Below, piece after piece: positions 1 to 64,000 of a DNA stretch of 64,000 bases. Under the pieces are notes generated by a model. That model did no database searches. It was not told where the DNA came from and saw nothing but the letters and a program-made list of their open reading frames with translations. Source of the DNA: Clostridia bacterium (lineage in GTDB: Bacteria > Bacillota > DSM-521 > Neomoorellales > SLTJ01); NCBI GenBank assembly GCA_024653205.1, contig JANLFO010000003.1, forward strand, positions 83,901 to 147,900. The letters are read 5' to 3'. Positions within the stretch are counted from its first letter, which is position 1; the number at the start of each line of letters is the position of its first letter. The position numbers and the translations under genes were made by a program.

Positions 1-41
1 AACTGTTCCTCGGTAGCGTCGTGGCGCATGACGATAATCAC
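1..41 (-). CDS. aroF: 3-deoxy-7-phosphoheptulonate synthase, N-terminal fragment (runs off window)
   Basis: Only the first 13 codons are inside the window. Read from a GTG at 39-41 they give V-I-V-M-R-H-D-A-T-E-E-Q, which matches the typical start (MIVVM-x-DATEEQ) of the Thermotoga/Bacillus-type DAHP synthase with an N-terminal regulatory ferredoxin-like domain. A good ribosome binding site (GGAGG) lies 8 nt upstream. DAHP synthase makes the first committed intermediate of aromatic amino-acid synthesis, which fits its position as the distal gene after the trp genes. The rest of the protein cannot be seen, so the family assignment rests on this short N-terminal motif and on context. Confidence 0.72.
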   Translation of the reverse strand, partial: MIIVMRHDATEEQ

Positions 42-106
42 CCTACCGCCCTCCTTTTGGCCGCGGTTTTGGGAGCAGAGAGGCGTGCCGTGAAGCTGCG
101 CGAATC

Positions 107-128
107 AAAAAGGCCCCCCGGGGAGGCC
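107..128 (-). terminator. Intergenic hairpin with T-run before aroF
   Basis: On the minus strand a GC-rich hairpin (GGCCTCCCC / GGGGGGCC) is followed by TTTTT. It could end transcription of the DRTGG/acetyl-CoA synthetase genes or act as an attenuator for aroF, whose start is about 65 nt further on. A TGGCACC string just upstream resembles a T-box antiterminator core, but there is too little room for a full T-box. Confidence 0.6.
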
Positions 129-234
129 AATGCGCAAGGACCGGTGCCAACCTCCCTACCGTGCTCCCATCCTACCCTCGACTGCTTTTGCCAAGTATAT
201 TACCATAACCTAGCGATTGCTACAAGAAGCCCCG

Positions 235-1323
235 CTATTCCCTTCCGCCTGCCTCCGGTTGCCAGCCGGCGATCAACTCGATTATCTGCCGGTGCCGGCA
301 GTGTTCCCGGAAGTCGCGCCGGGCCTCCTCCAGCCCCTGCCGGTCTTCTGGACGGAGCTTGCGCCCGGCAAAACGCAAGAGGTCCGCGACCACGTAGGTG
401 TCGTAATCGGTTAGGAGCACCGGCACTCCCTTTTCCTCCGCCCGGGAAAGCAGCCTGGCTTCCGGATAAAGCCCCCCGGTAAGCACGATCACCGACGTGC
501 TGGTTTCCAGCGCGGCCAGGGCCAGATCGGTGCGGTCGCCTCCGGTAATCAGCGCCTTGTTGGGCGCCCGGCGGAAGTAGCGCATGGCGCTGTCCAGAGT
601 CATGGCGCCGATGACCACCTCCTCCACCGGGTTGGCCAACCCCTGCTCCCCGGCCAGCACCTCCGCGCGGAGAAGCTCCACCAGGTCCCGCGCGCCCGGC
701 AGCGCCGCCTCCGTCCGCTCGGGCACCACCCCCAGCACCCGGTGGCCCCGGCCTTCCAGCACGGGGCAGAACAGGCCCCGCGCCTTATCCACCAGCGGCC
801 GCGGCACCTGGTTGAGCACCAGGCCGGCCGCCTCCGCCTGCAGGGACTTCAGGTAATCCTGATAGAACAGGGCCAGGTCGAGGCTGAGGTCGTTCATCAC
901 CCGGTGGACGGTGAACACCAGGGGTCGAAAGAGCCGGATGACGCCGGCCGCATCCAGGCCCAGAGAGGCCAAATGGTAAGGTGAAGGCGCCCCTCCGATT
1001 ATGACCACCTCCGCGCCCCGCGTTACCTCGGCGTAGGCCTCGCGCACCCGGTCCAGGTGAGAGCCCGCGGCATCGTACCGCCACAGGTAAATGGGGGAGG
1101 AGCTCAAGGGGGCGATGCGTTCCGGCGGGCTGTCCATCTCCAGCAGTTCCCGGAAAAGCAGGGCATCCTCGTCGGCCTTATCTTCGGCTGCGGTTCCCAC
1201 CGGCTTGAAATAGGCCACCCGCCAGCCCAATTCCTTCAGCTCCAAGGCCAGGGCGGCGCAGAACCAGGTCTTGCCGGATCCGGTCGGTCCGATCACGTAA
1301 AGGTTACGCACCCGCGCCACCAT
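235..1323 (-). CDS. BioD/Pta-N-like P-loop ATPase with DRTGG domain
   Basis: A 362-residue protein. The N-terminus carries a P-loop (GPTGSGKT, residues about 12-19) of the dethiobiotin-synthetase/cobyrinate-synthase type that also forms the N-terminal part of long phosphotransacetylases. The C-terminal third carries the DRTGG-domain signature (ITGGDRTDLALAALE, about 260-274). Stand-alone proteins of this type are usually annotated as phosphotransacetylase N-terminal-like or AAA/DRTGG proteins, and their biochemical role is unknown. The start overlaps the end of the upstream acetyl-CoA synthetase by 20 nt, so the two are co-translated. This suggests a regulatory or accessory role in acetyl-CoA/acetate metabolism, which is inference. 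It lacks a Pta catalytic domain. Confidence 0.8.
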   Translation of the reverse strand: MVARVRNLYVIGPTGSGKTWFCAALALELKELGWRVAYFKPVGTAAEDKADEDALLFRELLEMDSPPERIAPLSSSPIYLWRYDAAGSHLDRVREAYAEVTRGAEVVIIGGAPSPYHLASLGLDAAGVIRLFRPLVFTVHRVMNDLSLDLALFYQDYLKSLQAEAAGLVLNQVPRPLVDKARGLFCPVLEGRGHRVLGVVPERTEAALPGARDLVELLRAEVLAGEQGLANPVEEVVIGAMTLDSAMRYFRRAPNKALITGGDRTDLALAALETSTSVIVLTGGLYPEARLLSRAEEKGVPVLLTDYDTYVVADLLRFAGRKLRPEDRQGLEEARRDFREHCRHRQIIELIAGWQPEAGGRE

Positions 1324-3469
1324 CCCCGATGGTCATTTTGGCGTCCAACGCCGCCAGGCCCCGTTCGTAGGCCACCAGCGGGTTGATATCCATCTCCACC
1401 ACCTCGGGAAACTCCTCGGCCAGACGGGCTACCCGGCAGAGGGTCTCCACCACCGCCGCCACGTCCCGGGGCGGTTCCCCCCGGTAACCCCGAAGCAGCG
1501 TGTAAGCTTTGGTCTCCCGTATCATTTCCTCGGCCTCCGCCGGGCCGAACCCCCGAGTCAGCCGGAAGGACACATCCCGGAGCAGGTTCACGTACACCCC
1601 GCCCAGGCCGAACATGAGCAGGGGGCCGAACTGCAGATCCCGGCTGAAGCCCACCACCAGTTCGGTACCCGGGGGCATCAGGCGCTGGACCTCCACTCCG
1701 TAAACCTCCGCCCGGGGAAGGTAGCGGTGCACGTTCTCCATAATCTCCAGGTAGGCCCGCCGGACCTCGTCCGGGCTCTCAAGACCCACCCTTACTCCTC
1801 CGACGTCCGTCTTATGCGTGATGTGGGGCGAGGCCACCTTGAGCACCACGGGAAAGCCCAGTTCCTCCGCCGCGCGCACCGCGTCTTCCGGCCCGGCCGC
1901 CAGGCGGCTGGGGGCGCAGGGTATCCCTCCGCTCTCCAGCACCGCCAGGGCTTCGCTGGCCAGCAGCACCACGCGGCGATCCGCCCGCACTCGGTCCAGG
2001 ACTGCGGCCATGCGAGCCTTTTCCCGGCCGGATAGGGGCGGGCAGGGGGAAGGTGCGCGCATCGCCCGCCGGCACCGGGCGGCGTAACGGGCCAGTGCGG
2101 CCAGGGAGGCCACCGCCCTCTCCGGACTGAAGTAGCAGGGAATATCCGCCTTCTTCAGCCGTTCTACGGCCCCCTCCACCGACGCGCCGCCCATGAACAC
2201 CGCCGCCAGCGGCTTGTCCTGGTGTTGGCGCCGCCACTCCACGATGAGTTGCGCGGTTTCCTCCGGCCGGGACCCGGCCTGCGGGGCCAGTAGAATCAAC
2301 ACCATGTCCACCTTCGGATCCGCCGCCACCCGGTCCAGGGCCCAGGTGTAGCGCTCGGGAGAGGCGTCGCCCAGGACGTCCACCGGGTTGTAAAGGCTGG
2401 CCTCCCGGGGAAGCCCTTGGCCCAGTTCGGTTATGGTCTGGCGGCGTAGCCGGGCCAGGGCCAGCCCTTCCGCTTCGGCCGCGTCGCTGGCGAGAATTCC
2501 CGGGCCGCCGGCATTGGTGACTACGGCCAGCCGGTTCCCCCGGGGCAGCGGCTGGCTGGAGAAGGCCAGGGCAAAATCAAAGAGTTGTTCCAGGGTGCGG
2601 ACCCGGAATAGACCCGCCTGGGCAAAGGCGGTATCGTAGGCCACGTCGCTACCGGCCAGGGCCCCGGTATGCGAAGAGGCGGCCCTGGCTCCGGCCTCGC
2701 TTACCCCGCTCTTGATCACCAGCACCGGCTTGCGCCGCGTCACCTCGGCCGAGACCGAAAGAAACCGCCCGCCGTCCTGCACGTTCTCCAGATAGCAGAG
2801 CACGATTTGGGTGCGGGGGTCGGCGAGGGATTCCTGCATCAGATCCACTTCGTCCAGACCCGCCTTGTTTCCCAGGCTTACGAAACGGCTGAATCCCAGG
2901 TCTACGGTCAGGCTCCAGTCCAGGATGGCCGTTCCCAGAGCCCCGCTCTGGGAAAAGAAGGCTATTCTGCCCCGGCGGGGCATCCGGGGAGCAAAGGTGG
3001 CGTTAAGCGGAGTATAGGTGTCGATTACCCCGAGACAATTGGGCCCCACCAGCCCCATGCCGTAACGGCGGCAGATGTCCACCAGTTCCTTCTCCCGGCG
3101 GGCGCCCTCTCCGCCTATCTCCCGGAAGCCGGCGCTTATAACCACCAGGAAGCGCACCCCCTTTTCCCCGCAGCGGCGTGCCACCTCGAGCACCCCGGCG
3201 GCGGGTATTACCACCACCGCCAGATCTACCTCTCCGGGGACCTCCTCTACCGAGGGGCAGGCGCGTCGACCCAGGATCTCTCCCGCCTTGGGGTTAACGG
3301 GATACACCTCACCCGGGTAACCACCCTCCACCAGGTTGCGCACCACGGCGTGACCCAGCTTGGCGGGATTGTTCGACGCTCCCACCACGGCCACGGCCCG
3401 CGGCCGGAAAAGTGCCTCCAGACCCGAGTCCCTCTTCTCCCTCGAGGGCAAGGCTGGCCTCGTAAGCAC
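1304..3469 (-). CDS. Acetate-CoA ligase (ADP-forming), fused alpha-beta subunits
   Basis: A 721-residue protein with the full fused architecture: CoA-binding domain (LFRPRAVAVVGASNNPAKLG near residue 20), succinyl-CoA-ligase-like domains with the conserved histidine region SSHTGALAGSD (about 265-275), and a C-terminal ATP-grasp domain from about 485 to the end (GFPVVLKVASPHITHKTDVGG). The enzyme interconverts acyl-CoA + ADP + Pi and acid + ATP + CoA and so saves ATP during acetate formation. It follows trpF with an unusually long overlap of 161 nt, and the next gene overlaps it by 20 nt. The start used is GTG 3469. A later start just before LEALFRPRAV would shorten the overlap, and ribosome-binding evidence does not decide. 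Its placement in a trp operon is odd. Confidence 0.88.
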   Translation of the reverse strand: MLTRPALPSREKRDSGLEALFRPRAVAVVGASNNPAKLGHAVVRNLVEGGYPGEVYPVNPKAGEILGRRACPSVEEVPGEVDLAVVVIPAAGVLEVARRCGEKGVRFLVVISAGFREIGGEGARREKELVDICRRYGMGLVGPNCLGVIDTYTPLNATFAPRMPRRGRIAFFSQSGALGTAILDWSLTVDLGFSRFVSLGNKAGLDEVDLMQESLADPRTQIVLCYLENVQDGGRFLSVSAEVTRRKPVLVIKSGVSEAGARAASSHTGALAGSDVAYDTAFAQAGLFRVRTLEQLFDFALAFSSQPLPRGNRLAVVTNAGGPGILASDAAEAEGLALARLRRQTITELGQGLPREASLYNPVDVLGDASPERYTWALDRVAADPKVDMVLILLAPQAGSRPEETAQLIVEWRRQHQDKPLAAVFMGGASVEGAVERLKKADIPCYFSPERAVASLAALARYAARCRRAMRAPSPCPPLSGREKARMAAVLDRVRADRRVVLLASEALAVLESGGIPCAPSRLAAGPEDAVRAAEELGFPVVLKVASPHITHKTDVGGVRVGLESPDEVRRAYLEIMENVHRYLPRAEVYGVEVQRLMPPGTELVVGFSRDLQFGPLLMFGLGGVYVNLLRDVSFRLTRGFGPAEAEEMIRETKAYTLLRGYRGEPPRDVAAVVETLCRVARLAEEFPEVVEMDINPLVAYERGLAALDAKMTIGDGGAGA

Positions 3470-4079
3470 GGAGGATAAACTCCCGTATCCGTACCGGATC
3501 CTTGCGTCCCTCCCGCTCCACCCCGCTGGCTACGTCCACGGCGTAAGGCCTTACCGCGTTGATAGCTTCGCCCACGTTGTCCGGCGTCAGACCGCCGGCC
3601 AGGATCAAGGGGCCGGACCACATCCGGCGCAAGGCCGCCGCCGTACGCCAGTTTAACCTAAGGCCGGACCCGCCGTAAGTCCCGGGAACCAGGGTGTCCA
3701 GAAGCAGCGCGTCCATGCTCCCACCGGCCACAGCGGCCAGGATCTCTTCCGGCGCCTGGCACCCTACCCTCACGGCCTTGATGATTCTGGGACCTCCGGG
3801 AAAGCGATAGGCCTCGGGGTCCTCATCGCCGTGAAGCTGCACCGCGTCCAGACCGCAATCCCGAGCCACCTCCCGCACCCGGGAAGGATTCTCGTTCACG
3901 AACACGCCTACCCGGACCACGAAGGGAGGGATCTCCCGGAAGATCAGCCGGGCCTCCTCCGGCGAGACCCGGCGCGGGCTGGGAGCGAAGACCACTCCCA
4001 CGGCGCTCGCCCCGGCCTCCACCGCCCACCGGGCCTCCTCGGGCCGCCTCACGCCGCATATCTTTACCCGGACCACCAT
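3309..4079 (-). CDS. trpF: Phosphoribosylanthranilate isomerase
   Basis: The third enzyme of tryptophan synthesis, converting phosphoribosylanthranilate to the carboxyphenylamino-ribulose phosphate (TIM barrel). The start VKICGVRRPEEA, the QLHGDE strand, the DTLVPGTYGGSG loop, ILAGGLTPDNV and VDVASGVE are all family hallmarks. TrpF proteins are normally about 200-210 residues. This frame runs to 256 because no stop occurs after the normal end (FILRAYEAS), and the last about 45 residues (Gly/Arg/Ser-rich) overlap the following gene in another frame. Either the native stop has been lost or the tail is neutral. Lies 25 bp after trpC. Confidence 0.92.
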   Translation of the reverse strand: MVVRVKICGVRRPEEARWAVEAGASAVGVVFAPSPRRVSPEEARLIFREIPPFVVRVGVFVNENPSRVREVARDCGLDAVQLHGDEDPEAYRFPGGPRIIKAVRVGCQAPEEILAAVAGGSMDALLLDTLVPGTYGGSGLRLNWRTAAALRRMWSGPLILAGGLTPDNVGEAINAVRPYAVDVASGVEREGRKDPVRIREFILRAYEASLALEGEEGLGSGGTFPAAGRGRGGSVEQSRQAGSRRGAQPGGGWLPG

Positions 4080-4104
4080 TTAATCTTCCCCTTTTCTTTC
4101 CCGG

Positions 4105-4893
4105 CTAAGCTTCCGCTTCCGACCCCAACAGCTCCCGTAGCTTCGCTGCCGCATCGGCCGCGCGGACCAGGGCTTCTCCTACCAGGAGGGCATCCACCCT
4201 GCAGGCCGCCAGCCGCATCACCTCTTCCCGGGAGCGAACCCCACTCTCCGCCACCACAACTACCCCCCGGGGAATTAGCTTCGTCAGACGCTCCGTGACC
4301 GAAAGGTCCACCCGGAAGGTATTCAGGTCGCGGTTGTTGACGCCCACCGCCTCCGCTCCTGCGGCCAGGGCCGCTTCCAGCTCGGCCTCGGTGTGCACCT
4401 CGACCAGGGCACCCATATCAAGTTCTCTGGCCACGGCCAGGCACTCCCGGAGCAGGGAAGGCTCGAGCGCGGCCACGATTAGCAGCACCGCGTCCGCTCC
4501 GGCCGCGCGGCCCTCGAACACCTGATAGGGGCCGAGTATGAAGTCCTTCTGCAGGACCGGCAGGGAGCTGACCGCCCTTGCCCGGGCAAGATAGTCGAGA
4601 CTACCCCGGAAGAACTCGCGGTCGGTCAGGACCGATAGGGCCGAGGCCCCGCCGGCGGTATAGGCCCGGGCCAGCCCCTCCGGCGAGAAAACGGGGCAGA
4701 GCAGGCCTCTGGAGGGAGAAGCTTTCTTGAGCTCGGCGATTATGCGCACCGGTCCCCCGCCCCGGCGCAGTGCCCCCGGGAAATCCCGGGCGGGGCCGGC
4801 CTCTCGCGCTGCCCGAATGACCTCCGCGAGTGGTCTCTGGGCGGCACGTACCTCGACCTCACGGCGCTTGTGGTCCAGAATTCTCCCCAGCAT
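4105..4893 (-). CDS. trpC: Indole-3-glycerol phosphate synthase
   Basis: 262 residues, normal length. Closes the indole ring (CdRP to indole-3-glycerol phosphate), cytoplasmic TIM barrel. Visible signatures: AELKKASPSRGLL (catalytic Lys), VLQKDFILGPYQV, AVGVNNRDLNTF and VVAESGVRSREEV. Its ATG overlaps the TGA of trpD (TGATG coupling), so translation is coupled. Operon order on this strand is trpE-G-D-C-F. Confidence 0.96.
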   Translation of the reverse strand: MLGRILDHKRREVEVRAAQRPLAEVIRAAREAGPARDFPGALRRGGGPVRIIAELKKASPSRGLLCPVFSPEGLARAYTAGGASALSVLTDREFFRGSLDYLARARAVSSLPVLQKDFILGPYQVFEGRAAGADAVLLIVAALEPSLLRECLAVARELDMGALVEVHTEAELEAALAAGAEAVGVNNRDLNTFRVDLSVTERLTKLIPRGVVVVAESGVRSREEVMRLAACRVDALLVGEALVRAADAAAKLRELLGSEAEA

Positions 4894-5915
4894 CAGGCCG
4901 CCACCTGCCGGCTAAAACCCACCAGTTCCTCCAGCTTTTCCCTTGCCCGCCCCGAATCGATGGCCGCCTCCGCCAGGGCCATTCCCTCGCGGAAGTCCCC
5001 TGCCCTTTCTGCCGCCACCAAGGCAAAGGCGGCATTGAGGACCACCGCCCGGCGCCGCGGCCCGTGCTCACCTTCCAGCACGGCGCGGATCAGGGCAGCG
5101 TTGGTCCGGGCATCGCCGCCGGCCAGATCGGAGGGCCGGGCGTAGGGTATTCCCAGATCGGCAGGGTCAAAGACATAGCTCGTGACCCGGCCTTCTTTCC
5201 ATTCCGCCACCAGGGTGGAGCCGGTAACCGTGACCTCGTCCAGGCCATCGCTGCCGTGCACCACCAGCGCGTGTCTGCTCCCCAGTTCTCCCAGGACGCG
5301 GGCAACGGTTTCCCCCAGGTTTCGGTCATAAACCCCGACCAACTGCGCCGGGGCGCCGGCGGGGTTGCACAGGGGTCCCAGAAGGTTAAACACGGTCCGA
5401 ACCCCCAGCTCCTTTCGGGGACCGGCGGCGTGCTTCATGGCCGGGTGAAAGGCCGGGGCCAGGAAGAAGCCAAACCCCACCTCCTCCAGGCACCGGACCA
5501 CCTCGGCCGGTGCCAGGTCCACCTTAATCCCCAGTTCCTCCAGCACGTCCGCGCTGCCGCACAGGCTGGAGACCGACCGGTTACCGTGCTTGGCCACCGG
5601 CACCCCGCAGGCGGCCACCACCAGAGCGGCGGCAGTGGAAATATTGAAGGTACCGGCTCCATCCCCGCCGGTGCCGCAGGTGTCCACCACCATCGGGTGC
5701 CGCGTCCGGACGCTGAGGGCACGGGCGCGCATGGCGCGGGCAAAGCCGGTGATTTCGGCTACGGTTTCTCCCTTGAGCCGGAGCACGGCCAGAAAGGCTC
5801 CGATCTGGGCGGGAGTGGCCTGACCCTCCATGATGGCGGCCATGGCCGCCTCGGCCTCCTTCTCGTCCAGGTCCTGGCCCTCTACCAGCCGCGCCAAGCA
5901 GTCCGCCAAACTCAT
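4893..5915 (-). CDS. trpD: Anthranilate phosphoribosyltransferase
   Basis: 340 residues, typical length. Transfers phosphoribose from PRPP to anthranilate. Signatures are VVDTCGTGGDGAGTFNIST (PRPP-binding GTGGD loop, about residues 77-95), VAKHGNRSVSSLCGSADVLE and the conserved VFNLLGPLCNP. The start ATG overlaps the last base of trpG. The gene is separate from trpG, so there is no TrpG-TrpD fusion as in enterobacteria. Confidence 0.96.
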   Translation of the reverse strand: MSLADCLARLVEGQDLDEKEAEAAMAAIMEGQATPAQIGAFLAVLRLKGETVAEITGFARAMRARALSVRTRHPMVVDTCGTGGDGAGTFNISTAAALVVAACGVPVAKHGNRSVSSLCGSADVLEELGIKVDLAPAEVVRCLEEVGFGFFLAPAFHPAMKHAAGPRKELGVRTVFNLLGPLCNPAGAPAQLVGVYDRNLGETVARVLGELGSRHALVVHGSDGLDEVTVTGSTLVAEWKEGRVTSYVFDPADLGIPYARPSDLAGGDARTNAALIRAVLEGEHGPRRRAVVLNAAFALVAAERAGDFREGMALAEAAIDSGRAREKLEELVGFSRQVAA

Positions 5916-6553
5916 TAACCATCCACCCCTTCCCGTGACCCTGTGAAATCAAGGAAATTGGCCAAGAGCTTGCTTCCCTCGGGAGTCAGGACCGACTCGG
6001 GGTGGAACTGCACCCCTTCTACCGCCAGATAGCGGTGTCGCAGGCCCATAATCTCGCCCTCCGCCGTCCAGGCGCTGACCTCCAGCTCTTCAGGCAGGTA
6101 CTGCGGGTCAACAATAAGGGAATGATAGCGGGCAGCCACAAAGGGATTGGGGAGCCCACGGTAGATGGTCCTTCCGTCGTGGTAGACCAGGGAAGTCTCA
6201 CCGTGAACCGGGTACCGGGCGCGCACCACCCTGGCCCCCCAGACTCGGCCCAGGCATTGGTGCCCCAGGCACACGCCCAGAATGGGTACCTTCCCCCTAA
6301 GGGCGGAAATGGCCTCCGAGGAGATACCGGCCTGCTCCGGCGCACCGGGTCCAGGCGAAACCACCAGCGCCTCCAAAGGCAGGGAAAGCAGCTCTTCTAC
6401 GGTTACGGCGTCGTGCCGGTAAACCCGCACCTCTGCTCCCAGAACGGCCAGGGCCTGATAGAGGTTATAGGTGAAGGAGTCGTAGTTGTCGATTAAGACT
6501 ACCAGCGGTGCGGAGGCTTTGGCCCGCCGTCGGCATTCGCCAGCCGTCTCCAC
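5915..6553 (-). CDS. trpG: Anthranilate synthase component II (glutamine amidotransferase)
   Basis: 212 residues. A class-I glutamine amidotransferase that supplies ammonia to TrpE. The N-terminus LIDNYDSFTYNL, the oxyanion-hole motif SPGPGAPEQAG, the nucleophile region GVCLGHQCLG (catalytic Cys) and GVQFHPESVLTPEG (catalytic His/Glu) are all present. The start is a GTG with GGAGGGTGG 6 nt upstream. In many Firmicutes this subunit also serves p-aminobenzoate synthase; no pab gene is seen here. Placed 18 bp after trpE. Confidence 0.96.
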   Translation of the reverse strand: METAGECRRRAKASAPLVVLIDNYDSFTYNLYQALAVLGAEVRVYRHDAVTVEELLSLPLEALVVSPGPGAPEQAGISSEAISALRGKVPILGVCLGHQCLGRVWGARVVRARYPVHGETSLVYHDGRTIYRGLPNPFVAARYHSLIVDPQYLPEELEVSAWTAEGEIMGLRHRYLAVEGVQFHPESVLTPEGSKLLANFLDFTGSREGVDG

Positions 6554-6571
6554 TGCCGTCCACCCTCCCCT

Positions 6572-8047
6572 CTACGGTACGGTGGCCAGGTCGGTCTCGT
6601 GGCGACCGGCCAATTCAAGGGCCTGGAAGAGGACCCGGGCCTTGTTCACCGTTTCCCGGTACTCGGCTTCGGGCCTGGATCGGGCGACGATACCCGCACC
6701 GGCCTGGATGTAGGCCCGCCCGCCGCAGAAGATCAGGGTACGGATGGCCAGGCAGGTGTCCAGGTTCCCGTTGAGGCTCACATACCCCACCGCCCCGGCG
6801 TAAGGTCCCCGGCGAACGTTCTCGAGTTCCTCGATAATCTCCATGGCCCGCACCTTGGGCGCTCCCGACACCGTACCGGCGGGAAAGCAGGCGGCCAGCA
6901 CGTCTACCGGCCCCAGTCCGCTGGCAACCTCTCCCTGCACCCGGGAGACCAGGTGCATAACGTGGCTGTACCGCTCTATCTCCATGAAGTGCTCCACCTC
7001 CACCGTGCCCGGCGCACACACCCGCCCCAGGTCGTTGCGGCCCAGGTCCACAAGCATGACGTGCTCGGCCCTCTCCTTGGGGTCGGCCAGCAGCTCGGCC
7101 TCCAGCGCCCTGTCCTCTTCAGCCGTTCCGCCCCGGGGCCGGGTGCCGGCTATGGGATTGGTCTCCACCTTTTCCCCTTCCACCCGCACCAGCATTTCCG
7201 GAGAGGAGCCTACCAGCTGCAGCGGCCCGAAATCCAGATAGAAGAGGTAGGGAGAAGGGTTGAGGTAGCGAAGCGCCCGGTAGACCGCCAGAGGGTCGCC
7301 CTGGAACGGCATTTCCCACCGCTGGGATAGGACTACCTGGAAGACGTCACCGGCGAAGATGTACTCCTTAGCCCTGGTTACTGCCCCGGCAAATCGTTCC
7401 GGAGTGAAGTTGCTCCGAACCGCTCCGGTTACCACCCCTCCTACCGGCGGCAGGGATGCCGGCGTGGCCAGACGCCTGCGCAGGGAACCCAGCTCCGCCG
7501 CCGCCGAACGATAGGCGGCCTCCACCTGCCCTTCCGGCCGGGTAAAGACTACCGCCCGAAGCGACCGCCGCCAGTGATCAAAGAGGATCAATTGCCGGGG
7601 AAACATCAGCCAGCAATCGGGAAGGCCCAGGTCGTCCGGCAATGTCTCGGGTAACCGCTCCAACTCTCTAGCCCAGTCGTAGGCAAAATAGCCCACCCCT
7701 CCACCCCAGAAGCGGGTCCCGTCCGACGGGGCCGGCACCCGGTAGCGCGGCAATAGTTCCTTCAGGACTTCCGACGAGCGTTCTTCCCGGGCCTCTTCGC
7801 CGCTGTCGGTAATGATCTCTGTGCGCCCCTCCCGCGCCTTGACCCACATCCACGGCTCCCTGCCCAAAAGGGAGTACCGGGAGAATCTGCCTTCCTCGGC
7901 GCTCTCCAAAAGGAAACTGCCCGCGCCTCCTCCCAGGCGACAGTAAGCCTCGATGGGGGTCAGGGCGTCCGCCAACCACTCCTCCCATACCGGTACTACC
8001 GACCGGCACGCGGCTTGTTCCCGATATCCCGCCAGCTCCGGCTGCAC
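6572..8047 (-). CDS. trpE: Anthranilate synthase component I
   Basis: Makes anthranilate from chorismate with TrpG. The feedback-site motif LLES (FLLESAEEGRFSRYS, near residue 46), the chorismate-binding core (IAGTRPRGGT, EDRALEAELLADPKERAEHVMLVDLGRND, GTVSGAPKVRAMEII, GAGIVARSRPEAEY) and normal length (491 residues) leave little doubt. The start chosen is GTG 8047 because a GGGGGGA ribosome binding site lies 5 nt before it; a TTG at 8062 is the in-frame alternative. It is the first gene of the operon and is preceded by a consensus promoter, a TRAP-like repeat tract and a terminator (separate entries), so tryptophan-dependent attenuation is predicted. Confidence 0.96.
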   Translation of the reverse strand: MQPELAGYREQAACRSVVPVWEEWLADALTPIEAYCRLGGGAGSFLLESAEEGRFSRYSLLGREPWMWVKAREGRTEIITDSGEEAREERSSEVLKELLPRYRVPAPSDGTRFWGGGVGYFAYDWARELERLPETLPDDLGLPDCWLMFPRQLILFDHWRRSLRAVVFTRPEGQVEAAYRSAAAELGSLRRRLATPASLPPVGGVVTGAVRSNFTPERFAGAVTRAKEYIFAGDVFQVVLSQRWEMPFQGDPLAVYRALRYLNPSPYLFYLDFGPLQLVGSSPEMLVRVEGEKVETNPIAGTRPRGGTAEEDRALEAELLADPKERAEHVMLVDLGRNDLGRVCAPGTVEVEHFMEIERYSHVMHLVSRVQGEVASGLGPVDVLAACFPAGTVSGAPKVRAMEIIEELENVRRGPYAGAVGYVSLNGNLDTCLAIRTLIFCGGRAYIQAGAGIVARSRPEAEYRETVNKARVLFQALELAGRHETDLATVP

Positions 8048-8063
8048 TTGAATCCCCCCCAAG

Positions 8064-8100
8064 ACAAAAAAACAAGCCAGAGCCGAAACAGGCCCTGGCT
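8064..8100 (-). terminator. trp leader attenuator (intrinsic terminator)
   Basis: Minus-strand stem AGCCAGGGCC / GGCTCTGGCT with a 6-nt loop, followed by TGTTTTTTT, ending about 16 nt before the trpE start. It sits immediately downstream of the GAG-triplet tract, the arrangement of the Bacillus trp attenuator. Segments of the GAG tract (for example AGCAGAG) can partly pair with the 3' arm of this stem and would act as antiterminator; that pairing is inference. Confidence 0.85.
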
Positions 8101-8103
8101 TTG

Positions 8104-8166
8104 CTCACGCCTTGGCCTCTTCTCGCCTCGCCTCTCCTCTGCTCGCCTCGTCTCTGCTCCGCCCTA
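8104..8166 (-). promoter_or_regulatory. TRAP (MtrB) binding site, GAG repeat tract
   Basis: On the transcript, nine GAG triplets begin every 5 nt without exception (plus-strand CTC at 8117, 8122, 8127, 8132, 8137, 8142, 8147, 8152 and 8157). They are flanked by a UAG (8164) and one more GAG (8104), giving eleven triplets, the number bound by the 11-subunit TRAP ring. Known TRAP sites are (G/U)AG triplets with 2-3 nt spacers upstream of the trp terminator. The mtrB gene itself is not in the window. Confidence 0.88.
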
Positions 8167-8180
8167 TTCAGTTGAAAAAT

Positions 8181-8209
8181 ATTCTAGATCCCTTAACGAT
8201 CGCTGTCAA
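8181..8209 (-). promoter_or_regulatory. trp operon sigma-A promoter
   Basis: Minus strand: TTGACA (8204-8209), 17-nt spacer, TAGAAT (8181-8186). It is a near-perfect housekeeping promoter. The predicted start site near 8174 places the first TRAP triplet (8166) close to the 5' end of the RNA. Confidence 0.85.
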
Positions 8210-8283
8210 ATCCCCTCGGGCCGGTCCTGGTTCCGGAAACACCGCCTCCGGCCCTCAGCGTCTGCCGGTCGGGCCAGGACGGC

Positions 8284-8649
8284 CTAAGGCTCCAGATCCG
8301 GCCGCAAGGCGGCTGCCTCGCCCAAATACACCGGCCGTAGGGCGGCCCCTTCCTCCACCCAGCAGTGAAGCAGCACCCGTACGATCCGCCCCGGGCTCCC
8401 GGGAACCGCCAGTTCCTGCGCGCCCAGAAGCGGCACCTGCTGCCATCCCAGCCTTCGGGCCGCCGTGGCCGGAAAGGCGGCGTCGAGATCCGGGGTGGCG
8501 GTAAAGATGGCGCTTATGATTTCCTCTACCCGCAGGCGGTTCACCGCCAGCAACTCTTCTAATAATCGGGCCGTACCTTCCCATATGGCCTCGGCCGAGT
8601 TTTCCGCAATACTGACCGCCCCCCGTACTGCCCGTACCGCCTTGGCCAG
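8284..8649 (-). CDS. aroH: Chorismate mutase, AroH type
   Basis: Converts chorismate to prephenate (phenylalanine/tyrosine branch). The protein VRAVRGAVSIAENSAEAI through VLLHCWVEEG matches the small trimeric AroH family of Bacillus, normally about 120-127 residues. The frame has no ATG, GTG or TTG near the family's usual start. The best candidate is CTG at 8649, preceded by GGGAGGGAG, giving 121 residues. An ATG at 8775 would add a Trp/Cys-rich 42-residue stretch that overlaps the upstream HutP-like gene and is almost certainly not translated. The gene follows the HutP-like gene by 16 bp and ends just before the trp promoter. Confidence 0.88.
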   Translation of the reverse strand: MAKAVRAVRGAVSIAENSAEAIWEGTARLLEELLAVNRLRVEEIISAIFTATPDLDAAFPATAARRLGWQQVPLLGAQELAVPGSPGRIVRVLLHCWVEEGAALRPVYLGEAAALRPDLEP

Positions 8650-8665
8650 TTCTTCTCCCTCCCTG

Positions 8666-9088
8666 CTAATCCCCGGGCAGGGCCCGGTGGCCCAGGCCGA
8701 TGGCCACCTCGTCCAGGTGGAGCAGGCCCACGCCGAAGAACACTGCCACCGCCACATGCTCTCCCTGCCGGGCAATGCCGATCTTGCCGCCTACGTTCAG
8801 CCCCATAGCCTTGACCATCAGCTGCGACAGCGCCTCGCGGGTGGCGCCCGCCACCGCCCCTTCGTCCACGTGGCTCTCGCGGATCACGCCCTCCCGCTTG
8901 GCAGCCACTACCGCCCTCTCCACGATCCTACTGACCGATGTGGCGAACTCTCCGCCGTAGTCCACCGCCGCGGCTCTGATGCTCTGGGAGGCCAGGTCCT
9001 TCTTCACCCGGACCTCTTCTTCCCGGCTCTCGGTAATGGCCATGCGCACGGCTGCCCCCGCTACCTTCCTGCTGGTGGCCGGCACCAC
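8666..9088 (-). CDS. HutP-like RNA-binding protein
   Basis: 140 residues from a GTG with AGGGAGG upstream. The central and C-terminal parts (ESHVDEGAVAGATREALSQLMVKAMGLNVGGKIGIARQ, then GEHVAVAVFFGVGLLHLDEVAIGLGHRAL) match the HutP family, whose Bacillus member is the histidine- and Mg-dependent antiterminator of the hut operon. No hut genes are nearby. The gene lies between ilvC and aroH, so if it is an antiterminator its targets here may be amino-acid leaders; that is inference. Family call fairly sure, function unknown. Confidence 0.75.
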   Translation of the reverse strand: MVPATSRKVAGAAVRMAITESREEEVRVKKDLASQSIRAAAVDYGGEFATSVSRIVERAVVAAKREGVIRESHVDEGAVAGATREALSQLMVKAMGLNVGGKIGIARQGEHVAVAVFFGVGLLHLDEVAIGLGHRALPGD

Positions 9089-9140
9089 CCAACCCTCCCT
9101 GACCATCGCTTGTCAGGCTGGCCTCCCTTACTGCCGCGCT

Positions 9141-10133
<993 letters not shown>

Positions 10134-10163
10134 CTTTCGCTCCTCCCTTAGCATTGATGGATC

Positions 10164-11009
10164 TTAGGGCTGGTAGGAGGCCTCATCCGCCAGGCTGTCC
10201 GCCAGTTCGGTAAGAACCTCCTCCATACTCTCTTCCGTCAGCCCGATGCCGGCTACTGCCTCCGCGTCCAGGGGATAATTCAACCCGTCCGCACCCAGGC
10301 CCGCTCCCAGCATTAGGGCCAGGGCGTCGCCGGCATGAGCCAGGACCGCCAGCATCGGTTGCTTTGTAGCCGCCGCCGGCTGGTGGTGGAGGCTTACGGC
10401 CTCTACCAGGGCCTCGGGGAGATTCCACTTCTCCGCCACCAGGCCCCCCGCCTGGGCATGATCGAAGCCGAGCGTGGCCCGCTCGGCTTCCATAAAGGGC
10501 AATCTCTCCTGCGTTACCCGCTCCCAGATCTGGGCGTAGGTTTCGCCGACATACTGGGACAGTACCAGTTTGCCTATGTCGTGAAGCAGCCCGGCTACAA
10601 AGGCCTCTTCGGCGCCCCGGTACCGGACCTTGCGCGCGAGGAGCCTGGCCGCCATGGCGCTGGTCAGCGAGTGCCGCCACAACTCTCCGCGCGCCAGCTG
10701 ATATCCCGGCGCCTCGCGCAGCAGCACGTTGCTGACCGAGGCCGCCAGCACCAGGTTCCGAATGGTGTTAAACCCCAGCAGTACAACCGCCTCGGTCACG
10801 GTGCCCACCCGCCGGGGAAAGCCGTAATAGGCGGAGTTGGCCAATCGCAGCACCCTGGCGGTCAGGGCCTGATCGCGCCCGATTACCGCCCCCAGATCCA
10901 TCGCCGTGCTATCCGGGTCCTCGGTCAGGCGCATAACCTGACCTACCACCACGGGCAGGGCGGGGAGATCTTCGACTTTGGCCACCAGATCTTCCAGCCG
11001 GACTTCCAT
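10164..11009 (-). CDS. HDOD domain protein
   Basis: 281 residues from the ATG at 11009 (AGGGGAT just upstream). Residues about 8-200 form an HDOD domain, the catalytically degenerate HD relative used in bacterial signalling: LPALPVVVGQVMRLTEDPDSTAMDLGAVIGRDQALTARVLRLANSAYYG, then HDIGKLVLSQY and EAVSLHHQ. Such proteins act as scaffolds or regulators in stress, motility or cyclic-di-GMP pathways. The link to the downstream ilvC is not evident; the gap is only 30 bp. Confidence 0.87.
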   Translation of the reverse strand: MEVRLEDLVAKVEDLPALPVVVGQVMRLTEDPDSTAMDLGAVIGRDQALTARVLRLANSAYYGFPRRVGTVTEAVVLLGFNTIRNLVLAASVSNVLLREAPGYQLARGELWRHSLTSAMAARLLARKVRYRGAEEAFVAGLLHDIGKLVLSQYVGETYAQIWERVTQERLPFMEAERATLGFDHAQAGGLVAEKWNLPEALVEAVSLHHQPAAATKQPMLAVLAHAGDALALMLGAGLGADGLNYPLDAEAVAGIGLTEESMEEVLTELADSLADEASYQP

Positions 11010-11075
11010 GTTCGGCCATCCCCTTCGGCGCTTCACCCACACCCACCGTGCCTGACGGCATCCGGACAATCCGGC

Positions 11076-11519
11076 TCAGCGGCCGGCCAGCTTCTTCTCC
11101 AGGGCTACCCGGGTCTCTTGGGCGCCTTCCCCTATGCGGAAGAGCAGCCGCTCCAGCTGGTGCCGGTCCAGCACCAGCTCCTCGGGTTCCAGGATCTCTA
11201 CTTTGCGAAACTCTTCCCAAAACAGCATCCGCACCACGTCTTCCAGGCTCTCGGCCCGGAGGGTGAGAACCACCGGCGCATAGGTAACCTCTACTCCCCG
11301 CGCCTCGTCGTAGAGGGTATAGGTGCTGGGCTGCATGTCCACCTGCTCGATCTCAATACCCTGCAACGGCAGATTGCGCAAGAGGTTCACCTTCTGCTCC
11401 CGTGAATCCTCCGCCACCTGCTGACTGTTGCGGCTGCCGAACAGGAAGCGGCCGCGCGCCACTCCTCGGTAGTCCAGGCGAATACGTAACCTCAGGGCCG
11501 ATCCCAACTTGACCCCCAC
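11076..11519 (-). CDS. Hypothetical protein
   Basis: 147 residues, not recognised. It has no signal peptide or membrane segment. The centre is beta-rich (EVTYAPVVLTLRAES) and the C-terminus is charged and helical (EELVLDRHQLERLLFRIGEG), suggesting a soluble cytoplasmic protein. Codon use matches the neighbours. It sits between cobO and the HDOD gene on the same strand with gaps of 12 and 66 bp, so it is probably co-transcribed with them. Confidence 0.65.
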   Translation of the reverse strand: MGVKLGSALRLRIRLDYRGVARGRFLFGSRNSQQVAEDSREQKVNLLRNLPLQGIEIEQVDMQPSTYTLYDEARGVEVTYAPVVLTLRAESLEDVVRMLFWEEFRKVEILEPEELVLDRHQLERLLFRIGEGAQETRVALEKKLAGR

Positions 11520-11531
11520 CTGAAGCCAGAG

Positions 11532-12059
11532 TCAGTACTCGATACCCCGCCGGGGCCCTACGCCCGAACGGTAGGGATGTTTGACCTCGCGCATTTCGGT
11601 TACCAAGTCGGCCCGCTCTACGATCTCCGCCGGCGCTCCCCGGCCGGTCAGCACCAGTTCCACGGTTTCCGGTTTCTGGCGCAGGAACTCCAGGAGTTCC
11701 GGCACCGTCAGCACCCCGAGCCTAACCGCCACCAGGACCTCGTCCAGGATGATCAGGTCTGCCTGCTGCTGCAGCATTACCTGCCGCGCATATTCCAGAG
11801 CCTCCCGCGCCAGGCGGAGGTCTTCCTCCTGAGGACCCTGCGGCCCAACGAAACCCGACCGGCCGAAAGAACGCACCTCCAACCGAGGCGCAAAGAGCTC
11901 CAGCGCCCGGTGCTCGCCGCAGCCACCCGGCTTCATGAACTGCACGATGAGCACCCTCAGCCCCTGCCCCCACGCGCGCAGGGCGAGGCCGAAGGCAGCG
12001 GTGCTCTTGCCCTTTCCCTCGCCGGTGTACACCTGCACCAGCCCCGCACCAAAGGCCAA
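11532..12059 (-). CDS. cobO: Cob(I)yrinic acid a,c-diamide adenosyltransferase
   Basis: 175 residues, CobA/CobO/BtuR family. It adenosylates reduced corrinoids from ATP, the last activating step for adenosylcobalamin. The P-loop YTGEGKGKSTAAFG (about 11-24), the conserved QFMKPGGCGEH loop, the DEVLVA acidic motif (LIILDEVLVAVRLG) and GRGAPAEIVERADLVTEM at the C-terminus are all typical. The start is TTG 12059; a GTG seven codons later is possible. It shows that the organism can handle corrinoids, which bears on the riboswitch region at 33-48 kb. Confidence 0.93.
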   Translation of the reverse strand: MAFGAGLVQVYTGEGKGKSTAAFGLALRAWGQGLRVLIVQFMKPGGCGEHRALELFAPRLEVRSFGRSGFVGPQGPQEEDLRLAREALEYARQVMLQQQADLIILDEVLVAVRLGVLTVPELLEFLRQKPETVELVLTGRGAPAEIVERADLVTEMREVKHPYRSGVGPRRGIEY

Positions 12060-12322
12060 ATACCGCCGCCCCCTATCCGCTGCTATTCTTACCCACCCCC
12101 ACCGGCCGCATGCGCGGCCAAGGGCGCGTCGCCTTACTTGATTCTACCCCGCAAGCCGATTTCCTCTCGAAAAGGGTAAAATTTGCCCCTGGCGCCTGGA
12201 CCGTGGGGCCGGCCGGGCGGGCCGGTGACCAGACCGCAGCCCGAGTAAGACCGGGGAGCGGTACCAGGCAGGTTCACCGGTGACCGGCCGCCTGACCATA
12301 CGAGAGGCGGCAGGAAGGAAGC

Positions 12323-12691
12323 CTACCGATCGGTCTCGGCCGGTTCGCCCCACCGGAAATCGGTGAAATGACGGCCGTACACTTCTTCCAGCTGCCGCAC
12401 CGCCTCTTCTCGGAAGCGACGGTAACGGTTCACCAGCTCCCGGGCCCTGGGCGTAACCACCGAGCCGCCTCCGCACCAGCCCCCGGCGCGCCGCTCCAGG
12501 AGGGGGAAGCCCAGCGCCTTCTCCAGCCGGCGCACCAGGTACCAGGCCTTGTTGTAGGACATGCCCATCTCCGCCGCCGCCTGCCGCAGGGAGCCGGAGC
12601 GCTCCACCCGCTCCAGCATCTCCAGCGGGCCGTCGCCGAAGGCCTTACCCAACTCCTCGTGCTCCAGCCATAGCTTATAGCGTAGCCTCAA
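12323..12691 (-). CDS. ModE-like molybdate-responsive transcriptional regulator (DNA-binding domain only)
   Basis: 122 residues from a TTG with GGAGG 7 nt upstream. It is a winged helix-turn-helix of the ModE N-terminal/LysR type (LEMLERVERSGSLRQAAAEMGMSYNKAWYLVRRLEKALGFPLLERRAGG) with no molybdate-binding TOBE domains. It is the last gene of the mod operon. A perfect palindrome over the mod promoter (15197-15216) is its likely target. Without an effector domain it would need to sense metal another way or act as a simple repressor. Confidence 0.85.
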   Translation of the reverse strand: MRLRYKLWLEHEELGKAFGDGPLEMLERVERSGSLRQAAAEMGMSYNKAWYLVRRLEKALGFPLLERRAGGWCGGGSVVTPRARELVNRYRRFREEAVRQLEEVYGRHFTDFRWGEPAETDR

Positions 12692-12761
12692 CCCGCACCC
12701 TCCTCGGCCAGGCCGAGCCAACGCCGGCCAACTTTCCCCGCCCTCTTGCTGCCAGTGCGCT

Positions 12762-13574
12762 TCAAGGCTGGGTTCCTCCCGAGGCGGCCCTAGGTGCAGA
12801 TCCTGCAGCTCGGAGGCCGTAGGCCTCCAGCACTCGGGCGGCGTCCGGCGAGGACAGATAGTCGAGAAAAAGCCGCGCCTCCTCTGCCTTCCGGGTAGCG
12901 CTCACCACCGCCGCCTCAAACCGGATGGGGTCGTGCGCCTGCGCCGGCGCCACCGCCGCCAACCGAGCCCTTTCCGCGCCGTGCAGGGTGCTGCGGTAGA
13001 CCAGCGCCGCCTCGGCCTCCCCCTGCTCCACGTAGACCAGCGCCTGGCGTACCGTGCGCGCGTAAACCAGTTTCGGCCGCACCGCCTCCGCCAGCCCCAG
13101 GTGACGCAGGGTCTGGAGGGCATAGGTTCCGGCCGGAACCGCCTTAGGTTCACCGATCGCCACCCGCCGCACCTCGGTCCCCGCCAGCCAGGACCAGGGG
13201 TCCGGCGGAAGCTCTACCCCCGTGGGCACCGCCAACACCAGATCGTCCTCGGCCACGAGCCGTCTGGAACCGGCGAGGATAAGACCCTCCTGCTCCAGGG
13301 CGTCTAAGTGGCCGCCTCCGGAGGGAAAGACCACCGCGTCCACCGGCGCGCCCTGCCTCACCTGGGCGGCGATGGCGCCGCCACTGGCAAAGGTAAAGGT
13401 AACCTTGACTTTGGGGTAGGCCTTCTGGAAATCCTCTCCCACCACCGGCAGCACTTCGCTCAGGCCCGCCCCGGCCGCCACCGTGAGGGCTCCGGGCTCC
13501 GCCGGCCGGGAACACCCGGAGAGAACGGTGGCCACCAAAAGCAGCCCCGCCCACACCACCGCCAATTTTGCCAT
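12762..13574 (-). CDS. modA: Molybdate ABC transporter, substrate-binding lipoprotein
   Basis: 270 residues from the ATG at 13574 (GGAGGTGG 6 nt upstream). Lipoprotein signal with lipobox VLSGC (Cys21). The mature part LTVAAGAGLSEVLPVVGEDFQKAYPKVKVTFTFASGGAIAAQVRQGAPVDAVVFPS is the ModA pattern for oxyanion binding. It captures molybdate (tungstate is possible) outside the membrane for ModB/ModC. Starts 25 bp after modC. Confidence 0.93.
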   Translation of the reverse strand: MAKLAVVWAGLLLVATVLSGCSRPAEPGALTVAAGAGLSEVLPVVGEDFQKAYPKVKVTFTFASGGAIAAQVRQGAPVDAVVFPSGGGHLDALEQEGLILAGSRRLVAEDDLVLAVPTGVELPPDPWSWLAGTEVRRVAIGEPKAVPAGTYALQTLRHLGLAEAVRPKLVYARTVRQALVYVEQGEAEAALVYRSTLHGAERARLAAVAPAQAHDPIRFEAAVVSATRKAEEARLFLDYLSSPDAARVLEAYGLRAAGSAPRAASGGTQP

Positions 13575-13599
13575 GGACTTCCACCTCCGTCTAGTCTGG

Positions 13600-14295
13600 C
13601 TAAGAGCTCCCGCTTTCGAACTCCCGCAACGCCATGCTCCTTTGCGGCCCGCCCAACCGGGATCTTCCCCGGTCCAGGTGCAGAATGGCGTCGCCCAGGG
13701 TTTCCGCTTCCTCCCGGTCGTGGGTAACCAAAATAAAGGGGACCCGCCAGCGCCGCTGCAGACCCACCACCTCTGCCCGTACCGCCCCCCGCGTCTCTTC
13801 GTCCAGAGCGCACCAGGGCTCATCGAGCAACACCAACTCCGGACCCGCCGCCAAGGCCCGGGCGAGGGCCACCCGTTGCCGTTCTCCCCCGGAAAGCAGG
13901 GCGGGATAGCGGTCCTGAAGGTGGGTAAGACGCAGCGCCTCCAGCACCTCCGCCACGCCCGGGCGGTGCCGGCGAAGCCCACCCCGATACCGCCTTAGTC
14001 CGTAGGCCACGTTCTCCCTGACGGTGAGGTGGGGAAAAAGGGCATAGTCTTGAAAAACGTAGCCGATCCTTCGCTTCTGGGGCGGTAGATTTATCCTCCG
14101 TTGCGAGTCGAACCACACTCGGCCGTCAAGAACAATCCGGCCCTCGTCGGGAAGCTGTAACCCGGCCAGGCAATCCAGCAAGGTGGTCTTGCCCGCGCCG
14201 GAAGGACCGACCACCGCCAGGACGCCACCCTCCCACTCCAGCTCTACCTCTAGGGTAAAGTCGGGCAGTTTCTTGCGCAGCTTGACCGTTAGCAA
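13600..14295 (-). CDS. modC: Molybdate ABC transporter ATP-binding protein
   Basis: 231 residues. Walker A GPSGAGKTT, Q-loop FQDYALFPHLTV, signature LSGGERQRVALARAL, Walker B LVLLDEPWCALDE and switch His LVTHD are complete. It lacks the C-terminal TOBE/molybdate-sensing domain found in E. coli ModC (about 350 residues), so transport is probably not inhibited by internal molybdate at this subunit. Adjacent to modB with a 4-bp gap. Confidence 0.93.
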   Translation of the reverse strand: MLTVKLRKKLPDFTLEVELEWEGGVLAVVGPSGAGKTTLLDCLAGLQLPDEGRIVLDGRVWFDSQRRINLPPQKRRIGYVFQDYALFPHLTVRENVAYGLRRYRGGLRRHRPGVAEVLEALRLTHLQDRYPALLSGGERQRVALARALAAGPELVLLDEPWCALDEETRGAVRAEVVGLQRRWRVPFILVTHDREEAETLGDAILHLDRGRSRLGGPQRSMALREFESGSS

Positions 14296-14299
14296 AGCC

Positions 14300-14986
14300 T
14301 CACCCCCTGCGGACCTGTCGGTACCGACCGAAACGCCCCTCCGTGCCGGTACGGCTGACCCAAACCACCGCGAAAGCGAAGACCAGCATGATCCCTACCA
14401 GAAGGCCGGCGGTCCGCATGTCCCCCACCTCAACGGCCGCCCAGACGGCGATGGGCAAAGTCTGGGTCTTCCCCGGTATGTTTCCGGCCACCATCAAAGT
14501 GGCGCCGAACTCGCCCAGGGCCCGGGCAAAGGAGAGCACTAGCCCCGCTCCCAGTCCCGGCCAGGCCAGGGGCAGGGTGACGGTGAAGAAAATTCGCGCC
14601 TCCGAGGCTCCCAGGGTGCGCGCCGCCTTTTCCAGGGCCTCGTCCACGCCCTCCAGGCCGGCCCGGGCGGCGTTATACATGAGGGGAAAGGCTACCACCG
14701 CCGAGGCGACCACCCCTGCCCACCAGGTGAACAAGATTTCCACCCCACCCGGCCCCAGCAGCCGCCCCAAGGGACCGTTCCTACCCAGCAAAACCAGCAA
14801 TACAAATCCGGTAACCGTAGGGGGAAGCACCAGGGGAAGGGTAAAGAGGGTATCCAGCACCTGTTTGCCGGGCCAGCGCCACCTGGCCATAGCCCAGGCT
14901 ACGCCGGTTCCCAGGCAGAACACCACCGCCGTGGCCACGGCGGCAATACGCAGAGAAAGGAGTAGCGGGGTTAGCCAATCGTCCAA
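14300..14986 (-). CDS. modB: Molybdate ABC transporter permease
   Basis: 228 residues from the TTG at 14986 (ILDDWLTPLLLSLRIA); GGAGGAGGGTAAGGGG lies just upstream. Five or so membrane segments and the EAA loop EKAARTLGASEARIFFTVTLPLAWPGLGAG, which contacts ModC. A longer frame back to 15172 exists, but its Gly/Arg/Pro-rich N-terminus is leader sequence. First gene of the operon modB-modC-modA-modE-like. Confidence 0.92.
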   Translation of the reverse strand: MDDWLTPLLLSLRIAAVATAVVFCLGTGVAWAMARWRWPGKQVLDTLFTLPLVLPPTVTGFVLLVLLGRNGPLGRLLGPGGVEILFTWWAGVVASAVVAFPLMYNAARAGLEGVDEALEKAARTLGASEARIFFTVTLPLAWPGLGAGLVLSFARALGEFGATLMVAGNIPGKTQTLPIAVWAAVEVGDMRTAGLLVGIMLVFAFAVVWVSRTGTEGRFGRYRQVRRG

Positions 14987-15196
14987 GATCCCCTTACCCT
15001 CCTCCGGCGCCTCCCCTGCGCAAGGTCGGGCAGGGCCCCCGCGGTCCCCGCTCCCGGATGCCCTTGCCCTCGCAATTCGCAAGCTCAGCCGGCCCCCAGT
15101 TTGCCCCTCGGCAGTCCCGGTTTCCCCTCTAGCCAAGGTCGGTGCTTGACGGGACCAAGCCGCAGACCCCAAACCCGCGGGTCCAGGTGCGACCCG

Positions 15197-15216
15197 TTAT
15201 CCTCGCCTGAGGATAA
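15197..15216. promoter_or_regulatory. Palindromic operator at mod promoter (probable ModE-like box)
   Basis: A perfect inverted repeat TTATCCTC-GCCT-GAGGATAA with 8-bp arms. It overlaps the end of the mod promoter -10 box and the expected start site, the position of a repressor site. The likely ligand is the ModE-like protein encoded by the same operon (inference). Confidence 0.7.
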
Positions 15217-15244
15217 TGATAGCACGATTAAACCCTGCCCGCAA
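15216..15244 (-). promoter_or_regulatory. mod operon promoter
   Basis: Minus strand TTGCGG (15239-15244), 17-nt spacer, TATCAT (15216-15221). The predicted start falls inside the palindrome at 15197-15216, about 220 nt before modB; the GC-rich leader between could be structured. Confidence 0.65.
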
Positions 15245-15424
15245 TATACGCACCTCATTCCCGGAGATCCTCCTCCGCGCCCGGCCCGGTGGGTTCAGTA
15301 ACACCCGGGCCGGAAGCAAAAGCATAAGATCGCGGTTATCTCGGGCTAAGATGGTCTGGAGAGCTGCTCTCCACCCTTGTAGGGCCAGACCAGGATCTGC
15401 TAGCGAGTGGTCTGTATTCCTAAT

Positions 15425-15453
15425 TTGACCACCAGACAATTTTATGGTTAAAT
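15425..15453 (+). promoter_or_regulatory. Promoter of the sucrose synthesis-like gene pair
   Basis: TTGACC (15425-15430), 17-nt spacer, TTAAAT (15448-15453), then a short leader and the ribosome binding site at about 15476. Confidence 0.65.
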
Positions 15454-15491
15454 ATAAGTTGGCGAATTGCCGAAAGGAGGGAGCCGAGGCA

Positions 15492-16742
15492 ATGCCGAAG
15501 GCGATGCTAATTTCCATGCACGGCGATCCCCTGGCCCGGCTGGGGGGAGTTCAATCGGGCGGCCAGAACGTTTATGTCCGCCAGGTGGCTTTAGGGCTGC
15601 AACGCTTAGGCTGGGAGGTGGACGTCTTCAGCCACTGGCAGGACCCCGCTACTAAGCGCCAAGAACAACTTGGCCCCAGGGGCAGAGTTATCCGCCTGAC
15701 GGCAGGACGAAGGGAGTTTATCCCCAAGGATGAGCTTTATCATTACGTGCCGGCCTTCACGGCGGAACTGATAGATTATATAGAGCGGGACAAAGGGCGG
15801 CGGTACGACATCATCCATTCAAATTACTGGCTCTCGGGAATGGCCGGCCTATCCCTCAAGGAATATCTCGGCATTCCCCAGGTGCACACCTTCCATTCCC
15901 TGGGCAGTGTAAAGGCCAGGGAAACGAAACGCGACGGGTTGCACCTGTTCCGGCGCCTGGAAGCGGAAAAGAAAATTGTTCAGGCCGTCGACTACTTAGT
16001 GGCCACGGCGCCTGAAGAGAGGGCGAGCCTCATGAGGGACTACGGAGCCCGTGGAGACCAGATTGCTCTGATCCCTTGCGGAGTAGACCCCGCATCATTC
16101 CATCCCGCGAATCGGGAGGCCAGCAAGGCGGCGCTGGGTCTTACCGGAAAACGAGTGGCGCTTTACGTAGGACGCTACGAGGAGAACAAAGGTCTGAGGA
16201 CGCTCCTGGCCGCCCTAGAACTACTGGGCAAGGGTGATCCCAGTTTCGCTCGGGACGTGCGCGTGCTGATCGTCGGGGGAGACGTACGGGACAGAGAGCG
16301 TCTAGACGAAGAGCTCCTCGCCCGCGGGCTGGCGGGCTGGGTTGCCGCTGTCGGGGCAAAACCCCAGGAGAAGCTGCCGCTTTATTATCGGGCCGCCGAT
16401 GTCTGTGTTATGCCCTCGTATTACGAGACCTTCGGTCTGGTGGCGGTGGAAGCCATGGCCTGTGGCACCCCGGTTATTGCCAGCCGGGTGGGCGGGCTAA
16501 AATCCACCGTACTTGACGGTGTTACAGGCTACCTCGTCCCGCCGCGCGACCCAGGCGCCCTCGCGGCCAGACTTGCGGAGGTATTGGGCGAACCTTCCCT
16601 GGCACTTCACCTGGGCCAGTCGGCCGCCCGTCGGGTGCAGCACCTGTTCACCTGGCCTCGCGTGGTGGAAAGGCTCTCCTGGCTCTACGATGAGGTGATA
16701 GAATGCAGTCAAAGCCACAAGATGATCTCCTCCTCGTTTTAG
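15492..16742 (+). CDS. Sucrose-phosphate synthase-like glycosyltransferase (GT4)
   Basis: 416 residues from the ATG at 15492 (GGAGGGAG upstream). It has the two Rossmann-like domains of a GT-B enzyme. The N-terminal GGVQSGGQNVYVRQV resembles the acceptor/donor loop of sucrose-phosphate synthases, and the C-terminal E-x7-E motif is ETFGLVAVE (about residue 311) with the EAMACGTPVIAS loop. The next gene encodes a sucrose-phosphatase-like HAD protein and overlaps by 40 nt, so the pair probably makes sucrose or a related disaccharide/glycoside as compatible solute. Acceptor and product cannot be proven from sequence; glucosylglycerate-type synthases are related. It is one of few plus-strand genes. 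Confidence 0.82.
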   Translation: MPKAMLISMHGDPLARLGGVQSGGQNVYVRQVALGLQRLGWEVDVFSHWQDPATKRQEQLGPRGRVIRLTAGRREFIPKDELYHYVPAFTAELIDYIERDKGRRYDIIHSNYWLSGMAGLSLKEYLGIPQVHTFHSLGSVKARETKRDGLHLFRRLEAEKKIVQAVDYLVATAPEERASLMRDYGARGDQIALIPCGVDPASFHPANREASKAALGLTGKRVALYVGRYEENKGLRTLLAALELLGKGDPSFARDVRVLIVGGDVRDRERLDEELLARGLAGWVAAVGAKPQEKLPLYYRAADVCVMPSYYETFGLVAVEAMACGTPVIASRVGGLKSTVLDGVTGYLVPPRDPGALAARLAEVLGEPSLALHLGQSAARRVQHLFTWPRVVERLSWLYDEVIECSQSHKMISSSF

Positions 16743-17425
16743 CCACCGATCTTGACGACACCCTGGTCGGGGATCCGGCTGCCCTGGCGGAGCTCAACTC
16801 CTGGCTGGCCCTGCGGCGCCGGCAGGTGTTCCTGATTTACCTGACCGGCCGGCATGCCCTTTCCGCGCTGAACCTAATAGGGGCGGAAGCCCTCCTGGTT
16901 CCGGACGTTCTGGTTGCCGACGCCGGGACTACTATTCGCTACCGACCGCAGTTTCGTCGCGACCGCGTCTGGGAAAGCCGGTTTGCCGAGCGCTGGGACC
17001 CTAGAAAAATAGAACAAATAGCATCGGGTATCCCCGGTCTTTCCCCCCAAGGTATTCGCTCCCCCTGGCGCCGGAGCTATTACCTGGGGGAAGAAAAGGC
17101 CCTGGCCTTGCTCACGGAAGCTCTGGGTTGTTTGGCCGTGCGCGTAGTGGTGACAGGCCGCAACGTAGACGTGCTTCCTGCCGCCGCCGGCAAGGGCCCG
17201 GCGTTACGCTACCTTGTTTCCCGCTTTACGCTGCCGTCCGAGAAAGTGTTCGTTTGCGGCGACGGCGGTAACGATCTGGACATGCTGCAACTTAACTATC
17301 GGGGCGTTCTGGTCGGCAACGGTTCCCTGCCGCCTTCCTTGTTGCCGCCGACGGTCTATCGAGCAAGCAAGCCTTATGCGGCGGGCATTCTTGAGGCCCT
17401 TCGCCATTTTGGCCTGGCCCCTTGA
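16703..17425 (+). CDS. Sucrose-6-phosphate phosphatase-like HAD hydrolase
   Basis: 240 residues. HAD motif I LATDLDDTLVGD (nucleophile Asp), motif II YLTGRH, the Lys region (KGPALRYLVSRFTLPSEKVFVCGDGGNDLDML) and motif IV GDGGND are complete. It belongs to the plant/cyanobacterial sucrose-phosphatase-like group with a cap domain (about residues 75-165). The start overlaps the end of the glycosyltransferase gene by 40 nt, which implies coupled expression and a shared pathway: hydrolysis of the sugar phosphate formed by that enzyme. Confidence 0.82.
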   Translation: MQSKPQDDLLLVLATDLDDTLVGDPAALAELNSWLALRRRQVFLIYLTGRHALSALNLIGAEALLVPDVLVADAGTTIRYRPQFRRDRVWESRFAERWDPRKIEQIASGIPGLSPQGIRSPWRRSYYLGEEKALALLTEALGCLAVRVVVTGRNVDVLPAAAGKGPALRYLVSRFTLPSEKVFVCGDGGNDLDMLQLNYRGVLVGNGSLPPSLLPPTVYRASKPYAAGILEALRHFGLAP

Positions 17426-17955
17426 CCCGCTGACGCAGGACCTGCGGTCGGGTGGGAATGGGTTGGCAGGAGCTAGGAGGAGGCGCCATATGACCATCCT
17501 CCCTCCTCTTCAACGGCAGCCCGCGAAAGCAAGGTAACACCGCTTGCCTCTTGCCCCGCCCTCAGGCCATCTGCTTTACCCGTGCGGGTTTTTCCGTGCC
17601 GGCTCGGTAAAGGAAGACCAGGGGCGGATGGAAAAGGCCTTGGCCCTCCACGTTTTCCAGCTTTGTCAACTCGATCCTCTAGAGACGGCTACCAACTTTC
17701 CTGGTGCCACCTGGGTAGCATGGGCGTCTAGGCTGAGGTAAACGCATGGGGGGAGCCGGATCGTGGCCGCCTAAGGGAAAAACCTTTGAGAAGTGAAGAA
17801 AGGCCGGCAAAATGCTTCAAACAGGCCCGTACACACCCTCTCGGCCTACCTGAAGAGCCGTGATAAAAGGCCGAGGCATTGCCTGGAAACGGCGGCGGCA
17901 GTACAATAGGGACGCACGCGCTTAGGTTTCCCAGCTAAAAGAGGGCGAATAACAC
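17426..17955. other. Intergenic region without recognisable gene
   Basis: About 530 bp. A strong ribosome binding site at about 17474-17482 is followed by a 15-codon frame (17490-17537) of unknown meaning. A short hairpin ACCCG/CGGGT followed by TTTTT at 17578-17594 could end transcription of the sucrose genes. Otherwise nothing was recognised. Confidence 0.5.
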
Positions 17956-18162
17956 ATGGCCGTCCTACAAGAGGAGCTACAGACCAGCGCGCGTCTCTTG
18001 ACGGTTTGGCGGAGCATGCGGTTCCGCCTTCTTGTGGAAGGCATACTGGTGGGCTTTGTAGCCGGCCTGGTTGCCGTAGCTTTTCGCCTAATCACCGAAA
18101 CCGAGGTGGAGGCCATTGCTCAGGAGTTCTTCTGTGCTTCGAAAACATGGTGTTTCAGGTGA
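17956..18162 (+). pseudogene. Truncated ClC chloride channel remnant
   Basis: 68 codons. The segment WRSMRFRLLVEGILVGFVAGLVAVAFRLITETE matches the N-terminus and first membrane helix of ClC-type H+/Cl- exchangers, which continue for more than 350 further residues. Here the frame degenerates and stops. An inverted repeat (TTCGAAAACA at 18138-18147, TGTTTTCGAA at 18187-18196) brackets the break. It is probably a decaying gene; functional expression is unlikely. Confidence 0.55.
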
Positions 18163-18294
18163 CTGGCCTCCGTCCCCGATCCTAGCTGTTTTCGAAAGCC
18201 GGTTGTGGTAAAAGGAAAGGCAGAAGTTGGGTGGTTAAGCATCATGCAGCCAGGAAGGGGCTAGGCCCGCCATACCTGCTCGCGCCGATCTGAA

Positions 18295-18792
18295 CTAAGC
18301 GAACACCTGCCGGCAGATAACCACTGCCGCCAGGAAGCTGACGACGTCCGCGGTAAGGCCGAGGGCTACGGCATAGCGGTAGCGGGTAATACCCACCGAG
18401 CCGAAGTACACGCTGAGCACGTAGAAGGTGGTGTCGGTGCTCCCCTGCATTACCGAGGCCAGGCGGCCCAGGAAGCTGTCGGGCCCATAGGTGCGGATAA
18501 GGTCGGCGGCCACGCCCAAGGCGGCGCCTCCGGAAAGGGGCCGCATGAGGGCCAGGGGCAGAACCTCTGCCGGTATGCCCAGGGGCTGCAAAACGGGAGC
18601 CAGAAGGCGGGCACATAGATCCATGGCCCCGGAGGCGCGAAACACGCTTATCGCGGTCATCATCCCCACCAGGTAGGGAATGATCCTCACGGCGGTAACA
18701 AAACCCTGCTCAGCCCCCTGTACAAAGGCCTCGTAGAGCTTTACCCGCCTTATCCAACCCACCAAAGCTATGACCAGGAAAAGCAGGGGCAC
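18295..18792 (-). CDS. spmB: Spore maturation protein B
   Basis: Membrane protein of the nucleoside-recognition (Gate) fold, required with SpmA for full dehydration of the spore core. Conserved SpmB blocks are KLYEAFVQGAEQGF, LVGMMTAISVFRASGAMD, ALMRPLSGGAALGV and GSTDTTFYVLSVYFGSVGI. The GTG at 18792 gives 165 residues. Homology (LLTELSRWAVPL) continues nine codons further to a CTG at 18819 with GGAGGG 6 nt upstream, which may be the true non-canonical start and would bring the length to the usual about 175. Confidence 0.92.
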   Translation of the reverse strand: MPLLFLVIALVGWIRRVKLYEAFVQGAEQGFVTAVRIIPYLVGMMTAISVFRASGAMDLCARLLAPVLQPLGIPAEVLPLALMRPLSGGAALGVAADLIRTYGPDSFLGRLASVMQGSTDTTFYVLSVYFGSVGITRYRYAVALGLTADVVSFLAAVVICRQVFA

Positions 18793-18822
18793 GGCCCACC
18801 GGGATAGCTCGGTTAGCAGGGT

Positions 18823-19428
18823 TTACCCTCCCCCGGGTCCGGGCCACCGCGAGCGGCTCAGGCGCCGGAACGCGAAGTCGGCCAACACTGCGGCCACGGT
18901 GGCGCACGAAGTGGCCAGGACCGCGGGGCCGACTATTTCGGTAGGAGCAGCGGAGCCGGCGGCGGCCCGAACGGCGATAATAGTCGCGGGGATGAGGGTG
19001 ATGCATGAGGTGTTCAGGGCCAGGAAGGTACACATGGCCTCGCTGGCCTCCTGGGGATGGGGGTTGAGCTTTTGAAGTTCCGCCATAGCCCTAAGCCCGA
19101 AAGGCGTAGCAGCATTACCCAGGCCCAGAAAACTGGCGCTGAGGTTCATGATAATCGCCCCCAGCGCCGGGTGTTCGGAGGGGACGCTGGGAAACAGGCG
19201 GCGCAGGACGGGACGAAAGACGCGGGCCAGCAGCCGTACCAGCCCCGCCTCCTCCGCGATGCGCAGCAGTCCCAGCCACAGCGCCATTACTCCCACCAAT
19301 TCCAGTGCCAGCGTCACCGCGCCCTGGGCCGCATCCAAAGCCGCCCTGGTCACCGCCTCAGGCCGGCCCTGGACCACTGCTACCAGCAGCCCGGCCAGGA
19401 AGAGTGCGGCCCACAGAGCGTTGACCAC
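18823..19428 (-). CDS. spmA: Spore maturation protein A
   Basis: 201 residues with several membrane segments. SpmA/nucleoside-recognition signatures: GVMALWLGLLRIAEEAGLV, NLSASFLGLGNAATPFGLRAMAELQKLN and FLALNTSCITLIPATIIAVRA. Acts with SpmB during late sporulation. The two genes are adjacent (stop of spmA within the ribosome binding site region of spmB). In Bacillus they follow dacB directly; here a transporter pair lies between. Confidence 0.94.
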   Translation of the reverse strand: MVNALWAALFLAGLLVAVVQGRPEAVTRAALDAAQGAVTLALELVGVMALWLGLLRIAEEAGLVRLLARVFRPVLRRLFPSVPSEHPALGAIIMNLSASFLGLGNAATPFGLRAMAELQKLNPHPQEASEAMCTFLALNTSCITLIPATIIAVRAAAGSAAPTEIVGPAVLATSCATVAAVLADFAFRRLSRSRWPGPGGG

Positions 19429-19712
19429 GCGCCCTCACCCCTTGTCCGAGTCGTATTTCATCTGTATTCCCACCGGACAGGAGGTAGAACTCCCGGCGGC
19501 CGGAGCCGTCGTACGCAGGCATCACGGCAGGCCTGGACGGATCCGGCCGACGGAGAGAGCGTTCGGCGGAGCTTCAAGGAAGCAAGCCCGGAGAAGGCCG
19601 ACCACGATCGAGCGCTCCGCATGGTTTCTGGTCGGGTCCACGCGGCCGATACCACGCACGGCAGCGGGTACTCGCCGCACCCCATGGCTCCAGATGATGG
19701 GGAACCACCGCT

Positions 19713-21188
19713 TTACAAGGCGTTCTTCTCCCGCAAGAGCCCGTTGATTCGGTCAACGAAGGCGGCACCGCCCTCGGGGGGCTTGGTCAGGGCGCTCACC
19801 ACCACAAACACCACCGTCGCCAGGATTATGCCCCATACACCCGGCCAGAGGCCGAGAGGCTTTACATTGCCAAACTGGAAATAGGTCACGAAGACGCCGG
19901 CCAGCACGATACTGGCAATCGCCCCGGCTGCCGTGCCGCGCTTCCAGAAGAAGGTGCCGAATATGGCCGGCACCGCCACCAGCAGCCCAGCCGAAGAGGC
20001 TACCGAAAGCACGGCGATAAGGTCAAGCTTGAGGAAGGCAAAGGCCATGGCCAGCACCGAAATAATCGGAATGACCCATCGGCCGACGGCCAACTGTCGG
20101 AGGTCGTCGGCCTGTGCCGTGAGATTGCGGTAGACGTCACGGGCGAACATGGAAGAAAGGGTTAACAGGATCGAATCGATGGTGGAAACGGCCGCAGAGG
20201 TGACGCCGATCATGGCAATAAGGGCCAGTACCAGCGGCACGGAGGTTGAGCCGAGAAGGGTGGGCGTAGCCATGTCCGCCTGGGGCAGATTGGGCAGGAG
20301 CACCCGCGCCGAGAGGCCCCACGTTACCGAGATCAGCGTGTAAACGAAACCGAAAACGAGAAAGCCGGCAATCATGCGGCGCATGCTGGACAGCGAAGCC
20401 GGCACGAAAAGGCGCTGGCTAACCTGGGGGTTGGAAAGACAGAAGAAGAACCACGGGAGAGTCAGGCCGAGAAAGGTCTGGAACTTGAAGTAGCCGGGGC
20501 CGGGCACCGTAAGCCACTGCGGGTACTCGCTGCCCAACCGGCCGAAGAGCTTGCCGAAACTCCCAATGTCCACGTAGACCACCAAGAAAACGAGGGCGAT
20601 CGCTGTGACCAGCATTATCAACGCCTGCAGCGCATCCGTCCAGGCAACAGAGCGCAAGCCCCCGATCCAGGCCCAGGCAATGGCCAGCACCGTGGCCAGG
20701 ATTACCCCCACGGCAAAAGGTATGGCCCCCTTGCTTACCCCTTGCATGAGGTAGGCTATCCCCATGAGCTGCACGCCGCTGTACGGAATGAGGAAGATCA
20801 TGCAGGCGAGCGAGGCGACGACGGCCAGAGCGCGGCTTTGGTAGCGGTCACCCAGCATTTCCGCCGGCGACACGTAACCCCACTCCTTGGACGCCAGCCA
20901 GAAACGCGGGCCAAAAAAGGCAGCCAGCAGCAGGCCCGAGAGGTAGATCAGCTCAAAGCCGAGTGCGCCCACCCCGCCCTGATATGTGAGGCCGGCAAGG
21001 CCGACCAACATGAACGCGCTGTAGGTGGTGGCGCTGTAGCTCAGGGCGTTAACGAAGCTGCCCAGGGTGCGGTTGGCCAGGAAAAAGTCGCTCATGCTCT
21101 GGCCCAGTCCACGCCGGGCTACAAACGCCACCACCATGCCTATCACAATGTAAATACCGACGGCCAGGTAGACCCAGAAGGCGTTCAC
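19713..21188 (-). CDS. Sodium:solute symporter (SSS family, pantothenate permease-like)
   Basis: 491 residues with about 13 membrane helices, the normal SSS size. Family features: SMSDFFLANRTLGSFVNALSYSATTYSAFMLVG near the N-terminus, the WIGGLRSVAWTDALQALIML block, and VSTIDSILLTLSSMFARDVYR near residue 340. It most resembles the PanF/pantothenate or organic-acid branch; the substrate is not determinable. The preceding 72-residue gene is the small membrane partner usual for this branch. Confidence 0.88.
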   Translation of the reverse strand: MNAFWVYLAVGIYIVIGMVVAFVARRGLGQSMSDFFLANRTLGSFVNALSYSATTYSAFMLVGLAGLTYQGGVGALGFELIYLSGLLLAAFFGPRFWLASKEWGYVSPAEMLGDRYQSRALAVVASLACMIFLIPYSGVQLMGIAYLMQGVSKGAIPFAVGVILATVLAIAWAWIGGLRSVAWTDALQALIMLVTAIALVFLVVYVDIGSFGKLFGRLGSEYPQWLTVPGPGYFKFQTFLGLTLPWFFFCLSNPQVSQRLFVPASLSSMRRMIAGFLVFGFVYTLISVTWGLSARVLLPNLPQADMATPTLLGSTSVPLVLALIAMIGVTSAAVSTIDSILLTLSSMFARDVYRNLTAQADDLRQLAVGRWVIPIISVLAMAFAFLKLDLIAVLSVASSAGLLVAVPAIFGTFFWKRGTAAGAIASIVLAGVFVTYFQFGNVKPLGLWPGVWGIILATVVFVVVSALTKPPEGGAAFVDRINGLLREKNAL

Positions 21189-21189
21189 G

Positions 21190-21408
21190 CTAATCCCTCC
21201 ATCTCCGCATCACGCCGACAATCGATACCATGGCCACCAGGGCGAAGACGGTCCAGTAGAGAAAAGCCCCCGCCGCGCTTACCACGTTGCGTAGTAGGGT
21301 AAAGGGCACAATAAAGGCGGATAGCACCAGCAAACAGAACCAAACCACCCAACCCACGCGGGCACCGGTCAGGCTTTTCTCGGCCAATTCAGGCTTCCCA
21401 GCGGGCAT
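21190..21408 (-). CDS. Small membrane protein, symporter partner (DUF997/YhdT-like)
   Basis: 72 residues with two hydrophobic segments (about 19-38 and 44-64) and a basic C-terminus (MRRWRD). Genes of this size and topology precede SSS symporters of the PanF type. Its stop is one base before the symporter start, so the two are translationally coupled. Assignment is by topology and position. Confidence 0.72.
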   Translation of the reverse strand: MPAGKPELAEKSLTGARVGWVVWFCLLVLSAFIVPFTLLRNVVSAAGAFLYWTVFALVAMVSIVGVMRRWRD

Positions 21409-21670
21409 GTGCTCGTCCCTCCCTTAACAAGACTGACGTTAGAGACGCCGCGTGGCGATACCTCTACCTCCGCGACCACTTGGGTGGCGTAGCCGCAGGC
21501 GCATAGGGCACGCCCTGACCGTCCTCGCCAATACTAGTCGCTAGTCGAATCAACCACTGCCGAGGGTTAAGAGGCACTTGGCGCATCGGCGGACGGAAGA
21601 CCAGGGCGGCTCCCACCAGCCGGTAAGCCCCAATGTGGATACGCGTAGCCCGCCACGAAGGGGCGGGCGC

Positions 21671-22819
21671 TCAACCGAAAGAGAAGACGCTCAGCAGCGC
21701 CTGCAGGAAATAAGACCAGAAACCGCGGCGCGAAACTGCCTCCGCAGCTACCAGGTTGGCCGTGCCCATTTCCTGCCCGTCCAGAAGGACTTCGATTCGG
21801 CCTACTATCTCCCCTTGCGCCACCGGCGCCGTGAGCTGCGGAGGGAGGGTAAACCTGGTTTCGATCCGGGCAGCTTCTTCGGGGCGCACCGCCACCCTTA
21901 CGTCGCTCCCCGCCACGATCTTCACCCGGTCAGCCTGTCCGCGGCTGACCGGAAGCCAAGCCACTTGCTGGTTCCGGCGCACTGCTGCCTGCGAGCGAAA
22001 ATGCTCAAAGCCGTAATCCAGAAGACCCTTGACTTCCCCGTACATGTCGGGCGAGTTCAGCACCACGGCTATGAGCTCCAGGTCGCCGTGCCGGGCCGCA
22101 CCCACCAAGCAGGAGCCGGCGCGCCGAGTATAACCCGTCTTCACTCCTATCGCCCCGGGGTACGGATCGGGCCCGACCAGAAGTCGGTTGCGATTATGTA
22201 ATACCCTTTCCCACGGGTGGCCCGCCCAGGGGATGGTCCTTTGCTTGGTGCTGACGATCCGGCGGAAATCGGGAAGCGTAAGAGCATGTCGCGTAAGAAC
22301 GGCCAGATCGTAGGCAGAAGTGTAGTGATCGGGATCATCAAGGCCGTGGGGATTCACGTAGTGCGTGTCCCGAGCCCCCAGCTCTCGCGCCCTCTCGTTC
22401 ATGAGCTCGACAAAATCTTCCTGGGTGCCACCAACCGCTTCGGCTATGGCCGCCGCCGCGTCGTTCGCCGACCGCAGCATGAGAGCGTACAGCAACTCTT
22501 CGAGGGTTAATTCCTCGCCCTCCTCAAGCCAGATGGCGGCCTCCGGCGTTTCCGCCGCCTCCTTGCTCACCTTAACCACCTGATCCAGGCGGCCCCGTTC
22601 TAGAGCCAGAATGGCGGTAGTTATCTTGGTAGTGCTGGCCGGAGGAAGAGACAGGTGGGGGTTCTTCGCGTAAAGCACGCGGCCGCTGGACGCATCCATC
22701 AGCACCCCGCCAGCGGCGCCGATCTCGGGCTCGTTCTGCGCGTGGGCCGGAACGCTCCAGAGCCAAACGAGTATACCCAGTAAGACCACCCATGGCCACC
22801 GACGGCGCGGTGTGCCCAT
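21671..22819 (-). CDS. D-alanyl-D-alanine carboxypeptidase (DacF/DacB family)
   Basis: 382 residues. Signal peptide (WVVLLGILVWLWSVPAHA), then a penicillin-binding peptidase S11 domain with S62-T-T-K65, S117-A-N119 and K227-T-G229, all three active-site motifs. A PBP5 C-terminal beta domain (about 275-355) and a C-terminal hydrophobic helix for membrane attachment follow. Trims peptidoglycan stem peptides on the outer face of the membrane. The close presence of spmA, spmB and ytfJ suggests the sporulation-specific member that sets spore cortex cross-linking. Confidence 0.93.
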   Translation of the reverse strand: MGTPRRRWPWVVLLGILVWLWSVPAHAQNEPEIGAAGGVLMDASSGRVLYAKNPHLSLPPASTTKITTAILALERGRLDQVVKVSKEAAETPEAAIWLEEGEELTLEELLYALMLRSANDAAAAIAEAVGGTQEDFVELMNERARELGARDTHYVNPHGLDDPDHYTSAYDLAVLTRHALTLPDFRRIVSTKQRTIPWAGHPWERVLHNRNRLLVGPDPYPGAIGVKTGYTRRAGSCLVGAARHGDLELIAVVLNSPDMYGEVKGLLDYGFEHFRSQAAVRRNQQVAWLPVSRGQADRVKIVAGSDVRVAVRPEEAARIETRFTLPPQLTAPVAQGEIVGRIEVLLDGQEMGTANLVAAEAVSRRGFWSYFLQALLSVFSFG

Positions 22820-22863
22820 GGCTCCTCACCCCCGGCTTCTCCCTTGCTCACCTACCCCCTCAC

Positions 22864-23292
22864 CTACTGGGTAGGACGCCAATCCTGTACTTCTATACTC
22901 ACCTTACCCTCCCCTTCCAGTCGCCGCCCGCTCTGCCCCTTAATCTTGTCGATCAGGTCGGGGACCATGTCCAGCAGGCGCTCCATTACGGCGTTGGTTT
23001 CGATCGGCAGGAAGCGCAGGTGGGTGCCTACCACCAGGAAACCGATGGGGACTACCGACACCCCCGCCCCGCTTCCTCCGGCAAAAGGCGAGCTGCGCTG
23101 TGCTTCCGGCCCCTGATACTCCCCTCCTCCTGCCACGAAGCCGCAGCTAACGCGGGAAACGGGAATTATCACCGTGCCGTTCGGCGCTTCTACTGCCTCC
23201 CCAACGACCATCTCGATTTGTACCATTTGCTTAATACTTTCTAGTGCCGTCTTCATCAAACCTTCTATCGGATGGCTGTCCACGGCTCTCAC
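22864..23292 (-). CDS. ytfJ: Sporulation protein YtfJ (GerW family)
   Basis: 142 residues. Core features are MKTALESIKQMVQIEMVVGEAVEAPNGTVIIPVSRVSCGFVAGGGEY and GGSGAGVSVVPIGFLVVG, the GerW/YtfJ pattern. In Bacillus the protein is made in the forespore and is needed for efficient germination. Lies 44 bp upstream of the carboxypeptidase gene, so the two are probably co-transcribed. Confidence 0.93.
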   Translation of the reverse strand: MRAVDSHPIEGLMKTALESIKQMVQIEMVVGEAVEAPNGTVIIPVSRVSCGFVAGGGEYQGPEAQRSSPFAGGSGAGVSVVPIGFLVVGTHLRFLPIETNAVMERLLDMVPDLIDKIKGQSGRRLEGEGKVSIEVQDWRPTQ

Positions 23293-23510
23293 CCTTTCCG
23301 CTAACTAACATGTCTCACCCCAGGGCTAGGTATGCCGGGAAGCCCACACTAGCATACCACGCAATCCTCCCGCCAGAAGTTCAGCCTCGCCGAACCCTGG
23401 CAAAGGGCAGGCACCTTGGAGGCTTGTGGCGGCGCCGCACTGTTCTACACCCGAACGGGTTCGCGCCCCTCGCGCTCTTATTTGCCACAAATCTCCAATT
23501 CGGTTGGAGG

Positions 23511-24107
23511 CTACGGCTTCCAGGCCGTGAGCAGGTACCGTTCAGGGGTATCGGCAATGTCCACCCTCGCGAACCCGGCGCCGGTGAAGATCCTCGCCAT
23601 TTCTTCCTCGTCCGGCAGAAGATGGTGGCGCACTATCCCCGCCAGGGAGGCATGAAGGGAATTCACGGCTTCACGGCTCATGGCATGGCAGATTACTGCC
23701 CTACCTCCGGGCTTCAGAACCCGCGCCATCTCCTGGGCGGCGCGAAGCTTATCCTCCACGTGGGGAAAACACGAATTGCAAACTACCACGTCGAAATCAG
23801 CGCTGAGAAAGGGGGCGCAGGCAATATCACCGACCACGTACTCTACAACGTGGCCGTATTTCGCGCGGGCCCGTGCCAGCATCTCCTCGGCGATGTCAAG
23901 GGCCACCACTTTGCCCTGCGGGCCCACGGCCTCCAGGAGGAAGGGCAACAGAATACCCGTGCCCGTTCCCACGTCAAGCACCCGGCTTCCGGGGGCGATA
24001 GCAAGCTCCTCTACAAGTCGTTTGAGTTGGCAGGGGGTTTTTGGCGGGACAAGGTCGTCCCACCTGGCGGCCATTCGATTGAAGTACTCTCGAACCGTAG
24101 TCTCCAC
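23511..24107 (-). CDS. Class I SAM-dependent methyltransferase
   Basis: 198 residues from a GTG with GGAGGGTAGG upstream. Methyltransferase motif I is VLDVGTGTGILLPFL, motif II VVALDIAEEMLARAR, then FDVVVCNSCFPHVEDK and the post-motif VLKPGGRAVICHAMSR. It is the last gene of the putative nickel-import operon. A small-molecule methyltransferase in such operons could modify a metal-binding ligand, but the substrate is unknown. Confidence 0.82.
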   Translation of the reverse strand: METTVREYFNRMAARWDDLVPPKTPCQLKRLVEELAIAPGSRVLDVGTGTGILLPFLLEAVGPQGKVVALDIAEEMLARARAKYGHVVEYVVGDIACAPFLSADFDVVVCNSCFPHVEDKLRAAQEMARVLKPGGRAVICHAMSREAVNSLHASLAGIVRHHLLPDEEEMARIFTGAGFARVDIADTPERYLLTAWKP

Positions 24108-24127
24108 GCGCCTACCCTCCTCCGGAG

Positions 24128-25066
24128 CTAGACTTCCCAGCAGGCCACGAAATGGCCCTTCTGCACTTCCCTCAATCCGGGCGCTACCCGGCACGCCTTG
24201 CCTGCCGAAGGGCAGGCGGCATAGAACTTGCAGCCGGATGTATGGCCGACCTCCTCGGCAAGATCCGGCACCTTTCCAGACCCCAGGCCGCGGTGCCCGG
24301 CACCGAAAAAGGCACCAACCAGCAGGGAGGTATAGGGGTGCTTCGGGTCCTTACAGACTTTTTCCACCGGCCCCAGTTCAACGATGCTTCCCCGGTACAT
24401 GGCTGCCACCCGGTCGCTGATCCAGGCGACCACCTCCAGGTCGTGGGAGATGAAGAGGCAGGCAATGTTAAACCGCCTCTGGACTTCCTTGAACAGTCTA
24501 AGCACTTGCGCCTGGACCGACGCATCCAGCATGGAAGTGGGTTCGTCGGCCACGATAAACTCCGGCTCCAGGGATAGGATGCGTGCCAGGACCACCCTCT
24601 GGATCTGGCCCCCGCTTAGCTCGTGAGGATACCGGTTCAGGTGCTCCGGGTGCAGTCCTACCAGGTCAATGAGCTCGGCCGCCAGGCGTTGCTCTTCGGC
24701 CCGGCTCCCCACAACCCGGTGGATGCGGAGGGGTTCCACCAGGCTGTCGTAGATCCTCATCCTGGGATCTAGCGCTGCCTCCGGATGCTGGAACATTATC
24801 TGCATTTTCCTCCGCAGCCACTTTAGGTCCGCCCGGCTTGCCCGGGTGATTTCCAGCTCGTGAAATAGAATTCGGCCGCCGGAGGGAGGAATCAGACCCA
24901 GGACGGCCCGACCCAGGGTGGACTTGCCGCAACCGCTCTCTCCCACCAGCCCGAGCGTCTCACCGCGAGCGAGCGCAAAGGACACCCCGTCTACCGCGTC
25001 AATGAGCTTTCTCTTGAAGACCCCCGTGGCAAAGACCTTCTTCAGGTCCTCTACCTTCAGCAACAT
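24128..25066 (-). CDS. Peptide/nickel ABC transporter ATP-binding protein (DppF/NikE-like)
   Basis: 312 residues. Walker A GLVGESGCGKSTLG, Q-loop FQHPEAALDPRMRI, signature LSGGQIQRVVLARIL and Walker B FIVADEPTSMLD. The C-terminal oligopeptide/dipeptide-type extension holds conserved cysteines (GCKFYAACPSAGKAC, then FVACWEV). Pairs with the neighbouring DppD/NikD-like ATPase, which it overlaps by 68 nt. Linked CooC argues for nickel rather than peptide transport. Confidence 0.88.
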   Translation of the reverse strand: MLLKVEDLKKVFATGVFKRKLIDAVDGVSFALARGETLGLVGESGCGKSTLGRAVLGLIPPSGGRILFHELEITRASRADLKWLRRKMQIMFQHPEAALDPRMRIYDSLVEPLRIHRVVGSRAEEQRLAAELIDLVGLHPEHLNRYPHELSGGQIQRVVLARILSLEPEFIVADEPTSMLDASVQAQVLRLFKEVQRRFNIACLFISHDLEVVAWISDRVAAMYRGSIVELGPVEKVCKDPKHPYTSLLVGAFFGAGHRGLGSGKVPDLAEEVGHTSGCKFYAACPSAGKACRVAPGLREVQKGHFVACWEV

Positions 25067-25997
25067 GAAGACACCTCACCGTGCATCCGTTCAACCGAGC
25101 CAGGGGTGGCCGGACCTCCGCACAGGCTTTGCTGGCTTTGGCGCAACGGGGATAGAACTTGCACCCCGGGTACGAGTCCACCAAGCTGGGACTGTGCCCC
25201 GGAATGGGCACCAGCCCGTTCCGGGGCAGCGAGCCTATAAGGCCCTTGGTGTAGGGGTGCAGCGGGTGGGCCAGCACGTGCTCGGCAGGGCCGTGCTCTA
25301 TGACCTCGCCGGCGTACATTACCGCCACTTCCTGACAGAGAGCGGCAGCCACCCTCAGATCGTGCGTGATCAGAAGCATGGTGAGCTTGCTTGCCCGGGT
25401 GAGGAGGCCTAGCACTTCCACCACCTGCATTCTGATGCCCGCGTCCAAACCTTTGGTGGGTTCATCAGCAACCAGCAGCGAGGGTTGCCCGGCAACTCCC
25501 ATGGCTGCCAGCACCCTTTGCCTCATGCCCCCGCTCAGTTGGTGCGGATAGCGCCGGGCCGTCTTCTCCGCCGCCGGGAGCCCCAGGGAACGAAGCAGTC
25601 GCACTGCCGCCGCCTCTGCTTCCCTCGGAGTCAGCCCCTGGTGGAGCCGCAGCGCCTCCGCGATCTGAACGCCGGCCGTGAGGACCGGGTTCAGGGAAGT
25701 CGACGGGCTCTGCGGTATCAGGGCCAGCTCCCTGCCTCTCAGCCGGCGCATTTCCGCTTCGCTCATTCTCAGGAGGTCCTGCCCCCGGTAATAAATGCTG
25801 CCCTCTATACGGGCATTGCCCGGCAAAAGACGAAAGATGGACAAACCGAGTACCGACTTGCCGCAGCCGCTTTCCCCAATAAGACCCACCGTTTTCCCTT
25901 CCGTAATGTCCAGATTTATGTCGTCGGCGGCCTTCACCGGCCCGTCTTCGGTGAAAAAGGTGATGCTCAGGTTCCGGATACTGAGCAGAAAGCCCAC
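24999..25997 (-). CDS. Peptide/nickel ABC transporter ATP-binding protein (DppD/NikD-like)
   Basis: 332 residues from the second GTG (25997), because GGAGG lies 8 nt before it and overlaps the first GTG. Walker A GLIGESGCGKSVLG, signature LSGGMRQRVLAAMGVA and Walker B LLVADEPTKGLD are complete; C-terminal GCKFYPRCAKASKAC is the family extension. The 3' end overlaps the next ATPase gene, as is common in dpp/nik operons. Confidence 0.88.
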   Translation of the reverse strand: MGFLLSIRNLSITFFTEDGPVKAADDINLDITEGKTVGLIGESGCGKSVLGLSIFRLLPGNARIEGSIYYRGQDLLRMSEAEMRRLRGRELALIPQSPSTSLNPVLTAGVQIAEALRLHQGLTPREAEAAAVRLLRSLGLPAAEKTARRYPHQLSGGMRQRVLAAMGVAGQPSLLVADEPTKGLDAGIRMQVVEVLGLLTRASKLTMLLITHDLRVAAALCQEVAVMYAGEVIEHGPAEHVLAHPLHPYTKGLIGSLPRNGLVPIPGHSPSLVDSYPGCKFYPRCAKASKACAEVRPPLARLNGCTVRCLHVAEGRGPEEGLCHGGLQEKAH

Positions 25998-26009
25998 GCC
26001 GTCCACCTC

Positions 26010-26882
26010 CTATTCCGGCGCCCTTGTCCTCTGCCGGGGGTCAAGGAGATCCCGCAGCCCATCACCCAGGAAGTTAAACGCCATTACCGTAATTATGATG
26101 GCCAGGCCGGGAAACACGGTCAGGTGAGGTGCGCTCCGGATGAAGGCCTTCCCCCCATTCAGCATTGCCCCCCAGTCGGCAACCGGGGGTTGCGCTCCCA
26201 ATCCCAGAAAGCTTAAACTGGCCGCCACCAGAATTACGCGGCCGATGTCAAGTGTGGCCATCACCGTGACCGGGGCGCTGATGTTGGGCAGGACATGCCG
26301 ATACAGGACGTATAGGTCACCGGCACCGAGCGCTTTGGCTGATTCCACGAACTCTCTCGCCTTGACCGCCAGAACGGCACCCCGAACCACGCGCGCATAG
26401 GAAGTCCAGCCCACCAGGGCCAGGGCGAGCATCACATTGAAGAGCCCCGGTCCCAGAAGACCGGCGAAGACCAGGCCCAGCACCAGACCCGGAAAGGCCA
26501 GCAACGTGTCTACCAGCCTCATGATTACTTCATCTGCCACCCCACCCCAGTACCCGGCCACCAGCCCCAAAACAACGCCAAGAAGAACCGTGATGACGGT
26601 GACGAACACGCCGATCTGAAGCGACACCCTGGTGCCGAAAATCACGCGGCTGAATACGCACCGGCCGAGATCGTCCGTCCCGAAGGGGTATTCCCGGCTC
26701 AAAGGGAGCAGAGCCTGATTCAGGTCCTGCTCATAGGGGTCGTGAGGAGCCAGAACCGGCGCCAGCACGGCCACCAGGACCAGAAACAACCCCACGATAA
26801 AGCCCACCAGGGCCATCCGGTTCCTGCTCAGCCGGCCCAGCAGGCCGGTCTTCGTCCCGCTTCCGCTCAGGAGGACGCTCAC
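26010..26882 (-). CDS. Peptide/nickel ABC transporter permease (DppC/NikC-like)
   Basis: 290 residues, about six membrane helices. The N-terminal HDPYEQDLNQALLPLSREYPFGTDDLGRCVFSRVIFGTR is the DppC/NikC signature, and the EAA loop is ESAKALGAGDLYVLYRHVLPN. The start overlaps the stop of the DppB/NikB gene by 4 nt. Confidence 0.9.
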   Translation of the reverse strand: MSVLLSGSGTKTGLLGRLSRNRMALVGFIVGLFLVLVAVLAPVLAPHDPYEQDLNQALLPLSREYPFGTDDLGRCVFSRVIFGTRVSLQIGVFVTVITVLLGVVLGLVAGYWGGVADEVIMRLVDTLLAFPGLVLGLVFAGLLGPGLFNVMLALALVGWTSYARVVRGAVLAVKAREFVESAKALGAGDLYVLYRHVLPNISAPVTVMATLDIGRVILVAASLSFLGLGAQPPVADWGAMLNGGKAFIRSAPHLTVFPGLAIIITVMAFNFLGDGLRDLLDPRQRTRAPE

Positions 26883-27838
26883 GGCCGTGCCTCACCTTCG
26901 TACCTGATCCTGGGGTCCAACAGAACGTAAAGGATGTCTACCACCAGGTTAATGGCCACAAAGACCAGGGCGAAAAGGATTACGCAGCCCTGGATTAAGG
27001 CGAAGTCCCGGTCAAAGATGGCGTCCACTAGGAGCTTTCCCACGCCGGGCCAGGCAAAGATGCTTTCCACCACTACCGCGCCTTCGAGCAGGTGGCCGAA
27101 CTGCAGGCCGATCATGGTCACTACGGGGATGAAGGCGTTCCTGAGGGCATGCCGGGCCACAACCACCCGCTCCGGCAGCCCCTTGGCCCTGGCGGTGATA
27201 ATGTAGTCCTGGCTCAAAGCCTCCAGCATGCTGGACCTTGTCAGCCGGGCGGTTACGGCCGCGGTGGCGCTGCCCAGAGTAAGAGCCGGAAGCGCCAGGT
27301 GCCTTAATCCCCCGTAACCGCACACCGGCAAGAGACCCAGGTGCACCGAAAACAGAAGAATCAACAGCAGACCGAGCCAGAAATGGGGCACGCAAACCCC
27401 GATCAGCGCCCCGGCCATGCCCAGGTAATCAACCAGGGAGTATTGTTTCACCGCCGAAGCCACTCCTACGGGAATGGCGATGAGTAAAGAAACGATCATG
27501 GCGGCGAACGCCAGCTTCAGCGTGGCCGGAAAGCGGAGCAAGATCTCTTCAAGCACCGGCTCGCCGGTGCTCAGGGAGCGCCCGAAATCGCCTCTGATTA
27601 CGTGGTAAAGCCATTTGGCGTACTGCACGTGGAGGGGGGCATCCAGGCCCTCAACCTTTCTTATGACCTCGATCTGCTCGCGAGTAAGATTCTCCGCTCC
27701 ATATCTGGCGATGGCCACCATTTCCGCCGGATCACCGGGGGCAAGGTGCATCAGGAAGAAAGTCAGCACCGTGACCCCCAGGATCACCACCGCCGTCATT
27801 AACAGGCGCCTGGCCACGAACCTGAGCACCGAAACCAC
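26879..27838 (-). CDS. Peptide/nickel ABC transporter permease (DppB/NikB-like)
   Basis: 319 residues, six membrane helices: FVARRLLMTAVVILGVTVLTFFLMHLAPGDPA is the typical first helix and motif. The EAA loop reads DYIITARAKGLPERVVVARHALRNAFIPVVTMIG. Forms the channel with the DppC/NikC-like protein. It follows the binding-protein gene by about 80 bp. Confidence 0.9.
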   Translation of the reverse strand: MVSVLRFVARRLLMTAVVILGVTVLTFFLMHLAPGDPAEMVAIARYGAENLTREQIEVIRKVEGLDAPLHVQYAKWLYHVIRGDFGRSLSTGEPVLEEILLRFPATLKLAFAAMIVSLLIAIPVGVASAVKQYSLVDYLGMAGALIGVCVPHFWLGLLLILLFSVHLGLLPVCGYGGLRHLALPALTLGSATAAVTARLTRSSMLEALSQDYIITARAKGLPERVVVARHALRNAFIPVVTMIGLQFGHLLEGAVVVESIFAWPGVGKLLVDAIFDRDFALIQGCVILFALVFVAINLVVDILYVLLDPRIRYEGEARP

Positions 27839-27919
27839 CCCCAGCCTGCAGAGCTTGCCTGGCCGAGTGTTCGTCCTGGCCTGCCCCGCCTTCAGGGCAG
27901 GCCAGGACGGGGCCGGGCT

Positions 27920-29469
27920 TTACTCGAGGTAGACGCTCTTCAAGTCCAGCCAGGGATCTTCAGCGGTGATCTTGAAGCCCTGCACGTTCTTTCGGGTAGA
28001 CACAATCTTTTCCTCGTGAACAATGTAAAAGGCGGGCACTTCCTCCAGGATCATCCGCTGGATTTGGGCGTAGATGTTTTTTCCTGCTCGTCATTGGTGC
28101 TCCTACCCAACTCGACCAGGCGGTCATAGGCCGGATTGGCATAATGGCTCCTGTAGTTCTTCGAATGGTGGAGCTGAACGTGGTGCGGGTATGGGCCCCA
28201 GACGAAGAAACCGGTCCGCAGGATCAGGTCGAAATTCCCCTCGTTCTCCAGCCGCGTCAGGGCCGCACTCTCCAGCTGCTTTACTTCTACCGCAAAGCCC
28301 GCCCTGGCCAGCTGGGCCTGGACCGCCTCGGCCTCCTTGAGCTCCCTGGCACTCCAGGAAGGCGCCACCAGGAGGTCTATCTTCAGCTTTTTCCCGTCTT
28401 TCTCCGCCACTCCGTCACCGTCGCTATCGCGGTAACCGGCGGCAGCTAGCAACTGCTTGGCCTTTTCCAAGTCCGGGCGGTAAAGAGGCAGATCGGGCGC
28501 GGAATAAAGCATTACCGGGGAGTAGGGACGGCCGCTGGCCGCCACGCCGATGCCGTCCAGAACGTTTTTGACTATGCTCTCGGTGTCAATCGCGTAGGCC
28601 ACGGCCCTGCGCAGGTTGACCTCGCTGAACGGCTCGCGCTTGCAGTTGAAGTGCAGAAAATCGGTAAAGGTGGTTAGCTTGCGGTACACCTCGATGTTGG
28701 GGTCCTTCTCCAGATTCCTAACCTCTTGCTCCGGCGTCTTGATGAGCATGTCCACGTCCCCGGCGGTTAGGGCCAGAACCTGCGTGGAGGGATCAGGTAT
28801 AATCTTGAAAATTACCTTTTCCAGTTTCGGTCTTTCTCCCCAGTACTCTTCGTATCTTTCCACCACGATTTCCTGATCCTTGGCATGGCCGGCCAGGCGG
28901 AAGGGCCCTGTCCCTATGGGGGCAACAAAATTGCCCTGGGCGTCGAGGCTGGTGGGGCTGGCGATCGGCCAGGCCACGTGCGTTAGGTAGGTGGGCAGGG
29001 GAACCGGGGCCTTGCAGGTAAACTTCACCGTGTAGTCGTCTATGGCCTCTATGCTCTCGAACTGAAGCGTCTTGGCCTGAACCACGTAGGTTCTATCGCT
29101 GTAGGAGTATTTTACGGCCTCGGCCGTAAACGGGGTCCCGTCGTGGAATTTCACGCCCCTTCTGAGGTGAAATATCCACACCCTGCCGTTATCCTGGGCT
29201 TCCCACGATTCGGCCAGACCCGGGATCAGGTTGAGGTCCTCGTCCAGCCGCACCAGGGTCTCGTAGATCTGCGCCCAGACAAACCGGGCATCACCGTCCG
29301 GGAACTGGCTAATATCCCAGGTGTTGACGTCGGAGGCAACCGCCACGGTAAGGACCTGCGCCGAGTTCGGGGATCCCCCGCCTTGAGTTGCCGTCTGCTT
29401 CCCGCAACCCGCGAACAAACCCACGATCATCGCGCAGGCAAGCAACCAGGTTAAAGGCTTCTTTTTCAT
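27920..29469 (-). CDS. Nickel/peptide ABC transporter substrate-binding lipoprotein, frameshifted near 3' end
   Basis: Family 5 solute-binding protein with lipobox LFAGC (Cys22) and the conserved WIFHLRRGVKFHDGTPFTAEAVKYS block. The open frame breaks at a run of six A (plus strand T 28077-28082) after residue E-Q-E-K. One extra A restores the frame and the expected C-terminus NIYAQIQRMILEEVPAFYIVH... to TAA at 27920. The break lies about 50 codons before the end, so it may be a sequencing error, transcriptional slippage on A6, or a recent mutation. A His-rich stretch HHVQLHHSK near the C-terminus could help bind nickel. First transport gene after cooC (55 bp gap). Confidence 0.85.
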
Positions 29470-29524
29470 CGAGTTTCCCTCCCTGTTTCGGGTAGTGAAG
29501 AGTACAGTAACTCATGTGTGGCCA

Positions 29525-30313
29525 CTATTCCGATGCAAGGACTCCTCCGAGTCCGGCTCTCAGTTGCACCAGTTCCGGGCGAAGAAGAGCCGTGTTCAGC
29601 GGAAGGCCACGAAGGCCAGCCCGGGCGAGAGCCGGCGAATGGGCTAGCACGCCTTCAATCTCGATGCCCTTTGACGCCAACATTTCTCTCAATACCGACT
29701 CCGTTTCCCCGCTTACCTTGTTCAGGACCGCACTGAAATCTCTCCTTGCTTCCTTAGCCAGTGTCGCCGCCTTTTCAGCCAGGACTACGGCGTCACGGGA
29801 AGGATCGACTACCATCACTACCCTATCGACGCCTTCCAGAACCCCGCGGCCGAAGTGTTCCACCCCGGCCTCGGTATCAACCAGTACCCACTCGCCGGGT
29901 GCCACTACCAGGCGGTTAAGAAAGTCGCGTACCACCGCTCCCATGGGGCAAGCGCAACCTTCCATGGCGTGCTCGATTTTTCCGACCTGCAGCAGGCCTA
30001 TACCACCGCTCCAGGACACGCATTCCGACGGCACGGTGTCCAAGCTAATCTCTTCTGCGAACAGGCGCACATCCTCGTTTTTCTGACCCTGGATGGCAGC
30101 CATGAGCTTTTCCCTCACGGCTGGCTTGCCCCCCAAGTGGTCCATGAGGGTCCTGCCCGGCGGTGCCACCCCGAGCATCGTACTTAGCCCCAGGTTGGAC
30201 TCGTCAGCATCCACAACCAGCGCTTTCCCGTCTTCTCCCAGCCACCCGGCCAACAGGGCCACCAGCGTAGACTTCCCGCTGCCACCCCGGCCACACACGA
30301 GGATTTTGGGCAA
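29525..30313 (-). CDS. cooC: CooC-type nickel-insertion ATPase
   Basis: 262 residues from a TTG with GGGAGGTGG just upstream (PKILVCGRGGSGKST). P-loop GRGGSGKST (8-16), the DADESNLGLS switch and the C-x-C motif (Cys120-Ala-Cys122 in EGCACPMG) are the hallmarks of CooC, a MinD/ParA-fold dimer that loads nickel into carbon monoxide dehydrogenase. No CODH gene is in the window, but the first position in an operon with a nickel/peptide-type ABC importer fits supply of nickel to CODH/acetyl-CoA synthase. Confidence 0.9.
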   Translation of the reverse strand: MPKILVCGRGGSGKSTLVALLAGWLGEDGKALVVDADESNLGLSTMLGVAPPGRTLMDHLGGKPAVREKLMAAIQGQKNEDVRLFAEEISLDTVPSECVSWSGGIGLLQVGKIEHAMEGCACPMGAVVRDFLNRLVVAPGEWVLVDTEAGVEHFGRGVLEGVDRVVMVVDPSRDAVVLAEKAATLAKEARRDFSAVLNKVSGETESVLREMLASKGIEIEGVLAHSPALARAGLRGLPLNTALLRPELVQLRAGLGGVLASE

Positions 30314-30386
30314 TGGGACCACCTCCCTCAATTTCCTGCCCGACCTGAGCGCTACTGGGGCGCGCTACCGGGCCTTCAGACGCAAT

Positions 30387-30438
30387 AGGGCCACGGATCC
30401 ACCCCGGCTCCAGCCGGAGTCGTGGCCTCCGTGGCCCT
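30387..30438 (-). promoter_or_regulatory. Long structured hairpin in cooC leader (copy 1)
   Basis: On the minus strand AGGGCCACGGA and TCCGTGGCCCT form a perfect 11-bp stem that encloses a second GC-rich stem-loop (CTCCGGCT/AGCCGGGG), about 52 nt in all, 74 nt before the cooC start. The 13-mer GGCCACGGAGGCC recurs in a similar hairpin ahead of the hydrogenase gene (63863-63911). No T-run follows, so it is not a simple terminator. Confidence 0.5.
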
Positions 30439-30643
30439 GTGTAAACAAGTCCCGAGCTATGAACTGAGTCCTTCCCTGCTCCAAGCAGGGCAAAGTATTT
30501 CGCGAGGATCGTTGGGTAGGGGGCCCTCTGTTCCCTGGTTCCTCGTACCAGGGGTTTTGAGCGTTAATATTAGTCATTCGCCCTCTTCCTCCCATATTCC
30601 TGCCAGGAATCTTAGTCCAACGTTACGTTACGAAAACGATTGA
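30439..30643 (-). other. Remaining cooC upstream leader
   Basis: No gene. Two further hairpins can form (CCCTGCTTGGAGCAGGG at about 30475-30492 and CCCTGGTACGAGGAACCAGGG at about 30532-30552). A weak promoter-like TTGGAC lies at 30616-30621. The long, folded leader suggests RNA-level control of the cooC-nik operon. Confidence 0.4.
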
Positions 30644-30674
30644 GAAAAGGCCGGCACTCCGGAGAATGCCGGCC
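30644..30674 (-). terminator. Terminator after alkaline phosphatase gene
   Basis: Minus-strand hairpin GGCCGGCATTC / GAGTGCCGGCC followed by TTTTCTC, 35 bp after the phosphatase stop. Confidence 0.85.
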
Positions 30675-30708
30675 CACCCAGGAAGTAGAGAGGAGAACCT
30701 TAGGGCAG

Positions 30709-32346
30709 TTAGGGAACCGCCCCACCCAGAAGAGATAGGGCCTCGCGCGGGAAATACACTTCCTTGCCGTTGAAAACCGTTATGCCCTCAAGCGTAACCG
30801 CTTGGCCATTTACCTCGGCCAGGTTCTTGTTCACCGGCAGCCTCAGCACCGTATTGCCTTTGACCACCTCTAGTACCGGGTGGGAGGGTGCGCTTTCGTC
30901 CCAGAAAACTTGTGCTCCCAAGGCCCTGAAGGCGGCTAGTGCCGGCACGAAGAGTTGCTCGGTCGCCTGCTGCAGGTTGAGGGCCAAGCTCTTTTCCATG
31001 TACCTGGCCACCTTAGTATTCTCCACTACCCCCTCGGGCCGCTGACCGCTCGGCGAGTACACGCCCAGGACAACATCCTCGCCCGTGTGGCCGTTGGTGG
31101 TCCAGCCAATGTGCGCCCGCCGGCTGATTATGGGGCCCAGCACGTAGTTCAGGCGTCCGGCCGGCGCTTCTTTCAGGGCCTTGATTTCCTCCTCGGTAAG
31201 ATCGGTAATCCCATAGTAGGTTCGCACTACCTCCACCAGGTTGCTCCGGTCCGGGTTCAGCTTCTTTTCCACTCCTTCACCGGTCAGTTTGGCCTGCTTC
31301 AAAGGAGCCAGGAAGTCGGAGAGGGTCAGCTTGTCGTAGTTGCTGCTGGTCTGGCCATCGCCAATGCTAATACCACCGTTGCCGTGGTCGGGAACCACAA
31401 TTACTACCGTGCGGCCGTCCCGCTTGGCAAAGTCCAGGGCTGCCCTCACCGCGGCGTCAAAGGCCAGGGTATCGCTTATTACCCCGATGGGGTCGTTGGC
31501 GTGGGCCGCCCAGTCGATCTTGCTGCCTTCTACCATGAGGAAGAAGCCCTCCGGATCGCGGGAAAGCACCTCAATGGCCTTCCGGGTCATTTCCGCCAGG
31601 CTGGGCTCTTTGGCCGGGTCCCGGTCGAAATCGTAGGCCAGGTCCTTGGGCGCGAACATCCCCCATATCCGGTCGGCGGTGGACCAACGCAGCTCCTCCG
31701 GAGTGGTAACATACTCGTAGCCCAGGCTCTTGACCACCTGCACCAGGTCTTCTCCGTCTTTCCTGGCCTTGGCGGCCATATACTGATACCCCCCGCCCAG
31801 CACCACGTCCAGACCCTGGTAGACCTGCTGCTCCAGAATATCGTCGTAATTATTGCGGTCCGGGTAGTGGGCGGAAAAGCCCGCCGGAGTGGCGTGGGGA
31901 AGCTCGCAGGTGACCACCAGTCCCGTGGCCTTGCCCGCGAGCCGGGCCGCCTCCAGAACCGTGGCCACCGGCCGCCGGGCCTCGCTTGGGTCAATCGGGG
32001 CCTGGCCGGGCATGGCGGCCACGTCGGGCAGGACTCCTACGTAACCGGTGTGAGACTTAAACCCGGTGGCAAAGGCGGTGGCCGCGGGGGCGGAATCGGC
32101 AATGGGAGCGTCGGCGGAGTAGGTCCTAACCAAGCCGCAGATAATCTCGTCCATGGCCAGGGGCTTGCCGTCCTGGTACCACCGGGCCAGGGTGATGGCG
32201 TCCAGGCTTAGGCCGTCGGGGATCAGGATGATCGCGTTCCTCACCCCCGACCCGGCAGCCGGCGGCGCCGCCCAGCTCACTGACGCGACGAAAAGCACCA
32301 CAACCAACAGAACTGCCGTCCAAAGCCTCACTGTTCGCGTGCGCAT
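30709..32346 (-). CDS. Alkaline phosphatase (PhoA/PhoB-type), exported
   Basis: 545 residues from the ATG at 32346 (GGAGAGGTGA upstream). Signal peptide VRLWTAVLLVVVLFVASVSWAA. Metal and active-site motifs: ILIPDGLS, the nucleophile region ADSAPAATAFATG (Ser85), EGSKIDWAAHANDP and VPDHGNG. It hydrolyses phosphate monoesters outside the cell. The last about 80 residues (VFNGKEVYFPREALSLLGG) resemble a copper-amine-oxidase N-terminal-like/stalk domain often found in exported Firmicute proteins. A TATAAT at 32391-32396 (minus strand) may be its -10 box. No Pho-regulon neighbours are visible. Confidence 0.92.
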   Translation of the reverse strand: MRTRTVRLWTAVLLVVVLFVASVSWAAPPAAGSGVRNAIILIPDGLSLDAITLARWYQDGKPLAMDEIICGLVRTYSADAPIADSAPAATAFATGFKSHTGYVGVLPDVAAMPGQAPIDPSEARRPVATVLEAARLAGKATGLVVTCELPHATPAGFSAHYPDRNNYDDILEQQVYQGLDVVLGGGYQYMAAKARKDGEDLVQVVKSLGYEYVTTPEELRWSTADRIWGMFAPKDLAYDFDRDPAKEPSLAEMTRKAIEVLSRDPEGFFLMVEGSKIDWAAHANDPIGVISDTLAFDAAVRAALDFAKRDGRTVVIVVPDHGNGGISIGDGQTSSNYDKLTLSDFLAPLKQAKLTGEGVEKKLNPDRSNLVEVVRTYYGITDLTEEEIKALKEAPAGRLNYVLGPIISRRAHIGWTTNGHTGEDVVLGVYSPSGQRPEGVVENTKVARYMEKSLALNLQQATEQLFVPALAAFRALGAQVFWDESAPSHPVLEVVKGNTVLRLPVNKNLAEVNGQAVTLEGITVFNGKEVYFPREALSLLGGAVP

Positions 32347-32512
32347 CCCAATTTCACCTCTCCTCTCGGCATATAGTTCTCGCGGGTGATTATACGCGGG
32401 CAATATTAATCCGGCATTGGCCACCTGTTAGAACTGCGTTGGCAGCAGGTTAGCAGAGCGAAACGCACCGGACCCGTAGGCCTGCTGTTGTGCAACTGGT
32501 TTGCCCCCGCTC

Positions 32513-32541
32513 TTGTCTGGCGCTTCTCCGTCTGATATTCT
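32513..32541 (+). promoter_or_regulatory. Promoter of the HEPN/MNT pair
   Basis: TTGTCT (32513-32518), 17-nt spacer, TATTCT (32536-32541). The expected start near 32548 leaves a very short leader. Confidence 0.6.
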
Positions 32542-32576
32542 GAACTGTGGAGGAGGGGCTAGGTGAGCAGAGCATC

Positions 32577-32969
32577 ATGATCGGTCCCGAGCAGGAGTGG
32601 ATGGATCAGGCTGAATACGACTTTTCCGCGGCTGAGGCCATGTTCAAGGCTCGCAAGTACATTTACTGCGTCTTCATGATCCAGCTTGCGCTAGAGAAAG
32701 CCCTTAAAGCCGTGTTCGTACAAAGGACGGGCCAGGCTCCACCGAGAACTCACAAGCTGGTCTATCTGGCAGAGCTTGCGCAGGCAGCGCTAACTGAAGA
32801 ACAAATTCAGTTTCTCGGACTGCTGGACGCTGTCGGGCCCAGCGCCCGCTATCCAAAGGACCTCAAGGCAGCGATGAAAGAGTACTCGCGAAGGATAGCG
32901 GGGGAGCATCTCGCCCGAGCGAGGGAGATCCTACAATGCGTCAAGAACCAAGTGATACCGAAACCGTAA
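32577..32969 (+). CDS. HEPN domain protein (probable toxin of HEPN/MNT pair)
   Basis: 130 residues from the ATG at 32577 (AGGTGAG 9 nt upstream; an upstream GTG at 32547 lies inside a purine-rich tract and is less likely). All-helical HEPN fold with EWMDQAEYDFSAAEAMFKARKYIYCVFMIQLALEKALKAVFV as the conserved N-terminal block and THKLVYLAELA. HEPN proteins of this kind are RNase-like toxins neutralised by their partner nucleotidyltransferase. The next gene overlaps by 34 nt. Plus strand, unlike its surroundings. Confidence 0.85.
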   Translation: MIGPEQEWMDQAEYDFSAAEAMFKARKYIYCVFMIQLALEKALKAVFVQRTGQAPPRTHKLVYLAELAQAALTEEQIQFLGLLDAVGPSARYPKDLKAAMKEYSRRIAGEHLARAREILQCVKNQVIPKP

Positions 32970-33280
32970 TTCGCGACTTTGTCCAAGCGCTTAGGGAACA
33001 GGGCCTCCGAGTCGACAAGGTGATACTCTTCGGCTCACGCGCCAGAGGCGCCCAAACACCGGATAGTGACATAGACCTGCTGGTCATTTCCCCCGATTTT
33101 GCCGCCATGCCCTTTATGAAGCGTGCCCAGGTGTTGGGTAGGGCCATCGCCAAAGTAAGGAGGCCCGTTGATCCTCTAGCCTGCACTCCTGAGGAGGTAC
33201 AGGTTGAACGCCTCAGCAAGACGAGCTTTCTTTACGACGTTCTAGTTCGCCAAGAAACTATAGAATACGCAGGCTTCTAG
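32936..33280 (+). CDS. Minimal nucleotidyltransferase (MNT, antitoxin partner)
   Basis: 114 residues. The nucleotidyltransferase signature LFGSRARGAQTPDSDIDLLV (about residues 31-50) has the GSRARG loop and the two metal-binding aspartates (D-x-D). MNT antitoxins AMPylate the HEPN toxin in studied pairs. Translationally coupled to the HEPN gene, forming a standard two-gene module. Confidence 0.87.
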   Translation: MRQEPSDTETVIRDFVQALREQGLRVDKVILFGSRARGAQTPDSDIDLLVISPDFAAMPFMKRAQVLGRAIAKVRRPVDPLACTPEEVQVERLSKTSFLYDVLVRQETIEYAGF

Positions 33281-33444
33281 CCGGAGTGAAGCCTTGCGCC
33301 GTCCAAACCGCTGTGAAATGTCTCACTACGAGCACCTGCGCCACCCCGGCGTTTGCCGCGGGCGCAGGGTTTATGGCGTGCTGAGATGTAAGCCCAGGGA
33401 TTACTTGACTGCCAGATAGGCGTTACACCAAGTGAAACGCCAAC

Positions 33445-33651
33445 TCATAACTTGATCTTCCTTACTATCTGGTCCATCTTTACGGGCTCATAATCTTCAA
33501 TAATAAGGCTAATCTCCCCGTACTCTATGCCCCGAATGAAGTCCAGCAGTTTCCTTTCCTTTTCCGTCAGTTCGTCCTCGGTCACCAGGGCTTCCGGCCT
33601 TCTCGCTTCCACGCGCATCACCTTCCCGTGCGAGATTTCCGCCTGGCCCAT
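33445..33651 (-). CDS. DUF2292 (YezD-like) small protein
   Basis: 68 residues from the ATG at 33651, or 57 from the ATG at 33618. The core TEKERKLLDFIRGIEYGEISLIIEDYEPVKMD is the DUF2292/YezD pattern (YGEI-x-I-x-I-x-D-G/E-x-P-V). Its function is unknown; YezD lies in sulfur-related loci in Bacillus. The ATG at 33651 directly follows the T-run of the cobalamin riboswitch terminator, and the only ribosome binding site for it (GGAGG) lies inside that hairpin, so B12 would be expected to repress it. A second family member is at 59638-59781. Confidence 0.75.
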   Translation of the reverse strand: MGQAEISHGKVMRVEARRPEALVTEDELTEKERKLLDFIRGIEYGEISLIIEDYEPVKMDQIVRKIKL

Positions 33652-33654
33652 ATA

Positions 33655-33985
33655 AAGACCCCGGCCTCCGAAAGGAAGCCGGGGTCTTACCCGCCGATGC
33701 CACCACGCCGATCTAAACGGCCTGAGCACGGTTGCAGCTGTCCGCCTTTCCTCGGAAGGCTGGGAGCAGTGGCCGTCGGGGCAGGTCTCCTGGCTTGCGG
33801 CTCCTGGCTTCCCTCCGCCTTCCCGCCCCTCACCGGCGCCAGCGCTGCGCACTTGGCCGCCCGCTAGCCGGACAGTGGCACCCTGGAGGGTTGCTCCCCG
33901 CTCACAGTGGCCGGACCGCCCGGGATTCGCACCCGGTTCCCTCTCAGTCCGCTCTTTCCGCGGAACCCCGACGGTCGGTTATTCG
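33655..33985 (-). promoter_or_regulatory. Cobalamin (B12) riboswitch
   Basis: Minus strand. The B12 box AGCCAGGAGACCTGCC (33780-33800), the upstream core AGGGAACCGGGTG..GAATCCCGGGC and GGCCACTGT (about 33904-33955) and the paired GGTGCCACTGTCC are all present. The expression platform ends in an intrinsic terminator GACCCCGGCTTCC / GGAGGCCGGGGTC + TTTAT (33655-33688). It starts 20 bp after the barrel/SLH gene and lies directly before the DUF2292 gene. A long open frame through it (to 33852) is not protein-coding. Confidence 0.95.
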
Positions 33986-34005
33986 GTTTTTTGGTCTTTA
34001 CCCGT

Positions 34006-35619
34006 TTACCTAGTCCCTACTATTCTTCTCAGCCGCGCCACGCTCCAGGCACATTGGGCGCGGGTGACGGGCTTTTGCGGTTCGAACCCGGGGTAGAGCC
34101 AACCCAAACTCTCTGCCACCCGGATATACCCCTCCGCCCACCCCTTTCCCGGCTCCCGCAAAGCCTCGGTTTCCTTTTCCCGGCCGGCCACCCGCACCAG
34201 GATGGCCATAAGCTGCTCGCCGGTTATGTTTGCCCCTGGAGAGTAGACTCCTTCGCTCGTGCCTCCTACGTACCCCCGGGCGGCGCATACCCCTATGCAC
34301 CCATCTGCCCAATGCCCTGGAGCCACATCCCGAAATACGTCCGAGCCCCGGTTGTTCTGCGTTTCTCCCTTCAGCCCCAGGCCGTACACCAGATACTTGG
34401 CGAACTCCGCCCGGGTCAGCGGTGCCTGGGGCCGAAAGGTGCCGTCGGCATATCCGGAGAGCACGTAGCTGTAGACCAGCTCCATGGTCTCGTCAAAACC
34501 GAACTGGCCCGGCTGGTAGTCACTGAACAGGTACTTCTGGGCCTGGGGCCGGTATTTCTCGTGCAGCAGGTCGTAGACTGATCTTCGGTTGTACGCGTCC
34601 GCCAGGGCGTACAGGGCTTCGTAGGTGGAAATGGCGTTATCGTAGATGGGAAGGTTCTCCTCTTCCCGGAGCACGTGGGTAAAGCTGCCGTCCGGAAGCT
34701 GGAACCTCAGGAGGGCGCTCACCGGATTACCGCCAGAGGGCTTGGTCCACTCCGGCCCCATGGGATCCTGCCCCAAGAGGGTGAGCGCTTGAATCACCCA
34801 AGCGCAGCTTTCCGGATTCTCCGTTCCCCAGGAATGAAACCCGCCGTTGTCCAGTTGCTTCTTCCTGAGGAAGTCCAGGGCCCTGGCCACCGCCGGGTTG
34901 CTTTCGTCCTCGCCGAGGATGGCGAAGGCCATCAAGGCGGCCGCGGTCATGTCTACGTCGGACTCTACGAGTTCGTAGTCCTTGGGGTCGTCGAAGTATT
35001 TCACGTCCCAGGTGAAACCGCCATCCTGATGCTGCTGCTTCTGGAGCCACTCCAGGCACCGATCCCGATTGGGTATCGGCTCGCCCGCGCAGTGCAGGGC
35101 GATGATGGCGAAGATATGGGCATTCACCAGGTCTTCGCCTACTGGCAAACCGGTCTTGTTATCCGCCACCGAATCGGCAAACTTGCCGCTGGGCAGCATG
35201 GTGCTTTTCACGATCTCCACCAGGTTCAAGCCCCCGAAGTTCCGAGGGTCCTTTCCCGCAGCGCACACGCCGATGATGGTGCGCTGAAAGTCGGTATTCT
35301 TGGTTTTGGAAAGCCCGATGCCCTGCCGCACTTCCTGCTCCCGCCACCAGGCACCGTTCTTGCCGTTCACGGTCCACCGGGGCCCGCTCACATCCTCCCC
35401 GAAGCCGAACAGACCCAGGGCGGGCCAGTCCAAGATGCCCCTGTACTCCCGCGGCCGGTAGGCCTCCTGGTAGTAGGCAATGGTTTTCTGCGCCGCCCGG
35501 TACACGTCTTCGCGGCTGAGCCCGGCTGCCGCAGCCGGAGCGGGCCTGAACCACACCGCCGTGAATAAGGCAAGCGTTAAGATAAGCACCGGCGCCAATC
35601 TCGGATTCCTACCCGCCAA
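34006..35619 (-). CDS. Exported alpha/alpha-barrel (prenyltransferase-repeat) protein with SLH anchor
   Basis: 537 residues from a TTG at 35619 (AGGAGGGG just upstream). Signal peptide (LAPVLILTLALFTAVWF..APAAAA). Residues about 35-350 are squalene-oxidase/prenyltransferase repeats (QKQQHQDGGFTWD, DVDMTAAALMAFAIL, KKQLDNGGFHSWGTENPES), the fold also used by the cobalamin-binding domain of intrinsic factor and transcobalamin. Residues about 385-537 carry SLH repeats (SGYADGTFRPQAPLTRAEFAKYLV) that bind cell-wall polymer. DPRNFGGLNL, DGGF and WGTENPES recur in the 2114-residue protein upstream (DPRNVGGYNL, DGGW, WGTYNSES), so the two are paralogous. Leader element 1 precedes it and a B12 riboswitch follows it. 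No cyclase catalytic motif seen; a binding role is likelier. Confidence 0.8.
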   Translation of the reverse strand: MAGRNPRLAPVLILTLALFTAVWFRPAPAAAAGLSREDVYRAAQKTIAYYQEAYRPREYRGILDWPALGLFGFGEDVSGPRWTVNGKNGAWWREQEVRQGIGLSKTKNTDFQRTIIGVCAAGKDPRNFGGLNLVEIVKSTMLPSGKFADSVADNKTGLPVGEDLVNAHIFAIIALHCAGEPIPNRDRCLEWLQKQQHQDGGFTWDVKYFDDPKDYELVESDVDMTAAALMAFAILGEDESNPAVARALDFLRKKQLDNGGFHSWGTENPESCAWVIQALTLLGQDPMGPEWTKPSGGNPVSALLRFQLPDGSFTHVLREEENLPIYDNAISTYEALYALADAYNRRSVYDLLHEKYRPQAQKYLFSDYQPGQFGFDETMELVYSYVLSGYADGTFRPQAPLTRAEFAKYLVYGLGLKGETQNNRGSDVFRDVAPGHWADGCIGVCAARGYVGGTSEGVYSPGANITGEQLMAILVRVAGREKETEALREPGKGWAEGYIRVAESLGWLYPGFEPQKPVTRAQCAWSVARLRRIVGTR

Positions 35620-35651
35620 TGGCTCCCCTCCTTTCCTCAAGCAGCCGACAT

Positions 35652-35704
35652 AAAAACAAGAGGCACCCCCCTGGCGGTGAAGTGCCTCCGGCTTTCCGGT
35701 CGGC
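35652..35704 (-). promoter_or_regulatory. Conserved leader/terminator element, copy 1
   Basis: Minus strand: GCCGACCGGA-AAG-CCGGAGGCACTTCACC, then the complementary GGGGGGTGCCTC and a T-run (TTGTTTTT). GCC/CCGG..CCGG/GGC can form a small hairpin that shares AGGC with the larger terminator stem, so the two are mutually exclusive. It ends about 35 nt before the TTG start of the barrel/SLH gene. Copies 2 and 3 are at 47690-47747 and 59511-59566. Confidence 0.65.
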
Positions 35705-35898
35705 GCATTTTTGCGTAAGCTATACCTCGGCAGCTAAATCTTACCACGCTCCAGCCCCTCCGTCAATGCGCCCAGTTGCGCCGCGACGGCCCGGGCTCCC
35801 GCGGCCGGGGGCCTAGAGAAGGGGCCAGGGAGCGGGCCCGTAACCCGCTCCCCTAGATTTTACCTCCTCTGATCCTCCGTTCCCTTGCTACTTCCCAC

Positions 35899-36371
35899 CT
35901 ACTTCCCCAGCTCCGGCAGCTTCTGCAGCAGCCGGTAGAGCACCACCGCGGCTTCCGCGCGGGTGGACTGGCCCCGGGGCTCAAAGCGGTTGGCCTGCCG
36001 GCCCCGCATCAGGCCCTCCCGCACCGCCAGGGCTACGGAGTTTTTCGCCCAGGTGGAGATCTCCCCGGCGTCGGCAAACCCGGCCAGCAACCGGGCCGTT
36101 TCCCGGTCGTCAATGCTCAGGTCCGGGCCGCTCTTGGCCAAAAGCCGCACCATCATGGCCGCCATCTGCTCGCGGGTGATGGGCTGCTGGGGGGAGAAGG
36201 TGCGCTCGCCGGTGCCGGATACCAGGCCGGCAGCGGCCGCCGCCCCCACCATGCCCCGGTACCAGGCGTCAGCCGGTATGTCGCCAAACCGGGCCGCGGC
36301 TTCGGGGTTGGGTGCCAGCCCCGCCATGCGGGCCAGGATGACCGCGAACTGGGCCCGGGTGACGGTGGCCT
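35899..36371. repeat. 473-bp direct repeat, copy A (SLH-coding)
   Basis: Aligns without gaps to 46772-47244; I count about 29 mismatches (roughly 94% identity). Copy A encodes the last 157 residues of the 2114-residue protein. Similarity stops abruptly after GACGGTGGCCT in both copies. Confidence 0.9.
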
Positions 36372-39300
36372 CGGGGGCAAAGCGGTCCTCGCTTATACCC
36401 ACTACGTAGCCCTTGCCGGCCATGAATTCGATTTCTTTCTGCGCCCAGTGCCCGGCAATGTCCGGGAAGGTCTTTGCTGTCCCCGGCGCGGTGGTGACCG
36501 CCGCTGCGGCCGCCGGAGAGAGGCTCTCCAGGAGGGCGTACTTGCTGAGGTGCTCTACCTTCACACTTATGGTCCCTTGGGCCGCATCGTAAGTGCCGCC
36601 CACTTCTTCCCAGCTTTGCTTGGCTTCGTCGTAGCGGTAGGCTTTTACCCTACCGGCCGCCGCCGCCTCTTTGGCCGCCTCGGGCACCGGGAGGATCACC
36701 CTGAGGTCCGGCCAGCGGGCCACGCTTTGCCGCTTGCCGTCCTTGTCCACTACCGCCAGGTCCAGCTCGTACACTTCGCCTACCAGCCGGTGCTGCTCTC
36801 CCAGAGCGGCGAGCAGATCACGAACCGCGCTCGCGTCTAGCTTCTGCGCCTTCAGCTCCAGTTGCGCCGTCCCGGCGGCGGTTACCTCCGGCACTTTAAG
36901 GCTATCGGCGGACAGGACAAACTGCACTCCCTGAACGCTGACGGCCAGCGGCTTTTTCGCCTCCCAGATTTTGCTCAACTGTTCCCTGGACAAGACCAAC
37001 AGGGTTTGCACGCCGTCCGCCTCTAGGGCTACTACGCCGGTGGTGGCAGCCTTCTTGAGGGCCTCCTCCAGGGCGGTGTCGCTCACCGGGGCGGCCGGGC
37101 CGCCGGGGACAATGGCGCTTCCGGTCACGGTGATGGTTACCGGCACCGGGCGCACCATGTCCCGCAGGCCCCGGCTGTCATACCTCTCCGCCGACACCTC
37201 ATAGGTGCCCGGTTGGTAGAACCTGATCACCGCCTGGCCGTTTTCATCGGTCGCCACGGGTGTGCCCTCCGGCTGGTACTCCTGGCCGTTGACGTATATC
37301 ACCGCCCCCTTGAGCTTGGCGCTGACGGTGGGGCCGGTGCCGCTGGAGCCGGACAGGTCGGTCTTGGTCCCGGTCAGGGTGAGGGTTATCTCCTCGCCGG
37401 TTTTGGCGCTGGTCTTGGAGGCGCTGAGCTGGGTGTACCAGGTTTCGAAGCCGTAGACGGCAAAGTACCAGACGATGTCCTCACCGCCCTTGAGCGTGTA
37501 GGCCTGGCAGCCGTAATCGGGCAGGACCCCGTTTACCCGGTACAGCCAGCCGGAGGTGCTGCGGTAGTCGAACTCCCGGTCGCCGGCGATCATGGCCACG
37601 TAGAGGGCCCAGCCGTAGTCCTGGAGGTCCAGGCCGCTATCGTGGTCCGTGCAGTCGATACCCACGGATTCCAGGGCTCGGATCAGCGCGTGGGCCACCG
37701 TCGGTTTCGTCAACTTGTCCGGCCCCCAGCCCGGGGAAGGCTCGGCGGAAATGCCGGAAGCAGGTCCCAGGTAGGGCGTGAGGTCGAAGTTGTCCACCAC
37801 CACTCTGGTCCTCGGCACTATGGTACAGTCATACCCTTCCACCCGGATGTATACCGACACGCTGCCCGAGGAGGGGGGCTGCCCGCCGCTACCGGACGTG
37901 GTCTGGGTGTAGATGACGAACCGGGTGAGGTGCTTGGTCCAGACCACCAGGTCCTGGCCCACGTCTATTCTGCCGTCACCGCCGGCGGGCAGGGCGTCTC
38001 CGGCTTGCTGGCTGTCGGAGGTCATTACGGTGGTTATCTTGGTGAAGACGCCTTGCCGGTAGTAGCCCACTTCCTTGCCCGCCTGGCCGGCAAACACCAG
38101 CCTTACGGCCCGGTCAAAGACCAGTTCCTGGTCCTCGGCGCCCACTTCGATGACTGCCTGCACGGTGGCGGTCTTGCCGGGGTCCGGGGTCACGGTGACG
38201 CTGCTGTTGGGCTTGATGGTGGGGAGGTTTAGGGTGCCCGCCCAGGTGAGGGGCGCACTGATGCCGGTGTTCTGGGGTATCTCTACCTTTACCTGCCCCG
38301 CACTGGTCTCAGCCTGCACGGTTAGAGCTTGGGGGATGGTGGCGCGCTTTTGCCCCTCGGTTTCAGTAACCAGCGGTATTAGGTTGAGGCGGGCTTCGGT
38401 GACGTTTTGCGGCACGGTTACGGTGGCCGCAGGACTGTCTTGGTCCAGGGTGAGGTCTTTTTGGGCCTCGCTGACCATTACCTCTTGCTGTCTTACCGGT
38501 GCGGGGTTGAGGTATAGGGTTATGGGAGCGGAGTCGACCGCCCCGGGCTCGACTACGGCGCTGGCCTTTATGACCACGGTTACGGGGGTGAGGCGGCTTA
38601 GGGCCTGATGGGCCGCGCCGGTGACGGTGATTATTACGGTGTTGCCCTCGCCTTTGGCCGCGGCAGCGCTAAGCCCCGCCGGCAGGCCGGTAAGGGTGAG
38701 ATCGGCGGCGGAAAGGTTGTCCTTCACCGTTCCCGAAGTCAGTTGTATGCTCCAGGCGTTGTCGCTCTGGGCAACCTCCCGGTTCCCCGCCGCCAGGGTC
38801 ACGCTGGGGTCGGTAGCCTTCCCGGCCACTTTGACCGCCGCGTATTCCCCGAAGTAGTAGATGGAGGTGCGGCCGCCGTTATAGGCCCCGTTGTGGCGCA
38901 CGAACTTGTCGTAGGCCAGAAGCGCCTGGTAGCCCTGCTCGGTGGCCATGCCGGTTACGCCGCTGCCGTCCAAGGTGTGCAGGATGGAGCCGTCGGCCTG
39001 CAGGAAGTCCAGCAGCGCCTCCACCAGATTCTTGTTCTTGGTGAACCGCTCCGAGGTGGGATCGATGCCGTTGGCGCACAGGGCGATTATGGCCTGCGAC
39101 ACGGACTCGCTGTTATAGGTGCCCCAGGAGTAATAACCGCCTTCAGGCGCTTGTTTTTGCGCCAGCCACTCTACCGCCCGGTCGATGGCCGCCGAAACGT
39201 CCTCCCGGTCACGATAGGGCGCCAGACCGATGAGGGTCATGGCGGTGATGTCCACGTCGCTGTTGCCCGTGGCCCCCAGATCCCAGCCGCCGTCGGCGTT

Positions 39301-42243
39301 CTGGTGCTCCAGCAGGTACTGAATCATCCAGTCGCGGCTGTAGCGGGCGTCGGCCGGTATCGGCCAGCGCATGGTGTCCAGGGCGATCAGGCCGTAGATG
39401 ACCCCGTTCAGCCCCTGGAAGGTGATGTCCCGGGGCTGGCTGGGGCCGGCGGGCGGGTTGGCGGGGATGTAGAAGTTGTATATTCTTTCCAGCAGGTTGT
39501 AGCCGCCCACGTTCCGGGGGTCACCCCCGGCGGCCACAATGCCCAAAACCCGCCGCTCGTGGTCGGTTACCTTTTCCAGCTTGGTGTTGACTATGGTGGC
39601 AAAGTAGTTCTGGACCTCAGCGGTCACGTTGCTGAGGTAGTTAGCCGGGATTTCTTCACCGGCGTTCCTAAGCCCCACCACCAGCCAGTCGGAGCTGTAG
39701 GTTCCCTGGGTCTTGACGTAGTTGGTAACCAGGCCGATTGCCTGCCGTACCCGGGTGATGAGGGCGTCCTGCGCCTGGGGTTGGTAGTATACGGTGTAGG
39801 TCCGATGGGCTTTGTTCCCGGCGGCGTCGGTGGCTTCCACGGTGATGGAGTTGCTGCCCTCGGCCAGGGTGCAGGTGTAGCTGCCGCCCTCGGCCGGGGT
39901 CAGGAGGGTTTGGTTCAGGCGCACTACGGGTGTAACCGGCCCGTCGGTTTCGTCCTCCGCCGCCACGGTGAAGCTCAGCTCGGCCAAGGCTACGCTCATG
40001 CCGTCACTAAGCCCGGTTACGGTGATGGCCGGCGGGGTGGTGTCGGTCGGCGCCTGGGGGGTTGAGAGCGTAAATTCCTCTTTCTCCCCGGCAACCGCCA
40101 CCACTGCGGTGTACTCCCGGCCCGGCGGCAGCCGGAAGACCTTCTCTGCTTGACCCTGAGAGTCGGTGTCAAACTGGTCGATGTAGTAGCGGGTGGAATC
40201 GGCCTCAACCACCAGGGTCACCGGCTGCCCCGGATAGGCGGTTTGCAGGCTTAAGGTAATCAGACCGCCGGGCTCCACCGTGGGGTAAACCTGGAGGTGG
40301 TCTCCGGTGGTGGAGGCCACGGTTATGAGAATGGAGGCCGGCTTTACCGCGCCGTCGGCGCCGAAGATGTTCCAGCCCTCGCAGCTCACCTCGTAGGTGC
40401 CGGGCGCGGTGAAGGTGATGGCTGCCCGGCCCTGGGAATCGGTGGTTACGGGGTTATCCCCCACCAGCCAGGGCTGGCCGTTGACCAGCAGGGTGGCGTT
40501 GGGGATGGGCCGCACCTCGGTCTCGCCCACCCCGCTGGGGGCGGAAAGATCGGTCCTCTCGCCGGTTAACGTGAAGTGAACGGTTTCGCCCGGCTCCACT
40601 TCCTCCCGGTCGGCCCGGAAATTCACGTACCAGGCGTCAAAGCCGGTGGCGGAGTAATACCAGACCACTTCGTCCCCGTCGTTTAGGTAGTAGGCCTGAG
40701 AGCCGTAGTTGGGCAGCCAGCCGTTCACCCGGTAGAGCCAGCCGGACATGGGGCCCTGGTCGAATTCCCGGTCCCCGCCGATCATGGCCACGTACAGGGC
40801 CCAGCCGTAGTCCTGAACGTCGAACTCGGTGGGGCCGTCTACCGGATTATTTGGGTCGTGCTTGGTGAAGCCCCTATCCGTAAGGGCCTTGAGCAGGATG
40901 TGCAGGGCCGTGGGACCTTCAAACCGGTCCACCTCCCAGCCCTGGGAGTAGGGGTTGGCCGAGGAGCCCGTGCCCGGGTTAAGGTAGGGGCCGCCGGCGC
41001 TGCCCAGGCCGAAGCGGGCTACGCTGATCCTGGTTCTGGGGATGATGGTCCGGTCGTAGCCCTCTACCCGGAGGTAGGCGGTCACCTCGCGGTCGTAGTT
41101 GACCGGAGGAGGGGCGGGAATGGTGCTTCCGTAGTAAAGTATGGGGGTGTCGAAATAGTTGTTGGCGTAGGGGGTTCCCAGCCCCACCACCAGGAAGTCC
41201 CGCCGATCGAAGACGTGGAAGTCGCAGACCGTGGCGGCCAGCAACTCGTCGCTCTGCCTTCTTACCTGGTACCAGTTGCCGTCGGCCTTGCGCAGGTAGA
41301 GCTTGCCGTCCATGACGGCGTAGAGGTCGTCCAGAGCCGTGCCGGCAAGTTTGGTAGGCGCGTGGGGCGCCTGGCCCAGGCTGGCCCACTGGCCGGTAGC
41401 GGTGTCCAGAACTGCTATTTCCCGACCGTAGCCCACCAGGAGCTTCCCGTCGGCGGTTTTCCCGGTGCAGGTAGCGGCCTTGCCCGCCACTTGCGGCAGG
41501 GGCGTTACCGGCGTCCAGGCCCGACCGTCAAAGTAGTGCAGGCCTTCGGCCGTGCCCGCGTAGACGGCGGTGGTTACCGTCCCGTAGACGCTGTCGGCAA
41601 CCGAGAATCCGTCCAGGCAGGTCACGGTCTTGCCGCCGAAGTAGTCCAGCAGGCTCCAGGAGAAGCCGTCGTAGCGGTAAAGCCCGCCGTCTCCCCGGGC
41701 CACGTAGATCTCGTCGGCGCTAAGGCCCCAGATGCGGGCCGGGTTTTCCACCCCTTCTACCCGGGTGAGGTCGGCGCCGTTGTAAAGGTAGAGGCCGGGG
41801 CTCATCGGGCTTTGGGTGCCGAGGTTCACCAAATAGATGTGGTTTTTGTCCGGACCCCACAGATCGGTGAATTCGTACTGGTGGTTTTTGCGGTCAATGG
41901 CGTCTACCTTGTAGCCGCAGTAGAGGCTGGTCCAGCGGTCCTCCCCCACGTAAGCCACCAGGGAGCCGTAGACGCTGATCCCGTACATGTCCTGGGGGGA
42001 GAAAACCAGCAGCTTGGTTAGGCCGTCTTTTACGTAGTCGAATATGCCGCCGATGGAAGAGGCCGGTTGCATTTCCAACCGGTAGGGGTGCATTTCCCGG
42101 AAGTCGTACTTTTGCACATATACTTCTTCTGCCCGGGCCTGCCCCGGGGGTAGCGCCAGGGAAGTGGCCAGCAAAAGGGCGGCTACCAGGCAGGCAAGCA
42201 GCCTCTGGGAGAGACGGCTCGGCTTTCTCATTCTGGCTAGCAT
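35899..42243 (-). CDS. Giant S-layer protein: two DUF4430 domains, alpha/alpha barrel, three SLH domains
   Basis: 2114 residues. Signal peptide 1-38; beta-propeller-like repeats about 60-375; DUF4430 (transcobalamin-like C-terminal domain) about 385-532 (SGWLYRVNGWLPNYGSQAYYL, GDEVVWYYS); Ig-like modules 540-820; prenyltransferase-repeat barrel about 825-1125 (EHQNADGGWD, DVDITAMTLIGLAPY, WGTYNSES); further beta modules; second DUF4430 about 1462-1594 (SGWLYRVNGVLPDYGCQ); Ig-like and mixed modules; three SLH repeats 1926-2114. The two DUF4430 domains are closely related, so they arose by duplication. Barrel plus DUF4430 is the layout of intrinsic factor/transcobalamin; binding of corrinoid is inferred and not shown. 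Its SLH tail is nearly identical in DNA to 46772-47244. Start ATG has GGAGGTG 11 nt upstream. Confidence 0.85.
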   Translation of the reverse strand: MLARMRKPSRLSQRLLACLVAALLLATSLALPPGQARAEEVYVQKYDFREMHPYRLEMQPASSIGGIFDYVKDGLTKLLVFSPQDMYGISVYGSLVAYVGEDRWTSLYCGYKVDAIDRKNHQYEFTDLWGPDKNHIYLVNLGTQSPMSPGLYLYNGADLTRVEGVENPARIWGLSADEIYVARGDGGLYRYDGFSWSLLDYFGGKTVTCLDGFSVADSVYGTVTTAVYAGTAEGLHYFDGRAWTPVTPLPQVAGKAATCTGKTADGKLLVGYGREIAVLDTATGQWASLGQAPHAPTKLAGTALDDLYAVMDGKLYLRKADGNWYQVRRQSDELLAATVCDFHVFDRRDFLVVGLGTPYANNYFDTPILYYGSTIPAPPPVNYDREVTAYLRVEGYDRTIIPRTRISVARFGLGSAGGPYLNPGTGSSANPYSQGWEVDRFEGPTALHILLKALTDRGFTKHDPNNPVDGPTEFDVQDYGWALYVAMIGGDREFDQGPMSGWLYRVNGWLPNYGSQAYYLNDGDEVVWYYSATGFDAWYVNFRADREEVEPGETVHFTLTGERTDLSAPSGVGETEVRPIPNATLLVNGQPWLVGDNPVTTDSQGRAAITFTAPGTYEVSCEGWNIFGADGAVKPASILITVASTTGDHLQVYPTVEPGGLITLSLQTAYPGQPVTLVVEADSTRYYIDQFDTDSQGQAEKVFRLPPGREYTAVVAVAGEKEEFTLSTPQAPTDTTPPAITVTGLSDGMSVALAELSFTVAAEDETDGPVTPVVRLNQTLLTPAEGGSYTCTLAEGSNSITVEATDAAGNKAHRTYTVYYQPQAQDALITRVRQAIGLVTNYVKTQGTYSSDWLVVGLRNAGEEIPANYLSNVTAEVQNYFATIVNTKLEKVTDHERRVLGIVAAGGDPRNVGGYNLLERIYNFYIPANPPAGPSQPRDITFQGLNGVIYGLIALDTMRWPIPADARYSRDWMIQYLLEHQNADGGWDLGATGNSDVDITAMTLIGLAPYRDREDVSAAIDRAVEWLAQKQAPEGGYYSWGTYNSESVSQAIIALCANGIDPTSERFTKNKNLVEALLDFLQADGSILHTLDGSGVTGMATEQGYQALLAYDKFVRHNGAYNGGRTSIYYFGEYAAVKVAGKATDPSVTLAAGNREVAQSDNAWSIQLTSGTVKDNLSAADLTLTGLPAGLSAAAAKGEGNTVIITVTGAAHQALSRLTPVTVVIKASAVVEPGAVDSAPITLYLNPAPVRQQEVMVSEAQKDLTLDQDSPAATVTVPQNVTEARLNLIPLVTETEGQKRATIPQALTVQAETSAGQVKVEIPQNTGISAPLTWAGTLNLPTIKPNSSVTVTPDPGKTATVQAVIEVGAEDQELVFDRAVRLVFAGQAGKEVGYYRQGVFTKITTVMTSDSQQAGDALPAGGDGRIDVGQDLVVWTKHLTRFVIYTQTTSGSGGQPPSSGSVSVYIRVEGYDCTIVPRTRVVVDNFDLTPYLGPASGISAEPSPGWGPDKLTKPTVAHALIRALESVGIDCTDHDSGLDLQDYGWALYVAMIAGDREFDYRSTSGWLYRVNGVLPDYGCQAYTLKGGEDIVWYFAVYGFETWYTQLSASKTSAKTGEEITLTLTGTKTDLSGSSGTGPTVSAKLKGAVIYVNGQEYQPEGTPVATDENGQAVIRFYQPGTYEVSAERYDSRGLRDMVRPVPVTITVTGSAIVPGGPAAPVSDTALEEALKKAATTGVVALEADGVQTLLVLSREQLSKIWEAKKPLAVSVQGVQFVLSADSLKVPEVTAAGTAQLELKAQKLDASAVRDLLAALGEQHRLVGEVYELDLAVVDKDGKRQSVARWPDLRVILPVPEAAKEAAAAGRVKAYRYDEAKQSWEEVGGTYDAAQGTISVKVEHLSKYALLESLSPAAAAAVTTAPGTAKTFPDIAGHWAQKEIEFMAGKGYVVGISEDRFAPEATVTRAQFAVILARMAGLAPNPEAAARFGDIPADAWYRGMVGAAAAAGLVSGTGERTFSPQQPITREQMAAMMVRLLAKSGPDLSIDDRETARLLAGFADAGEISTWAKNSVALAVREGLMRGRQANRFEPRGQSTRAEAAVVLYRLLQKLPELGK

Positions 42244-42269
42244 TCTTGCTCACACCTCCCCGAAAAGCC

Positions 42270-44537
42270 TTACTCTACGCTCCATACCAGCGGCACCGCC
42301 AGCAGGGGCCGCATGCCCTCAAAGCTGTCCCACACCAGGGCCTTTAAGGTGTAGGCGCCGCTTGAGGGAATGGTGAGGCCGCCGGCGGTGAGCTCCGCCT
42401 GCTCTCCGGCTCCGACCTCGCGCGAGGTCGAATCATAGGCCACCATGGCCTTGCTCTGCTCGTCGTAGAGGCAGACGATCAGGGTGACCGGCTGGGAAGC
42501 AGTGGTCTGGTTGCTGATGCTCACGGTTACGCTGGCGGTATCGTCCAGGGAGAAGCCGCCGGTGCCCACCCTTTCGATCTGCAGCTCGCCACCGGCCGCC
42601 GGCGGCAGGGTGACGGAAAGTTTCACCGGAGCGTTCTGCCAGTTGCCCGCCGCGTCTTTGGCGATGAGGTATATCTCGTAGGCCGTGCCGGCGCTGAGGC
42701 CGCTTATGGACCGGCTCACTTCCTCCGTGCCCGGCACCTCTGCCGGGGTCCAGCTCTCATACTCGCTTCCGGGAGCCACCCCCTCTTCCACCACCCGGTA
42801 GTACGCCGTGCCGGGCTCGTTTAGCTTGAGCCTGAGCGTAAAGCCGGTGGGTACTATGTTGTCTACCGAAGGATAGCCCGGGGCGAACTGCGGCGGGGTG
42901 GTGTCCGAAGGGGCGGGGTTATAAGTCACGGTGTAGGTGGCCGTGGCTCGGTTGCCGGAATCGTCCGTGGCTTCGATGTGGATGCTGTTCTCGCCCTCGG
43001 CCAGGGTTACGGCAAAGAGGAAGCTGCCGTCTGGCTGGCGGGTGCCGAAAATAACCTGGCCGCCAGCCCCGCCCAGCTTCACCACCGGCACTACCGGGCC
43101 GTCCACTTGGTCGTAGGCGCTGACGGTAAAGCTCAGCTCCGGGGAGGACACGGTCATGCCCTCGCTAAGCCCGGTGACGTTAATCGCCGGGGGCGTGGTG
43201 TCGCTCGGCGCGTAGCGGGTGAGTTTGTAGAGGTCGGAGCCGATGGCGAAATATACGCTGCCATCCAGGCCGGTGCAGGCGTTGGTGGGGCTGGGGGTGC
43301 CGGTAAGGTCAGCCGGCAGCTCTAGCTCCCTCCAACTCGTGCCGTCAAAGAACTGGGCGGTATCCCGGTGGACGAATATCAGGCCGGCACCCAGCCCAAT
43401 GCTTCCGGAGGTGGTACCCTGCAAATAACTGACATCAAAGGCTGCTTCTTCCGCCCAGTTCCCGTTTCTGTACCGATAAATATGTCCAGTATCACCAAAG
43501 GCGGCGCTGGTAACGGCGAGTATATCCTCGTCATTTAGCGCCCATATTCTCTGGAGGCGGTTCAGGTTCAAGCCCACCGGCGAGATGTCCGCCCACTCCC
43601 CGCTGGTTCGGTTGTACCGGTAGAGTACGGGCCGGTTAGTGTTCGAGGACAGATACCCCCCGAGGTACAGGTAGCCGGAAGTGCACGCCCCGGTGAGGAA
43701 TCTGGCTTGGGGAAGACCTGCGGCCTCGTAGTCTATCTTCTGCCAGACGTTTAGCGCGGGATTATAGCGCGCCACCCCCTCGCGGAAGGAAAAGACTTCG
43801 TTGCTGTCCCCAACCAGATACTGCGGATTGGTTATTTCGCATGGCATCCGGTCATACACCACACCGCTTACGCTGCGGCGAAGGTAGTAAGTGCCTGATC
43901 CGGCCCGTTCCGTGAAGAAGAAGTCGTCCTCCGCCAGGGCATACGCTCTCATGATCGGATACCCTAGGTCGCGCGAGGTTCCCTGGGCAAAATCAACTAT
44001 GGACGCGTTCTGGGACGCCTTCGAGCCCCGGACCACAAACCTATCCGGGCCTATGTTGACCAAGACTCCGGAGGCGTCCACCGGTCCAAGCTTCTGCCAG
44101 GTATAGCCCTGGACCTTGGCAGTGGTGGTGAACTCTAGCTTGTACGTGGTGGCCGGAACTCCATTTTTGGTGAAAAGAAGGTAAGCATCGTACGAGTGCT
44201 CGGGTTGGAGGCCAGACACCGTTCCAGTTCCCCTACCAGTGCCGTACCAACCCCAGTCAATCTGGCGACCACTGCCTATGATGCTGTCCACCGAGGGCTC
44301 CGGCGCCCCATGATCCAACAACAGGATATAGCTACTACTCATATCGAGCCCCTCGGCGGCATACTCGATAACCACAAAGGTGGAACTTAAGGTGGCCACC
44401 GCGGGTGGATAGGTGAACTCCGGACCGTTAGCCGCATGTGCATTCCCAGGCACCGAAGAGTAAGCGGAAAGAAAGATTAGCGCGGCGAGCGCTGCCAGAA
44501 CCAAGCGATTGCCGCTTCTTTTCCTTATGGTAAGCAT
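42270..44537 (-). CDS. Exported multi-domain beta protein (propeller/Ig/CARDB-like)
   Basis: 755 residues. Signal peptide (LVLAALAALIFLSAYSSVPGNAHA). Fibronectin/Ig-like N-terminus (TYPPAVATLSSTFVVIEY), a kelch/propeller-like middle (about 140-450, repeats such as DRFVVRGSKAS, EDILAVTSAAFGDTGHIYRYRNGNW), an Ig module ITVEATD-like (NSIHIEATDDSGNRATATYTVTYNP, about 530) and a CARDB-like C-terminal module (LQIERVGTGGFSLDDTASVTVSISNQ). No SLH, lipobox or sortase signal. The DTTPPAINVTGLSEGM module is nearly repeated in the 2114-residue protein (DTTPPAITVTGLSDGM), so the two genes share modules. Placed 26 bp upstream of it, presumably in one operon. Function unknown; surface or secreted. Confidence 0.72.
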   Translation of the reverse strand: MLTIRKRSGNRLVLAALAALIFLSAYSSVPGNAHAANGPEFTYPPAVATLSSTFVVIEYAAEGLDMSSSYILLLDHGAPEPSVDSIIGSGRQIDWGWYGTGRGTGTVSGLQPEHSYDAYLLFTKNGVPATTYKLEFTTTAKVQGYTWQKLGPVDASGVLVNIGPDRFVVRGSKASQNASIVDFAQGTSRDLGYPIMRAYALAEDDFFFTERAGSGTYYLRRSVSGVVYDRMPCEITNPQYLVGDSNEVFSFREGVARYNPALNVWQKIDYEAAGLPQARFLTGACTSGYLYLGGYLSSNTNRPVLYRYNRTSGEWADISPVGLNLNRLQRIWALNDEDILAVTSAAFGDTGHIYRYRNGNWAEEAAFDVSYLQGTTSGSIGLGAGLIFVHRDTAQFFDGTSWRELELPADLTGTPSPTNACTGLDGSVYFAIGSDLYKLTRYAPSDTTPPAINVTGLSEGMTVSSPELSFTVSAYDQVDGPVVPVVKLGGAGGQVIFGTRQPDGSFLFAVTLAEGENSIHIEATDDSGNRATATYTVTYNPAPSDTTPPQFAPGYPSVDNIVPTGFTLRLKLNEPGTAYYRVVEEGVAPGSEYESWTPAEVPGTEEVSRSISGLSAGTAYEIYLIAKDAAGNWQNAPVKLSVTLPPAAGGELQIERVGTGGFSLDDTASVTVSISNQTTASQPVTLIVCLYDEQSKAMVAYDSTSREVGAGEQAELTAGGLTIPSSGAYTLKALVWDSFEGMRPLLAVPLVWSVE

Positions 44538-44649
44538 GGGCTGACACCTCCCATGAAAAAACCACTAGATTTAGGGGAAGACCCCGGTATAGGAAAGGCA
44601 CCTGCGTTTCTAAATAGTAATAAGGCAATAACGAGCCAAAACGGAGAGG

Positions 44650-44683
44650 TGCCTCTGCGCGGGCGTAGCCCCGCGCAGAGGCA
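44650..44683 (-). terminator. Perfect 14-bp palindromic hairpin
   Basis: TGCCTCTGCGCGGG and CCCGCGCAGAGGCA around a 6-nt loop, 14 bp after the stop of the PQQ-propeller gene. Only CCGTTTT follows at some distance, so it is either a weak terminator or an mRNA stabiliser/processing hairpin between two operon genes. Confidence 0.55.
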
Positions 44684-44696
44684 TATTCTCGGCTTC

Positions 44697-46559
44697 CTAG
44701 TGGACATAGTAGAGATAACCCGAGTCATCCCCGTAGAAGAGCTTGCCGTCAGCGGCCGCAAAACCCTGCAGCACGTAGTTTTGGCTGGTATAGGTCCATC
44801 GGCCTTCTGACTTCCATTGCTCTTCTTCTTCGTCGTAGTAATGCTTTACGCAGACGGCCCGGCCTCCCTGGTTGTTTTCCGTGACATAGATGTAAATCTC
44901 GGTATCGGAAGCCGGGTAGACCACAGGTGAGGACTGGATTATCCGCAAATTCAGGTCATTGGGATCCTCACTTACCAGTTCGACAGGACGTCCAAAACCA
45001 CCGCCGGAAACCGGCACCGCCCACAAGCCGGAACCGCCGTAAATCCGGCCCATTCCCACGTACACCCAGTCGCCGTACCTGACCGGCGTAGAGGTGCAGT
45101 AGTTCTGCGGCTGTACGGGAGTTACTGCGCCCACTATCCTCTGGGTTGTTGGGTTATACTCAAGCTGGTACAGGTACCCGTCAGCAGAGGTCAGGTAGAG
45201 ATAGTCGTTCCCAGTGGCGTTGTCGTAGTAACAAATAGAGGAGCGTATAGGCTCATTGCTCTGCGTCAGGTCGTAGGCCTGCACGCCGGGGGTGTTGGTG
45301 TCCTGGTCTACCTCTATTGCATTGCCGTCCTGGTCCGGCTCCAACTTTACCACGTGGACCTTACCGTCTTCGTCACCGAAAATGGCCACATCGTCCACGC
45401 AGGCGGCTCCGGCCCAGTAGTAACCCTTGGGCGAACCTCCGGTGTACTCCCACTTGACCTGTCCCGTATTGGCATCAATGCAGAAGTACTTTCCGCCCGT
45501 ACTGCCCGTCCATTTACCCAGCAAGAGGTAGGAGCCAGTGGCGTTCTGGTAGTACTTCAAAGGCGTATTGGCCTGGCCGGACTGGGCGAGGTTGCAGAAG
45601 TTGCTGTTCAAGCTGAGCGCACCCGTACCCAACCCCGTCACCTTCTCCACCCCCATGCTCTGGGCTATCACCTGGCAGTCGGTGAAGCAGCAGGTGGCGG
45701 TGGAGGAAGCGGAGGTAGTATAATCGAACACGAAGCGGATGTCGTAGTTTACGCCTGAATTAGGGAAGTAGGTGGTGCTGATGTTTTCATTGACCGGTAC
45801 CCACGTATCGTAGGCCGTAGGCGTAATGGTCAGCGCCGTGTTCCAGGTGGAATCGCTGGGCCTTTTTACTTGCACCTTGATGAGCCGCTGGCTGGGCGGA
45901 GATCCGGTATACTGCTGCAAGTAGGAAAAGGCAATGCGCACGTTGGAGTTGCTGGGCACGTACACGGTCTGCTGGATATAGCCGTCTCCGTCGGTGGAAG
46001 GATCGTTCTCGTGGATCCGGGCACAGGTCTTACCCGATACGGTGGTCTGGGAAAACTCCGGGGAACCGGCCGAGCTACCCGTGGTCCACCCGTCTAAACT
46101 CGTGGTAAAGTCCTTGTTCTGAGTCTGGTTTAAATGGGTGTTTACCCCAAGGAAAATGCTGTTCCCGTCAGAGGCCGGGGTGCAAAGTTGGAAACCCCCC
46201 GTGTCTACGGTCAGCGGTGTGGATCCTGCCACCAGGGAATTGCCGCTGGTGTAGTACTCGTATAGCTTCTGGAAGGGGAAGACGTAAACGTAGCCCGTGT
46301 CGTTGGTGGTCACGTAAATAGGGGTGGAATCTATGCCGAAAAAGCTCCCGTATTCGGTTTGCACTGAGGTGACCGTAGCGGTAGACCCGGTGGGCAGCGC
46401 CGCACCGGTGTAAATCCCGCTGTTCTTCGCGTCCTTCTGGAACTGCGGCCAGTCGGCGGCAAGCGCCGGCGTGGCCGCAACCAACGCAACCAATAATAAG
46501 GCAAGAAAGATTACCAACGTCTTCTTCCCCACGTTTAAAGCACCTAGACTGATAGGCAT
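44697..46559 (-). CDS. Exported PQQ-like beta-propeller protein
   Basis: 620 residues. Signal peptide (VIFLALLLVALVAATPALA) followed at once by DWPQFQKDAKNSGIYTG, the usual first blade of PQQ-like/PQQ_2 propellers. Further blades: GGKYFCIDANTGQVKWEYTG, GAACVDDVAIFGDEDGKVHVV, DYLYLTSADGYLYQLEYN and ADGKLFYGDDSGYLYYVH. A jelly-roll-like insert sits at about 165-300 (QNKDFTTSLDGWTTG...FSYLQQYTG). No catalytic or anchoring motif, so a secreted or surface binding/scaffold role is likely. Thr/Ser/Asn-rich and slightly AT-richer than its neighbours, hinting at separate history. Precedes the multi-domain gene by 160 bp. Confidence 0.75.
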   Translation of the reverse strand: MPISLGALNVGKKTLVIFLALLLVALVAATPALAADWPQFQKDAKNSGIYTGAALPTGSTATVTSVQTEYGSFFGIDSTPIYVTTNDTGYVYVFPFQKLYEYYTSGNSLVAGSTPLTVDTGGFQLCTPASDGNSIFLGVNTHLNQTQNKDFTTSLDGWTTGSSAGSPEFSQTTVSGKTCARIHENDPSTDGDGYIQQTVYVPSNSNVRIAFSYLQQYTGSPPSQRLIKVQVKRPSDSTWNTALTITPTAYDTWVPVNENISTTYFPNSGVNYDIRFVFDYTTSASSTATCCFTDCQVIAQSMGVEKVTGLGTGALSLNSNFCNLAQSGQANTPLKYYQNATGSYLLLGKWTGSTGGKYFCIDANTGQVKWEYTGGSPKGYYWAGAACVDDVAIFGDEDGKVHVVKLEPDQDGNAIEVDQDTNTPGVQAYDLTQSNEPIRSSICYYDNATGNDYLYLTSADGYLYQLEYNPTTQRIVGAVTPVQPQNYCTSTPVRYGDWVYVGMGRIYGGSGLWAVPVSGGGFGRPVELVSEDPNDLNLRIIQSSPVVYPASDTEIYIYVTENNQGGRAVCVKHYYDEEEEQWKSEGRWTYTSQNYVLQGFAAADGKLFYGDDSGYLYYVH

Positions 46560-46771
46560 TTTCCTACGAACCTCCCCAATCGTGAAATTGGACTTGGGCC
46601 TACAGCCCTGTCCAGTTCCCCACCCTTGCTTCTGCCGCTTCCGCCCGACCTTTGTGGTTGCTCGGGATTACAGACGTTACACGGCAAGATGGCAACTGTT
46701 TATCTCGCGTAATCCCTCACCTCCCCGGGGGCAGTCGGAATACCCACGTGCCCGACACAACTTCTCCCTAC

Positions 46772-47299
46772 CTACTTCCCCAGCTCCGGCAGCTTCTGCA
46801 ATAGCCGGTAAAGCACCACCGCTGCCTCCGCGCGGGTGGACTGGCCCCGGGGCTCAAAGCGGTTGGCCTGCCGGCCCCGCATCAGGCCCTCCCGCACCGC
46901 CAGGGCTACGGAGTTTTTCGCCCAGGGGGAGATCTCCCCGGCATCGGCAAACCCGGCCAGCAACCGGGCCGTTTCCCGGTCGTCAATGCTCAGGTCCGGG
47001 CCGCTCTTGGACAGGAGCCGCACCATCATGGCCGCCACCTGCTCCCGGGTGATGGGCTGCTGCGGCGAGAAGGTGCGCTCGCCGGTGCCGGATACCAGGC
47101 CGGCCGCAGCCGCCGCCCCCACCATTCCCCGGTACCAGGCGCCAGCCGGCAGGTCGCTAAACCGGGCCGCGGCTTCGGGATCGGCCGCAAGTCCCGCCAT
47201 CCGGGCCAGGATGACCGCGAATTGGGCCCGGGTGACGGTGGCCTGCACGCCTCCGTTATTTACCCACCCCCGACCCTGGCTGGCAGCCCAGCCAAGCAA
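46772..47299 (-). pseudogene. SLH-domain remnant behind a B12 riboswitch
   Basis: An open frame of 175 codons of which the last 157 are the SLH tail of the 2114-residue protein (VTRAQFAVILARMAG to LLQKLPELGK). The first SLH repeat is cut in half, and there is no signal peptide and no convincing ribosome binding site (TTG 47299 lies in the riboswitch terminator; a GTG at about 47248 is 1 nt after GGAGG). The riboswitch abuts this remnant directly, so a B12-controlled SLH protein gene seems to have lost nearly all of its body by deletion. Copy B of the 473-bp repeat spans 46772-47244. Confidence 0.75.
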
Positions 47300-47665
47300 G
47301 AACCCCGGCTGCTTCCGAAAGCCGGGGTCTTGACGGTGCGCAAGGCACTATCGGGAGCGGTACGCCCCTGGCGGCCGTTTAATCGCCCGTCGGCCGCCCG
47401 GCATTACCGCCACCAGCTTCCCGCCTTTCCTCGGAAGGCCGAAGCGGTCCACCGCCGGGGCAGGTCTCCTGGCTTGCGGATCCTCGCTCTCCTCCGCCTT
47501 CCCGTCCCTCACGCGCGACAACCTGCTGACAGCGCCGCCGCACGGCAACGGACAGTGGCACCCTGGAAGGTCGCTCCCCGCTTACAGTGGCCGGGCCGCC
47601 CGGGATTCGCACCCGGTTCCCTTTTAATCCGGAAATCTCCCGGAACCCCTGCGGTAGCTCTGTTC
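47298..47665 (-). promoter_or_regulatory. Cobalamin (B12) riboswitch, second copy
   Basis: Minus strand, complete consensus: AAAAGGGAACCGGGTGCGAA, CCGGCCACTGTAAGCGGGG, GGTGCCACTGTCC and the B12 box AGCCAGGAGACCTGCC (47459-47479). The platform ends in the hairpin GACCCCGGCT / AGCCGGGGTTC followed by TTGCTT (47300-47330). Conserved arms match the copy at 33655-33985 closely, including GGGAACCGGGTGCGAATCCC. Downstream lie the SLH remnant and, after further gaps, the exported propeller and giant S-layer genes. Confidence 0.96.
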
Positions 47666-47689
47666 AGTTTTGCGGCCGGCATACACCGC

Positions 47690-47747
47690 CATAAAATACG
47701 AAAGGCACTCCCCCCTTGGGTGAAGTGCCTCCGGTGGTCCGGTCGGC
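47690..47747 (-). promoter_or_regulatory. Conserved leader/terminator element, copy 2
   Basis: Minus strand GCCGACCGGA-CCA-CCGGAGGCACTTCACC followed by GGGGGGAGTGCC and TTTCGTATTTTATG. Located about 30-90 nt upstream of the second B12 aptamer and about 90 bp after the VWA gene, so the RNA would meet this element first and then the riboswitch (tandem arrangement), unless it simply terminates the MoxR cluster. Confidence 0.65.
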
Positions 47748-47834
47748 CGGCAGAGGTTTTTAGACAGTATTTCCCGTCATCAGATAGCTTAACCGGCCTT
47801 TGGGCGTTCAGTCAATCCCGGATTTCGCCTCCGG

Positions 47835-50348
47835 CTACAGCATTTTTCGCGCCCAGAGCTCGCCTAGCAGCGCCGCTAAGGCCAGAGCGGCCAGAATCGG
47901 CTCCATCGGCACCTCCGCGCCGGTTTTCCTTTCCAGCGGCAGGGCGAAGACATTGGCGTTCCAGTCCACCACCCGCCCGTAGGCGGCGGGCAGGAAAATA
48001 TCCTGCTCCCGGAGGGCGTCAAACTCTGGGGAATAGTCCAGGTAGACCGTCCGGCGGGCCTGCTTTAGAATACTGCCGCTCCTTACCAGCCGGAAGTCCA
48101 GGGCGTAGCTGCCGGTTTGCTCCAGGTCGAACTCCCCCACCCATGCCCCTTTACCGACCGGCTCTAGTTCCAAGAGCCGCTTGTTTTCCTCTGCCGAGGG
48201 CGGAAGGACCAGCAGTTGCAGCGCTTCCCCGGCCTGAAAGCTGCTGGCGGATACGCTGGCCTTCACCCGGCACCCTCTTTGTATCAGGCTTATGTCCAGG
48301 CCTTCGCCGTCAGCGGCGGTCAGATCCCCCAGCACCCGGCTGAAGAAACCTTGCAGGCCGCTCCAGCGTATCCAGTCCCGGCTCCATTGGCCGCTTAAGT
48401 CCGGCGTCCACGCGGCTACCCGGCCCAATCCGTACTGCCACCGGGCCAGCACCGGGTCCCCGGTATCGCTCACCAGGATGGCTTCCGCCCCTTCCTTTAG
48501 ACCGGTTCCGGTATAGCCGTAAAGCCTGGGAAGAGCCGGCGGCTCGCCCGCGGTCCCTGGAGGCCGGGGAATGAACTCCCGGTCGTTCAAATACCGCTTG
48601 ACCGCGGCGTAGGCCTCTTTCACGAAGATTCCCGGTACCTCCCCCAGATAGTCGGTATAGTAGCTGCGCCCGCCGCCGCCCTCGGCCAGCCTGCGAATGA
48701 GTTCACGATCCGCGTCCCGGCCCACCGCCACGGCCGAGAGGGTAATGCCCCCGGACTTCATGCGCCGCAGGATGGTTTCGTAGCCCTCCTTCTCCGCCTG
48801 GCCATCGGTAAGCAGAATAAGGTGCTTTACCTTGACGTCGGCCTGCTCCAGGGCCTCGACCGCCAGCTCCAGGGCGGGCAGGATCAGGGTGCCGCCCCCG
48901 GGAGCCAGCCTGCCCACCCGGTCCCGCACCGTTTCCCGGCTGGAAAGCGGCGCCAGGGGCACCACCCACTCCTGCCGGTCCGAGAAGGCCAGCACTCCCA
49001 GCCGGTCGCCTTGGTCCAGCACCTCTACCGACTTCAGCACCGCTTCCTTGACCATTTCGATCTTGCGGGTCCCCTGGCTTTCGTCGTTCATGCTGCCGGA
49101 GCAGTCCACCACCAGCACCAGACCGGTGTCCGGCACTTTTTCCCTCCCCTTCATGCGGCAGCTCACCGGAAGCAGGCGCTCCAGCACGGTGCCCTCGTAA
49201 CCTCCCGGGCCGAAGGCGTGCTTTCCCCCCACCACCAGCAAGCCCGAACCCTGATCTTCCACGCTTTTCTGCAGGGCGGTTTCGAAACCTCCCGGCAAAT
49301 CCCGGTGCTCCACGTTGGCCAAGACCACCAGGTCGTAGGAGGAAAGGCCCCCCGGTTCCGTAGGGGCTTCTTGGGGCCGTCGCTCTACGACCGTGTAGCC
49401 GAGGCTTTGCACCAGCCGGGCCACGTTGGTGGCGTCCTCCTTCTCGCCTATCACCAGCGCCGCCGGAGCGCCCAGCAGAGGCACGGAAACCGTGAAGCTG
49501 TCGTTGCGCGGGTTTGCGTCCCCGGCAAAGCTTATTTCCCCCCAAAAGACCGCCTCCGCTTCGCCCTCCGCCGGCACCGAAAAGGAAAGCGAGTTGTAGC
49601 CCGGCTTTACGGCTACGTTTTCCTCCCGCACCTTGCGGCCCTGGCTAAGGAGTCTGAAGACCCCCACCCGTTCGTCATCCGCGTACAGTTGCGCCTCCAG
49701 CGTAATCCGGGTCCCCGGATAGGCGCCGGCCGGTCCCCTGAGCGAGACCAACTGCACATCGCCACTTTCGGTATCCGACACGGGGAGCACCACCAGGTTG
49801 ATTGCTTCCTCTCCCAGGCGGCGCAGGACCGGCTCGGAGTTGCCGAGGTTCTCCCGGCCGTCGGTAATCAGGACCAGCCTGCGGTTGCCTCCCCGGGGGA
49901 AATAGTCCCGGCAGAACTCCAGCGCCTTCTGAATATCGGTAAAATTAGGGTCAACAACTGCTTCCAGCCTCACTTCCCCCAGGGTTCGGGAAACCGGGTG
50001 CTCTACCGCCGGCTCCCGGGCGAAGCTCACCACCGCCACTTGATCCCACCGGCCCCGGTTTTCTCTCACCTGGCGGTTGAGGAAGGCCTCAATCTCTCTC
50101 GCCTTTTCCTGCACGCTCAGGGAGCGGTCCACCAGAAAAACGGTGGTAGTGCGGGTGGCAGGCAAGCTTACCCTCAGCCCCCACGCCGGGGGAAACAGGC
50201 AGGCCAGGGCCAAAAACTTGAGCGCCCCCCAGGCCAGATATTTCCGCCGGGAATATACCCGCCTGAGCTGAGCTGCCCGGCACACAAAGTAGGCGAGCAC
50301 CAGAGCCCAGGCCGCCGTGAGCAGAATTTCTGCCCGGTCATAGCCCAC
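47835..50348 (-). CDS. VWA-domain membrane protein (glutamine-amidotransferase-like region)
   Basis: 837 residues from a GTG with GGAGGTGG 6 nt upstream. Two N-terminal membrane helices, a first VWA-like domain (TVFLVDRSLSVQEKAREIEAFL, about 70-215), a beta module, a class-I amidotransferase-like fold (ALVIGEKEDATNVARLVQSLGYTVV, SYDLVVLANVE, GSGLLVVGGKHAFGPGGY), a second VWA with intact MIDAS (VLVVDCSGSMNDES, about 415) and a C-terminal membrane helix (MEPILAALALAALLGELW). Last gene of the MoxR cluster. Similar proteins accompany MoxR/DUF58 in envelope or metal-centre assembly systems; the exact role is unknown. Confidence 0.8.
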   Translation of the reverse strand: MGYDRAEILLTAAWALVLAYFVCRAAQLRRVYSRRKYLAWGALKFLALACLFPPAWGLRVSLPATRTTTVFLVDRSLSVQEKAREIEAFLNRQVRENRGRWDQVAVVSFAREPAVEHPVSRTLGEVRLEAVVDPNFTDIQKALEFCRDYFPRGGNRRLVLITDGRENLGNSEPVLRRLGEEAINLVVLPVSDTESGDVQLVSLRGPAGAYPGTRITLEAQLYADDERVGVFRLLSQGRKVREENVAVKPGYNSLSFSVPAEGEAEAVFWGEISFAGDANPRNDSFTVSVPLLGAPAALVIGEKEDATNVARLVQSLGYTVVERRPQEAPTEPGGLSSYDLVVLANVEHRDLPGGFETALQKSVEDQGSGLLVVGGKHAFGPGGYEGTVLERLLPVSCRMKGREKVPDTGLVLVVDCSGSMNDESQGTRKIEMVKEAVLKSVEVLDQGDRLGVLAFSDRQEWVVPLAPLSSRETVRDRVGRLAPGGGTLILPALELAVEALEQADVKVKHLILLTDGQAEKEGYETILRRMKSGGITLSAVAVGRDADRELIRRLAEGGGGRSYYTDYLGEVPGIFVKEAYAAVKRYLNDREFIPRPPGTAGEPPALPRLYGYTGTGLKEGAEAILVSDTGDPVLARWQYGLGRVAAWTPDLSGQWSRDWIRWSGLQGFFSRVLGDLTAADGEGLDISLIQRGCRVKASVSASSFQAGEALQLLVLPPSAEENKRLLELEPVGKGAWVGEFDLEQTGSYALDFRLVRSGSILKQARRTVYLDYSPEFDALREQDIFLPAAYGRVVDWNANVFALPLERKTGAEVPMEPILAALALAALLGELWARKML

Positions 50349-51888
50349 GCCTGGCCACCTCCCCCTCCAGGAGCAGCAGAGCCAGCACCAGGGCCAGAGC
50401 CGCCCTTGCAAGCGGCACGGCCAGCGGATTTGGGGGCGGGCGGCTTGCGGCCGAAGCGGCGTCGAGCCCTTCTCCCGTTATCAGGGCGGCGGGCGGGTTG
50501 TCCGGGTGTTCCCCGGCCGCGTCGGCGGCCAGCCATTGGACCAGGTTGTTCACCAGCAGGGGAAAGTCGGGCCGGGTGACGAGGTTGGTGCGGCGGAAGT
50601 CCAGACTGGAGTAGACGGTTCTCCGCCCGTTTTCTACCCCGGCGACCATCACCGGCAGGTCGCCCGCCTTCAACACCACTTGCATCCCCTCCCCCGCCGG
50701 AAGGGCCACCGCCCCCTCCAGGTAAACCTCTTTCAAAACCAAACCCTCGGTTAAGGGGGAGGGAAGCGCCTTTAAGGGGAGGCGCTCGTTAACCTCCGGT
50801 AGCGCGGAGCCGGCCGCCAGGCACCAGACCCCCGCCCTCTCCGGGAGAGCGGGCGGCAGTTGGCCGTCGGCTGCAATCACTACCTGGGCCCGACTTGCCT
50901 CCTCCCCGGCTGCCTCTTCGTTGCTTTCGACCTTGAGCAGCGCCGCGTCGGCCATGGCGGCGAGCGCCTTTTCCACAAAAAAGTCGCCCCCGAGCAAAAG
51001 CACTCTTTTCTTTCCCTGGTTTCCCGCCGGCACGAAATAGGCGTTGTCCTCTGCCAGCGCGTCCGGGTCCTCTATTTTAAGGGTGAGCACCCCTTCGGCC
51101 GCCGGCGCCGCCAGGGAATACTCGGCCTCGGACTGAGGAGACAGCTCGGCGGCAACAGCGTCCAGCAGCGTAGACCCCTGCCACAGGCTTAGGGTGACCT
51201 TTTTCTTCCCGGAGGAATAGTTCTTTACCGCGAACAGAACTTCCCCGTGGTAGTAATCGTAGCGCGCCCGGATAAGGCCCACGTTGTCCAGCGCTCCTCC
51301 CACCCTCACTATCCGGTCGCCCAGTTGCAGGTTCTTGTCCGTCACCAGGATGACCGGGGAGGGATAGGCGGCCAGCCGGGCGGCCGCCAGGGCGGCGTTC
51401 AGGGGACGGGAGGCGCACTGAGCGCGGGCCAGGGCCTCCAGCGCCTCGCGGGGAGCGGCATCAACGACCAGCTCCTGGACTCCTTCGGCCAGCAGGACAA
51501 GCGTCACCCTGGCGCCTTCCGAAAGATCGCGGATAATCCGGCCCGCTTCCTGCCTGGCCTGCTCGAACCTGCTGGTTCCCGCCTCCACCGCCCGCATGGA
51601 AAAGGACCCGTCCAAGGCCACCACCACCCGCTCCGCGGGGAAGGGGCGGGCCCAAAGCGGCCCGGCGGCCGCCAGGACCAGGAAGAGCCCCGCCAGGAGT
51701 TGCAAGAGGAGCGACAGGTACCGGTCCAGGCGCCTAAGCCGGAACCCCTGCTCCTCCCTCAGCGCCTCCTCCCAAAACCGCAGGCTGGGCACCCGGTATT
51801 CCACGACCGGCTGCTTCTTGAGATAGAGCAGCACCATTACCGGCAGGAGTAGACCCAGCAGCCACCCTTCCGGTCTAAGAAAGCTCAT
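50338..51888 (-). CDS. BatA/VWA-type membrane protein
   Basis: 516 residues from the ATG at 51888. The start SFLRPEGWLLGLLLPVMVLLYLKKQPVVEYRVPSLRFWEE is the BatA N-terminal module with a first helix and the usual L-Y-L-K motif. A second helix at about 55-75 is followed by a VWA-like domain (ERVVVALDGSFSMRAVEAG) with a D-G-S-x-S MIDAS. Last helix about 485-505. It overlaps the start of the next VWA gene by 11 nt and the DUF58 stop by 4 nt. A long N-terminal extension of the frame up to 52446 is antiparallel coding noise over the DUF58 gene. Confidence 0.82.
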   Translation of the reverse strand: MSFLRPEGWLLGLLLPVMVLLYLKKQPVVEYRVPSLRFWEEALREEQGFRLRRLDRYLSLLLQLLAGLFLVLAAAGPLWARPFPAERVVVALDGSFSMRAVEAGTSRFEQARQEAGRIIRDLSEGARVTLVLLAEGVQELVVDAAPREALEALARAQCASRPLNAALAAARLAAYPSPVILVTDKNLQLGDRIVRVGGALDNVGLIRARYDYYHGEVLFAVKNYSSGKKKVTLSLWQGSTLLDAVAAELSPQSEAEYSLAAPAAEGVLTLKIEDPDALAEDNAYFVPAGNQGKKRVLLLGGDFFVEKALAAMADAALLKVESNEEAAGEEASRAQVVIAADGQLPPALPERAGVWCLAAGSALPEVNERLPLKALPSPLTEGLVLKEVYLEGAVALPAGEGMQVVLKAGDLPVMVAGVENGRRTVYSSLDFRRTNLVTRPDFPLLVNNLVQWLAADAAGEHPDNPPAALITGEGLDAASAASRPPPNPLAVPLARAALALVLALLLLEGEVARRGL

Positions 51889-52748
51889 CCCCCCATCGCC
51901 ACCGCCTGTCTGAGGACCAGCACCGGGTCCGCGGTGGTAGGCGCCCACACGTACCAGGCGCCCCGCCGAAGGCACTCTTCTCTGGTCTCCACCAGGAAGC
52001 GCTTCACCTTCTCCCTGTAGCGGCTCCTGGCCTCGGCCGGGAAATGCACCCTTGTTACCCTTCCGGTTTCCGCGTGCACCAGCTTCAGCTCCTCCCCCAC
52101 TGGGGGTTCCAATTCCTGGGGAGAGATTATTTGCACCAGCGCCACCTCCCGGCCACCGGCACCCAGCCGGTCCAGCAGGGCGCCGACCTCCAGATCCAAG
52201 AAATCGGACAGCACGAAAACCAGCCCCGCCCCGCGGAGGCCGGCGCCGGCAAAAGCCCGGCCCGCCGTAACCCCACTTGGCCTTAAACGCAATACCAGCC
52301 GCGTGAGTTGGTAGAAAGGCTCTATTCCCGCCGCGTTTTCCGTCAACGCCTCGGACTGCCCCCGGGCGATGAAGAAGGAAACCCGGTCCCGCTGGCGCAG
52401 GGCCAGGTAGGCAAGGCCCAAGGCCAGCTTCACCCCCATTTCCCACTTGCCCGGACGGCCGAAATCCATAGAGGCGCTGCCGTCGAGCACTACGGCCACC
52501 TGCGCCTGCCTTTCCTCGCTGAAGTCCTTAAGAAAAAGGCTTCCCGTCCGGGCGTAGGCCTTCCAGTCGATCCTCCTCGGGTCTTCTCCGGGGATATAAG
52601 GGCGGTGGCCGTGGAAGTCCAGGGAACTCCCCGGCCGCAGGCCGGGGTGGATGCCCTCTCCGGCCCCGGTGAGACGTTGGCGCAGCCGGATGTTCCCCAG
52701 GTGCCGGATTTCCCGCAAAAAGCCTTCCAGTTCCGCCGGTCCCGGCAT
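51885..52748 (-). CDS. DUF58 domain protein
   Basis: 287 residues. The DUF58 motif SLDFHGHRPYIPGEDPRRIDWKAYARTGSLFLKDFSEERQ (about 41-80) is complete, followed by a VWA-like domain (VAVVLDGSASMDFGRPGKW) with a full D-G-S-x-S. Always found next to MoxR ATPases; thought to be a client or adaptor. No membrane helix. Overlaps the next gene by 4 nt. Confidence 0.9.
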   Translation of the reverse strand: MPGPAELEGFLREIRHLGNIRLRQRLTGAGEGIHPGLRPGSSLDFHGHRPYIPGEDPRRIDWKAYARTGSLFLKDFSEERQAQVAVVLDGSASMDFGRPGKWEMGVKLALGLAYLALRQRDRVSFFIARGQSEALTENAAGIEPFYQLTRLVLRLRPSGVTAGRAFAGAGLRGAGLVFVLSDFLDLEVGALLDRLGAGGREVALVQIISPQELEPPVGEELKLVHAETGRVTRVHFPAEARSRYREKVKRFLVETREECLRRGAWYVWAPTTADPVLVLRQAVAMGG

Positions 52749-52749
52749 C

Positions 52750-53745
52750 CTAGCCCAACCTTTTCAGGATATCTCTAATGATGGCGTCGCCTTCCACCCC
52801 GTCGGCTACGGCCTTGAAATTCAAAAAGAACCGGTGCCGCAGGCAGGGCAGGGCCATTTCCCGGACGTCCTCCACCGACACGTTGAACCGGCCTTGGGCC
52901 AGCGCCCTCACCCGGGCGGAGGCGATCATGGCCTGCACCCCGCGCGGGCTGGCTCCGTAGCGCACATACTCCCTCACCAAGGGCACGTCCGTCCGATCCG
53001 GGTGGGTCTGGAGCACAATCTGCACCGCTTTTTGCCTTGCCGTCGAGGGAACCGGCACCCGGCCGGCCAAATCCTTCATGAGCAGAAGCTCTTCCCGCGA
53101 TAGCCGCTTCTGCAGCCGCAGGCCGTCCCCCCCGATGGTGGTCACGTCGAGGATCCGGTGGATGTCCCGCTCGCCGGGTAGCCGCACCTGGAGCTTGAAG
53201 AGGAAGCGGTCCAGTTGGGCTTCCGGGAGACGGTAGGTGCCTTCCATTTCGATGGGATTCTGGGTGGCCAGAACGAAAAACGGTTCCGGCAGGCGGTAAG
53301 TAACCCCGCCGACGGTGACCGCCCCTTCCTGCATGGCCTCTAAAAGGGCGCTTTGGGTCTTGGGGCTGGCCCGGTTGATCTCGTCGGCCAGTACCAGGGA
53401 ACCGAAAAGGGGGCCGGGGCGGAAGGTGAATTCCAGCCCCCGCTCCGTGCGGTTTACTACTTCGGTGCCGATGATATCCGCGGGCATCAAGTCCGGAGTG
53501 AACTGGATGCGGGAAAAGGGAAGGTCCAACACCCGGGCGAAGGACTTTACCAGAACCGTCTTGCCCAGTCCCGGCGCTCCTTCCACCAGCACGTTCCCTC
53601 CGGCCACTATGGCAATCAGCACCTGCTCCACTATTTCCCTTTGCCCGACCACCTGCTTTTCCACTTCGCCCACCACGGCCTCAAACCGAGCCTTAAAGCT
53701 CTCTAAGACCTGAGTTTCCCTTTCCGCCTCAATTGCCGGCTCCAT
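52750..53745 (-). CDS. MoxR-family AAA+ ATPase
   Basis: 331 residues. Walker A EGAPGLGKT, RIQFTPDLMPADIIG, Walker B LVLADEINRASPKTQSALLEAM, sensor ATQNPIEMEGTYRLPEAQLDRFLFK, and the C-terminal lid with YVRYGASPRGVQAMI. MoxR proteins act as chaperone-like ATPases that mature or insert cofactors in VWA-containing or surface complexes. It overlaps the preceding gene by 17 nt and sits one base before DUF58. Confidence 0.95.
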   Translation of the reverse strand: MEPAIEAERETQVLESFKARFEAVVGEVEKQVVGQREIVEQVLIAIVAGGNVLVEGAPGLGKTVLVKSFARVLDLPFSRIQFTPDLMPADIIGTEVVNRTERGLEFTFRPGPLFGSLVLADEINRASPKTQSALLEAMQEGAVTVGGVTYRLPEPFFVLATQNPIEMEGTYRLPEAQLDRFLFKLQVRLPGERDIHRILDVTTIGGDGLRLQKRLSREELLLMKDLAGRVPVPSTARQKAVQIVLQTHPDRTDVPLVREYVRYGASPRGVQAMIASARVRALAQGRFNVSVEDVREMALPCLRHRFFLNFKAVADGVEGDAIIRDILKRLG

Positions 53746-55303
53746 CGGTCTGGTCCCCCCTGAGCGCCCGAAAATACCCCATCACCAGCCGCTGCTTCTC
53801 GGCCGGCAGATTGTACCCGTCAAGGTAGGCCGCCTCCCCAGCCGGAAAATCCCGGTAAAGGGGTTGGCGCAGGGCGGCTTCGCCGGCCAGGCCGAGGACC
53901 CGGTCGGACGGCCTTTCCTCCACCCGGCCCCGGTCTTCCTGCCACTGCCCCCGCGCTTTCAGCCAGGGCGAACCCGAGCCGGAGGCGAAAACCGGGGCGT
54001 CGCTCTTTTCAAGACCGGCCTGCAACCCGGCCTCCCCGGCTCCTCCGCCGGGCACGTCCCCTCCGCCCAAGGCCCAGGCCTTCCGCTCGGGCCGGCGCCC
54101 AAACTGGCCTGCGGCCGTGGCCGCCTCCCGGCCGGCCGCCTCGCCGTCCAAGGCCACGGCCCTATTGTTGGTCCCCAGTTCGCCCCCGCCGACGTGGGCC
54201 ACTTCCCCCACCTCCCGGCCCGCTCTGGCCAGCAGCCGCTCTTTGGCGCTTCTTAGCTCGGTTTGCGCCTCCTCCAGCTCGGAAAGCTTCACTGAGGACG
54301 CCAGCACCCCGGCCAAATCCTCCGGGCGAAAACCTGGACGGTCCAAAACGGCCTTCATTTCCTGCAGGATCCGCCCCTCCTCCGGTTTCAGTCCCCCTTC
54401 GGCCAGCATTCTCCGGACGTTTTCCCAAACCACGCGGAGTTCGCTTTCGCTCCCGCGCCAATCACCGAGCGCGCGGGCCGCTCCCACTACGTCTCCCGCC
54501 CGCAGCCGAGCGGCAGCTTGGGCGGCCTCTTGCCCCGCGCCCTCAAATACTCCGGCCAGGCGGCCGGCATCTGCCGAATCCAGCTCTCCCCCCAGCCCAC
54601 GGAGGGTCTGCAGCGCGCCGGCGACCTCCAGGGCGGCCTGCCGGTAATCGTAGCTCCGCTCCAGCTTGCTCTCCAACTCGCGCAGAAGGGCCACCGCCTG
54701 TTTGATCAAGGCAGCGCTCGGCCCCTGGGCTTCCGAGGCCTTATCCTCCAGACTCTTTCGGATTTGCGCCAACTCCTGGACTTCCTCCTGCAAGGCGCGG
54801 TTTACCTCTTCCCGCCGGGTCGCTTCCTCCGCCCGGGGCGAGGGCAACCAAAGGATTCCCCCGGCCGCGGCAAGGAGAACGAGCGCGGCGAGCAGCTTCT
54901 TCCCCGGGAAGGCCGGCCGGTAGCTTCGGGCCGGGTTCACCAGCGCCAGAGTGCCCAGCAGTTCTTCTCGAAACGCCCGCACGAGGGGGTCGTTCCGGTC
55001 CCCGTACTCCAGGTAGGTGCAAAGGCGCTCTTTTAGGCCCAGCCGGTCGCCCACCTCCGCGGCCTGCCTTATCCCCGGCCGGCCGGTCAGAGCCCAGATC
55101 CCGCCCCCGGTCATCGACACCGCCAGTACGACCGCCGCCTTGGCGCTTACGTAGGGCAAAACCAGGAGGTGTCTCCCCAGCGCCAAGGCCAGAACGGCCG
55201 CCGCCCCCGCCAGCAGGGTCAGCGAAAGCCTCTCCAGGGCTGTTCCCAGCCAAATCCGGTTCCTCAGCCTTCTTAACGCTGCCTCTACCTTGGCCTCAAC
55301 CAC
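53729..55303 (-). CDS. Membrane-anchored coiled-coil protein (DUF4175-like)
   Basis: 524 residues. Two to three helices near the N-terminus (about 27-65 and 135-155), then a long charged helical/coiled-coil region (about 155-375: EEVNRALQEEVQELAQIRKSLEDKASE, KLSELEEAQTELRSAKERLLARAG) and a Gly-rich, low-complexity C-terminal part. Topology resembles DUF4175-type proteins found beside MoxR/VWA genes. Function unknown. Overlaps the preceding membrane gene by 8 nt. Confidence 0.65.
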   Translation of the reverse strand: MVEAKVEAALRRLRNRIWLGTALERLSLTLLAGAAAVLALALGRHLLVLPYVSAKAAVVLAVSMTGGGIWALTGRPGIRQAAEVGDRLGLKERLCTYLEYGDRNDPLVRAFREELLGTLALVNPARSYRPAFPGKKLLAALVLLAAAGGILWLPSPRAEEATRREEVNRALQEEVQELAQIRKSLEDKASEAQGPSAALIKQAVALLRELESKLERSYDYRQAALEVAGALQTLRGLGGELDSADAGRLAGVFEGAGQEAAQAAARLRAGDVVGAARALGDWRGSESELRVVWENVRRMLAEGGLKPEEGRILQEMKAVLDRPGFRPEDLAGVLASSVKLSELEEAQTELRSAKERLLARAGREVGEVAHVGGGELGTNNRAVALDGEAAGREAATAAGQFGRRPERKAWALGGGDVPGGGAGEAGLQAGLEKSDAPVFASGSGSPWLKARGQWQEDRGRVEERPSDRVLGLAGEAALRQPLYRDFPAGEAAYLDGYNLPAEKQRLVMGYFRALRGDQTDGAGN

Positions 55304-56039
55304 GGGTCAGACGACCTCCCGAGACTTTCTGGGTCGCCAGCACCAGGGCCGCTGTCACCAACCCCCAAAAGCCCAGGCAGGCGTACGCCGGAAGCAGACC
55401 TAACTGGGTGCCGCCGCCGGCCTGGCAGTAAGCTAAGCCGGCCAGGGCCAGGAGGGGATTAAGGAAGAAAACCTTCGGTATATCGCGGTCGTAGAGAGTG
55501 GTGATCACCGCCTGCCGGTACTGAACGCAGAAGTAGGCCAGTAGGCCGCCTAGGACGAGCACGCAAAAAATGAGGAACCCGGTGAGAAACCCGTTCCACC
55601 GCCAACCGGGCTTTACCGCCTCAAGAAAGCCCCGCCCAACCACCACCGCCATGCCCCACACCGTCTTTAAGGCCAAAGGAAGCAACAAGTCGGCAGGCAT
55701 GGTCCGTCCGGCCACAAAAATCGCCAGGGCGACCGGAACCGTAGACGCGGCCATGACCGCAATTCCGACGCAGCTTTTCCAGAGATAACGGTTCTGCGAA
55801 GACGCCGCTTCTCTTTCCCAATAGGGCACAAACAGTGTAAAGAGGAGGAAGTCGAAGACCAGAAAATAGACGTAGGCATTACGATACTGGACCGGATTAT
55901 ACCCCTCCTCCCGGCCTATCCCCACCCACAGGTACAGGGCCAACACAAAAACCAGAACCGCGAGGTACACGGTTCCCAGAAGCAGATTCTCTCTCTCCAC
56001 AGCAAGGACCTCGGTCAGTCGCGCCAGTCTGGGTTTCAC
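55296..56039 (-). CDS. Polytopic membrane protein, unknown
   Basis: 247 residues with about six predicted helices (for example LLLGTVYLAVLVFVLALYLWV, YVYFLVFDFLLFTLFVPYW, AVMAASTVPVALAIFVAG, GFLIFCVLVLGGLLAYFCV). The run of helices and the conserved N-terminal RENLLLG suggest an ABC-2-permease-like or integral scaffold subunit, but no motif settles it. Overlaps both neighbours by a few bases, so it is an obligatory part of the cluster. Confidence 0.6.
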   Translation of the reverse strand: MKPRLARLTEVLAVERENLLLGTVYLAVLVFVLALYLWVGIGREEGYNPVQYRNAYVYFLVFDFLLFTLFVPYWEREAASSQNRYLWKSCVGIAVMAASTVPVALAIFVAGRTMPADLLLPLALKTVWGMAVVVGRGFLEAVKPGWRWNGFLTGFLIFCVLVLGGLLAYFCVQYRQAVITTLYDRDIPKVFFLNPLLALAGLAYCQAGGGTQLGLLPAYACLGFWGLVTAALVLATQKVSGGRLTRG

Positions 56040-58099
56040 CGGCCCGCTGCCACCCCTTTTACCGCCACCTGGGGAACCAGCATCCTGAGCTCACCTCTCA
56101 GGCTAAGAACCAAGGGGCCGTCAGACAGGTACTCTTGCAACTTTTCGCCAGATAGAACTTCTTGCTGAAGAATCTCATGCCTTCTGCCCACCGGATTGAA
56201 GACGAGAACATTCGGATTACCAGCGACAGAGGCAGGGGCAAGAACGATTTCCGTGGGCTCCAGCCCCCGCGGGATTACGTAATATACCTTCAGTTCCCCT
56301 TCCGGAGCCCCGGGGTATTCCCTTACGGCCTCGTTCTCTCCCGTCAACCCGTGCCCTCTTATCGGCCTTATAGTCTCTGGCGGAAGGTACTCCATCCGTC
56401 CGTCCTCAGGCCCTATTCGGATCGGGAATACGTGCATAATCGTGCGCCAGAAGCGTAGTTTCCGGCCGTTAATCTCCACCGCCCCTTCTTCCCGGGTAAA
56501 CCCGATGAGCCTGCCGCCGGGGCCATAATCGTCCAGCTGGCAGAAGTAGTAGTCAATCAGGTGCCGCCGGTGACCCTGGACGCCGGCAGCTCGGTAGAGA
56601 AGCTCCAGATAATTGTAGTCCCCGGTTTCACTGAGGTTGTGGTCCAGCCGATAGTCTACGGTAAATCTTTCCCTTCCCTTCATTCGACCCACGGGAATAA
56701 CGGTGTCCCCTACGATAAGAAAGCAATGCTCCATGGTATACGGCAAGGGATTGGTAATTCTTCCGGACAGAAGTCCATCAGGGCTTACGGTCAGGGCAAG
56801 ATCCCCATCCCCACTCCCCCCTACTTCCAGAAACGAGCTGAAAACGTAATTTTCGCTGGCGTCGCTGTAGATTTCTCTAGCGAGGGCATCGGCCCGCCCA
56901 CCCTGCAGGGCCCAGGCAAAGGAGGAGCCTGGAAAGGCGATCCGGGCGCCCTCCCCGGCGTAGGGATAGACGCAAGTCAACAGGAAGGTCCGGTTGAGGG
57001 GCCCGTGTAGTCTCACTCCCGCCCCTCCCGCCGCCGCCCTAGAAATGCCGGTGTACAGCGAAAGCCCAAGGAAAAGCAGGCTAAAGCAAACCACCAACGC
57101 TCCGTAGGCCCATCTACTCTGTCGCCCGAAGAAGGCCGCCACCCCTACGCACAGCACGTACAGCAGAAGCAAGGACATAACTAGGTACCAGCTGCTCTCC
57201 TCCGGTCGGATGCTTTCCGTCGCCGCTCCGCTCAGTTTCCTCGCCCCGGCAAGCTCCCTGGATAGGCCGGTCCCCCTTACCGCCTTGGCAAGAGCGTAAG
57301 CCGTAAAGTGCCTGCCGACGACTTGGCGCAGAAAATGCAGATCCTGACCAACGAGGCCTCCGGCCACCGGCACTACTATTCCGTCTCCCAGGGGCAGAGG
57401 TGCCCGTAAACCGGCCAGCACCCCGGTAAGGGTCTTGTGGCTATACTCCCCAGCCCCCACCAAAAGGCAGTTCCCCAGCCGAACCCAATCCTCCAGCAGC
57501 CGAGCCTGGTTCTCGTTCAGTTCCGCGGTTCGGAAATCCTCAACAGCGATAAGGTTTATGTTATCCAGTTCCTCCAACCGATAGGGAAGCTGCCGGTCCA
57601 GCGCCACCGTCACTACCTGCCCCTCGCCCAGTCCCTGGGTATCCAGACTAGTTAGGTAGGAAAGGGAGGCGGGGGAATCGCTGAGCAGGCCAAGCAGGAA
57701 AGTACTTTCCGGAAGAATTACCGGCGCATGATCCGTCCTGGCCTGCTCCCTACCCTCTACTTCTAGGGCAGCCTCTATTTTTTCACCCGCGCTAAATAAG
57801 GGTACGGAGAAGCGTACGGTTTTGGCCCCTCCGGCTTCCAGGTCTACCGGCGCCACATAAGTCCGTTCGCCGACCTTCAGTTTCAATTCCCCCCGACAGC
57901 CGTCGGCAGAGGCCTTTACCTCCACGGTGACGGGATTCAGCCCGCCCAGCTTGCACCTTCCGTCGAACCCGGAGCGAATGGTGAGCTCGGCGGAGGCGGC
58001 CCGGGCACCGCTGCTCCAACCCAGCAAAACCGCCCCCAGTATCAACACGGCCAGCGCCCGATAAGCTTTAACTCTGCTCCTAATTAAGATAGGGAACAC
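56036..58099 (-). CDS. Large exported/membrane protein of MoxR cluster
   Basis: 687 residues. Signal peptide (ALAVLILGAVLLGWSSGARA); beta-sandwich N-terminal part (AELTIRSGFDGRCKLGGLNPVTVEVKAS); an amidotransferase-like middle (EELDNINLIAVEDFRTAELNENQARLLEDWVRLGNCLLVGAG), two helices at about 308-360 (WYLVMSLLLLYVLCVGVAAFFG, then WAYGALVVCFSLLFLGLSL) and an extracytoplasmic C-terminal domain. The same topology is known for unnamed proteins accompanying VWA/MoxR genes. Function unknown. Starts at GTG 58099, overlapping the DUF4430 lipoprotein gene by 20 nt. Confidence 0.65.
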   Translation of the reverse strand: MFPILIRSRVKAYRALAVLILGAVLLGWSSGARAASAELTIRSGFDGRCKLGGLNPVTVEVKASADGCRGELKLKVGERTYVAPVDLEAGGAKTVRFSVPLFSAGEKIEAALEVEGREQARTDHAPVILPESTFLLGLLSDSPASLSYLTSLDTQGLGEGQVVTVALDRQLPYRLEELDNINLIAVEDFRTAELNENQARLLEDWVRLGNCLLVGAGEYSHKTLTGVLAGLRAPLPLGDGIVVPVAGGLVGQDLHFLRQVVGRHFTAYALAKAVRGTGLSRELAGARKLSGAATESIRPEESSWYLVMSLLLLYVLCVGVAAFFGRQSRWAYGALVVCFSLLFLGLSLYTGISRAAAGGAGVRLHGPLNRTFLLTCVYPYAGEGARIAFPGSSFAWALQGGRADALAREIYSDASENYVFSSFLEVGGSGDGDLALTVSPDGLLSGRITNPLPYTMEHCFLIVGDTVIPVGRMKGRERFTVDYRLDHNLSETGDYNYLELLYRAAGVQGHRRHLIDYYFCQLDDYGPGGRLIGFTREEGAVEINGRKLRFWRTIMHVFPIRIGPEDGRMEYLPPETIRPIRGHGLTGENEAVREYPGAPEGELKVYYVIPRGLEPTEIVLAPASVAGNPNVLVFNPVGRRHEILQQEVLSGEKLQEYLSDGPLVLSLRGELRMLVPQVAVKGVAAGR

Positions 58100-59483
58100 G
58101 AATCACTCCCTCCGGGGTCACTACGGCTCCGAAATAGTGCTTGATAGCGCCAGGCCGATCGATGAGAATATCCAGGGCCCGGTTCAAACTCTCTTCGTCC
58201 GTACCCGTCAGCACCCACACGGGATACAGGCTGCCGATGGAGGAGCCATAGGCGTAAATCGCTCCCGCCCGACGGTGTGAGGAAACAGTATTGCCCTTAA
58301 AGTCCAGGGCTTTCACTTCGCCGTCCTCGAACTTGACGTAAACCCCTACCAGCTTATTCCGCCGGTTAACATCGTTTAATACCTCGCTTCCCGCGGCCAG
58401 TTCGTCCCATAGACCCATGAGAATGTAGTACTTCTTGGGCTCCCTCAGAACTTCCGGATCGTAGGGCGCAGTGTCCACCTGTTTGACTCCTCGGCTTTCC
58501 AGGCTCTGCTTCAATCGTTCGGCCTCCCCTTGGTACGTCGGAGTGTGCATCACCACCGTGCCGGGGTTTTTCCCCCAGAAGCCGTTCTTGAAGGGCTGGG
58601 GATAGGAACCGATCACGGCGGGAATGAACATGGTCACGCTCCAGTCGTGATAGTCCCACCAAATAACGTCTCCAGGCTGGGGGCGGTACTCCGCAACACC
58701 CACCGGAGCCAGAATGCCGTTAACCCAGTAAAACCAATCCAGCTTTTTCCTGTCCTTGCCAGTATAAAAGGTATAGCCCGACTCCAGGCCGTTAATGGCG
58801 TTCACGAATCCGCCTCCGTAGGCGGTCTGGATATCCAGGTTCCTGAACATGACTTCCATTCCCACTTCGTCTCGGACCAGCCCCACGGTCTTGGCAAACA
58901 TTTCTTGATGGCCGAAGTCCCGGGTAACAATCAGATCAACCTTATAGGGGCTTTCGATATCCCCCGAGGCCTTGTAGGTTTTGGCGTTCTCGCTGGCCGG
59001 GGTGCCTTCCTTATACTTGACCTCCCCCTGCACCGGCCCCTTGTAGCCCCTATAAGCAACGCCGTCGATTACCGTTACCTGGTCGGCGCCTTCACCTGCG
59101 GCCGCGCTCCCGCCGGAGCCGTTTCCGTCCTGGCTCAGCTTGGAGCCCGGAGGCCGGTCCTGCCGGCTAACAACCGGTTCGTGGTGCCGTCCTTCCTGCC
59201 CGGTCCTCTCTTCTTCGCTCCGCTCTGAGGCGGGCTCGGACGGGTTCAAGGTTGACTGGGCGCTAGCCCTGGCATCGCCCCTCGTCTCCCGAACTCCCGC
59301 CTCCTCACTCCCGGGTTCGCTTTCCGGAACCCTCACAGGTTGGCTGCTTTCCGCTTGCCGATTGGTGATCACGGAGCCCGAATCCGCCTTGCCGGATCCG
59401 CACCCACCCAAGACGACCAGAAATGCCAACAGAACCAACGCGATCAGTCGTCTGAGATCGGGCCGCATGCTGACGATGCTCAT
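58080..59483 (-). CDS. DUF4430-domain lipoprotein
   Basis: 467 residues. Lipobox VLGGC (Cys28); Ser/Glu/Arg-rich linker about 30-135; DUF4430 domain about 180-282 (VMFRNLDIQTAYGGGFVNAING, DWFYWVNGILAPVGVAEYRPQPGD); an additional domain to the C-terminus (TYQGEAERLKQSLESRGVKQVD and onward). DUF4430 is the beta domain of intrinsic factor/transcobalamin. Head of the eight-gene MoxR cluster and preceded by leader element copy 3, so it links that cluster to the barrel/DUF4430 S-layer proteins. In that scheme the protein would be a membrane-tethered receptor; this is inference. Confidence 0.8.
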   Translation of the reverse strand: MSIVSMRPDLRRLIALVLLAFLVVLGGCGSGKADSGSVITNRQAESSQPVRVPESEPGSEEAGVRETRGDARASAQSTLNPSEPASERSEEERTGQEGRHHEPVVSRQDRPPGSKLSQDGNGSGGSAAAGEGADQVTVIDGVAYRGYKGPVQGEVKYKEGTPASENAKTYKASGDIESPYKVDLIVTRDFGHQEMFAKTVGLVRDEVGMEVMFRNLDIQTAYGGGFVNAINGLESGYTFYTGKDRKKLDWFYWVNGILAPVGVAEYRPQPGDVIWWDYHDWSVTMFIPAVIGSYPQPFKNGFWGKNPGTVVMHTPTYQGEAERLKQSLESRGVKQVDTAPYDPEVLREPKKYYILMGLWDELAAGSEVLNDVNRRNKLVGVYVKFEDGEVKALDFKGNTVSSHRRAGAIYAYGSSIGSLYPVWVLTGTDEESLNRALDILIDRPGAIKHYFGAVVTPEGVIRVPYLN

Positions 59484-59510
59484 GCCTAGTTACCCCCTGA
59501 CACTGGCCAG

Positions 59511-59566
59511 AAAAAAGTAAGGAGGCACCCTCTTGTTGAAAGAGTGCCTCCGGTCTTCCGGTCGGC
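59511..59566 (-). promoter_or_regulatory. Conserved leader/terminator element, copy 3
   Basis: Minus strand GCCGACCGGA-AGA-CCGGAGGCACTCTTTC, then GAGGGTGCCTCC and TTACTTTTTT, an almost perfect 10-bp terminator. It stands about 30 nt before the DUF4430 lipoprotein start. Core bases identical to copies 1 and 2 are GCCGACCGGA and CCGGAGGCACT. Confidence 0.7.
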
Positions 59567-59637
59567 AATATTCGCCCTCGAACGCCAATCCCGTGGCGCC
59601 CTATAGGCGGCGCCACCAAACTAGCAGGGACGTTGCT

Positions 59638-59781
59638 TTACAATTCCATAGAACTCTTCTTTTCTTCTACCCTTACAGGCTGGCCCTCGTGAATGATAAT
59701 CTTGATCTCGCCGGACTTGGTAGTGCGGATAATCCGGATCAGGTTAGCCTCTTTGGTGGTCAACTGCCGGACGCTGCTCAA
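59638..59781 (-). CDS. DUF2292 (YezD-like) mini-protein
   Basis: 47 residues from a TTG with GGTGGTGGAA upstream. Sequence LTTKEANLIRIIRT plus SGEIKIIIHEGQPVRVEE fits the DUF2292 core (GEI-x-I-x-I-H-x-G-x-P-V). The frame is open further back without a stop until the TGA that ends the HybB-like gene at 59902, so it lies downstream in the hydrogenase operon and before leader element 3. Too short for ordinary gene callers. Confidence 0.6.
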   Translation of the reverse strand: MSSVRQLTTKEANLIRIIRTTKSGEIKIIIHEGQPVRVEEKKSSMEL

Positions 59782-59901
59782 GGTTCCACCACCTTTGTAG
59801 GGCCCCATAGGAAACTGGAAGACTGCTCCGGGTAGATGATAGTCTGCGACGGCCAGTCTGTCAATCTCAACTTTGAAACCTCGATCGTCTAGATCCTTGC
59901 G

Positions 59902-61143
59902 TCAGCCCCTTTCCGGACACTTGTCGCCTTCCCCAGGGGAACTATGCTTCTCCTTGGGCAGTATCGGAAAGTTTTCCACCAGGAAGCAATAGACAAGGAT
60001 GAGCGCGCTCCACATCCCCAGGGTAATCAGGAATTCCCAGACGCTGGGAAAATAGGGCTGCCCGGCCGCTTTGGCCATGCCGGTAAATACCACGTTGAGG
60101 CGGTTGAATACGACCCCGCCCACCACCAGGCAAGAGGCGGCCAGCACCCCCCAGGTCTTACGGCTTATGGCCGGAACCGCGTACATTATAATAGGCAGAA
60201 TCACGAACCCGACCATTTCCACCAGGTACATGTGGCTCTCAAACGAGCCCTCGAACAGCCGGGGAAAGGCGCCGCGGTAGCCCAGGTCGATCAGCTTTAC
60301 GGCCAGGTAAACCAGCATCATCCCCAGGGTCACCCGGGTCAGGCTTCGGAATAACGGCGTCTCCGGCTCCCGCCGGTAAGCCCGGGCGGCCAGAGTTCCC
60401 TCCAGGGTGACCATGGCCGGGCCGAGGAAAAAGGCGGACCAGACGAAAAAGAAGGGAAGCAGCATGGACCACCAGAGCGGGTGCAGTTTGTTTACCGCTA
60501 TGACATATAGCGAGCCCAGCGACGACTGGTGCAGGGTGGGTAACACAATACCCAGGATTAGCAGGAGGGGCATCAGCTTTTGCAGTAAGCCCTTCAGGAC
60601 GGGGGCTCTTACCCTCTCGAAAAAGACTTCGCCGAACTCCAAGATTTGAACCAGCGTGTAAAGAGAAATGCACCAAAACACCTCGAACAGCACCGAGTGG
60701 TAGCCCCAGAAAAAGAACGGCCGCCAGAAATTGTACCAACGTCCGATATCCAGAAACAGGCTCACCAGCGCCACCAGGTAGCCTATTAAGGAGGTAAGCA
60801 GCGCCGCGCGGGCTACGGGCAGGTACTTATCCCGGTGCAGCACGTGCACGATCAGGGCGGTGCTAAAGCCGCCGCCGGCCAGGGCGATGCCGCACAGCAG
60901 GTCGAAACCGATCCACAACCCCCACGGCCACTGATCGCTCAGGTTGGTCACCGCGCCCAGGCCGAAGATGAAGCGATACAAGGCGGTTAAGGCTGCTACT
61001 AATACCAGCCCGATTAGTACCACCCTGGGAAGCGTGATCCTAAAGGACCAATTCCCTACTTCCATCCGGAAGAAGAAGGCTAGCCCCGGCCCAACTGTGG
61101 GTATAATCCTAACGGAGCAATTCCCTTCTGGCACCTTTTTCAT
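59902..61143 (-). CDS. HybB/NrfD-like membrane subunit of hydrogenase
   Basis: 413 residues from the ATG at 61143 (MKKVPEGN; GGGGGAATAAGG upstream). About ten membrane helices; NrfD/PsrC features are DQWPWGLWIGFDLLCGIALAGGGFSTALIVHVL (about 65-100), the FWGYHSVLFEVFWCISLYTLVQILEFG block and HPLWWSMLLPFFFVWSAFFLGPAMVTLEG. Such subunits carry menaquinol/menaquinone sites and link periplasmic iron-sulfur proteins to the quinone pool. It forms the membrane anchor of the hydrogenase encoded upstream. Confidence 0.88.
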   Translation of the reverse strand: MKKVPEGNCSVRIIPTVGPGLAFFFRMEVGNWSFRITLPRVVLIGLVLVAALTALYRFIFGLGAVTNLSDQWPWGLWIGFDLLCGIALAGGGFSTALIVHVLHRDKYLPVARAALLTSLIGYLVALVSLFLDIGRWYNFWRPFFFWGYHSVLFEVFWCISLYTLVQILEFGEVFFERVRAPVLKGLLQKLMPLLLILGIVLPTLHQSSLGSLYVIAVNKLHPLWWSMLLPFFFVWSAFFLGPAMVTLEGTLAARAYRREPETPLFRSLTRVTLGMMLVYLAVKLIDLGYRGAFPRLFEGSFESHMYLVEMVGFVILPIIMYAVPAISRKTWGVLAASCLVVGGVVFNRLNVVFTGMAKAAGQPYFPSVWEFLITLGMWSALILVYCFLVENFPILPKEKHSSPGEGDKCPERG

Positions 61144-61285
61144 CCTTATTCCCCCATCCGTTACCGCATTTTGCTTGTTCCGGCGAGCGGTCCTCCACGT
61201 CGGTTGCCAATTTCCCGGGCAACCGCACGCCGTCAACTAAGGGGTAACCGGGCGGCCCGTTTACCTGCCTGGCGATACCAGTCCG

Positions 61286-62098
61286 CTACTCCTCCGCATC
61301 CACCGGGGCGTACATCTCTTCTTCCGAATGGGCTACCGCTCGGCGCCGGTTGTACAGGTACATGACCGCCAGCAGGGCCCCCCAGCCCACGAATAGGTGC
61401 GGGGTCCAGCGGAGCACCGCCCAGGTATACTCCGGGAGCGGCCTCTCCGGAACCCCGGTCGGGAACCCCAGCCGTTCAAAGGGAACGTCCGAGAGGTAAA
61501 GCCAGGAGGTGCCTCCGGCTTCGGTCAGTCCGTATATCTGGCTCACGTAAAGGTCCGGCCGGGAGTACTGGCGCTGCCTGGCTTCCGCTATGATCTTGTC
61601 CCGGTCCCCGAAGGTTAGGGCGCCAGTAGGGCACGCGCTTACACAGGCAGGCATTTGATCGTTTGCGATTCGCGCCAGGCACATCTGGCATTTGAGCACC
61701 CTGGGAAACGGTTTGTCCCACTCGTACCTTAATACCTCAAAGGGACAGGCAATCATGCAGTAGCGGCAGCCCACGCAAAGTTTTTCATTGTAAACCACCG
61801 GGCCTTCCGGGGTTTTCTGCAGGGCCTTGGCGAAACAGGCGGAAGCGCAGGCCGGGTCGAGGCAGTGGAAGCACTGCCTTTTCACAAAGCGCCTCACCCG
61901 GCTCCCGTCCTTCTCCACCCGGAAGGACTGCACCACCGTCCACCGGTCAGGGGCCAGCTCAGCCGGCCCGTCGGGTTTGGCCTCCCCGCCGGCTCTTGGA
62001 CCGGGCTTCAGGTCGTTGTACAACCGGCAGGCGACCACGCAGCTCTCGCATCCCACGCATTTAGTAATATCTACCAACACGGCCTGGCTACGACCCAT
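61286..62098 (-). CDS. HybA-like four-cluster ferredoxin with C-terminal helix
   Basis: 270 residues from the ATG at 62098. Four [4Fe-4S] motifs: CVGCESCVVAC, CFHCLDPACASAC, CVGCRYCMIACP and CQMC...CVSACPTG. A hydrophobic helix at about 238-257 (HLFVGWGALLAVMYLYNRRR) anchors it, as in HybA of hydrogenase-2. It would pass electrons between the [FeFe] hydrogenase and the NrfD-like subunit. It has no Tat or Sec signal of its own, so export would have to be by hitchhiking with the Tat-bearing catalytic subunit. Confidence 0.9.
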   Translation of the reverse strand: MGRSQAVLVDITKCVGCESCVVACRLYNDLKPGPRAGGEAKPDGPAELAPDRWTVVQSFRVEKDGSRVRRFVKRQCFHCLDPACASACFAKALQKTPEGPVVYNEKLCVGCRYCMIACPFEVLRYEWDKPFPRVLKCQMCLARIANDQMPACVSACPTGALTFGDRDKIIAEARQRQYSRPDLYVSQIYGLTEAGGTSWLYLSDVPFERLGFPTGVPERPLPEYTWAVLRWTPHLFVGWGALLAVMYLYNRRRAVAHSEEEMYAPVDAEE

Positions 62099-62153
62099 TG
62101 CTACCACCCTTTCCGGTTTACCTTCCTGGCCCTTTACTTAGGCGGCCGGTTTG

Positions 62154-63731
62154 CTACCCCGCCAGAGACAGGGGCCGCAGTTTGTCGGCCCGGGAGTAGT
62201 ACCGGGTGTGGAGCAGCTCCTCGGCCAGTTCGCTCATCGGGTGCTTGAGAAACCCCTGGTATAGAGCGGCCAATTCCGCATTCTCGTAGCTACTGCGTTT
62301 GCCAAGGCTCGCGTCGGCCCTATAAAGGGCGGCGATGCGTTGGGCGCGCAGGGCATCGGTGGGCGGCACGGCCGTACGGGGCTGCCCGCCGCCGCCGATG
62401 CAGCCTCCCGGGCAGGCCATAAACTCCACAAAATGCCAGGGGGTCTCTTTCCGGCGCACGGCCTCCAGGACCTTGCGCCCGTTGGCCATGCCGTGGCAAA
62501 CAGCCACCCGGAGGGTGCCTACGCCCGGCATCTCCACCGCCGCCTCCTTCACCCCGGCCAGGCCGCGAACCGGCGTAAGGTTTAAAAAGGAGGCGGGAGG
62601 ATCTTCGCCGGTAATGAAGAAGTAGGCGGTGCGCACGGCGGCCTCCATGACTCCTCCGGTGGCGCCGAAGATCACCGCCCCTCCGGTTTTCTCACCCATA
62701 AGCTGGTCGTATTGCTCCTCAGGGAGAGCGGCCAGGTCGATTTGTTTCTCCTTGAGGATCCGGGCCAGTTCCCGGGTGGTAAGCACAACATCTACGTCCC
62801 GCAAATCTTGGCGCTGCCAGTATTTTGCGCTGGCATTCATCTCCGGCCGCCGGGCCTCAAACTTCTTGGCCGTACAGGGCATGACGGAAACCGAAACGAT
62901 GTTGCCGGGATCTACGCCTCTCCGGCCGGCGTAATAGGTCTTGACCAGAGCGCCGAGCATCTGCTGGGGCGACTTACAGGAAGAAAGGTGGGGTAGTAAC
63001 TCCGGATAAAAATACTCGCAGAATTTGACCCACCCGGGCGAGCAGGAGGTAAATTGCGGCAGGGGCCGCTTGGCCTCGCCCTTGATCCGCTTGATCAACT
63101 CGGTGGCTTCCTCCATTACGGTCAGGTCGGCGGCAAAGTTGGTGTCCAATACGGCGTCAAAACCTAGCTTTCTCAGCGCCGCCACCTGTTGCCCTTCCAC
63201 CCAGGCGCCGGGAGGCAGGCCGAATTCCTCGCCCAGGGACACCCTGGTGGCCGGTGCCGTCTGAACCACCACGAACTTGCTTTCATCCGCCAGTGCCGCC
63301 AGTACTTCTTGGGTGTGGTCGCGCTCGCGGATAGCACCCGTGGGGCAGAACAGGGAGCACTGGCCGCAGTGGATGCAGATGGTTTCGTCTATGACCGGTA
63401 GCCCGTAATAGCCGTAGACACTCTGCACGCTCTGGCAAACCTCCAGGCACTGCCCGCACAGTACGCACTTTTGATCGTCGCGGCTGAGGGAAGGGTTATC
63501 GGGATCGATGGGCACGCGGCCGCGCACTTGGGCCGGCAGATGGCCCGGCAGGTCGTACTGATACGGCAGCCAGCCCTTCCCGCCCACGTATGCCGGGCTC
63601 TTATCCTCCATGCAGCCGCCCAGCAGGCCGCTCAGCCCCAAAAGTAATCCGCTACCGGCCACCATCTTGAGAAACGAACGGCGGGTAAGTTCTCTCTTCT
63701 CCGGATCCATGGCGTTTGTTCTGGCCTCCAT
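62154..63731 (-). CDS. [FeFe] hydrogenase catalytic subunit, Tat-exported lipoprotein-like
   Basis: 525 residues from the ATG at 63731 (GGAGGAG 5 nt upstream). Twin-arginine signal TRRSFLKMVAGSGLLLGLSG (16-35) with a possible lipobox LGGC (Cys40); two [4Fe-4S] motifs CVLCGQCLEVC and CIHCGQCSLFCP; H-cluster signatures L1 TSCSPGW (C230), L2 MPCTAKKFEA (C286) and L3 FMACPGGCIGGGGQP (C440, C444), all four ligand cysteines present. Reversible H2 oxidation. Catalytic sites of this type are usually cytoplasmic; the Tat signal and HybA/HybB-like partners imply the outer face of the membrane. Confidence 0.93.
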   Translation of the reverse strand: MEARTNAMDPEKRELTRRSFLKMVAGSGLLLGLSGLLGGCMEDKSPAYVGGKGWLPYQYDLPGHLPAQVRGRVPIDPDNPSLSRDDQKCVLCGQCLEVCQSVQSVYGYYGLPVIDETICIHCGQCSLFCPTGAIRERDHTQEVLAALADESKFVVVQTAPATRVSLGEEFGLPPGAWVEGQQVAALRKLGFDAVLDTNFAADLTVMEEATELIKRIKGEAKRPLPQFTSCSPGWVKFCEYFYPELLPHLSSCKSPQQMLGALVKTYYAGRRGVDPGNIVSVSVMPCTAKKFEARRPEMNASAKYWQRQDLRDVDVVLTTRELARILKEKQIDLAALPEEQYDQLMGEKTGGAVIFGATGGVMEAAVRTAYFFITGEDPPASFLNLTPVRGLAGVKEAAVEMPGVGTLRVAVCHGMANGRKVLEAVRRKETPWHFVEFMACPGGCIGGGGQPRTAVPPTDALRAQRIAALYRADASLGKRSSYENAELAALYQGFLKHPMSELAEELLHTRYYSRADKLRPLSLAG

Positions 63732-63862
63732 AGCACTCTCCTCCAACCAAATTCGCGACGAATACCTCGTGAGGAATAACGAACTTGAGGCTGGTATCCA
63801 GGAGGGCAGTCCCAACCCCGGCTTCTTCCCGTCCGCACGCGCCGACCCTCCCAAAGCAAGAA

Positions 63863-63911
63863 GGCCACGGCAACCCCGCCCGGCTGCTGCCGGGCTGAGG
63901 CCTCCGTGGCC
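63863..63911 (-). promoter_or_regulatory. Long structured hairpin in hydrogenase leader (copy 2)
   Basis: Minus strand GGCCACGG and CCGTGGCC close a long hairpin with an inner 7-bp stem (GCCCGGC/GCCGGGC), 132 nt before the hydrogenase start. It shares the 13-mer GGCCACGGAGGCC with the hairpin in the cooC leader at 30387-30438. Confidence 0.5.
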
Positions 63912-63930
63912 CCAGGTCCGCTGCCACTCC

Positions 63931-63963
63931 AAAAAGATAAAACCATGGAGAAGACCTCCATGG
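63931..63963 (-). terminator. Terminator of a gene beyond the window
   Basis: Minus-strand hairpin CCATGGAG / CTCCATGG (5-nt loop) followed by TTTTATCTTTTT, which ends a transcript coming from the right and isolates the hydrogenase leader. Confidence 0.8.
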
Positions 63964-64000
63964 TCTTAAGGATCCTTAACGCAGGCATGCCTTGTTGCCC

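Follow-up and report, generated by a model that had tools for sequence, protein, structure and literature searches.

Probable S-layer-anchored corrinoid-capture proteins in a transporter-less gene cluster with cobalamin riboswitches in a Clostridia genome

The window considered here is a stretch of 64,000 nt from a Clostridia bacterium (assembly GCA_024653205.1, contig JANLFO010000003.1, positions 83,901-147,900 of the forward strand), and the coordinates below are numbered within it. It carries a group of surface-protein genes lying wholly on the minus strand, as do two cobalamin riboswitches. The aptamer of riboswitch 2 (47442-47665) matches RF00174 with 126.1 bits (E 2.9e-31) and that of riboswitch 1 (33763-33985) with 100.5 bits (E 6e-24), both being full-length model matches (1-189) above the gathering score of 31.5 bits; the two are 85% identical across their best 107 nt. 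An expression platform is present for both, in the form of a terminator hairpin downstream of each aptamer: an intrinsic terminator for riboswitch 1 (33655-33688; 15-bp stem, -30.8 kcal/mol, z -6.3, T-rich tail) and a terminator-like hairpin for riboswitch 2 (47297-47332; -21.2 kcal/mol, z -3.2, with a T-rich stretch after it). Given the hairpin and T-rich tail after each aptamer, the spans 33655-33985 and 47298-47665, which the initial annotation had called complete cobalamin riboswitches, are aptamer plus terminator, and that description is borne out. Since the gene group is all on the minus strand, riboswitch 2 is co-directional with, and upstream of, the entire group, and riboswitch 1 is downstream of it, ahead of a DUF2292 gene. 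Other riboswitches of the same genome are before or near CbiD-CobU, CobN, CobT and NrdD genes.

The largest product of the group is a surface protein of 2114 aa (35899-42243) whose order of domains by Pfam is DUF4430, Ig-like, alpha/alpha barrel, Ig-like, DUF4430 and three SLH, so that the combination of barrel and DUF4430 originally proposed for this exported protein is correct, with the anchor in addition. DUF4430 domain 1 (PF14478; residues 385-537, 40633-41091) is a transcobalamin-like beta-grasp, and domain 2 (residues 1457-1601, 37441-37875) is 57% identical to it. The barrel between them (residues 821-1116, 38896-39783; family HMM E 3e-78) is of the SQHop/prenyltransferase type in Pfam and is predicted by AlphaFold with pLDDT mostly 90-98; Ig-like and other domains of about 280-340 residues set it apart from either DUF4430 domain. 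The SLH repeats, a cell-wall anchor, form three stretches (35902-36474; PF00395, E 3.6e-32). A 60%-identical orthologue in Peptococcaceae SCADC1_2_3 adjoins propeller genes and a cobalamin riboswitch.

The second barrel protein (34006-35640; Pfam SQHop_cyclase_C 4.5e-14, SLH 1.8e-19) also combines barrel and SLH as first described, with a length of 544 aa from a TTG start rather than the 537 aa that a later start gives. Its barrel (34579-35526) matches the barrel family HMM at 2e-94, and Pfam finds no DUF4430 in it. A promoter-like site and a terminator-like hairpin are present ahead of its gene. Both large ORFs are intact, and the window surface proteins have signal-peptide-like N-termini. 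What anchoring by SLH domains calls for is present, namely PF00395 in the 2114- and 544-aa proteins and, in the genome, the pyruvyltransferase CsaB (273.9 bits, cut-off 213.1). None of the surface proteins is given a name by NCBIfam, the matches being far under the cut-offs.

As the initial annotation had cautioned, neither riboswitch immediately precedes an intact barrel gene. Downstream of riboswitch 1 is the 57-aa DUF2292 protein (33445-33618, minus strand, ATG at 33618; PF10055 at 21.2 bits, slightly below the 22-bit cut-off), and a DUF2292-like ORF is also downstream of a cobalamin riboswitch in locus L074. Downstream of riboswitch 2 is the suspected SLH remnant (46765-47244, within ORF 46772-47299), a partial copy of 480 nt that is 93.75% identical to the 3' end of the 2114-aa gene and has SLH domains only, with no signal peptide. 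That riboswitch 2 directly drives this ORF as a working gene was considered and ruled out, the ORF being such a fragment. Between the fragment and the 2114-aa gene are genes for a 620-aa exported protein (44697-46559; AADWPQFQKD after the signal peptide, weak beta-propeller match), homologues of which occur in riboswitch/DUF4430 loci L074, L097 and L107, and a 755-aa exported protein with Ig-like domains (42270-44537; Glucodextran_B/Big_13 matches) that resembles part of the 2114-aa protein (E 1.5e-26).

Farther upstream is a 467-aa DUF4430 lipoprotein (58080-59483, minus strand; PF14478 E 2.5e-13), the third DUF4430 gene of the window and one absent from the earlier account. A relaxed Rfam scan found no riboswitch upstream of it; a 57%-identical homologue is immediately downstream of a cobalamin riboswitch in L106, and the lipoprotein is probably related to the system of the 2114- and 544-aa proteins. 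For the adjacent MoxR-cluster protein (56036-58099), the only full-length homologue among 250 genomes searched, besides that of the window's own genome, is in G163, so its link is not a general one.

Among relatives, 86 DUF4430 clusters were compared in 68 genomes of the phylum. For 60 of them a cobalamin riboswitch is present on the same strand no more than 8 kb upstream, against about 0.8 expected, and none has an upstream one on the opposite strand within that distance. The usual operon runs from riboswitch through barrel+DUF4430 (with or without SLH), DUF4430, EcfT and EcfAA' to an S component. Among riboswitch-selected loci, EcfT is present in 38 of 40 and a common S-component family in 37 of 40, and where either is lacking, the locus is cut short at a contig end or at the limit of the fetched range. 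The profile of this S-component family matches CbrT (6fnp), a proven B12 protein and the B12 S component whose structure is solved, at E 6e-29, with the next S component at 0.009. An absence of association between homologues and B12 genes or riboswitches would have told against a corrinoid role; the reverse is found. In Desulfofundulus, two named isolates (D. thermosubterraneus and D. thermobenzoicus) carry barrel-SLH, barrel-DUF4430-SLH and ECF genes downstream of tandem cobalamin riboswitches, and in genome G251 separate cobalamin riboswitches precede a propeller gene of the 620-aa type and a 2220-aa barrel+DUF4430 giant.

The window itself, as originally remarked, lacks an ECF transporter: neither a CbrT-like S component nor EcfT occurs in its 64 kb. 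The route of ligand entry, which had been left as unknown, has a candidate on another contig of the same genome, C12, where a riboswitch is followed by DUF4430+SLH, DUF4430, barrel, EcfT, EcfAA' and EcfS genes. The S component there matches CbrT 6fnp (E 1.1e-10), and the T component scores on the CbiQ family. Cobamide synthesis genes (CbiD-CobU, CobN, CbiG and CobT, with CobA in the window itself) are also present in the genome, so that scavenging may not be strictly needed, which counts against capture.

Barrel and DUF4430 are immediately next to each other in one chain in some homologues, among them L096, L090 and L064. For the compact L096, whose barrel is about 40% identical to the window barrel, the first 14 places among PDB folds go to transcobalamin, intrinsic factor and haptocorrin (E 3e-10 to 4e-8, alignments spanning about 420-450 columns), with terpene cyclases behind at 1.7e-4. 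The best PDB match of the DUF4430 profile is transcobalamin-2 (E 0.0026). With the barrel sequence profile, squalene-hopene cyclases rank first and transcobalamin is outside the best 60 matches, so the barrel by itself proves nothing. (Larger mixed alignments, A3 and A4, were dropped, DUF4430 rows being misaligned into the barrel.) The expected barrel/DUF4430 fold is supported for the homologue L096, whereas residues 385-1130 of the window protein, in which AlphaFold gives a confident barrel, yield uninformative mixed Ig/barrel matches.

The best explanation, in which confidence is fairly good, is that the 2114- and 544-aa proteins are exported, anchored in the S-layer and serve to capture corrinoids, and that their genes are a paralogue cluster, lacking a transporter, within a widespread riboswitch/barrel/DUF4430/CbrT-type ECF system. 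As relatives in many other genomes are encoded in B12-controlled operons with a CbrT-type importer, capture of B12-type molecules at the wall of this Gram-positive anaerobe is very probable, with binding as a prediction. The barrel and DUF4430 would correspond, on the bacterial side, to the two halves of transcobalamin and intrinsic factor, and a corrinoid is expected to sit between them. At low intracellular adenosylcobalamin the riboswitches would let transcription through; the SLH repeats would fix the products onto pyruvylated wall polymer, where they may bind cobamides or cobinamide outside the cell, and the ligand would be handed to a smaller DUF4430 protein and then to a CbrT-type S component for ATP-driven import. 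Corrinoid binding, hand-over and regulation of the window's barrel genes by riboswitch 2 are presumptive steps. Since riboswitch 2 first meets the pseudogene fragment, B12 control of these genes is proposed from their co-direction and from the riboswitches directly ahead of homologues elsewhere. The Ig-like separation in the 2114-aa protein and the lack of DUF4430 in the 544-aa protein count against a composite pocket in one chain, which stays putative. A broader proposal, to be regarded as doubtful, is that the S-layer is a B12-controlled corrinoid trap, in which giants with several intrinsic-factor-type half-sites cover the wall and supply a CbrT importer. On this view the adjacent propeller proteins, DUF2292 and the MoxR/DUF58/vWA cluster (59.5-47.8 kb), the DUF4430 lipoprotein included, would all function in the same B12 regulon.

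Several features that count against capture, the pseudogene after riboswitch 2 and the terminator-like hairpin and promoter-like site before the 544-aa gene, would also fit a family that is B12-linked but whose copy in the window has decayed or been repurposed, its products now being structural S-layer proteins or adhesins, freed from B12 control and perhaps no longer binding corrinoids. Together with the missing transporter and the numerous Ig-like and propeller domains they give that idea some substance, but both large ORFs are intact, the 60%-identical orthologue persists in Peptococcaceae SCADC1_2_3, with propeller genes and a cobalamin riboswitch next to it, and in G251 a similar giant and a similar propeller gene are each downstream of a cobalamin riboswitch; it is therefore thought improbable. 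Lower still is the likelihood of capture of another ligand, whether cobalt, a corrinoid precursor only or another tetrapyrrole. The CbiQ score of the T component, the occurrence of cobalt transport under B12 riboswitches (PMC2667541) and the carriage of cobinamide as well by ECF-CbrT (PMC5997447) speak for it, but the S component matches CbrT and not CbiM, and both DUF4430 and barrel-DUF4430 resemble B12 carriers in fold.

That squalene-hopene cyclases are the best barrel-profile matches raises the question of whether the barrels act catalytically, as type II terpene cyclases or something related, with the B12 linkage reflecting an unknown cofactor need. DxDD, the catalytic motif of terpene cyclases, is absent from the barrels, with DVDIT and DVDMT in its place, the proteins have signal-peptide-like N-termini and wall anchors, and with DUF4430 present the fold match is to transcobalamin and intrinsic factor first, making enzymes very unlikely. 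Least credible of all are thioester or alpha-2-macroglobulin-like surface proteins, suggested by Ig-like domains plus a barrel and by Foldseek of residues 385-1130, which puts A2M, TEP and complement chains first. These matches are mixed Ig/barrel noise, with TM-scores of 0.1-0.25 at rmsd 20-30 and so no real superposition, and the CxEQ thioester motif is missing from both proteins.

The general idea of B12 scavenging has been known since 2007, when it was predicted for exported proteins with SLBB (DUF4430) and toroid barrel by Burroughs et al. (PMC1796856). In Gram-positives including Desulfotomaculum and Moorella, an SLBB-toroid gene was described, often accompanied by another SLBB gene and by genes for an ATPase and a CbiQ-like protein, in hosts usually missing key B12 synthesis enzymes (PMC1796856). 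The window proteins are likewise exported SLBB proteins with an alpha/alpha toroid, but their cluster is without the CbiO/CbiQ-like ECF genes that are present on C12 and in 38 of 40 relatives, and their host has cobamide synthesis genes. Added here are SLH anchors, cobalamin riboswitches, the CbrT-type S component, the 2114-aa form and the transporter-less cluster; a word search of PMC1796856 finds neither riboswitch nor S-layer. The literature search found no prior report of the riboswitch linkage, the CbrT match, S-layer anchoring or a transporter-less giant paralogue cluster, no functional study of DUF4430 and, though ECF-CbrT itself was found, no surface partner for it.

Intrinsic factor, transcobalamin and haptocorrin share with the window proteins an alpha/alpha barrel and a beta-grasp (DUF4430), which is C-terminal in the human carriers. 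The window proteins differ in being wall-anchored and multi-domain, with Ig-like spacers, sometimes a barrel only, no receptor, and putative corrinoid binding; as a barrel directly followed by the beta domain does not occur in them, they are taken as users of the same parts rather than as members of that family. ECF-CbrT of Lactobacillus delbrueckii (PMC5997447) is matched in sequence by the S components of the C12 operon and of the relatives, the difference being that here a dedicated ECF module, none of it in the window, shares an operon with surface proteins and a riboswitch.

B12 capture outside the membrane is poorly known in thick-walled, S-layered bacteria, and for bacterial relatives of intrinsic factor the literature searched holds the 2007 prediction only. 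The phylum-wide link to B12 riboswitches and to a CbrT-matching transporter makes that prediction concrete and testable, with the named Desulfofundulus isolates now available, and bears on the origin of animal B12 carriers. Bacteroides BtuG and BtuH, surface B12-binding lipoproteins (PMC6143338, PMC8941943), are alike in cell-surface capture from riboswitch-linked transport loci; by their published descriptions they are set apart as Gram-negative and outer-membrane-coupled, with other domains. The 620-aa protein of the window is propeller-like, as is BtuG.

Association with cobalamin riboswitches is widespread among genes for DUF4430, the transcobalamin-like beta-grasp domain. At least 80 of 250 genomes sampled from the phylum have the domain, and riboswitch mapping covered 68 of them; the count set is again 68, since it includes the genome that holds the window (G000) and leaves out one that has no listed DUF4430 place. 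There, with numbers of both domain and riboswitch being lower bounds, a same-strand cobalamin riboswitch lies within 8 kb upstream of 60 of 86 DUF4430 clusters, against a chance expectation of about 0.8; coming from related genomes these are not 60 independent events, yet dozens of families are represented. Among the matches listed, none of the 86 has an upstream riboswitch on the opposite strand, at least 10 same-strand riboswitches are downstream, and several riboswitch-less clusters are close to contig ends. The initial annotation had regarded homologues unlinked to B12 riboswitches as fatal to its proposal of surface corrinoid capture, and the result is the opposite.

A survey of 40 loci, one per genome and selected for riboswitch presence, with profiles from proteins of G000 and its relatives, reveals a near-constant order: a barrel plus DUF4430 protein, usually with SLH repeats, then a smaller DUF4430 protein, EcfT, fused EcfAA′ and an S component. 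Some operons have a barrel with a copper-amine-oxidase-N domain ahead of EcfT, and in some the S component is followed by a barrel plus SLH protein resembling the window's 544-aa protein. EcfT is present in 38 loci and the S component in 37, the remainder being interrupted by a contig end or the fetched range. All the S components are of one family, whose profile hits CbrT (6fnp) at 6e-29 and the next S component at 0.009; CbrT is a B12 S component of solved structure and proven transport (PMC5997447). The window was correctly said to lack an ECF transporter, with ligand entry left unexplained, and a copy of this operon on contig C12 of G000 would supply the missing route. The named isolates Desulfofundulus thermosubterraneus and D. 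thermobenzoicus both have tandem riboswitches (L098 7992-8711, L099 1321-2041) upstream of the barrel/DUF4430/ECF genes, an arrangement that may sharpen the response.

With regard to fold, the best PDB match to the DUF4430 profile is transcobalamin-2 (E 0.0026). The barrel profile prefers squalene-hopene cyclases, and their DxDD motif is absent from the window barrels. AlphaFold gives a confident barrel for residues 385-1130 of the 2114-aa protein (pLDDT mostly 90-98), and the fold comparison first proposed was uninformative for this multi-domain model in Foldseek, its positive outcome coming from a lipoprotein-like homologue (L096) in which DUF4430 comes directly after a barrel sharing about 40% identity with the window barrel. 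Its best 14 PDB fold matches, covering both domains, are transcobalamin, intrinsic factor and haptocorrin, at E 3e-10 to 4e-8 and ahead of all terpene cyclases; a global rmsd of about 21 suggests that in the ligand-free model the two domains are placed differently relative to each other than in the carriers. The SLH repeats score well above cut-off, and G000 encodes CsaB, the enzyme responsible for the pyruvylated wall polymer to which SLH domains attach.

The window's own gene group is entirely on the minus strand. Its two cobalamin riboswitches, reported as complete, are indeed full RF00174 matches, and since both end in terminator hairpins the spans originally assigned comprise aptamer plus expression platform. 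In transcription order, riboswitch 2 (from 47665) is followed by an SLH fragment, an exported propeller-like protein (620 aa), an Ig-domain protein (755 aa), the 2114-aa protein (35899-42243), the 544-aa protein (34006-35640), riboswitch 1 (from 33985) and the DUF2292 gene (33445-33618). Domain architecture bears out the barrel–DUF4430 combination of the 2114-residue protein (DUF4430, Ig-like, barrel, Ig-like, DUF4430, SLH) and the barrel plus SLH of its smaller companion, initially given as 537 residues. The SLH fragment duplicates 480 nt from the end of the 2114-aa gene at 94% identity, so the gene once facing riboswitch 2 has apparently been lost, or cut through recombination. Ahead of the 544-aa gene are a terminator-like hairpin and a promoter-like site, which may set it apart from the upstream group.

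With no CbrT-like S component or EcfT gene in the 64 kb, this cluster is a paralogous, transporter-less branch of the barrel/DUF4430 system. Its members recur in B12 settings elsewhere, which makes B12 control of the window genes likely. The G104 locus L074 has, behind a riboswitch, a DUF2292-like ORF, SLH proteins and two propeller proteins of the WPQFQ/WAQFQ type, of which one carries DUF4430, and then DUF4430, ECF genes and, from sequence inspection rather than a profile scan, a CobQ-like gene. G251 (L107) has one riboswitch ahead of a propeller gene of the 620-aa type and another ahead of a 2220-aa barrel plus DUF4430 giant, and in Peptococcaceae SCADC1_2_3 the 2114-aa orthologue adjoins propeller genes and a riboswitch. 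G251 is itself a large lineage-specific expansion of such loci, with at least 26 cobalamin riboswitches and at least 13 DUF4430 matches in 2.9 Mb (L107, L108), giant surface proteins of 2000-2200 aa close behind riboswitches, and a group II intron fragment near one riboswitch (L108 2596-2757, minus strand).

Nine cobalamin riboswitches are present in G000, a genome of 2.46 Mb in 51 contigs. Others among them precede or adjoin CbiD-CobU, CobN, CobT and NrdD, the anaerobic ribonucleotide reductase, as in a normal B12 regulon; the one at C4:158092-158274 (L020) is directly 5′ of NrdD. A CobA/CobO ATP:corrinoid adenosyltransferase, whose product is adenosylcobalamin, is encoded in the window (11535-12143, minus strand; Pfam 1.1e-61) with no adjoining riboswitch. 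Scavenging of this kind was already known as a prediction: Burroughs et al. 2007 described Gram-positive transcobalamin-like SLBB plus toroid proteins in CbiO/CbiQ operons, and proposed a B12 scavenging role and transfer to animals (PMC1796856). Neither riboswitches nor S-layers are mentioned there, and a search of the open literature found no later functional study. According to the 2007 paper key B12 synthesis enzymes are usually missing from the hosts, whereas G000 encodes CbiD, CbiG, CobN, CobU and CobT, so that capture would supplement or replace costly synthesis. The window system is a variant of a so far only predicted kind of scavenging, and the surface corrinoid-capture reading is largely right.

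Upstream, a further minus-strand cluster (47835-59483) starts with a DUF4430 lipoprotein gene, followed by genes for a 687-aa protein without Pfam match, a MoxR ATPase, DUF58, BatA-like and vWA proteins. G163 (L106), the only one of the 250 genomes, own genome aside, with a full-length homologue of the 687-aa protein, has that gene and a 57%-identical lipoprotein gene directly behind a cobalamin riboswitch, which suggests a B12-linked MoxR/vWA envelope system. A second DUF2292-like ORF (59641-59901, minus strand), with a strong terminator-like hairpin 3′ of it, is upstream of the lipoprotein gene. DUF2292 may be a member of the B12 regulon, such ORFs being behind cobalamin riboswitches in L074 and at 33445-33618. 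A few kb past the latter in transcription order are ABC importer genes (24131-29469, minus strand), whose products include two ABC ATPases and a solute-binding protein of family 5 (SBP_bac_5).

Follow-up and report, generated by a model that had tools for sequence, protein, structure and literature searches.

A predicted Tat-exported [FeFe]-hydrogenase with HybA/HybB-like partner proteins in a Clostridia bacterium

Can an [FeFe]-hydrogenase receive its H-cluster in the cytoplasm, leave the cell interior through the Tat system and work on the outer face of the membrane in contact with the quinone pool? This question is raised by an operon in the window (the whole stretch of 64,000 nucleotides that was analysed, taken from contig JANLFO010000003.1 of a Clostridia bacterium), for which such an arrangement had been proposed in an earlier note. 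The operon consists of three genes on the minus strand, in the order catalytic subunit, HybA/HmcB-like protein and HybB/HmcC/NrfD-type protein. The two partners are related to the iron-sulfur and membrane proteins (HybA and HybB) of the [NiFe] hydrogenase-2 of E. coli, whereas the catalytic subunit belongs to the [FeFe] hydrogenases, which are unrelated to the [NiFe] ones. The features are the following:

62154..63731 (-): catalytic subunit, group A [FeFe]-hydrogenase, 525 aa (TIGR02512, PF02906, PF02256, H-cluster loops)
63612..63731 (-): predicted Tat signal peptide with lipobox, residues 1-39, the would-be lipidated cysteine being residue 40 (motif reading and conservation)
61286..62107 (-): HybA/HmcB-like iron-sulfur protein, longest frame 273 aa, or 270 aa from the ATG at 62098 (HmcB and HybA models, Fer4_11, hydropathy)
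59902..61236 (-): HybB/HmcC/NrfD-type membrane protein, longest frame 444 aa, or 413 aa from the ATG at 61143 (HybB and HmcC models, PF03916, hydropathy)

The 525-residue frame of the hydrogenase starts with the ATG at 63731, which has GGAGG 8 bases ahead of it; an alternative in-frame TTG start upstream would yield a protein of 592 aa. Its identity was decided by sequence matches to solved hydrogenases, with the bifurcating-type HydA1 chains 8a6t_A (E 9.7e-130) and 7q4v_A (1.8e-126) on top, followed by 8ryh_A (1.3e-124), a chain holding both Desulfovibrio subunits. The protein exceeds the cut-off of the model for group A [FeFe]-hydrogenases (TIGR02512, 495.6 bits against 405.95), contains the catalytic domain PF02906, a fused small-subunit domain (PF02256) and two [4Fe-4S] motifs, and all its H-cluster loops are complete (TSCSPGW (L1), MPCTAKKFE and MACPGGCIGGGGQP), which bears out the claim that it is a complete H-cluster protein. 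The periplasmic [FeFe]-hydrogenase of Desulfovibrio (1hfe) has the same core and small-subunit domain, but divided over two chains; that enzyme is soluble and delivers its electrons to cytochrome c3. The catalytic core is also shared with the bifurcating HydABC (group A6), which is encoded in the host genome as well. Nevertheless, the window protein is not one more bifurcating HydA: it remains below the cut-off of the group A6 NADH-dependent bifurcating model NF040763 (584.3 against 765 bits), it lacks the extra N-terminal clusters and it has no HydB or HydC as neighbours.

When an alignment of three members was used to scan named genomes, 19 loci came up, of which 18 were clear relatives; these belong, among others, to Pelotomaculum, Desulfoscipio, Sporotomaculum, Desulfosporosinus, Pelosinus and Sporomusa. 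Within an evenly drawn sample of the phylum, a match at E 1e-170 or better was found in 26 of 398 genomes, one of them the host's, and among 22 genomes of the host's order only the host's own carried a Tat-type hydrogenase. For the comparisons we used 48 Tat-type proteins, namely the window protein, L007, L008, the 18 named-genome loci and L056-L082 of the phylum sample (L008 and L049, both within the set, are identical); L054 (a weak match, 32% over 69 residues) and three phylum-sample matches without a locus were left out. Loops L2 and L3 are present in all 48 proteins, as is L1 in the form TSC(S or C)P, and 46 have the two 4Fe-4S motifs. The serine in the L1 loop of the window protein does not mark a dead site, as a serine stands at that place in 24 of the 48 Tat-type and in 25 of 30 other proteins; it is also found in the solved HydA1 chain 7q4v_A of Acetobacterium woodii. 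In the TSCC motif of Desulfovibrio the second cysteine binds the cluster as a ligand, whereas the first acts in proton relay, a picture that is hard to square with the TSCS enzymes. A literature search on the L1 TSCS motif gave nothing useful.

The N-terminus of the hydrogenase, MEARTNAMDPEKRELTRRSFLKMVAGSGLLLGLSGLLGGC, contains an RRxFLK motif (RRSFLK), a hydrophobic stretch and then an LGGC lipobox. The RR motif is kept in 47 of the 48 proteins and the combination of RR and lipobox in 46, the exceptions to the latter being L067, where the contig end cuts the protein, and L082, where the lipobox cysteine is absent. A HybA-like gene follows at no more than 75 bases downstream in 43 of the 48 loci (not in L036, at a contig end, nor in L051, L059, L075 and L082) and a HybB-like gene is present in 42, with L060, which has a short flank, missing only the latter. 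Because of this conservation a chance origin of the Tat motif and of the partner arrangement can be excluded, and the twin-arginine signal and possible lipobox that had been read from the single sequence now appear well founded. The host genome, when searched, also contained TatC, and export of the enzyme to the outer face of the membrane is very probable on these grounds. It has to be weighed whether the RR sequence could be an uncleaved N-terminal anchor rather than an export signal, with the enzyme facing the cytoplasm. According to the accessible part of PMC3569383, SignalP predicted no cleavage for the enzyme of D. ruminis, though its authors still placed that enzyme outside. The joint retention of RR and the lipobox cysteine and the presence of TatC argue against such an anchor, which we consider very unlikely.

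Two of the loci with a deviating organization can be described further. L082 (1480-3051) encodes a Tat-type [FeFe]-hydrogenase that has kept RRSFLK, misses the lipobox cysteine and has no HybA-like gene within 1.5 kb on either side. L051 of Sporomusa sp. KB1 (4974-6488) encodes one without HybA/HybB-like genes, upstream of which lie an apparent operon for a Tat-exported molybdopterin oxidoreductase and a rhodanese-like protein (the labels are our own).

The partner proteins had been described as being of the HybA/HybB kind. This stands in so far as HybA and HybB are among the closest models, HybB being the best NCBIfam match of the membrane partner, but all the relevant cut-offs were missed, both by the iron-sulfur partner (HmcB 274.6 against 420 bits, HybA 209.1 against 263) and by the membrane partner (HybB 310.8 against 450, HmcC 269.9 against 550). 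Judged by these scores, 'HybA/HybB-like' is a fair description and not an identification. In terms of Pfam domains, the iron-sulfur partner contains Fer4_11 and the membrane partner, in which hydropathy indicated ten hydrophobic segments, exceeds the cut-off of NrfD (PF03916). The iron-sulfur partner has a short hydrophobic segment near its C-terminus, and neither an RR motif nor a signal peptide. The first 40 residues were free of an RR motif in all 19 HybA-like partners compared (the window protein and relatives), and a C-terminal hydrophobic segment over a crude hydropathy threshold was seen in 16 of them. Lacking a Tat signal, the iron-sulfur partner probably hitchhikes on the hydrogenase, unlike HybA of E. 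coli, which has its own Tat signal according to the available text of PMC10924467. From the same text, a lipid anchor interferes with the amidase type of Tat reporter.

Directly downstream of the operon and on the same strand lies a gene for a lipoprotein-like protein of 467 aa (58080-59483 (-)), beyond which a cluster that presumably resembles MoxR plus membrane proteins is found (52750-58099). Elsewhere in the window there is a frame of 2114 aa with an N-terminus like a secretion signal (35899-42243 (-)), next to two further secreted-looking proteins (42270-46559).

The novelty that was implied for this arrangement did not hold: the module, though real and widespread, has been published before and is thus mostly ordinary. 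The accessible text of Gallego-Parrilla et al. 2024 (PMC10924467) describes it in Desulfotruncus, Desulforamulus and Proteus, including the lipobox, the partner without signal and the proposal of a hitchhiker mechanism. The window operon resembles that module, as far as it is described there, in the lipobox-containing Tat signal on a group A hydrogenase (by motif and conservation), the C-tail iron-sulfur partner without signal peptide (by crude hydropathy), the HybB-like protein next to it and the gene order. It differs in the organism and in the position of hydEFG, which is close by in Desulfotruncus and on another contig in the host. Membrane [FeFe]-hydrogenases with a Tat motif are likewise described in the available portions of the papers on Desulfotomaculum ruminis, D. 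nigrificans and D. gibsoniae (PMC3569383, PMC4149029, PMC4148979). Compared by description, these share with the window operon the three-gene locus and the Tat motif on the catalytic subunit, and the 10 helices given for the membrane subunit of D. nigrificans (PMC4149029, in part) can be set beside the ten hydrophobic segments of the window protein. For Syntrophomonas wolfei, an excerpt of PMC3582634 speaks of a HYD-2 with an external orientation. The accessible text of PMC13040438, PMC9888536, PMC6295475, PMC8924675, PMC3551663, PMC5113046 and PMC7382037 had nothing to say on the module. In the accessible literature on the module, biochemical work on purified members was not found.

Assembly of the H-cluster would have to be finished before Tat export, as the earlier note had argued, naming the presence of hydEFG in the genome as a check. 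HydG, HydF and HydE were indeed all found over their cut-offs, together on contig 5 of the host (L005), where they adjoin a HydA over the A6 cut-off. Maturation genes as a part of the operon were ruled out, with HydE, HydF and HydG in none of the 18 named loci (flanks of up to 5 kb, less at contig ends). Assembly before export is a prediction that is well supported by the sequence and its conservation, by hydEFG and tatC in the genome and by what the accessible text of the published analyses of the module says. The locus on contig 5 holds two further proteins of interest: a HydB-like protein beside the bifurcating-type HydA (8811-11846 (-), 1011 aa) that has an extra GltD-like NAD(P)-binding part behind its NuoF-like part, and a third [FeFe]-hydrogenase-like protein (14709-16031 (-), 440 aa) that scores far under the group A and B1 cut-offs and is possibly of the sensory type.

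The proposal of an outward-facing, quinone-linked enzyme thus consists of two parts that fared differently. The outward membrane attachment is backed by the Tat and lipobox conservation, hydEFG, tatC and the published module, but the quinone link is weakened in this host by early menaquinone genes not being found. Contig 2 carries a cluster of late menaquinone genes (L102 7450-10626 and 19115-20000), which encode a MenG/UbiE-type methyltransferase, a decarboxylase over the TIGR03701 cut-off, an MqnP-like prenyltransferase and, at some distance, a protein of the heptaprenyl-synthase type. MqnC/E was not found in the host genome, where the only, weak, MqnC matches were located at HydE and HydG, and neither was MqnA/D (no PF02621 match) or MenB (five matches, all below the cut-off). 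MenB could be rejected for these five matches, of which one is a 6-oxocyclohexenecarbonyl-CoA hydratase over its cut-off and the other four best fit enoyl-CoA hydratase models. The MqnC search (matches over its cut-off) and the PF02621 search do work on relatives, since each was positive in 13 of the 22 genomes from the order; neither MqnA/D nor MqnC/E was found in the two family mates of the host. The host assembly is a draft in 51 contigs (98.81% completeness), and the searches for early genes covered MqnA/D, MqnC/E and MenB, not MenD, MenC, MenE or MenF. A rival reading is that the enzyme is indeed exported but that its third protein bypasses menaquinone and passes the electrons on to, for example, a different quinone or a membrane protein lacking a free quinone, in line with the early genes not found in the host and, for MqnC/E and MqnA/D, in its two family mates. 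We think this unlikely in view of the clustered late genes, one of them over the TIGR03701 cut-off, the draft state of the assembly and the Men genes outside the search. Equally improbable to us is that the host makes its membrane quinone by an early route that was not recognised or imports a head-group precursor. By homology a quinone link of the window hydrogenase appears likely, though for this host it is tentative.

The explanation that we consider probable as a whole, judging from gene content and conservation, is that of a respiratory, outward-facing and membrane-wired [FeFe]-hydrogenase that is matured before Tat export. The catalytic protein would fold in the cytoplasm and obtain its H-cluster from HydE, HydF and HydG encoded elsewhere in the genome. 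It would then bind the HybA/HmcB-like protein, and the two together would be exported by Tat, with the hydrogenase supplying the only signal peptide; on the outside, a lipid attached to cysteine 40 and the partner's C-tail would anchor them. The HybB/NrfD-type protein would exchange electrons with the membrane quinone pool, and the two [4Fe-4S] clusters of the hydrogenase and those of the partner would connect it to the H-cluster. This explanation is weakened by the partners missing the HybA, HmcB, HybB and HmcC cut-offs and by L051, L059, L075 and L082, which have no partners nearby, and its quinone step by MqnA/D, MqnC/E and MenB not being found in the host genome.

With the H2 chemistry on the outside, membrane potential would be gained when H2 is oxidised and consumed when H2 is released. 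The metabolism of the host bears on the direction. Contig 10 carries a benzoyl-CoA lower-pathway cluster (L109 4314-11876; oah, had, glutaryl-CoA dehydrogenase and sodium-pump decarboxylase subunits), in which 6-oxocyclohexenecarbonyl-CoA hydratase, 6-hydroxycyclohexenecarbonyl-CoA dehydrogenase, glutaryl-CoA dehydrogenase and a sodium-pump decarboxylase subunit were over their cut-offs, and from these genes the host probably degrades aromatic compounds anaerobically. Anaerobic breakdown of aromatics is the life style of Pelotomaculum terephthalicicum and Sporotomaculum syntrophicum. Because of the benzoyl-CoA-pathway genes, the likelier direction would be that H2 is released in syntrophic growth through reverse electron transport, and given that DsrA was not found in the host genome either, we lean slightly towards this direction. 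The same exported complex could also serve as an uptake enzyme that oxidises external H2, feeds the membrane pool for a respiratory acceptor and builds membrane potential. Many homologues occur in Desulfosporosinus, a genus of sulfate reducers, and uptake is the textbook direction of E. coli hydrogenase-2; the missing DsrA, the benzoyl-CoA-pathway genes and the nearest relatives in Pelotomaculum speak against uptake, which we regard as the less likely but still a serious option. The accessible part of PMC10308238 suggests a possible need for membrane potential in HYD4, a hydrogenase of Pelotomaculum thermopropionicum with an NrfD subunit.

A branch with support 100 separated the 48 Tat-type proteins from the others when a quick tree was made of 78 HydA proteins, a clean split that is partly built in because part of the set was picked by the 1e-170 score threshold against the window protein. 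Among the Tat-type proteins the window hydrogenase clusters with five Pelotomaculum proteins (support 99). This placement, together with the absence from the 21 other genomes of the order, suggests a horizontal gain.

What is new is not the module but its setting: a copy in an order in which the 21 other searched genomes are without it, in a host whose quinone identity is itself in question, with its nearest relatives in Pelotomaculum and with benzoyl-CoA-pathway genes that point to H2 release in syntrophy. Exported [FeFe]-hydrogenases working on the membrane pool could explain how membrane potential is spent or gained via H2 in syntrophic and sulfate-reducing Firmicutes.
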